From positions 1-26,669 of IMG/VR virus record IMGVR_UViG_3300030102_003652: a stretch of DNA of 26,669 bases. One strand, written 5' to 3'. Made by a program: the position numbers and the translations under genes. Below the pieces are notes generated by a model, which made no database searches, had not been told where the DNA came from, and saw nothing but the letters and a program-made list of their open reading frames with translations. Positions 1 through 26,669 of the stretch are shown here, piece by piece (position 1 is the first letter of the stretch; the number at the start of each line of letters is the position of its first letter). This stretch comes from a virus.

Positions 1-2
1 AT

Positions 3-122
3 CCGAGATGCAAGAAAGTGATGAGGGGCTTTAGGAATGGTCGAACCCATTGTCATATCTGTCGCAGAGTCCGTCAAAGACAGAAGGAAAATAAGACATG
101 GAACGGCAAGCCTATCGCTTAG
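3..122 (+). CDS. C-terminal end of a small Cys-pair (zinc-finger-like) protein, cut by left edge
   Basis: An open plus-strand frame enters from the left edge and ends at TAG 120-122. About 39 residues are visible. They begin P-R-C-K-K, contain the pair C-H-I-C about 15 residues later, then a very basic stretch (RRVRQRQ) and end GKPIA. A first CxxC whose first Cys lies outside the window, plus CHIC, would form a small treble-clef or zinc-ribbon module of the kind common in phage HNH-like and transcription-related proteins. That family placement is inference, because only the tail of the protein is visible. It is convergent with the minus-strand operon and its stop overlaps the last codons of the 193-aa gene by 11 bases. 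The minus strand under it holds only a 22-codon ORF without distinguishing features, so the plus-strand reading is preferred. Confidence 0.45.
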   Translation, partial: PRCKKVMRGFRNGRTHCHICRRVRQRQKENKTWNGKPIA

Positions 123-693
123 TCTCGGCTCTTGAGCCACCCGCACCTAGTTGTCTTCTCATCTTGGGTCGGACGTTGCCACGCTTCTTGTTTCGACTGT
201 ATATCTGGCGCGTTCTCCTTCGTTGAATCTTTCTGCTCTGGTTGTGCGTCTTTGCCTTGGCTTGTCTCTCCGCTCGCCCGCTAATGGTATTCCTTGAGTA
301 ACCTCTGAACTTGCCTTTTGTGATGGAATCCCATACGGCATCAAACATCTCATTGCTATTTAGAATCTCATCGCCTCCATACGCCACGTCTGGTGCTGAC
401 GGAGGAGTGTACGGTTCCCTTAATTGTCCTTCTCTTCTAAGAGCCGCAAGTCCATACCTACGAGTGCATCTTCCACACAGCATCTGTTCCATAGATCTTG
501 TGCTTCCTAACCTGTGCCTCAACTTGTTGTCACAATTGCGATTGGAACAAGGAGTCTTTTCGTCGGATTCAACCCTGACTCCGGCTATTGGCTCTGGCCT
601 CAAAGAGACTCCCTGTCGTAATCTTATTTGCGAGTGGATACCCTCTGGGTTTCCGGCTTTGCTATGTCCCGGTCTTTTTGCCTTCAACATCAT
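112..693 (-). CDS. Putative zinc-binding, very basic protein of unknown function (193 aa)
   Basis: I do not recognise a family. Four cysteines are spaced as C49-x4-C54-x18-C73-x2-C76 (CSNRNC and CGRC), which fits one zinc site. The C-terminal 55 residues or so are dominated by Arg and Lys (for example KIQRRRTRQIYSRNKKRG) and would suit nucleic-acid binding; both roles are inferred. The start overlaps the stop of the upstream 60-aa gene as ATGA. An AAGGTGG ribosome-binding site lies five bases before the ATG at 693, and a second ATG follows immediately at 690. It is the last gene of the minus-strand run and its stop lies inside the end of the convergent plus-strand Cys-pair gene. A plus-strand frame over 311-796 is also open, but it has no Cys-pair or other domain signature and no coupling to neighbours, so it is treated as a shadow. 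Confidence 0.7.
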   Translation of the reverse strand: MMLKAKRPGHSKAGNPEGIHSQIRLRQGVSLRPEPIAGVRVESDEKTPCSNRNCDNKLRHRLGSTRSMEQMLCGRCTRRYGLAALRREGQLREPYTPPSAPDVAYGGDEILNSNEMFDAVWDSITKGKFRGYSRNTISGRAERQAKAKTHNQSRKIQRRRTRQIYSRNKKRGNVRPKMRRQLGAGGSRAETKR

Positions 694-872
694 GCTTCCA
701 CCTTCAGCCTTGGCTTCGCCTTCTTCCAGACATCACCACACAGGGGACATTCCCATAGAAAGATTCTGTCTCTCGATCCGGCATAGAAGCCATTGATTCT
801 TATTGCTAACACACGGTTCTCGCACTTGGGACAGTCTTGACTTATTTTGTCACGGTAATGATTAGTCTTCAT
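690..872 (-). CDS. Small zinc-ribbon protein (60 aa)
   Basis: The whole protein is essentially one zinc ribbon. CPKC is at residues 14-17 and CPLC at 42-45, with about 24 residues between them, and the second knuckle is followed by G-D-V-W and a basic end. This C-x2-C / C-x2-C layout is the standard rubredoxin-like zinc ribbon seen in many small viral and archaeal proteins that bind nucleic acid or RNA polymerase; which of these applies cannot be told. The start ATG 870-872 overlaps the stop of the 362-aa gene as ATGA, and its own stop overlaps the start of the 193-aa gene, so translation is probably coupled on both sides. No good ribosome-binding site is visible, which also points to coupling. 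Confidence 0.75.
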   Translation of the reverse strand: MKTNHYRDKISQDCPKCENRVLAIRINGFYAGSRDRIFLWECPLCGDVWKKAKPRLKVEA

Positions 873-1957
873 CCAGTATGCCCCGCATGAACATAAGAAA
901 TCCTAACATGAGTCGGTGTGCCTGTGTACCCAAGGGAGCCATTGACGGTCACTACGTTTGCAGATATGGTGTAGTCTAGTCCTTGTATGAGAGTGGCGAT
1001 GAAGCGTGGAGTTCCTGTCTTATACATGACGACCTCAATGAGTTTGGTTGATGCCTCATCCTGAGAACCGAGAGGACTGTATTCCAATGTGAAGTTCTTC
1101 TGCGCTCCTGTGTATGTTCCTGTCAGTATAGATGTCCTGTGTGTCGGCGTTATCTGATATGCCCCGCCTGTTCCTGATTGGTTGATTCTCTGGTCGGACT
1201 GATAAAACAGATGTGTGCCACCACTACCGTCAGGGTGGTCGCCAAGTCCCACAGGGTCACGGGCGAAGATGAATCCCAAGTCGGTAACAGGTAGGTTGGC
1301 TGTATTGTCCCCGGAGATGAAGTTGTTTGCGGGCATTGCCGCGCTACCTGATGCATTCACCAACGCAGAGACTGGTATTGGTCCCGGCCTGACGAAGACT
1401 CTCTTGTCCTCAAGGGACGCAATCCTCACTTCATTGCCCGCATGGTGCAGACGCGCTGATGCGAGGACGATGGTCTGGCGGGCGAGGTGGGCGGAGGGGG
1501 ATTGGGGGTAGGCCCCACTCGACGTGTCTATGGCGTTCCCATACACGAAGCCTATGTTCCCTGTGAGTGTGGGATCGAAATACACCAAGAGGATTCTCTC
1601 GTGGTTGGCGGAGAGGGTGGGAGCCGTGCTACTGTTGTATGTGGCATACTGAGCCGTGACTGTGGCGGCGTTGAGAGTCTGCGAGCCTATGGAATAGAAC
1701 ATACCATCGACGAGGATGGTCCCTGCCGCGATGACAATCGACTGGTTGCCTGATGTGGAGCAAGCGCAGTTGCCAGTCTGAGATGCGTTGCGCGAGCCTG
1801 AGTTGTAGTCGTTGCTGACGATAGGCACGACACCGTTCATGAGTCCGCGCTCGTTGAAGTTGGTCAGGGTGGGACTGGCTAGGACATCCGTGTCCCTCAG
1901 TCCGTCCGTCTGGTATGACTGGTTGGCTGTCTCATGCCCTTGCCCTAACCCTGCCAT
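869..1957 (-). CDS. Probable tail-tip or fibre structural protein (362 aa)
   Basis: This is a Gly/Ser/Thr/Asn-rich, beta-rich protein without signal peptide or membrane segment. The N-terminal part (MAGLGQGHETANQ...) leads into a compact region around residues 75-190 with phrases such as GTILVDGMFYSIG and RQTIVLASARLHH. These resemble the beta domains of phage baseplate and fibre proteins that begin by setting up an attached value or coordinate. The C-terminal third (about 270-362) is another beta region (TGAQKNFTLEYSPLG, LDYTISANVVTVNG). No specific family can be named. The assignment rests on composition and on its position directly after the hub gene and a small structural gene. The start is set by AGGAGGTG at 1964-1971, six bases before the ATG. 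A palindrome overlaps that site. Confidence 0.65.
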   Translation of the reverse strand: MAGLGQGHETANQSYQTDGLRDTDVLASPTLTNFNERGLMNGVVPIVSNDYNSGSRNASQTGNCACSTSGNQSIVIAAGTILVDGMFYSIGSQTLNAATVTAQYATYNSSTAPTLSANHERILLVYFDPTLTGNIGFVYGNAIDTSSGAYPQSPSAHLARQTIVLASARLHHAGNEVRIASLEDKRVFVRPGPIPVSALVNASGSAAMPANNFISGDNTANLPVTDLGFIFARDPVGLGDHPDGSGGTHLFYQSDQRINQSGTGGAYQITPTHRTSILTGTYTGAQKNFTLEYSPLGSQDEASTKLIEVVMYKTGTPRFIATLIQGLDYTISANVVTVNGSLGYTGTPTHVRISYVHAGHTG

Positions 1958-2025
1958 CAGTCACACCTCCTGTCAGGACTGACAGGTTTTTCCTGAGATT
2001 TGGGCGGCGGCGAAATTTTTGACAT
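1957..2025 (-). CDS. Candidate micro-ORF (22 aa) filling the gap between two structural genes
   Basis: The ATG at 2023-2025 follows directly on the TGA of the 113-aa gene. The frame runs 22 codons (starts MSKISPPPK, ends DRRCD) to a TGA that shares its A with the ATG of the 362-aa gene (TGATG). It has a canonical GGAGGTG six bases upstream, so it fills the whole intergenic gap with the same coupled spacing as the neighbouring genes. The product is Pro/Lys-rich and matches nothing I know. It may be a real small protein, or it may be translated only to carry ribosomes through the palindrome at 1969-1986 that covers part of the next ribosome-binding site. It could also be chance, since the GGAGGTG lies within the upstream gene's last codons. 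Confidence 0.4.
   Translation of the reverse strand: MSKISPPPKSQEKPVSPDRRCD
1964..1971 (-). promoter_or_regulatory. Ribosome-binding site AGGAGGTG of the 362-aa gene
   Basis: The minus strand reads AGGAGGTG six bases before the ATG at 1957, an almost full anti-16S match. Its first three bases form the end of the palindrome at 1969-1986, so folding of the mRNA could reduce access to it. Confidence 0.8.
1969..1986. repeat. Perfect 8-bp palindrome (CCTGTCAG-2-CTGACAGG)
   Basis: CCTGTCAG and CTGACAGG are perfect inverted copies separated by two bases. As RNA this gives a 7-bp stem with a 4-base loop. On the minus-strand transcript it lies inside the candidate micro-ORF and ends within the ribosome-binding site of the 362-aa gene. 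It could act as a translational hairpin or as a DNA operator. On the plus strand it is followed by TTTTT, but no plus-strand gene precedes it, so a terminator is not favoured. Confidence 0.6.
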
Positions 2026-2367
2026 TCAACGCACCTCCATCAGGACATCCACGCGAACCTCGTTCGTGCTGTTCTTGTCTATGGGTAGGAAGGTCGCTCG
2101 ATAGGCAGGGGTATCTAGTGCGGTGTCACCATGCAGGGCCACCTCCTTGATGCTCTGGGAGGATGTCTGTTGCGTGTCGAAGTTAGCGGAGATTGCGATA
2201 GTCCTGTCGTCTATCTTGGTGACTTGGGGGGTGACTGTAATCTGTGGCGTCCCCGCCCCCCCGTCCCTGCTCGACGCATCCCCTCCGTTGGAACCGAGGG
2301 TCATGCGAGTGACTAGACTAGAGAGATGATCGGTCAAAGCGGACTTCAAGGAATCTAGCACCGGCAT
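2026..2367 (-). CDS. Small tail-tip structural protein (113 aa)
   Basis: A short N-terminal helix (DSLKSALTDHLSSLVTRM) is followed by a Gly/Ser linker and a beta domain. That domain ends in IKEVALHGD...YRATFLPIDK...EVRVDVLMEVR. The pattern of an 'EVAL' strand, then 'ATFLPIDK', then a final 'VRVDV' strand resembles a small beta-sandwich that recurs in phage tail-collar and fibre proteins; this is resemblance only. Two adjacent ATGs are possible. The second, at 2367, is chosen because GAGGTG lies five bases upstream of it and only two bases from the first. It then overlaps the stop of the hub gene as TGATG, the same junction used by several neighbours. Confidence 0.65.
   Translation of the reverse strand: MPVLDSLKSALTDHLSSLVTRMTLGSNGGDASSRDGGAGTPQITVTPQVTKIDDRTIAISANFDTQQTSSQSIKEVALHGDTALDTPAYRATFLPIDKNSTNEVRVDVLMEVR
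2032..2038 (-). promoter_or_regulatory. Ribosome-binding site GGAGGTG of the candidate micro-ORF
   Basis: The minus strand reads GGAGGTG, then six bases, then the ATG at 2025. It lies within the last codons of the 113-aa gene (Met-Glu-Val), so it may also be coding coincidence. Confidence 0.5.
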
Positions 2368-5300
2368 CATTTCACCTCGTAATACAGGCTCTTGCTCGTG
2401 CCGATGGCCCGACCTCGCTTGTTCCCGTCACGCACACCGATTTTGCCCATCCCATTAGTGTGTTTCGCCCCTATTATGAATCCTGTATTGCTCACGCTAC
2501 GCACAAATACCTTGTGGACTGCAACCACATTGATACCGCTTGACAATGACACTTCTGCTACATCGACCACCTTGCCCGCCGCATCGTCTAGTGGACTGGC
2601 GTTACCTGATACTGCTTGTAGGTCAGACAGTATGCCCTCTATGCCCTTGTCATACTGTGCCACTATGAAGTCGCTAGTGGATTGGATGTAGTTGTGAGTC
2701 GCTTCAAAGACCATGTATTCTCCACGAAGACCATGCATGGGCAGGTCGATGTTGATTATCTCACCGGGTTGAACCATGGATGCTTTGATGGCTCCGCTAA
2801 TTGTTATGAGAGGTGCGCTGTTCTCGGATCGTGACAGTATGGACTTGGCGAGTTTCAATGCCTCGCTGTTGGTCTTGAGTCCGGGTATCTCCTGTCTCAA
2901 TGTCCTGACTAGGTTGCTACTTGCTCCCTTGCTTGCCTCCTTCTTCATCCTCTCCAAGTCCTTTACGACGACAAAGACCCTTTCGTTCTGGGCTAGTTGG
3001 TCGCCCACAATCACTATCTCATTCGGAGAGTCAAACATCTTGCTCGCAGTTACACTACGGATTGCACTACCCATGCCGAAGGTCATGCCCTTGTTATTGA
3101 ATACGTTCGATGAGTAAACCATGGCTCCGTTCTTCTCATTGATTAGTTGCTTGCCATCTATCTGACTTAGATTGCGTATGACCTCCATGACATTCAGGCC
3201 CTTCGTCTTGCGAGCGGTGAAGATAGCGGAGTGGTCGGACACGAGGCGGAGGGAGGGGTGGGCGTCGAGGGTGGATGAGATCTCCCTGTCCTTCCCTAGC
3301 AAGGCACTCGTTGGAGTCACGTTGAAGCCCGCTAGGTCTGAGCCGGAGTCATCCAGTAGCATCATCGCGGCGTCGCTAGTCCTGACGCCTATGTATCCCT
3401 GCTGTCCCATTAGGATCGGACCCTGTGACAGTCCGAAGTCTGTGAGGCTGTCAGCCTCTATGTTCCTGAACAGCAGGAAGGTGGATAACTCGTCCTTCTC
3501 CACACCGGCAATCCTCAGAGCCGTGTTCTTCTGGTCGAACAGGTAGGGTGGGAAGTCGGTGTCGGTGACTTCCTTGCCGTCGAATCTGATTGCGGTGATG
3601 GAGGGGGATGATGTCGATACGAGGGCCGAGGTCTTGCCGTTGTCTATGATTAGTGGCCTCTGGTTAATCATCATGAAGTCCGTCGGGTCGTACTCCAACA
3701 GGCCTCTGTAACCGAGAGTGGTCTGCTTGACCGCATCATTGGTGACATCGTACCTGTGCCATGTCGCGGACACTTGCTTGGCTAGGGTGATTGCATTGTC
3801 GATGTATGTCGGAGACACCAGATGAGGCGTGGTGAGCGATCGTATGTCGGAGATGGCAGATGGGCTAGTCACCGTCGTGTATCTGAGTATCTGTCCCGTC
3901 AAGTCCGATACCCCGGTGCTGTTGGTTATCCCTGTGAGTTTGTTCTTGCTCTTGCCTGTGTATGTCACCTTGCCCTTGCCCACTATGAACAGAGTGCCAG
4001 AGGCAGGTAACAGGGATGCGTCCTCAAGGAACACGTTATTGTTGGAACCCGCGTGTTTCGTGACTTTGAACTGTGGATACAGTCTCATGGTTGAATCCAT
4101 GTGGGTGTGCGTCACCGCATCTGGTGTAGTCTGCTTCACGAAGTCACCGCTAATTCCTGTCCCCTCTGCTCTGTACCTTGTCTCTGACTGGTGCAGGGAC
4201 TCGCCCCCGCCCGGATGCGTGGTCTGCGAGTACCGTGCTTCTATCTCTGGGTTGAACTCCCCATCGACAGTCTTGCGAACAGCATCTGATTTGAAGAATT
4301 GAAGCATAGATGCACTAGGTAGCAGGTGGAACACCGCATCGTGTTCATTGGCATCGGGATATGTGATTTGGAATATTCCCTCGGCGGTCGATATGAATTT
4401 CAAGTCACCTAGATTCCTCTCCATGTTTGCCTCAAAGACACCATACCTGTTGTCTCTAGTGAATGCCTGATGCTCAAGGTCAGCATCTCCGTATGATGAT
4501 CTAGCACCCATCAACCAACCGTCTTGCTGTATGTCAGAAGCAAAGCCGAAGAGTTTCAATGGGCGAACGGGTCTTACGAAGTAGTCAATGGACTTCCTTC
4601 TCTGGTTAGATGTGGTGGCGTTTCCATCCGTGCCAAACACGTCCGTGGTCAATGTTCCTTCCTCTGTCCTGTTGAGATACGTCTTCCTCAGAATGTACGT
4701 CCCACCCCATGGTGGCAAATCAGCAGAGCCACGGACAGCCCAATAGTCCATGCCATGAGTCTTGGATGCAATCAGCAAATCAGGATTGGTGGGTAACGAT
4801 ACAGTCGCTACCACGACAGCACTCGATCCTCCTTCATTGACAACGATGGTCGGCGTGGTTGTGTAGCCTGAACCACCCGCGCCTATGCTCACCGATACCA
4901 ACGGCCCTGTCGTTCCCAATACGGCTGTTGCCGTCTGTGCAGTACCTCCTCCTTTCAAGTGAGTCGTAGGCAGGGTTATCGCAGGGGCAGAGGTGTATCC
5001 GCTCCCTCCGTTGCTAATCGTCACGGCTGTTATAGTGCCTGTCTGAGTATGACTAGCCAACGAAGCCGTCAGCGATTCTCCTGTGCCTCCCGAAGCAGAG
5101 ACAGATGGCGCAGAGGTGTATCCATCTCCTTGATTATTGACTGTGACTGATACTATCTTACCATTGGATGTCGCTACGTTGATGTCTCCTAAAACTAGCG
5201 AAGTGTTAGCAAAGGTAATTTGGTTCGTACCACCATAAGTCTCTTGCCCATCCAATGCCAATGATACTGTCTTCGTTCCTCCTGATGTGAATCCGACTCC

Positions 5301-8300
5301 TGCGTTAGTTATGTTGTACCCGTTCGATCCTGAACGAATGTAGTATTTGCCACCTACTCTCTCGTATCCTAATTTCACAGTTGCGCTTGTAGCCCCTGAT
5401 TGCACTACTGTCATCACTAGGGTGCTGTCGCTCTTAGATTGCGTATTGGGATTGAGACTGTATAAGGTGGAACCACTTGTGAAAGTGATTGCACGGTTGT
5501 GAAGAGATGCGGAAGACATGGTGAAGAAATGGTTGCCCACTCCTCCACTCGTGTTCTTTCCGGTATAGTTCAGCACGGCAGATACGGGGGCATCATCGAG
5601 ATAAAGAGTACCTGAAGAGGGATAGGCTGAGATGTCTTCGTTCACAGCGATGTTTCCGTTGAATGACGCACCCAATCCACCAGAGGTATAAGTGATGTCG
5701 CCATCCAACGTAAGGCCATTGACCGCACCTGAACTCGATATGTCAATCTCAATCTGCTGACTCGTTGGTTGGCTGAATGCGGCTAATCCGTATCCTATGG
5801 TTCCGGTGGCGGTGGCCTGTATGGCATTGTGACTCGCGTTCGGTGCGCCTATGGTAAGAGAAACGGTACTGCCTGAGAAGCCAGATCCTCCGTTGCCAAT
5901 CGAGATGGTATTGCTGATTGGTCTGCCATCGTTGGTAATCGTGTATGTGGCAGTCGCGTTACCCGCAATCGTGCATGAGTGCGTCCCCACTCCGCTCACT
6001 AGGTATTGACCATTGGAGCCTGATACGGTAGCACTAGCGACGTTGGTGCTAGTGGTGTATGTCCCTGAGAATCCTGTCCCACCACCACCACCTGTGAATC
6101 CTAGTGTGCCGCTTGGGAATTGATAGCCAGAACCTGCATTGCTTATCGAGAGTGAAGTCACCGCCGCGCCACCATCGCCCTTGTCATCCTTAGTGTCTGG
6201 ACTCCATGTGGGTAGTGAGTATGGATTTGAGATGGTCTGACTCGTAGGGCTTCCGGGGTTTATGGTCATGTTATGCGTAGCGAACTTGGAGTTTGAGACA
6301 AAGGAGGGTAAGACGGGGAAGTGCTGACCGACAATCAAATCGCTATGCAGAGAAGCGGCTTTCGTTGATGTTATCACATACTCGATATTCTTGTTGTTCT
6401 GCCTCTCGTTCTCAGTCTGTATGACGAATCCTAGACGTGGTTCGGTTCTGGATTGCACTTGCCTGTGATCGCTTATCTCGGACAACGGGATGCCTAGTAT
6501 GTTGTTTATTGTGGAGTTAGTGTGAGTCCCTATTCCCCATCCAGTCGTAGGGTAGTGGATGTTTGCTGTGCTTGAGTGGTCGATGGCAGAGGCGTTGGTG
6601 TGTAGCGCATTCCCCTTGAGATGATGGAAGCCACCCGACACTCCAAACTGCGTGGAACTAACCGCAGACTCGGAATCACCTTGGGAGTATGAGTTTGAGC
6701 CTGTGTATTGAACTAGGTCGATGAAGGGGTCTGAGCCTTTGTTCATCGGTATTGCCTTCAAAGGCTCGTTTGCTCCTTTGTCCGGGTCGGTCTTAGGTTC
6801 CCACATCCCGGCAGGTAACGCTGTCGGTTTCACAAGACCCGCAGACTCGACGCCTAGCGTCAGTCCTATCCCTATTGGTTGCTCTGAGGTGAGTGGCTTA
6901 GTGTTGCTTCTTCTTATCACGCTTGAGAAGGGGGTTGATTCTGCCGTATGTGCAGTCGTAATCAGACCTATTGGCAGACTCCTTTCGACTCCGTTGTAGT
7001 TCGCAGGGAATCTCCAAGATGACCCGTAGGTGGTGGCATCGGGTATCTTGTTTACCGAGTCGTGAACTCCTCCATCGAATCTAGCACTACCGAAGACAGG
7101 TTGCAGGTTGGTATCTGCCTCAGTAGGATCTCCTGATAGCATATTCAGAGCATCAGAACTTGTTCGGAAGCCCCACGCTCTGACAGGTAGTCTTCTGCTG
7201 AAATCATATGCGACCATATTGTCCACGACAATCTCATATTCTGTGAACGATACGCTATCTGAATCAGTATCATATGATATGGTTGCAGATAGTTTCTCTG
7301 GTTGTATGCCATCCCCTATTCCCTCACCCCGACTATATCTTATGCGATCATATTCTTTGGTGAGTCTCAGAGTGCCTTGTGCTTCCCTATGTGTGGTGTG
7401 TCCCATATATACTGCGTTAGCAGAGCGCATACCATCCACATTCTTCTGTCCCGATGCGTTCAATGCATTGTATCCGAAGTTCTGCAACCATTGTGTGATG
7501 TATAGTCTCTCAAACGGCAGAGCGTTCTCTGCTTGTGCAGTAGTGGTGGGGTTGGAGTGGTTCCGTAGGTACAGACTTCTCGTGGGTGGGTAGTTTAGGG
7601 AACGAGGTGTCCCTGCCTCCCTGTATCTGAACGTCAAATAGTGTTCACGACTGGTTCCGAAGAGGGCCGGATGGCTGTATTCAGCAAGCCAATGACATAG
7701 GAATGCATCAGGGACGCACCCGGTCCCGGTGTTGTCCTTGTCAAGTAGTGCAAAATCACCAAAATCTGTGTTTATACCGGCGTTATCGTTGGCAGGGTTA
7801 GCCGTTCGTGCCGCCATGTTGAGATATTCTGGGTCGTGACAGAGCAGAGGAGGGACAGTTCCTAGTTCAGTACCAGAACGTGGTACTAAGACGCCTTCTT
7901 CTAATCCTAATGAGAAATAATCACTCGATCCTGTGTCGATTACAGGGGCAATTGGGCGTCCTGCGGAGAGTGTGTAGTCATCAATCAAAAACCCGTTCAG
8001 TATAATTTCACTAGACGTGTTATAGCGACTTCCACCAGTCAAAGCGTTGGCAAAAGTGAGCCTAGTTGGACCCGAAGTTGTGGCATTTTTGCTCGGTGCG
8101 GCCCTTCTGACGAGGTGTCCTGCACCGTCTGTCTCAGTCTGCTCCTGTCCCGGTGCTACGAGATAGTCCAAATCCGTTCTGGGAGTGACTCCTGAGTGAG
8201 CAGATTGCTTGATGTCTGGCAATCTGAAACCATCTAGTTCTGCTAATGGGAGGCCATCAGATGCAAAGGAGCCGGTTGCTCTGTACCCTGACTCCACTTT

Positions 8301-10487
8301 CGTGTCCAGAGAGTCCAACTCAAAGACCGTGGAGGAGTTTGATGACTTAGCAGAACCAAAGCCGTGGTGCTTGTGTTCTGTCTCTGCTTCAAACAGCAAC
8401 GAATACGAGGAGCCATGGCTTCTGTGAAGTTGCCTCCTCATTGCATTGGGTGTGCCTCTATGGGTCATTGGGGTAACAAACGAGTGGCCCTGCCTTGCGA
8501 AGCGTATCCTGTGGTGGGGGTGGGCGTATCCGGTGTAGGTGGTGAACGACCCGCTAACGCTTGTCTGGTTGGTCTGCGTCAGCAAGGAGCCGCGCTCTGC
8601 GTGGTCGGTTATCCTATGCGCCGCGAATAAGCGTGTTGTGCCGCTCGGAACGGCTCCGGGGGTAGTGTGGGGGGTAAGGCCCTGTTTCGTCGTTAAATCG
8701 GGATGCAGGAGCCTCTGTATGTGGAAGATTAGCATACGGTCGTGGGTGTCGAATTGAGAAACACCACCAGAGGCCTCCGCCACGCCCGGTTTACGGGGGT
8801 CTGGAGCCGTCAGCCCTCCCAACCCCCAAGTGAGGTTAGAGAAGGCCTGTACGCGGTCGTGTGCGCTTCTCACGAATATCTCTCCGGGTATCTCTGATGC
8901 ATCGGGGAGTTGAATCTGCAAGTTCGGAGTCAGTTTACCGTCTGTGGTTGAAGGCCCGGTAATCTCCTCGCCAGTCACCGGATCTGTTCTAGTATTCTGC
9001 ACGGAGTAGTCTTTGATGACCACTCCAAGGGGAGAACCACCCGTCAGAGTAAGCCTGTTACCTGCGTCATCGACAGTCTCAATGTCTTCAAACACTCTCT
9101 CCTCGTTACTAATTTGCAAACCCGTGACTCTCGCGGTGTTGATTGTCTTCGATGAGAATATGGGACGTGGCACATTCTTGGAACCATCACCATCTATTCC
9201 CTTCGCCTCAAATGATGTCCCATATGTTATGTTAGTGAGATTATCACGACTTGAAGAGAGCATATTATTGGAATCGTTTGTAGCCGTCGCCCTATATCCT
9301 GACTTTAAGTGGAACATATCTCCCGACGTGGCAGGGAAGTCTGTCCCATATTCCATCTCTGCTAGTTTGATATTGTTCGATCCGGTAGTATCTGTCTCCA
9401 CCTTTGTCACATGGTACAGCGATGGTTCTGTGACGGTGTAGTCTGGAGGGGGGATGTCAGGTAGGTTGCAAGAGTTCAGTCCCTCTATGCTGAATCTAAC
9501 GTATCCGTGTGCTGTTGAGTGCGAAGAGGCCGTTGAACCACGAGACTCGTGGTTGGTGGCAGGGATGCCCATGTTGCCGCCATCCATCGGTTTTGCTGTC
9601 AGATACCATGTTGGGATGCCCTGACCCAGACCTTGGACAATCGGCCCCGCGTTAGCCGCCGCCCAATACCCTCCTGCTGAGTTGGGCGTGGTGTTCTCCC
9701 AAGTCAGAACCATCGTGTGCTTGGCGGGTTCTCCGGGTATCGAGACTGTTGCTCCAGAGAGTTCGTCAGGGTAGGAACCCCCGCCGGAGATGTGGGTGGA
9801 TACTTGTGTTATCTGTGCGGCTAGGTCAGTCACCGTGAAGTCAGCGTAGGACTTCTGGTCAAGGGGGCTTCCATTGTAGTTCCTGCCACCTCTCCTGAAT
9901 GCGGATACTGCGGTGTAAGCGACAGACAGGTTGGTGTGATTGCTATCTGTGTAGGTCAGGGTTCCGCTTTGGGGCATATCTGAGGGGAATCCGTTTCGGA
10001 ATGCACCATCCAACTCCACACGCAACGTAGTCGCATTGAATGCCAGTTCCGCAGATCCTGAGTAGGATGGCTTGCCGGACATCCTGACATACCTAGCCCG
10101 CAGGTATCTGGTCTGGCTATGCTCTCCTACTTGCTTGACTCGACGACTGTTTATCTTGGCCGCAATGAGCCTAGTGGCTTCCTCCGTTCCTAAGTTGTAG
10201 GTCTTGCTGTTAGTATCATCCGTAGCGGCTTGCTTCAAATCCACAACAATCACGTTGTTAGCCTCTGAGGGGGCGGAGGCGGTGGCGATGGGGGTGCGGA
10301 CGATGACAGTCAGTCCCTGCCCCCATGTGTTGCTGTTCGTGCCGTATTGCCAATCAGTCACGTCATCGTCATACTCCGTATCGGGGTAGGTGATGTGCAT
10401 GGCGAAGAAGCCGCTTGCGGGATAGCCACTAGCCGACCCCATAGGGACTACCTTGGCGGGATAGAGTTGCTTCTGATTTACCGCCAT
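2367..10487 (-). CDS. Giant tail hub / tip protein with gpD-like C-terminal part (2706 aa)
   Basis: This very large beta-rich protein has no signal peptide or membrane segment. The N-terminal half carries no domain I can name, but it has a His-rich stretch at about residues 650-712. Residues about 1440-1890 hold six GSGYTSxP-like beta repeats. The last 300 residues or so resemble the baseplate hub family (phage gpD / T4 gp27-like, Tal in siphoviruses). A helix and strand segment GLNVMEVIRNLSQIDGK lies near 2430, and near 2555-2600 comes PLITISGAI...VQPGEIINIDL...GLRGEYMVFEATH, the usual 'origin on axis, ring-forming' beta pattern. The gene follows the 2,203-aa tip gene, as a hub should. Start: ATG 10487 shares its A with the upstream TGA (TGATG); a GTG at 10493 is possible and would add two residues. 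Hub identity is inferred from pattern and order. Confidence 0.7.
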   Translation of the reverse strand: MAVNQKQLYPAKVVPMGSASGYPASGFFAMHITYPDTEYDDDVTDWQYGTNSNTWGQGLTVIVRTPIATASAPSEANNVIVVDLKQAATDDTNSKTYNLGTEEATRLIAAKINSRRVKQVGEHSQTRYLRARYVRMSGKPSYSGSAELAFNATTLRVELDGAFRNGFPSDMPQSGTLTYTDSNHTNLSVAYTAVSAFRRGGRNYNGSPLDQKSYADFTVTDLAAQITQVSTHISGGGSYPDELSGATVSIPGEPAKHTMVLTWENTTPNSAGGYWAAANAGPIVQGLGQGIPTWYLTAKPMDGGNMGIPATNHESRGSTASSHSTAHGYVRFSIEGLNSCNLPDIPPPDYTVTEPSLYHVTKVETDTTGSNNIKLAEMEYGTDFPATSGDMFHLKSGYRATATNDSNNMLSSSRDNLTNITYGTSFEAKGIDGDGSKNVPRPIFSSKTINTARVTGLQISNEERVFEDIETVDDAGNRLTLTGGSPLGVVIKDYSVQNTRTDPVTGEEITGPSTTDGKLTPNLQIQLPDASEIPGEIFVRSAHDRVQAFSNLTWGLGGLTAPDPRKPGVAEASGGVSQFDTHDRMLIFHIQRLLHPDLTTKQGLTPHTTPGAVPSGTTRLFAAHRITDHAERGSLLTQTNQTSVSGSFTTYTGYAHPHHRIRFARQGHSFVTPMTHRGTPNAMRRQLHRSHGSSYSLLFEAETEHKHHGFGSAKSSNSSTVFELDSLDTKVESGYRATGSFASDGLPLAELDGFRLPDIKQSAHSGVTPRTDLDYLVAPGQEQTETDGAGHLVRRAAPSKNATTSGPTRLTFANALTGGSRYNTSSEIILNGFLIDDYTLSAGRPIAPVIDTGSSDYFSLGLEEGVLVPRSGTELGTVPPLLCHDPEYLNMAARTANPANDNAGINTDFGDFALLDKDNTGTGCVPDAFLCHWLAEYSHPALFGTSREHYLTFRYREAGTPRSLNYPPTRSLYLRNHSNPTTTAQAENALPFERLYITQWLQNFGYNALNASGQKNVDGMRSANAVYMGHTTHREAQGTLRLTKEYDRIRYSRGEGIGDGIQPEKLSATISYDTDSDSVSFTEYEIVVDNMVAYDFSRRLPVRAWGFRTSSDALNMLSGDPTEADTNLQPVFGSARFDGGVHDSVNKIPDATTYGSSWRFPANYNGVERSLPIGLITTAHTAESTPFSSVIRRSNTKPLTSEQPIGIGLTLGVESAGLVKPTALPAGMWEPKTDPDKGANEPLKAIPMNKGSDPFIDLVQYTGSNSYSQGDSESAVSSTQFGVSGGFHHLKGNALHTNASAIDHSSTANIHYPTTGWGIGTHTNSTINNILGIPLSEISDHRQVQSRTEPRLGFVIQTENERQNNKNIEYVITSTKAASLHSDLIVGQHFPVLPSFVSNSKFATHNMTINPGSPTSQTISNPYSLPTWSPDTKDDKGDGGAAVTSLSISNAGSGYQFPSGTLGFTGGGGGTGFSGTYTTSTNVASATVSGSNGQYLVSGVGTHSCTIAGNATATYTITNDGRPISNTISIGNGGSGFSGSTVSLTIGAPNASHNAIQATATGTIGYGLAAFSQPTSQQIEIDISSSGAVNGLTLDGDITYTSGGLGASFNGNIAVNEDISAYPSSGTLYLDDAPVSAVLNYTGKNTSGGVGNHFFTMSSASLHNRAITFTSGSTLYSLNPNTQSKSDSTLVMTVVQSGATSATVKLGYERVGGKYYIRSGSNGYNITNAGVGFTSGGTKTVSLALDGQETYGGTNQITFANTSLVLGDINVATSNGKIVSVTVNNQGDGYTSAPSVSASGGTGESLTASLASHTQTGTITAVTISNGGSGYTSAPAITLPTTHLKGGGTAQTATAVLGTTGPLVSVSIGAGGSGYTTTPTIVVNEGGSSAVVVATVSLPTNPDLLIASKTHGMDYWAVRGSADLPPWGGTYILRKTYLNRTEEGTLTTDVFGTDGNATTSNQRRKSIDYFVRPVRPLKLFGFASDIQQDGWLMGARSSYGDADLEHQAFTRDNRYGVFEANMERNLGDLKFISTAEGIFQITYPDANEHDAVFHLLPSASMLQFFKSDAVRKTVDGEFNPEIEARYSQTTHPGGGESLHQSETRYRAEGTGISGDFVKQTTPDAVTHTHMDSTMRLYPQFKVTKHAGSNNNVFLEDASLLPASGTLFIVGKGKVTYTGKSKNKLTGITNSTGVSDLTGQILRYTTVTSPSAISDIRSLTTPHLVSPTYIDNAITLAKQVSATWHRYDVTNDAVKQTTLGYRGLLEYDPTDFMMINQRPLIIDNGKTSALVSTSSPSITAIRFDGKEVTDTDFPPYLFDQKNTALRIAGVEKDELSTFLLFRNIEADSLTDFGLSQGPILMGQQGYIGVRTSDAAMMLLDDSGSDLAGFNVTPTSALLGKDREISSTLDAHPSLRLVSDHSAIFTARKTKGLNVMEVIRNLSQIDGKQLINEKNGAMVYSSNVFNNKGMTFGMGSAIRSVTASKMFDSPNEIVIVGDQLAQNERVFVVVKDLERMKKEASKGASSNLVRTLRQEIPGLKTNSEALKLAKSILSRSENSAPLITISGAIKASMVQPGEIINIDLPMHGLRGEYMVFEATHNYIQSTSDFIVAQYDKGIEGILSDLQAVSGNASPLDDAAGKVVDVAEVSLSSGINVVAVHKVFVRSVSNTGFIIGAKHTNGMGKIGVRDGNKRGRAIGTSKSLYYEVK
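2373..2378 (-). promoter_or_regulatory. Ribosome-binding site GAGGTG deciding the start of the 113-aa gene
   Basis: The minus strand reads GAGGTG at the end of the hub gene. It is five bases from the ATG at 2367 and only two from the ATG at 2370, so the second ATG is the better start. Confidence 0.6.
4830..6165 (-). repeat. Six diverged GSGYTSxP-type beta repeats inside the giant hub protein
   Basis: In the protein the repeats read SISNAGSGYQFPSG, SIGNGGSGFSGS, NITNAGVGFTSGG, VNNQGDGYTSAP, ISNGGSGYTSAP and IGAGGSGYTTTP. They are separated by variable strands, and the last three are the closest to one another. Repeats of this type are familiar from large virion proteins of marine phages. They are diverged at DNA level, so they are old coding repeats and not a recent tandem duplication. 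Confidence 0.75.
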
Positions 10488-13400
10488 CACCACACCGCCC
10501 TTGCCGCGTATATCTCCTCACACTCGCTTTGGGTCAAAGCGTAATTGAATACCGCTACTTCTGATAGCCCACAGTTGAACAGATACAGATTCTCGCCCGA
10601 CGCTATACCTCCTCCTGTGTAAGAGGCACTACTATCCACCGTTCCACAAACACCTGCGTGATCTCCTTGTGAAGAACTCGTAACATCGGTGTAGTGGCCC
10701 GTGAATAACTCATCGACATCAACAGCAAAGATTGTCTCAAGATTCTTTATTGTTGAGAGGCCGATGAAACACATTCCTGTCTTGACTGTGCCTCCCAAAA
10801 ACTCTGGAAGGTTAGCCGTGTTATTGTGTTGAGCAGTCACAGTTTCTAGGCTTCTAACATTGCCCGTGTTGAATACTCCACTTCCCAAGTTAATCATGCT
10901 AGTAGTATCTTGGTTGGCATTCTGGTTGTAATTGTACCCTCTAAGACGCTCCGAGTTTCCCGCTCTCATTGTGATGGTAGTCCCACTCTTAGTCACTATG
11001 ATGTTAGTCCATGCGTTGTCGGTTATTTTAATTCCGCCATCGTTCACCTTATTCCTTGCAATCTTGTGATTCGATCCATCGTGGTAGGCCATAGCAAACG
11101 AGATGGTCTGCTCAGAGGAAGAGGTACGACTGCCAAACAGAAACAGCCCCCAATTCCTATTGTTCTTATCACGGCCACTTATTATCGGCCCTGATGCGAT
11201 ACGGTTGTTATCTGCAAATGATGTCTCACTTGGCTTGAACCACGCGCTGATAGACCAGTCATCAGTTATATCGAACTCACTCATGGGGCCGTACTCTAAT
11301 AGGGTGGAAGAACCGTTCCAAAAGTGAGTTGCGATTGACTGTCCACCTCTGAATTTGTATCCCTTCGATGTAGTATCAACAGAATATGCAGGGCCATTTA
11401 CAGAGGTCATAGTTCCTACATTTGTATTTCCTCTCACTACTGTAATCTCAACACCGGCATTGACAGCAGAAGCACCTGATACGCCAGTCAGCGTACCCGC
11501 GTTTCCTACTCCCGCAGTCAGTCCCGTAAACGTGAAAGCATCATCATTGTGAAGTGCCTTGAATGTGGACAAAGCAGAAGGGCTTCCGGGCAGAATGTCA
11601 GTATTATCGGTGTTTCCGGTATTCGTGACTGCCATGCTAGTTCCTGATGTGTAGTTTGTTGAGGGGGTGAGCATAGCATACCCTCTTGTCAATCTGAGTT
11701 TCGATCCGTATAGTGCCTCAGTAATAACATCGCTTTGGCTGTAATCTCCATCATTGATAGTGCCGTCATTCAATCGTGCATAGAGAAGGCATCTTTGCAG
11801 GGCGGTTCCATCCGTATTCAATCTGTGATGGACTCCTTGCAGGGTGTTCTCATTGATTGTGTCGTTGTTGGTTATGTTGGTGAAATCTAATACTGCTGAT
11901 GCCGTGCTGACTTCGTGGAGATTCTGGTATCCTGAGAATCCAGTTGGCCCTTTGGAGTAATGGTGAGGATAGTCATCGCTGTAATCGTTGGCCGTTCCAT
12001 CGCTGATGTCGAAGGTCACACCTGTGTGTCCCCCACCGAAATAGACTATGCCCTCTGCGTCTGTTCTAGGGTAAAGAAGTTCGACTTCGATTCCACCTAT
12101 GGCCGCACCATCGCTGTCATAGAATGTCTCGATGAAATCAGTCATGGTATCACGAGGGGTGATGTTGCGAATGAAGAAGCAATTGGTCATGACATCCGTT
12201 GAAGTAGCGGTTCTTTGTTGGTCTATGCTTTCAAACTCGGCAATGAGCGAACCTACTCTGAGTATTCCTTTACTCAGCGTTCCTGTTGCTCTTGTAACTC
12301 TCTTAAGATAATCTTCGACGTTTGTGCTTACTGCGAGATGTGCCATTGATGTCTCAGTATTGAACGCCGCAAGCGTAGGGTCAGTCATATTGTTTGTTAC
12401 TGAGCCACCTGCGAGTGTCTGCCCTGCGGGCGATGCAACGGTCGTGACTTTGAACGGACCACCAAGTCCGTTATACGATCGGAGAGCGTTTGTTGAGTCT
12501 AACGTCGAACCGGATGGTGCGCCCCTGAATGTCGATATGGGGACGAAAGTCTCGCCATCAGCCCCTATTGGCATCGGAGCGGGTATGGTGTTTGGCTGAT
12601 ACAACCTACTGTTGCTTGCAAGAAGTCCTCCATAACCAATCACTTGTGCGGGCTTGTAAGTGTAAGGCGTCTTGTTACTCAGTCGGACATTGAAGTTCCG
12701 GCCTGATGCGCCCGGTACTGTGCTATGTATCACAATTGACTTACCGGATTCACCATCCCTGCTCTCGGTATCTGTCCCGATGAATGCTCTGACATATCCC
12801 ATGTGTGTCCCCGTATCTTTGTTACTTGCAATTAAAGGGAAGAGAGGGGGTGGATCGAAGGCACTACCCCCATTGGCATTCTTGGCTTGCGGGTGTCCTG
12901 CCATGTTGATTCTCCTGATGACCTCATCCACGCAGAGATTGAAGTCTCCTTTCGTGTTTGCAATATCGTTGAAATCAATCTCAAGAGGTCGAACATATTC
13001 AAGTGCCGAAGAGTCGGACTTCTTACCTTTGAGAGACAGGTAACTGGTTTGGCATACGATGGGATGAAGTGATTGTCTGTCGTTTGCAGACTCGTTGTCC
13101 TCGTTCGGATCCCACTCAAACGCCTCCATGTTCGGGCCATCGAGTATCAAATATCGAGCAGAGTTGTTCGGGTCTGCGTGAACTGCGTCTGCGTTCAAAC
13201 CTATCACGGTCTTTACTGCGGTGGCAATCTCTGCGGCCAACAGGTTGGGCGTGTTGGCTGTGAAGTTTGATATGTCTTCGATAGAGATGATGTAGTCTCT
13301 TGTGTCGTTAGGGACAGAAGTAGCACCATCTAGGATAATGTACCCTCCTAGAGTCACAGTCATTCCTGCGTCTATGTTGCCGAGATTACTGCTTTCGTTG

Positions 13401-16400
13401 CTAATAGTGTTCAGGGGGTTCCACGTTTGAGATGTTGTTATAGTAAGGGATGTGCCGTTGTCAGGGTCAGGGATTGCGGCTCTTGCCATGATTCCATAAC
13501 CATCATTCAGAACCCCTTCCCCAATGGTCACGAAGAAATTAGTCGCACAGTTTGCTTCTAGTCCTCTTTCTCCTGTTGAGGGCAAGAAGGCCGAAGCATC
13601 ATCCACATTGAGTGTGCCACTACTGTATGATGTCACTACTGCTTGAACAGATGGTCTTTGACATCTTATGAGCCACCGACCGTTACCTTCGGCCCATGCC
13701 TCCAACTGATCTGTGACCTCAAAAGACGACACAGGACTGTTCTGACCCCAATCGACTGCGAACCTAGACTCATTCATCCTCATCTCAGGCCTGTTCGTAG
13801 CCATGGTGCAATCGACAGTCATCTTGAATTTCTTGTTCGCCGGTATGGGAGTTCTAGCATCGTTGTCTGCTGAGAGCAGACCATCAACATCGAAGAACAT
13901 AGATGGGAACAAGGGTATCTCCGTCAATGCCCTAGTGGATGCATAGTAAGTCGAAGCCTGTTTGTCGTTTCTTACTGATGCATTCCCTGTCCCCACGATT
14001 TTGTCCTTCCATCCGGGCAAGAACGGGTGTTCTGTGAATACGGGCTGTATATCTATGCCACCTTGACCCAACCCTCCCAGAGTCATGGTCACAGTAGGAG
14101 TCCCCATGTCTCCTATCTCTTTGACGGGCGAACCCTGTCCTAGATTGAAGTCCCTTTGTGACCTGTGGTCAAGGATGTCCATCAGAACAGAACGTCCGTT
14201 TATCACGGTGCTTGACGACTGTCCCTGACCTGCTGTTGGACTTATCTCCTCGATCCTACCACGCATCAGGGTCTTTTCCAAAGTGACCAAGGCGGAGTCT
14301 CTCGGAGACTTTGCATCGTCTGCTACATCATTGAGCATGGATGTCCTGAGTTTGTTCGTAGGGTGAACTAGGACTAGGTTCTCATTGCCTGTCAATTCAT
14401 TGTCGATGACATCGAAACCACATAGGTTGCTACGCCTCAATGATGAGGGAGTTATTTGGGATGAGGTGTGATTTTTATTGTTTGAAGCCCCTCCAGATGC
14501 GAAGTATAGTGTGTGGAAGTCAGAGTTACTGGTGCTGTCTGGAGTGTTGATTGATGCTACTGCTTGTGGTACACCATACCCTTGGACCCCTGTGCCTACT
14601 GAATACACGGTATCCTCGATGTTGATGAATGGCGAGGGAGTGATGTCCCCTGTCGGGTTCGATGAGAGTGTGCCTGATGCGGGCTTGTCATTGAACGTGG
14701 TGGTCGGTAGGCTGACCAAGCCACCCGGAGCGATGACATTCAAAAGTATGGCATCACCGTCTGTTTGACTGCCCGAATAAGGCCGTCTGAGCCAATCTGA
14801 GACAGTCCGACTACCGAAGACAGCACTACCACTAGGGACAGTCTTAGACACGACCAGATAGGCCGCATTTCCCGTGGCGTGGTCGGGCCGGAACTTGGTA
14901 CTCACGCCTCCAGATGCTAGGCTCGTACCCGCAACTATCTCTCCGGTTAGGTCAATTGCATTGTAATGGACTAGAATCTCATTCGGCCCTCCTGCATTCT
15001 TTAGCAATTGGGGAGACTCTATGACTGCAATCCTAGACTCCTTTTCAGGGGACAGGTGTCTGACATAAGCATCGTTGGTCGGTACGCCATTAGACAGAGA
15101 TGCGGTATGCTCTGTGTCTAACCCCTTCAACATGAATGGCTTGGGGTCGGAAACTGCGATTGCGACAATCTCATCTCTCGTTGATGCATACAGATTCTGC
15201 CCGATGCTATTGTCATAGAAACCAATTCCGCTCTCAGTCACTATCCTATTGAATACGTTCGTGCTACTGCTTCCTGAGTCTGTGCCAGAAACCGTCTTTG
15301 CTTTGTTGATTACCTTGGACACGGAGCCATGGTAAACCGGCTCTGTAACGATGACTTGCTGATTCTCAGAGACAAGCGAAGAGACTGAAACTTCGTCTGC
15401 CACATACTTGAACGTGTTAGCGATTCCTTGGACGGTCTGCTTGACGATCTGCTCATCTGGAGTGGGTAGCATACGCAGGAAGAAATCACCTTCAACGAGG
15501 CTGTACGATGTTGAAGCACCCATGGCAGGGTATGTCGTTGCCGGGTCGTATAACGTGTCCGCATCGGTCGATCCGGTGCTTCTGCTCTTGAGGGAAATGA
15601 AGTACGCATCGTTGGAGTATCCAGAGGCGTCAGAGAATCTCTGTCCTTGGACGAATTGGGCCAAGGTGAATGTATCTGTCCTCCTCTTTCTTTGTCCGTT
15701 CACCGAAGCGTCGGTGTTCTCGTTGCCCGGATCGATTAGAAGGTCTGCATTTCCCAGAGTGAACCATACGGGCGTGTTGTCCGTATGAGCGAACAAGTGT
15801 CCCTGTGTGGTTGGTAGGTTGTCCACAGTCCCATTGGCGGCATCGTTGGCTAGTATCACAGATGTGCAGTTTATCCGGTTGTTAGCAAAGTCCAGACCCG
15901 TTATCCTGACTCTCTCGACCCTATTGATTGATGGGTTCAATGTCGATGTGGAGGATGTGGATAGCACGTTGCCATCAGCGAACCTGACCTTTTGGGAATC
16001 GGGTGGTGTGACCGTGCCTGTCGTCGGGCTTGTCGCTGAGTGATTAATCACCGCATTGAGAACCGTGGACTTGACGGTTGAGAAGTATGCGTCATTGGTC
16101 AAATCCAATGTCGATGTGTAGTATGATTGGTCTTTGACCTCCTCTAGTGGTATGCCCTGCGTCAATGCCGCTAGTTTCTCAAGGGCTGTGTACCTGTCTG
16201 TCACACTACCCGGATTGGCAGGGTAGTCTCGTATCTTGAAGTGAGTGGTGTTGAAGTCGTAGCCTATCCCAACCATGGGTATCTCAAGCAGACCATCATG
16301 GGTGTTCGGCCCATCCCTTCCTTGCATGGACGTACCGGGCCTTGCATGATCGAAGAAGTGAACATCCGGTATATCGTACTCATCATCGAACGTCCAGAGT

Positions 16401-17098
16401 CCGAAGGTGTTGTCTATCTTGGCGAGGGGTTGGAGGGTGGGGGGGTGGATGCCTTGGCAGATTCTCACGCTCTCTATCATGCCACGGAACTCGCCGCCCT
16501 GTCCGCCGATGAAGAGGTCGGAGGATGCCTCCCGCATCAGCCCCCCGTCCCCACCGAGGTTCAACTCTGCAACTATGTCTCCATTCACGAACAGGCGTAT
16601 CTCGTCCTGCGAGTATTGGGCGGTGACTAGGACTAGCCCCTGCGTCCCCACCGTCATCTCGTGTGGCCTGTGTGCGTTGGAGGATGATGAATAGACTCCT
16701 GAGTTACTGCTCATGTTTACTGGTGCGTTGAAACTCGTCGTCAATGAGTATGGCCTGTCCTCCGTATGAACTTCAAAGACTATCTTGCCCTCAGAGAACG
16801 GATTGCCGTACTTCAAGGTGAATGCATTGTCCTTGTGGACTATCACACCACCGTAGTCTGGCACGATGTACGCATCGATCGTGAATGCGCCTCTCAGAGA
16901 GTTGAGCGGGTTCGACATGGAGTCCTGATGCATCCTGCCAATCTTGGTGGCGTGACTCTTCGTGGCATTGACAGTCCCTGCGAACTCATTGGGACGCAAA
17001 TCGACTCCAGACTCACGAAACTTGCCTGTTGGGACTACCAGACCATCAGTAAGACCATTGAATCGTAGTGCCTTGCCATGTAGTCTGACAATCCCCAT
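10487..17098 (-). CDS. Giant tail-tip protein with LamG-like domains at both ends (2203 aa)
   Basis: Residues about 9-215 look like a concanavalin/LamG sandwich: ALRFNGLTDGLVVP, AFTIDAYIVPDYGG, IRLFVNGDIVAEL, LFIGGQGGEFRGMIESVRI. A second one fills about 1910-2203, with DDWSISAWFKPSE, NNRNWGLFLFGS, WTNIIVTKSGTTITMRAG and the closing SEVAVFNYALTQSECEEIY, a typical LamG_3 ending. Between them lies a long beta-rich region without a recognised family, with recurring NDAYF / NDAYV phrases near residues 340-520 and 690. LamG domains bind glycans or proteins, so a receptor-contact role at the tail tip is a reasonable inference. The gene sits between the distal-tail candidate and the hub. Its ATG follows two bases after the upstream TGA, with GGTGGG eight bases before it, and its own TGA overlaps the hub start. 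Confidence 0.7.
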   Translation of the reverse strand: MGIVRLHGKALRFNGLTDGLVVPTGKFRESGVDLRPNEFAGTVNATKSHATKIGRMHQDSMSNPLNSLRGAFTIDAYIVPDYGGVIVHKDNAFTLKYGNPFSEGKIVFEVHTEDRPYSLTTSFNAPVNMSSNSGVYSSSSNAHRPHEMTVGTQGLVLVTAQYSQDEIRLFVNGDIVAELNLGGDGGLMREASSDLFIGGQGGEFRGMIESVRICQGIHPPTLQPLAKIDNTFGLWTFDDEYDIPDVHFFDHARPGTSMQGRDGPNTHDGLLEIPMVGIGYDFNTTHFKIRDYPANPGSVTDRYTALEKLAALTQGIPLEEVKDQSYYTSTLDLTNDAYFSTVKSTVLNAVINHSATSPTTGTVTPPDSQKVRFADGNVLSTSSTSTLNPSINRVERVRITGLDFANNRINCTSVILANDAANGTVDNLPTTQGHLFAHTDNTPVWFTLGNADLLIDPGNENTDASVNGQRKRRTDTFTLAQFVQGQRFSDASGYSNDAYFISLKSRSTGSTDADTLYDPATTYPAMGASTSYSLVEGDFFLRMLPTPDEQIVKQTVQGIANTFKYVADEVSVSSLVSENQQVIVTEPVYHGSVSKVINKAKTVSGTDSGSSSTNVFNRIVTESGIGFYDNSIGQNLYASTRDEIVAIAVSDPKPFMLKGLDTEHTASLSNGVPTNDAYVRHLSPEKESRIAVIESPQLLKNAGGPNEILVHYNAIDLTGEIVAGTSLASGGVSTKFRPDHATGNAAYLVVSKTVPSGSAVFGSRTVSDWLRRPYSGSQTDGDAILLNVIAPGGLVSLPTTTFNDKPASGTLSSNPTGDITPSPFINIEDTVYSVGTGVQGYGVPQAVASINTPDSTSNSDFHTLYFASGGASNNKNHTSSQITPSSLRRSNLCGFDVIDNELTGNENLVLVHPTNKLRTSMLNDVADDAKSPRDSALVTLEKTLMRGRIEEISPTAGQGQSSSTVINGRSVLMDILDHRSQRDFNLGQGSPVKEIGDMGTPTVTMTLGGLGQGGIDIQPVFTEHPFLPGWKDKIVGTGNASVRNDKQASTYYASTRALTEIPLFPSMFFDVDGLLSADNDARTPIPANKKFKMTVDCTMATNRPEMRMNESRFAVDWGQNSPVSSFEVTDQLEAWAEGNGRWLIRCQRPSVQAVVTSYSSGTLNVDDASAFLPSTGERGLEANCATNFFVTIGEGVLNDGYGIMARAAIPDPDNGTSLTITTSQTWNPLNTISNESSNLGNIDAGMTVTLGGYIILDGATSVPNDTRDYIISIEDISNFTANTPNLLAAEIATAVKTVIGLNADAVHADPNNSARYLILDGPNMEAFEWDPNEDNESANDRQSLHPIVCQTSYLSLKGKKSDSSALEYVRPLEIDFNDIANTKGDFNLCVDEVIRRINMAGHPQAKNANGGSAFDPPPLFPLIASNKDTGTHMGYVRAFIGTDTESRDGESGKSIVIHSTVPGASGRNFNVRLSNKTPYTYKPAQVIGYGGLLASNSRLYQPNTIPAPMPIGADGETFVPISTFRGAPSGSTLDSTNALRSYNGLGGPFKVTTVASPAGQTLAGGSVTNNMTDPTLAAFNTETSMAHLAVSTNVEDYLKRVTRATGTLSKGILRVGSLIAEFESIDQQRTATSTDVMTNCFFIRNITPRDTMTDFIETFYDSDGAAIGGIEVELLYPRTDAEGIVYFGGGHTGVTFDISDGTANDYSDDYPHHYSKGPTGFSGYQNLHEVSTASAVLDFTNITNNDTINENTLQGVHHRLNTDGTALQRCLLYARLNDGTINDGDYSQSDVITEALYGSKLRLTRGYAMLTPSTNYTSGTSMAVTNTGNTDNTDILPGSPSALSTFKALHNDDAFTFTGLTAGVGNAGTLTGVSGASAVNAGVEITVVRGNTNVGTMTSVNGPAYSVDTTSKGYKFRGGQSIATHFWNGSSTLLEYGPMSEFDITDDWSISAWFKPSETSFADNNRIASGPIISGRDKNNRNWGLFLFGSRTSSSEQTISFAMAYHDGSNHKIARNKVNDGGIKITDNAWTNIIVTKSGTTITMRAGNSERLRGYNYNQNANQDTTSMINLGSGVFNTGNVRSLETVTAQHNNTANLPEFLGGTVKTGMCFIGLSTIKNLETIFAVDVDELFTGHYTDVTSSSQGDHAGVCGTVDSSASYTGGGIASGENLYLFNCGLSEVAVFNYALTQSECEEIYAARAVW

Positions 17099-17099
17099 A

Positions 17100-18329
17100 T
17101 CATATACCCACCAGTTGCTCGACTGCCGCGAACTCTAACTCGTAGCCCCAATAACCATCACCTGCGTTAAAGGTCGGATTGTAACTCTTGAGAACGGCAG
17201 GGATAGCAACTCCCTGCTCCAAGAATGGGTTTGGTCGGATAGTCTCGTTGTTCACTACGGTAGTGGGGTCGAAGGCCCGGTTGTTCTCCTCAGAGGAGAA
17301 GTCGGTTCCTACTCCAGATGGAATCAGGTATTGCCTTAGCACCTTGCTTCCCGAATTGGACGATGCTAGTGACTCATATGGTATTCTGACTCCAACCACA
17401 TACTTCTTCACCGTCTTCATCTGATCGACGCGGAGGAAGCGGGATGCATCCTTGGAAGAGACACCATCTGGTAGGTCTATGACGGAACCTGCTATCGCGT
17501 TTGGAGATACCAAAGCACCTCCTGCGCTCATGTTAGCGAGATTGAGCAAATCCTGTACCTTGTCCTCCATGGTCTTCTTCTGACTCGATGCTCCGCCAGA
17601 CATACTGGTGACTAGGAACTGATTGCTCCACGTCGCTCCTGCATCGTCCTTTGACACGGTTACTACATGGTCGCCATTAGCCCCTTCGACCGTGTTCTTG
17701 ATTGTGATTCGCTCGCCGTTGAAACCAGAGCCGCCCTGTGCATCTTGGGATAGTGTCTCCATCTGACCAGATGCCTGTGTGACGGTCAATATGGATGAGC
17801 AACCAGTAGTAGCGGTATCGACCTTGACCGATGCGCTGTTGATTGCACTAGCGATCGTATCGGCTAGGCTATCGGAGGAGGTCGTCGAGGAGATGTTAAT
17901 CACGATGATGCTGTTGGTGGCTACTGTGGATGAGCCAGAACCGTTCTTCAATTGCAATGTGATGTCCTCTCCCAAGTTAGCATTGATTTGCCCGGTCGTC
18001 TGGAATCTTATGCTAACGCCATCCAAGTCAGACTTGACCGCGTTCCAACTCGCATACAACTCGTACCACGTCGCTTGAAGGGACTGACTGCCGTTGATTG
18101 AGGTGTCAATCGTCATGGATGAACCGGCTCCTCCTGTCGCGTCTGTGTCGTCCGTGAATATCCCGCTAACGGCTATGCCCACTTGCGACTGGTTCAAGTC
18201 CAGACCGACACGAGTGTTGATGATGGCAATGGGGTAGTGAGTCACTTCTCTCTGTACGTTGAAGGTTATCCTATCAGCATCCAACTCCGTGACGGTGCTA
18301 TCCCTGTGTATCATCTGAATCCTCGGCAT
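17100..18329 (-). CDS. Candidate distal tail (Dit-position) protein (409 aa)
   Basis: The N-terminus (MPRIQMIHRDSTVTELDADR, then ITFNVQREVTHYPIAIINTR) is a beta domain of the kind that opens phage tail-tip proteins, continuing VGLDLNQSQ..IAVSGIFTDD. A Ser/Thr/Gly-rich middle domain (about 110-240) is followed by a mixed C-terminal domain ending GYWGYELEFAAVEQLVGI. No family is recognised with certainty. Its place directly after the tape measure is that of the distal tail protein in siphoviruses, which joins the tube to the hub; the functional call rests mainly on this. The start ATG 18329 overlaps the tape-measure TGA as TGATG and has GGGAGGGG (18336-18343) six bases upstream, a strong site. 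Confidence 0.55.
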   Translation of the reverse strand: MPRIQMIHRDSTVTELDADRITFNVQREVTHYPIAIINTRVGLDLNQSQVGIAVSGIFTDDTDATGGAGSSMTIDTSINGSQSLQATWYELYASWNAVKSDLDGVSIRFQTTGQINANLGEDITLQLKNGSGSSTVATNSIIVINISSTTSSDSLADTIASAINSASVKVDTATTGCSSILTVTQASGQMETLSQDAQGGSGFNGERITIKNTVEGANGDHVVTVSKDDAGATWSNQFLVTSMSGGASSQKKTMEDKVQDLLNLANMSAGGALVSPNAIAGSVIDLPDGVSSKDASRFLRVDQMKTVKKYVVGVRIPYESLASSNSGSKVLRQYLIPSGVGTDFSSEENNRAFDPTTVVNNETIRPNPFLEQGVAIPAVLKSYNPTFNAGDGYWGYELEFAAVEQLVGI

Positions 18330-19732
18330 CAGATACCCCTCCCGTACCCGCCAGACCTAGACCTCGACCGGAATGCCTTCTGGACTTCCATGCTTACTGC
18401 TCTGGCTATCGCGTTGGGATCTCCGCCCGTGCTATTGACCGTTATATTAGCGGTGAATCCACCCCCCATCCCCTCTGCTCCTTGCAGAGTCACGGGTATC
18501 GTCCTGCCGTCTGGGAGTGGTACGACGGCCTCTGTTCCGTGCAGGGCTACGGCGTAACCAGAGTCAGGGCCTCTTGCTATGCCTCCCTGAGCAAACGGAT
18601 TCAGAGAAGCCAAGCCACCCGTTATATCTCCTAAGTCAGGCACTATGCTTCCCAAGTCTATGTTCTTCAACTCATCAATCTTGTCTAGTATGTAGTCGAT
18701 TGGAGTCATCAAGAAATCGAACATTCCACTAAGGGCCTTGGAAACTCCATCCTTGAAATCAACGGCAGAGTCATACATATTACCAAACTTTTCGCTGAAA
18801 AATTCCGCTATCTCCCCTATACCTCCGGTGGCTATGAATTGAATTCCTTGGAAGTAAAGTTGAATTCCTTTTAGAACGAAGGTTGCTATGCCATAGATAC
18901 CATTTAGTACGACACCAATGACCGTGCCAATGCCTTTCACGATTGTATTCAACATGGTTCCCGATGTGGTTGCTTCCTTCACGATATTAGCAATCAGCAC
19001 TATGATTGCCCCTATGACTATGCCCGCAGTCTCGGCTAACATTCCGAATGTCACAATCAACTCGTTGAAGTATTCAATGAAACCACTTGCCGTGAGGAAT
19101 GCGAACACCCCATTGATTATGTTCGTGAATGTCTCACCGAGGTTGCCTCCTTCGATACCGAGGATTGCAAAGGCCTCGTTCACGGAAGCGAAGATTGCGC
19201 TTACGCCTGTGCCTAGACCATCAAAGGCAGTCATCAAGGAATCTAGTAGTCCAGTCTGTTGAAGATTTGCTACGAAGACGCTCCATGCCACTCCTAGAGC
19301 ATCAAAGGTCACAACCACGCCATTGACAAAGGCATCAAAGGTCGCTTTGAGGTCGGTTACTGTGATGCCTGTGCCTTGTAAGAGGCCGTCGAATATGGTG
19401 AAGGCATCACCTGCCCCCCCTATTTTGTCACCCATGGCAACGAAAGCAAGACCAACTAGGGTAATGACGCCGATGAGGAAGAATAGGTTGCCACGAATAG
19501 CATCAAATAATCCTTTGAATAGAGTTATTGGTTTTAGGATTGCTTTGAACACATCCATTAGTGTCTTGAGGTTTGAAATTAAGTTACGATATAAGTCATA
19601 AAACGGACCAAGAGTCTTGTAAAGTGTCTTATTCACTATCACTTGCCCTGTGGTAATCGGGATGCTTGCTCGCCCTGATTGGTTTAACCTGAAAATTGAT
19701 TGTTCTAGTTCAGCAATCGTTCCCTTTGCCAT
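18329..19732 (-). CDS. Tail tape measure protein (467 aa)
   Basis: The tape measure sets tail length and is threaded through the tube. Evidence: a hydrophobic segment at about 82-100 (NLFFLIGVITLVGLAFVAMG); further long hydrophobic helices around 225-310 (AGIVIGAIIVLIANIVKEA, VIGVVLNGIYGIATFVLKG); and the C-terminal signature GGIARGPDSGYAVALHGTEA followed by VVPLPDGRTIPV, which is characteristic of this family. The extreme C-terminus is basic and Gly/Ser-rich. It follows the G/GT chaperone genes, as expected. Start: ATG 19732 (MAKGTIAELEQ) lies two bases after the stop of the T frame; an upstream in-frame GTG at 19753 would add seven residues but has no ribosome-binding site. At about 467 residues it is short, implying a tail of roughly 70 nm by the usual 0.15 nm per residue rule. 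Confidence 0.9.
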   Translation of the reverse strand: MAKGTIAELEQSIFRLNQSGRASIPITTGQVIVNKTLYKTLGPFYDLYRNLISNLKTLMDVFKAILKPITLFKGLFDAIRGNLFFLIGVITLVGLAFVAMGDKIGGAGDAFTIFDGLLQGTGITVTDLKATFDAFVNGVVVTFDALGVAWSVFVANLQQTGLLDSLMTAFDGLGTGVSAIFASVNEAFAILGIEGGNLGETFTNIINGVFAFLTASGFIEYFNELIVTFGMLAETAGIVIGAIIVLIANIVKEATTSGTMLNTIVKGIGTVIGVVLNGIYGIATFVLKGIQLYFQGIQFIATGGIGEIAEFFSEKFGNMYDSAVDFKDGVSKALSGMFDFLMTPIDYILDKIDELKNIDLGSIVPDLGDITGGLASLNPFAQGGIARGPDSGYAVALHGTEAVVPLPDGRTIPVTLQGAEGMGGGFTANITVNSTGGDPNAIARAVSMEVQKAFRSRSRSGGYGRGI

Positions 19733-19733
19733 A

Positions 19734-20102
19734 CTATTCGCCGTCCTGCTCACTTAATTGTTGGTTGAATCTCTCAAAGAAGTCGTCAAGGTTGGCACTA
19801 TCACTTGTAGTCCGTAAGGGCCTCCCCTTATTTCGGTTTCCTCCGGCGTTATAACGCTCGGCTTCTTTACGAGCCTTCTTCATTTCCTCTGTCTGTTGCT
19901 CTTGATTTACCCTCACCATGAGGTAGTCTAGGTAAACCCGATCGACTGGTTGGTCGTCCCACATATGCGGAGGGCAATTGAAATGGCTACCTAGAACGAA
20001 TGTTATGGTCTGGAAGGAAAGCATTGCACTCTGTTCTGGAGTGAACGGATTGATTAGTCCGCCTGACGTGATGAATGACCTGAGATCAGAGTGCGTTATT
20101 CC
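19734..20102 (-). CDS. T part of the G-T tail assembly chaperone, made by -1 frameshift
   Basis: This frame has no good start of its own: its first ATG (20024, MLSFQTITF) has no ribosome-binding site. The frame is open upstream through GITHSDLRSF, ITSGGLINPF and TPEQSA, up to the slippery heptamer CCCTTTG at 20102-20108 in gene G. A -1 shift there joins 118 residues of G to 122 residues of T, giving about 240 aa, close to the lambda G/G-T layout (140 and 279 aa). The T part has a hydrophobic and aromatic first half (SFQTITFVLGSHFNCPPHMW) and a charged helix (QTEEMKKARKEAERY) with an acidic end. In lambda the T extension recruits tube subunits while G binds the tape measure. It ends at TAG 19734, two bases before the tape-measure ATG. 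Confidence 0.8.
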   Translation of the reverse strand, partial: GITHSDLRSFITSGGLINPFTPEQSAMLSFQTITFVLGSHFNCPPHMWDDQPVDRVYLDYLMVRVNQEQQTEEMKKARKEAERYNAGGNRNKGRPLRTTSDSANLDDFFERFNQQLSEQDGE

Positions 20103-20455
20103 AAAGGGCGGGGTTCACCGCCGGTCATAGTCGCTATCAATGAGTCTATTCCGGGCAGAACCTCGACTAATGAGGCCCCGACCTCTGGACTCAGGTTCAC
20201 CAAGTCCTTCTTCTCGATCTTAGGCTCTGTGTCCGTGATGCAGTTTCTGAGGACGTACTGCCAATAGCCCCCGAAGTCTATTCGGGGTTTCATGTCCTCT
20301 CCTTCGATTACGAAATCGACGAACTTGGATATGGCTTCCTGCTGTTGTATCCAAGTCATGGGCTTGACGTACACCACTAGGACACCTGCGGGCGTTTCGA
20401 CCTCGTGCCTCTCTGCGGACTTACCCGCTAGGAAATCACTCGCTTTCAGAGCCAC
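20096..20455 (-). CDS. Tail assembly chaperone, gpG-like (119 aa)
   Basis: This is a compact mixed alpha/beta protein (MALKASDFLAGKSAERHEVE, then TPAGVLVVYVKPMT, then helices and GYWQYVLRNCITD) typical of siphovirus G-type chaperones that precede the tape measure. It begins with GTG 20455. No upstream start is possible in this frame because TGA precedes it directly, and AAGGTG (20462-20467) lies six bases upstream. The start overlaps the end of the SAP-motif gene by 20 bases. The last codons contain CCCTTTG, arranged C-CCT-TTG in this frame, two codons before the TAA, so most ribosomes make G and a fraction should make the G-T fusion. Family call is from layout and sequence character; lambda G is the reference. 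Confidence 0.8.
   Translation of the reverse strand: MALKASDFLAGKSAERHEVETPAGVLVVYVKPMTWIQQQEAISKFVDFVIEGEDMKPRIDFGGYWQYVLRNCITDTEPKIEKKDLVNLSPEVGASLVEVLPGIDSLIATMTGGEPRPLE
20102..20108 (-). promoter_or_regulatory. Programmed -1 ribosomal frameshift heptamer CCCTTTG
   Basis: The minus strand reads C-CCT-TTG in the gene G frame, an exact X-XXY-YYZ slippery heptamer, followed by GAA and the TAA stop. Slipping back one base gives CCC-TTT-GGA and enters the open T frame. A G-C-rich hairpin, GGCGG-6-CCGCC (20107-20122), sits just upstream and touches the heptamer. No convincing downstream hairpin or pseudoknot was found by eye. Confidence 0.8.
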
Positions 20456-20852
20456 TCACATCACCTTCTTCATCTTCGGGCAGACGGGGATTAAAATCAT
20501 CTCCATCTCCTGCTCCGACATCTTCCCCTGTTGCGGCAGGAGCATCTTCTGCGACACTTGCTCCTCCCTCGTTGTTGGCATCCCACGCCCTCAACCTGTC
20601 AATCAACTGCTGTTTGTTGCCATAGACAGGCTCATCTCTTTGCGTCAATAGGACTTTCAATTGCGTGACGGTTTGTTCGTCGTAACCATCTGTTATCACT
20701 ACTGGCTCTGGCTCTGGTGCTACCATTGTACCCTCAATGACGATGCCGTGTGCGCTCAGACCCGGACCCTCAATGATGGAACCATCTGCACCAATTGTCC
20801 AATCCAGTCTCTCTCTTGAACCGTTTAATGTGACGAATCCCTTGACTCTCAT
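20436..20852 (-). CDS. SAP-motif protein with acidic tail (138 aa)
   Basis: Residues 1-45 form a small beta region (GFVTLNGSRERLDWTIGADG). Residues 58-90 match the SAP/HeH helix-extension-helix pattern: T-V-T-Q-L-K-V-L-L-T-Q-R, then a Gly turn, then QQLIDRLRAW. Residues 96-138 are strongly acidic and disordered (AEDAPAATGEDVGAGDGDDF, ending SGSESE). SAP motifs usually bind DNA but also occur in phage structural and head-joining proteins. In this place, between tube and chaperone, a structural or assembly role is as likely as DNA binding. The 3' end overlaps the start of gene G. No strong ribosome-binding site is seen, only a weak GACGGGA further upstream. Confidence 0.65.
   Translation of the reverse strand: MRVKGFVTLNGSRERLDWTIGADGSIIEGPGLSAHGIVIEGTMVAPEPEPVVITDGYDEQTVTQLKVLLTQRDEPVYGNKQQLIDRLRAWDANNEGGASVAEDAPAATGEDVGAGDGDDFNPRLPEDEEGDVSGSESE
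20462..20467 (-). promoter_or_regulatory. Ribosome-binding site AAGGTG for the GTG start of gene G
   Basis: The minus strand reads AAGGTG six bases before GTG 20455, inside the last codons of the SAP-motif gene. It supports the GTG start, which is the only start available in that frame upstream of Met33. Confidence 0.65.
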
Positions 20853-20890
20853 CGTTATACCGTTCCCGTCAATGGTTATTCAAGATTTCC

Positions 20891-23068
20891 TCACATTATG
20901 AAATATGGATTGTTTTCAGTTATCTTCATGTGTCTTACAACCAATTCGACATCAGCGATTATCGGCCCCTTGTCATCTGGCAATTGATGATCTGACTTCA
21001 TTATGGTGTAGTCCTCAACGGTAATCGTAGCACTCTCCCTTGTGGTAGCACTTCCGGGTTTAGTAAGGGTGAAGGTTATGTCATTCGTGTTCTTGTGATG
21101 CTTCCTTTGCCTGAGTTCGTCCCAGAACCTGTCATCCTCCACCAATGCCTTGAATGTGAATGAGTATTCTCTTCTTGCCTCAGTTATGTCAAGAGGCATC
21201 TGGGTAGCACCCCTCTGCACTTGGTCGGTGGATTGCGTGGTTCCCTCATAACCCCTGATGTACCACCTTGCCTCCGTGCTGTTGCTGACTGAGATGTTGA
21301 ACTCGGTTGCTCTCAAGACCGGGCGACCGAAAACGGATATGCTGATGTCTTGGAAGAGGTATGGTTTTTCTCCGCTAGTAGCAATTCCACTCACCTTTCG
21401 ATTTGCGGTGGTGTTGGCTGTGTTCTCAAACATCCTGTGGGGAGAGAACATATTGTTGGTATCTGTGTAGTGCCTCGTTGCTTGGTAGGATGCCTCCAAC
21501 TTCAACTCGCCTTCCGTGTTAGCAGACAAGGATGCCTCGGACACTTTGCAACCACTATACATCCTAAGCAGTTGCTCGCCGCCGGGTGTCTCATCGCTGT
21601 TCCTGTACGACTGCTCAATCATAAAGGAGGGGAGGGTGGTGTGGCCGAAGAAGGTGTGTTCGACCCCGTTCTGCAACTCCTTCGTAGTGGCGTTGATGTT
21701 TGGACTGCCCCTTGCGTCATTGGAGGAATAGACTATCCTGTCGATTCCACACTTGTTTACCGCGTGAGAGAACATGAATGGCTCCTCGACATAGATGAAG
21801 TCTCCATCGGTGGCGATTATCCTCCTGACCTCGTGCTTGAACACGGAGGGCGCAACATCGTCCTGTCCGGGTATGTTGTGAGTCTCTGAGTCTATGATCT
21901 GAACGTAGTCACCCACGGAGAACAAGGCTCTCAGAGTCGCACCGACATTCAAGCGAATATCTCCAACCGAACAGGCGGCGGCTAGTGGTGGGAGGAGGAA
22001 TATCGTCTTGTCTGCCGCTAGAGCCGCAGTAGCCGCACCTGAGTCTATGTCTGCGATCGTCTGAATCGTGTGTGATGAGATTGCCCCATACGATGCGTAC
22101 TTGATTTCCCCTCCGCTAACGACCTTGAGGACTCCTCCACTCGCGTTAGTCGATACGAAGATATTCTTGGAGTCTGTCACTAACACCGTGTCATCGCTTG
22201 ATGTTGAAGTGGACTTTGCACCTATTAGCACGTTGTCGCCCGTGGCAATCCCACTAAGGCTGTCGAGGCCGGAGAACACCGTTCCGCTAGTTGCCACGGA
22301 GGCTATGTCCACATCGTTTCCATTGGAAACCTTCTCGGCCTTGTAAGTCGCCGCGCTGACTGCATCAACGATATTGAATGGCTTCGCACTAACCGTGTTG
22401 CTTGAGCCTGTCTTTGTAGCCAACTCTCCTTGACTCTTGGCTGTGTGACCTCCTAGAGCGTACTTCATCCACCTCAGAGTGTGAGCGTTGAGAGAGATAC
22501 TCCCCCCATCGAGAGTCTCTCTTCCGCTTGTTATCACATTGACATCCCTGCCCAAGCCAACGACGTGTTGCTTCCTCACGTCAATCTGAGGTTCCGGTAG
22601 TGCGAATGACTCTAGCAGACCTATGAATTGGTCGCTCTTTACTTTCTGACTGTTCGTAGCATCAGACATCCCTGCCTCAAAGGTAGGCGTTCTAAATGAG
22701 TCGATTACTAGATTATCAGAACCGCCCGCCGCTTGAGATGCACTTGTAGCCAATGCCGGTTGAACAGTAATCGTGCCTAGTGATGTGTCATTGGCCGTAA
22801 TGTAGTATGACCTGCGAGTGGTTGCGAAGTTATCTGCGGAGAAGTTTGTTCCTCCCTCGATCCTCAATACACACCCAACTAGGGCATTGTCCGGCATCTC
22901 GACGACGGTCGATGAGCCGGTGTGCCAGTATGCACTTGAACCCACAGTTATGACGCTCGTACTGCCAGAAGTGGACGTAAGTGTCCAAGTTGCCCCATCA
23001 CAGCGTAGTCCTGTTTCTTTGCCGAACGAAACTTCGGCCAAATCACCCTTGAATAACGCATTTGCCAT
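20891..23068 (-). CDS. Candidate major tail tube protein, unusually large (725 aa)
   Basis: The first 210 residues carry a tail-tube-like stretch near 150-209 (ALPEPQIDVRKQHVVGLGRD, then GGSISLNAHTLRWMKYALGG). The last 160 carry another (DISISVFGRPVLRATEFNIS, MPLDITEARREYSFTFKALV, FTLTKPGSATTRESATITVE), ending with a final VELVVRHMKI strand. Between them, about 210-560, is a beta-rich insertion containing a YVQIIDSETHNIP element. Typical siphovirus tube proteins are about 200-300 aa, so this one is two to three times longer, as if a decoration domain had been inserted. Position (before SAP, chaperone and tape measure) supports the tube call. No ribosome-binding site is visible before ATG 23068. 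A sheath or a tail terminator is an alternative, though I see no sheath signature. Confidence 0.65.
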   Translation of the reverse strand: MANALFKGDLAEVSFGKETGLRCDGATWTLTSTSGSTSVITVGSSAYWHTGSSTVVEMPDNALVGCVLRIEGGTNFSADNFATTRRSYYITANDTSLGTITVQPALATSASQAAGGSDNLVIDSFRTPTFEAGMSDATNSQKVKSDQFIGLLESFALPEPQIDVRKQHVVGLGRDVNVITSGRETLDGGSISLNAHTLRWMKYALGGHTAKSQGELATKTGSSNTVSAKPFNIVDAVSAATYKAEKVSNGNDVDIASVATSGTVFSGLDSLSGIATGDNVLIGAKSTSTSSDDTVLVTDSKNIFVSTNASGGVLKVVSGGEIKYASYGAISSHTIQTIADIDSGAATAALAADKTIFLLPPLAAACSVGDIRLNVGATLRALFSVGDYVQIIDSETHNIPGQDDVAPSVFKHEVRRIIATDGDFIYVEEPFMFSHAVNKCGIDRIVYSSNDARGSPNINATTKELQNGVEHTFFGHTTLPSFMIEQSYRNSDETPGGEQLLRMYSGCKVSEASLSANTEGELKLEASYQATRHYTDTNNMFSPHRMFENTANTTANRKVSGIATSGEKPYLFQDISISVFGRPVLRATEFNISVSNSTEARWYIRGYEGTTQSTDQVQRGATQMPLDITEARREYSFTFKALVEDDRFWDELRQRKHHKNTNDITFTLTKPGSATTRESATITVEDYTIMKSDHQLPDDKGPIIADVELVVRHMKITENNPYFIM

Positions 23069-23111
23069 TGCTATCGAGCGGAACTAGAAGGCCAATTGTC
23101 CTTAAGCAGTT

Positions 23112-23381
23112 CTATTCATCTGCTTTTTCGGACTCATCTGAGTCTTCTTCTGCCTCGTCTTCCGTTATAACGCCGGATTCTGGCTGTGGAGATCCGGCGT
23201 TTCTAGCGGCTATTCCATTGTTTATCTGAGAGATGTCTCTCTTGAGACTTCCCAAGGCAGACTCCACTCCCGAAACAAAATTCTGCAAGACGTTCAGATA
23301 TGCGGTCTTGTCACCGTTATCTATCTGCAATATTCTTACTGCGTCTTCCATTGATATAGTAGTCTGCCCTTCATCAGTCAT
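23112..23381 (-). CDS. Small acidic protein of unknown function (89 aa)
   Basis: The N-terminal 58 residues are predicted helical (MEDAVRILQIDNGD, TAYLNVLQNFVSGVESALGS, LKRDISQINNGIAA) and could form a short coiled coil. Residues 68-89 are almost all acidic (EDEAEEDSDESEKADE), like the tail of the nearby SAP-motif protein. No family is recognised. It lies between the chaperone-like and tube genes; a small scaffold or assembly factor is conceivable but not shown. The start ATG 23381 has only a weak AGGA close upstream. The flanking gaps are 43 and 50 bases, larger than in most of the operon. Confidence 0.6.
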   Translation of the reverse strand: MTDEGQTTISMEDAVRILQIDNGDKTAYLNVLQNFVSGVESALGSLKRDISQINNGIAARNAGSPQPESGVITEDEAEEDSDESEKADE

Positions 23382-23414
23382 TATCCTAGTCCAGACATAA
23401 GTGGTTCATAAAGA

Positions 23415-23433
23415 TGTCAGTCCTAACAGGACT
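23415..23433. repeat. Hairpin AGTCCT-3-AGGACT, sharing 16 of 17 bases with the palindrome near 1976
   Basis: In the gap after the 124-aa gene, overlapping its TAG stop, the minus strand reads AGTCCT-GTT-AGGACT, a 6-bp stem. The 17 bases TCCTGTTAGGACTGACA (minus strand, 23415-23431) match TCCTGTCAGGACTGACA on the plus strand at 1968-1984 with one difference. No run of T follows on the minus strand, so it is not a standard terminator. Confidence 0.45.
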
Positions 23434-23806
23434 ATTTCAACCACTTGGGTGTTTTAGGGAAGTTCTGCATGGCCTCTTCGGGACTTTTCATTTTAGTGAT
23501 GTCCAACAGATCTTGTCTGTATTTGGCTAGTTGGTTCTGCTTGGTTTTTGTCAAGGAATTGTAAATGAGCATCCCTTGATAGACATCGACCTTTCTCAAC
23601 AGGACTTCTCTGTGTTCTCTGACCTCATCCCAAGCATCTGCTAACCTGTCCTCATCAGTTATGCTCTCGTCATAGTATGGGCCACTAACTCCCTTTGGCA
23701 GACCCCATGAGATTTCTTTCTCAATTTTGATGTCTATCACGTTGCCATTCTCATCGAAGATTGGCACTTCTATTTCCTCGACTTTTTTCTCGCCTATGTG
23801 TTCCAT
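23432..23806 (-). CDS. Tail-assembly-chaperone-like protein (Phage_tail_APC type, 124 aa)
   Basis: The C-terminal half (residues about 57-124) follows the pattern of the Phage_tail_APC family. It has an 'ADAWDEVREHREVLLRKVD' helix, then 'QLAKYRQDLLDIT', then a closing 'FPKTPKW', matching the family's R..LL..SD, YRQ.LRD and FP..P elements. The N-terminal half is a short acidic beta part (EEIEVPIFDENGNVIDIKIE). In other phages such genes sit beside fibre genes, and here it directly follows the fibre gene. The start ATG 23806 has GAGGT (23813-23817) six bases upstream, overlapping the fibre stop. Whether it acts as a chaperone for the fibre or for tail assembly cannot be told. Confidence 0.65.
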   Translation of the reverse strand: MEHIGEKKVEEIEVPIFDENGNVIDIKIEKEISWGLPKGVSGPYYDESITDEDRLADAWDEVREHREVLLRKVDVYQGMLIYNSLTKTKQNQLAKYRQDLLDITKMKSPEEAMQNFPKTPKWLK

Positions 23807-23815
23807 GCCATTACC

Positions 23816-26669
23816 TCAGTAGTTTGTCGTGTGCCTTGTGAAATACACATCGAATCTTACCGCAGATTGTATATTTAGGTTTCCTGATTCTCTTCTTACC
23901 GAATATGTTCTGTTCTTATTCATCTGAATATCCAAACCCGTAGCGGTGTAAACAAAGAAGTTCCCATGCGTGTTTGTCATATCATTGTCCACATCGAAAG
24001 TGAAATTTGAAACTACATTAGCGGGGTCGCCACTATGGAAGAATCTCCAAGTTTGGTCTGCCGTACTGCTTGTTGAAGTATTGAATGTATATGTGATTAC
24101 AACTGCCCTTAACTTGGCATCGTATGGTAGGGTGAAGGAGTTGATGGTTCCCACGCCATTGTGTGATGCATTAATTAGTCCTGAACCCTGACCTGTTGCG
24201 GTTCCATAACTATGCTTGTAAAATGTCTCCTTCTCCCACGTTCCCCATCCGTTAGGCCCGCTTGCCGTGACCGCACCACCCACCACGCTGATTGAAGGTA
24301 TGGCTCCGTCCGTCCTGTCCGTTATGACTTCAAGCGTAGGATTGTCTGCATACACGCTGTCCTCGACCAACTTCATCAATGGTGCTGTTGTGCTTGAATC
24401 GTTTCTGTAAAAGAGTCCCGTAGGGACGCTACCATCGTTGGACTCGACATCTAGCATGGCATCAGGGGATGTGTCTCCGATTCCCAATCTGCCCGCAGTT
24501 GAGACTGTCGCTCGCACAGATCCGTTGGTCTTGATTTGGAAGTTGTGATTGGTCGTGGTTCCGATGATTCCTGCGCTCGCCTGTGCTTGGACATTGATTG
24601 TAGCACCGCTTGTCCTACTGAGGTTTATGTCACCGTTGCCGCCCCCTTCACCTATGATGTCCAAGTCACCGCTTGGAGTGGTGTCGTTGATTCCCACAGG
24701 CGCGGAGAAGTAGTTCTTGTCCTCGCCGGTATTGTATATACCCCACTTAGTACCAACTTGGTCTGCTTGGGACACGGAGTAGTTCCCGTACCACATATAT
24801 GCATCGGTAACGACTGCCGAATCTCCGTTTGCATCTGTCACGTTATGATCGAAGAACCCCTCGTACACCCTTGCTGACGTTATCGTGATGTCGCCGCCTG
24901 TCCTGCTACCACCAATATCAACCTCGGAGGAAACGCCTCTGATGTTCGGTAGGTTCGTAGCCCTGTTTCCACTCACTATGGTCTGTCCACGCGCACCGTG
25001 AGCATTCGATACTACTCCGGTGTCTTGTAGCGATACATATCCGAGAGAACCATACATGGCACTTACTGTGGAGTTTGCAGTCGAATCGTCACTCGCCGCT
25101 ACGAAGTAGCCACCTGCCACGTTGGTGGTCGCAGTAGTGGGACTACCTGCTCTCTGTGTCTCTGCATATCCATAAACGGCATAGACCGCATCGGCATCTC
25201 CATCGCCGTTTAGCCTCGTATCCGACCAGATACCGTACAGTCGGTGTTCGTTGGATTGGTCGCCGCCCGTTGCAGATGAATCCGCATCGACATACAAACC
25301 GCCCTGTTCCCTGTCGCCACCTGTCGCCCCGCTTCCTGTCGAATCGTGGTCGATGAAGATGGCGAAGTCGCCGTCTGTGGCGGGGTTTGTCGCATTGTGG
25401 TCAATGTGTATAGGGTAAGTAGGGGCAGACACGTTTATTCCTAGATTGCCCGCATCGCTCAGTCTCATCTTCTCTGAACCCGATGTCTCAAAGAGAATGT
25501 GTCCTCCTGTCCCTACGTTCTCGCTATCTGCCCTTATGGAGAGATTACCTACATTGTTGATGATGCGAACAGTTGGGTCATTGGTAGCATCAGTATCTAT
25601 CAGTTTTAATTCTGGAAGGGTGTTAGATACAAGTAGCGTATTATTGACCGTTGTGAGAGCATCTTCTATCTTAATTCTCTGCGTACCATTTGTCTTCAAG
25701 GAAATATCTTTGCCCGAACCTGCCATAATGATGTCAAGTCCGTTTCCGTCTGTGATTAGCCGAGCATCGAAGTCATCGGAGAACGGAGTCTTCATGTCTA
25801 TGAAAGCACCTGATGGGCCACCAACCTCTATACTAGCAAAGCCACTAGCCTTGTTGAGATTCAACCTCTCTGCGGTTATGTCACCTGCTACGTCTAGTAT
25901 AGTCGAAGGGCTGTTAGTGCCTATACCCACACGATTAGCACTTGCATCAGAGAAGAAGTTTGTCGAACCATCGTCTGATTTAATCAGCACATCCACGTTT
26001 CTCTCGGTGTTGTTGAATGTGATTTGGTTGGATGCAATTCGTAGGTTCTCTCTTGGAGTTCCCATTTCATACAGTCTGAATTGGAATGCGGCGTTTTCAG
26101 TAGCATCGGTTTCATCTTCTATGAATGCTTGAATCTCACCATATGTCACCTTCTCGTCATTGTCATTCTCGCCTGTGAACAGAATTGTCCCAATCATGTC
26201 ATTTACTGCGGGAGATCCTGAATGTCTATACAAGTCAATGATTGGCCCTTCGTTCGCACTAGCATTCGTGTTCTCAAAGATGGCTGTCGTACTGCCATCG
26301 CCTGTGTGCTTAACGTGTAGTGGTGCGTCATCGGCATCCAAAGCACCGATACCTACGTTGCCCCCTAGTGGGTTGAGAACCATTTGTCTAACCCCATCGG
26401 TGTGTGTCCTCCCCTGAATGTATAGTGGGTAGGGGCTTGCGTTGTGCAGTCCGAATGCAAACTCGGAGTTTTCGTTCTGGAATATCTGTCCCGTTGTCGC
26501 ACCGAATGTCAATGAAGCCGCAGTAGTTGATGGCGCATCGACATGGAGTCTTGCACTAGGACTCGTAGTGCCTATCCCGACATTACCCGCAGAATCAATT
26601 CTCATTCTTTCATTACTACCCGCAGTAAAGAACTTGATATTCTGATAAGTCGCAGAATTGTTCCCACCA
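23816..26669 (-). CDS. Tail fibre protein with GIGTTSP-type repeats, N-terminus outside window
   Basis: At least 950 codons are visible, and the frame stays open to the right edge, so the true start is outside. The first visible residues run GGNNSATYQNIKFFTAGSNE, then RMRIDSAGNVGIGTTSP, the usual repeat unit of marine fibre proteins; the internal ATG at 26605 lies inside such a unit and is not a plausible start. Further units read VGIGALDADDAPLHV, VGIGTNSPSTILDVAG, LGINVSAPTYPIHID, VGINDTTPSGDLDIIG and LGIGDTSPDAMLDVES. Long trimeric-fibre beta sections lie between them. The C-terminal 150 residues form a separate beta domain (TFTLPYDAK-like strand, TADQTWRFFHSGDP, RFDVYFTRHTTNY), with no S74 chaperone signature. 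It probably contacts the host receptor. Unusually, it lies upstream of the tube gene, not at the tip end of the cluster. Confidence 0.85.
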   Translation of the reverse strand, partial: GGNNSATYQNIKFFTAGSNERMRIDSAGNVGIGTTSPSARLHVDAPSTTAASLTFGATTGQIFQNENSEFAFGLHNASPYPLYIQGRTHTDGVRQMVLNPLGGNVGIGALDADDAPLHVKHTGDGSTTAIFENTNASANEGPIIDLYRHSGSPAVNDMIGTILFTGENDNDEKVTYGEIQAFIEDETDATENAAFQFRLYEMGTPRENLRIASNQITFNNTERNVDVLIKSDDGSTNFFSDASANRVGIGTNSPSTILDVAGDITAERLNLNKASGFASIEVGGPSGAFIDMKTPFSDDFDARLITDGNGLDIIMAGSGKDISLKTNGTQRIKIEDALTTVNNTLLVSNTLPELKLIDTDATNDPTVRIINNVGNLSIRADSENVGTGGHILFETSGSEKMRLSDAGNLGINVSAPTYPIHIDHNATNPATDGDFAIFIDHDSTGSGATGGDREQGGLYVDADSSATGGDQSNEHRLYGIWSDTRLNGDGDADAVYAVYGYAETQRAGSPTTATTNVAGGYFVAASDDSTANSTVSAMYGSLGYVSLQDTGVVSNAHGARGQTIVSGNRATNLPNIRGVSSEVDIGGSRTGGDITITSARVYEGFFDHNVTDANGDSAVVTDAYMWYGNYSVSQADQVGTKWGIYNTGEDKNYFSAPVGINDTTPSGDLDIIGEGGGNGDINLSRTSGATINVQAQASAGIIGTTTNHNFQIKTNGSVRATVSTAGRLGIGDTSPDAMLDVESNDGSVPTGLFYRNDSSTTAPLMKLVEDSVYADNPTLEVITDRTDGAIPSISVVGGAVTASGPNGWGTWEKETFYKHSYGTATGQGSGLINASHNGVGTINSFTLPYDAKLRAVVITYTFNTSTSSTADQTWRFFHSGDPANVVSNFTFDVDNDMTNTHGNFFVYTATGLDIQMNKNRTYSVRRESGNLNIQSAVRFDVYFTRHTTNY

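Follow-up and report, generated by a model that had tools for sequence, protein, structure and literature searches.

The 26.7-kb virus record analysed here (26,669 nucleotides; hereafter the window) encoded a 2,706-aa protein whose likely role is that of the tail-tip baseplate hub in a tailed marine virus. The virus most likely infects archaea, and its tail is probably non-contractile; N-terminal arms or a collar would be fused ahead of the hub and would probably present glycan-binding modules. Few components of tailed viruses, contractile injection systems and gene transfer agents are as conserved as the tail hub, and in textbook cases the domains for receptor binding or lysis follow it. A conserved family in which this layout is inverted would represent another wiring of host recognition to tube opening.

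A single, conserved reading frame

The originally predicted gene was a real ORF and lay on the minus strand (Table 1), with an alternative GTG start 6 bases upstream that would extend the product to 2,708 aa. Its start overlapped the 3' end of the upstream 2,203-aa ORF, and its end overlapped the next ORF. When IMG/VR was scanned three times with the C terminus of the protein as query, ~60 contigs with relatives at 41-100% identity were collected, and a fourth scan reached relatives down to 38% identity. N-complete relatives each possessed one open frame of ~2,200-3,215 aa, the sole exception being L066 (1,544 aa), in which the frame opened late. Some ~60 other contigs of marine origin kept the layout of a long part with the hub in last position, as did each of the 35 sequence clusters of full length (near-duplicates removed); in every cluster the whole N-terminal part was present and collinear. 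Values of dN/dS were ~0.06-0.10 over residues 1-1430, 0.077 over the hub (calculated only where synonymous sites were unsaturated) and 0.23-0.29 in the repeat module, above those of both scaffold and hub; as judged from these substitution ratios, the entire ORF is under purifying selection. An artefactual fusion of two genes, or an artefact of assembly or frameshifting, was ruled out by the single frames in relatives together with dN/dS.

Table 1. Features of the 2,706-aa protein and of neighbouring tail genes, with residue numbers of the protein and nucleotide positions in the window.
Feature	Residues	Position	Strand	Basis or remark
Whole gene, 2,706-aa putative tail-tip hub protein		2367..10487	minus	Single open frame, likewise in N-complete relatives
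Conserved N-terminal scaffold	1-1430	6198..10487	minus	Collinear in 35 clusters, 44-86% identity
Insertion site	after ~387	9327..9329	minus	275-610 extra residues in most distant clade
Insertion site	after ~1237	6777..6779	minus	245-255 extra residues in 11 relatives; LamG lectin, e.g. in L057
Optional module, GSGYT-type repeats and copy of small DAS-P-SG motif	~1440-1899	4791..6170	minus	Absent from many relatives
Conserved linker	1900-2138	4074..4790	minus	Conserved in relatives
Small beta domain (DASLLPASGTLF...TYTG)	2139-2206	3870..4073	minus	pLDDT ~80-91
Predicted tail hub domains	~2240-2620	2628..3770	minus	Boundaries inferred from secondary structure of the model
Segment aligned to Pfam YqbQ (model positions 161-283 of 294, the C-terminal hub domains)	2472-2601	2685..3074	minus	HMM
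Conserved C-terminal tail ending in G-SKS-V pattern	2626-2706	2370..2612	minus	~80 residues behind hub
Adjacent 2,203-aa protein, LamG lectin domains near both ends		10487..17098	minus	Domain matches
409-aa protein		17100..18329	minus	Distal-tail/connector role inferred from position
474-aa tape measure protein		18329..19753	minus	Upstream of hub gene

Predicted hub fold at the C terminus

An AF2 model of residues 2136-2706, built as a monomer from a 49-row alignment, had a mean pLDDT of 63.8 and a pTM of 0.36, with pLDDT mostly 55-80 in the hub region; an earlier model of residues 1900-2706 from 27 sequences (pLDDT 43.6) was too poor for use. When the later model was searched against the PDB with Foldseek, 538 matches were returned, and every match from rank 1 to rank 36 was a tail hub or a tail-tip protein containing one, including NMB1110 (the best match, E 1.1e-9), a hub-length chain of the HFTV1 tail (rank 2, E 1.7e-9), MuSo2, Mu gp44, JBD30, lambda J, T5 pb3 and T4 gp27 (E 1.2e-3). 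Rank 37 was a VgrG-type T6SS protein, a gp27 homologue similar to parts of the T4 hub, and the first unrelated match appeared only at E 0.11. The alignments spanned 376-425 columns against complete single-chain hubs of 311-331 residues. TM-scores were low and rmsd high, which together with the moderate quality of the model makes the relative placement of domains unreliable; the gp27/gp44-type hub fold, which comprises tube domains I and III together with domains II and IV, was matched as a whole, its split into these four domains not being readable at pLDDT 63.8. A fold search of a viral library likewise retrieved tail, tip and hub proteins, including the haloviral 'Late control GPD'. Ahead of the hub lay a small beta domain, whose motif occurred in a second copy within the repeat module.

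The best matches in the viral library (BFVD A0A516LI86_2, A0A516LT38_3 and A0A516M0A8_2) carried the suffixes 2 or 3. As such suffixes look like later fragments of long proteins, this suggests that the public set of viral proteins contains further giants whose hub comes late.

Sequence comparisons pointed in the same direction. The sole Pfam match of the window protein was the hub family YqbQ (PF24032), with an E-value of 0.04 for the full-length protein and 0.003 for its C-terminal part. Scanned singly, 35 of 49 members matched the YqbQ HMM (best E 3.8e-5), and on whole contigs this gene alone was matched, near its C terminus, in 10 of 12 records (4e-7 to 3e-4). Since the scores (13.8-19 bits for the window protein and up to 25.1 bits for relatives) lie under the curated Pfam cut-off of 27 bits, the protein is not filed as a YqbQ member. 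A tblastn search of 50,697 phage records with the C-terminal region of a divergent relative gave eight weak matches; the six that covered the hub were all haloarchaeal hubs (HRTV-4, HRTV-29 and HFTV1; E 0.1-0.8), and the remaining two were cyanophage records aligned to another part. Profile-profile comparison matched the C-terminal part of the hub to the HFTV1/haloviral hub family (E 4e-5 over 116 columns), and a second stretch, collinear with the HFTV1 domain II region, was insignificant (P 0.36). Hubs of the YqbQ type from C. difficile phages were too alike for an informative profile comparison (Neff 1), and searches of PDB sequences with the single protein and with profiles gave no match.

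The motifs PLITISGAI, GEIINIDL and GEYMVFEATH, from which a hub had been proposed, were present in that order near the C terminus. The original prediction had placed the hub in the C-terminal 300 residues; the hub fold was upheld by all 36 of the leading PDB matches, the YqbQ HMM and the HFTV1-family profile, and its span was revised to ~390 residues (~2240-2625), followed by the 80-residue conserved tail. A hub fold in another gene of the cluster, which the same prediction had named as the finding that would speak against it, was detected neither by the hub profile nor by the YqbQ model or profile comparison: the hub profile revealed no second copy across the loci and the window, the YqbQ model never matched more than one place per contig, and the best value for the N-terminal scaffold and the other window proteins against hub profiles was 0.058, the other window proteins being single sequences and hence a weaker control.

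An N-terminal scaffold with exchangeable inserts

The part preceding the hub had been described as very large and beta-rich. A long part does precede the hub, and its organization proved to be that of one conserved scaffold with optional inserts and not simply of beta domains. No relative of scaffold residues 1-1430 was found in Pfam, the PDB or annotated phages, and no internal repeats were found within them; the 1,430-residue scaffold is an untouched target for structural work.

Besides the two insertion sites after residues ~387 and ~1237, the GSGYT module formed a third, being present in the clade of the window and missing from L009, L010 and the distant clades. Laminin_G_3 lectin matches were found in the N-terminal region of 8 of 29 relatives (best 2.7e-10), and on whole contigs of relatives the open frames that contained LamG matches were 2,508-2,539 aa long, which corresponds to the hub gene in size. 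By coordinate arithmetic, the LamG match on the L057 contig corresponded to residues ~1308-1467, which fits a ~250-aa insert after residue 1237. No recognised lectin domain was found within the hub gene of the window itself. Because the scaffold takes exchangeable inserts (LamG lectin, GSGYT repeats and others), it probably displays glycan-binding modules, and the three insertion sites are probable swap points for host-range modules.

PHROG matches at residues 1755-1897 carried the labels 'head closure' and 'virion structural protein', which we rejected because GSGYT repeats are common to many cyanophage structural proteins. Among close relatives, a large portion of the ~450-residue repeat module separated L009 and L022 from L018 and L026, being carried by one pair and missing from the other, reflecting either gain or loss of the module or collapse of the repeats during assembly.

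Comparison with known hubs

Siphovirus Tal proteins (NF5 and similar), lambda gpJ and T5 pb3 share with the window protein the hub fold and a place at the tail tip, and their genes likewise follow that of the tape measure. In these proteins the hub comes early and lytic or fibre domains follow, whereas the window hub lies at ~2240-2620 of 2,706 residues; no lytic domain was found in the window hub protein. Mu gp44, the MuSo2 43-kDa protein, NMB1110 and YqbQ hubs also have the hub fold in common, with the weak YqbQ HMM match falling at the C-terminal hub domains, but these proteins are 310-380 aa long or hub-first, and none has a 2,200-residue N-terminal part. In phiC2, for example, the YqbQ-like hub occupies residues 32-324 and is followed by NlpC/P60. 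The best relatives by sequence and profile were the HFTV1 gp44 hub and its relatives (HRTV-4, HRTV-29, HRTV-28 and BLv36), which have the hub fold in common and whose gene, like that of the window, is downstream of the tape measure gene. The HFTV1 protein differs in that it is 954 aa long and hub-first: the hub lies within its first ~450 residues (tblastn match ~305-451), with a carbohydrate-binding domain behind it, the reverse of the order in the window. Each HFTV1 hub subunit holds tail fibres non-covalently at its N terminus, and both components are shed when the DNA is ejected (PMC12494034).

A parallel in domain order is the g15 megatron of RcGTA, in which iris, adhesin-like and peripheral domains (1-744) are followed by a gp27-like central domain (745-984) and then by a fibre-binding domain (PMC7296036); the megatron of roseophage R4C is built like that of RcGTA (PMC10276861). 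Like the window protein, these are large tail-tip proteins with adhesin-like or peripheral domains ahead of a gp27-like domain, and the megatron baseplate is trimeric (PMC7296036, PMC10276861). They differ in being 1,304-1,447 aa long, in possessing the central hub domain only, in having a ~320-residue fibre-binding domain after it and in relying on a separate hub protein to complete the ring, whereas the window protein has ~80 residues behind the hub and a second hub protein was not found in the window. A late hub domain is therefore not unheard of. The reversed order that had been predicted holds against Tal and the haloviral hubs, but with the partial precedent of the RcGTA and R4C megatrons (PMC7296036, PMC10276861) the protein is better regarded as an extreme variant. 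The window protein differs from the megatrons in having what appears to be a complete hub, preceded by ~2,200 residues and followed by just ~80, and in that a search for a second hub protein found none.

Proposed role and alternative readings

On the strength of the model, residues ~2240-2620 would fold as a gp27/gp44-type hub; by analogy with its family, three copies would assemble, seal the end of the tube and attach beneath the distal-tail ring. The ~2,200 residues ahead of the hub, on its N-terminal side, may be the arms or collar of the tail tip, and the scaffold would probably expose glycan-binding modules towards the surface of the host and relay the binding signal to the hub. By comparison with HFTV1, an N-terminal fusion would place the extra mass at the fibre-docking site, and the covalent extension may replace or supplement the fibre docked there non-covalently.

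A division of the hub as in the megatrons, with the C-terminal region contributing part of the ring and another protein of the cluster providing the attachment domain, seems unlikely to us. It has in its favour that the gp27-type central domain of RcGTA and R4C comes after ~745-900 residues, the rest of the ring being supplied by a separate hub protein, and that the strongest sequence signal in the window protein lay mainly over the C-terminal hub domains. The length of the Foldseek alignments relative to complete hubs nevertheless suggests that a whole hub is present, the very weak stretch collinear with the HFTV1 domain II region argues the same way, no hub-like protein was found elsewhere in the window, and RcGTA chain 6tba_8A ranked just 29th among the fold matches. 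That the C-terminal model already appears to span the whole hub also bears on a more improbable arrangement, in which the first hub domain would sit at the N terminus of the protein and the ~2,000 residues between would be a giant insert, comparable to the smaller inserts of the lambda J type. The first ~130 residues are indeed very well conserved, but the N-terminal profile matched neither the HFTV1 hub profile (P 0.7) nor the hub profile of the window itself.

We consider it highly improbable that the protein is some other structural component, such as a fibre or wedge, whose C terminus resembles a hub by chance. While no single HMM match rose above the curated cut-off, chance would have to account for hubs among 36 of 36 top PDB fold matches, for single matches to YqbQ in 35 of 49 members and for a gene position downstream of the tape measure. 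The preferred reading remains a hub with its large extension ahead of it. The broader proposal, on which we are evenly divided, is that of a lineage of marine archaeal tailed viruses with an inverted hub, in which a ~2,200-residue scaffold ahead of a complete hub would act as a platform for exchangeable receptor-binding modules and would unite recognition and tube closure in one covalent trimer.

Virus lineage and host

An archaeal-type (group II) chaperonin gene was taken as a hint to the host. Among long relatives (70-108 kb), 9 of 13 carried a Cpn60/TCP1 chaperonin gene, and the one chaperonin tested was closest to archaeal thermosomes; the gene was absent from the window itself. The chaperonin-bearing relatives were G001-G004, G006, G010-G012 and G014 (e.g. 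G002:C1:5547-6980). Family B DNA polymerase (PF00136) was not found in contigs of 8 relatives, nor a sliding clamp/PCNA (PF02747) in those of 13, though these contigs may be incomplete. Magrovirales encode both a family B DNA polymerase and a sliding clamp (PMC10768690), and a classical magrovirus was rejected because the relatives were without PolB and PCNA. No hub relative was found in GTDB genomes, and a scan of GTDB for the chaperonin gave no clue to the host. Taken together, kinship with haloviral hubs, the chaperonins of relatives and the absence of PolB and PCNA point to marine archaea, perhaps Poseidoniales, as probable hosts, that of the window virus being assigned by extension. A candidate order for these viruses is Adrikavirales (87 kb, replication unknown; PMC13108676). 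The hub family offers an entry point to the viruses that infect marine archaea, hosts that are both abundant and uncultured.

Tail operon

Read leftwards, the operon began with a fibre-like protein (929 aa), a fibre-assembly-like protein (124 aa), an 89-aa protein and a tube-like protein (725 aa; Pfam Phage_tube_2, slightly under the cut-off), continued with a SAP-domain protein (138 aa), an assembly-chaperone-like protein (119 aa), a 96-aa protein, the tape measure (474 aa) and proteins of 409 and 2,203 aa, and ended with the hub gene and genes for 114, 362 and 193 aa. The tape measure was found in all 9 long contigs tested, upstream of the hub gene by coordinates. No family match was found for the 409-aa protein. 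The 2,203-aa neighbour, in which no recognised domain was found apart from LamG, is a candidate tail fibre or adhesin partner of the hub.

Two smaller features of the operon were also observed. The SAP-domain protein (20436-20852; Pfam E 1.8e-7), which carries a DNA-binding motif, was encoded between the tube-like and assembly-chaperone-like genes. The consecutive small ORFs of 119 and 96 aa (19734-20455) occupied the position of tail assembly chaperones and, by analogy with lambda G/GT, might be linked by programmed frameshifting.
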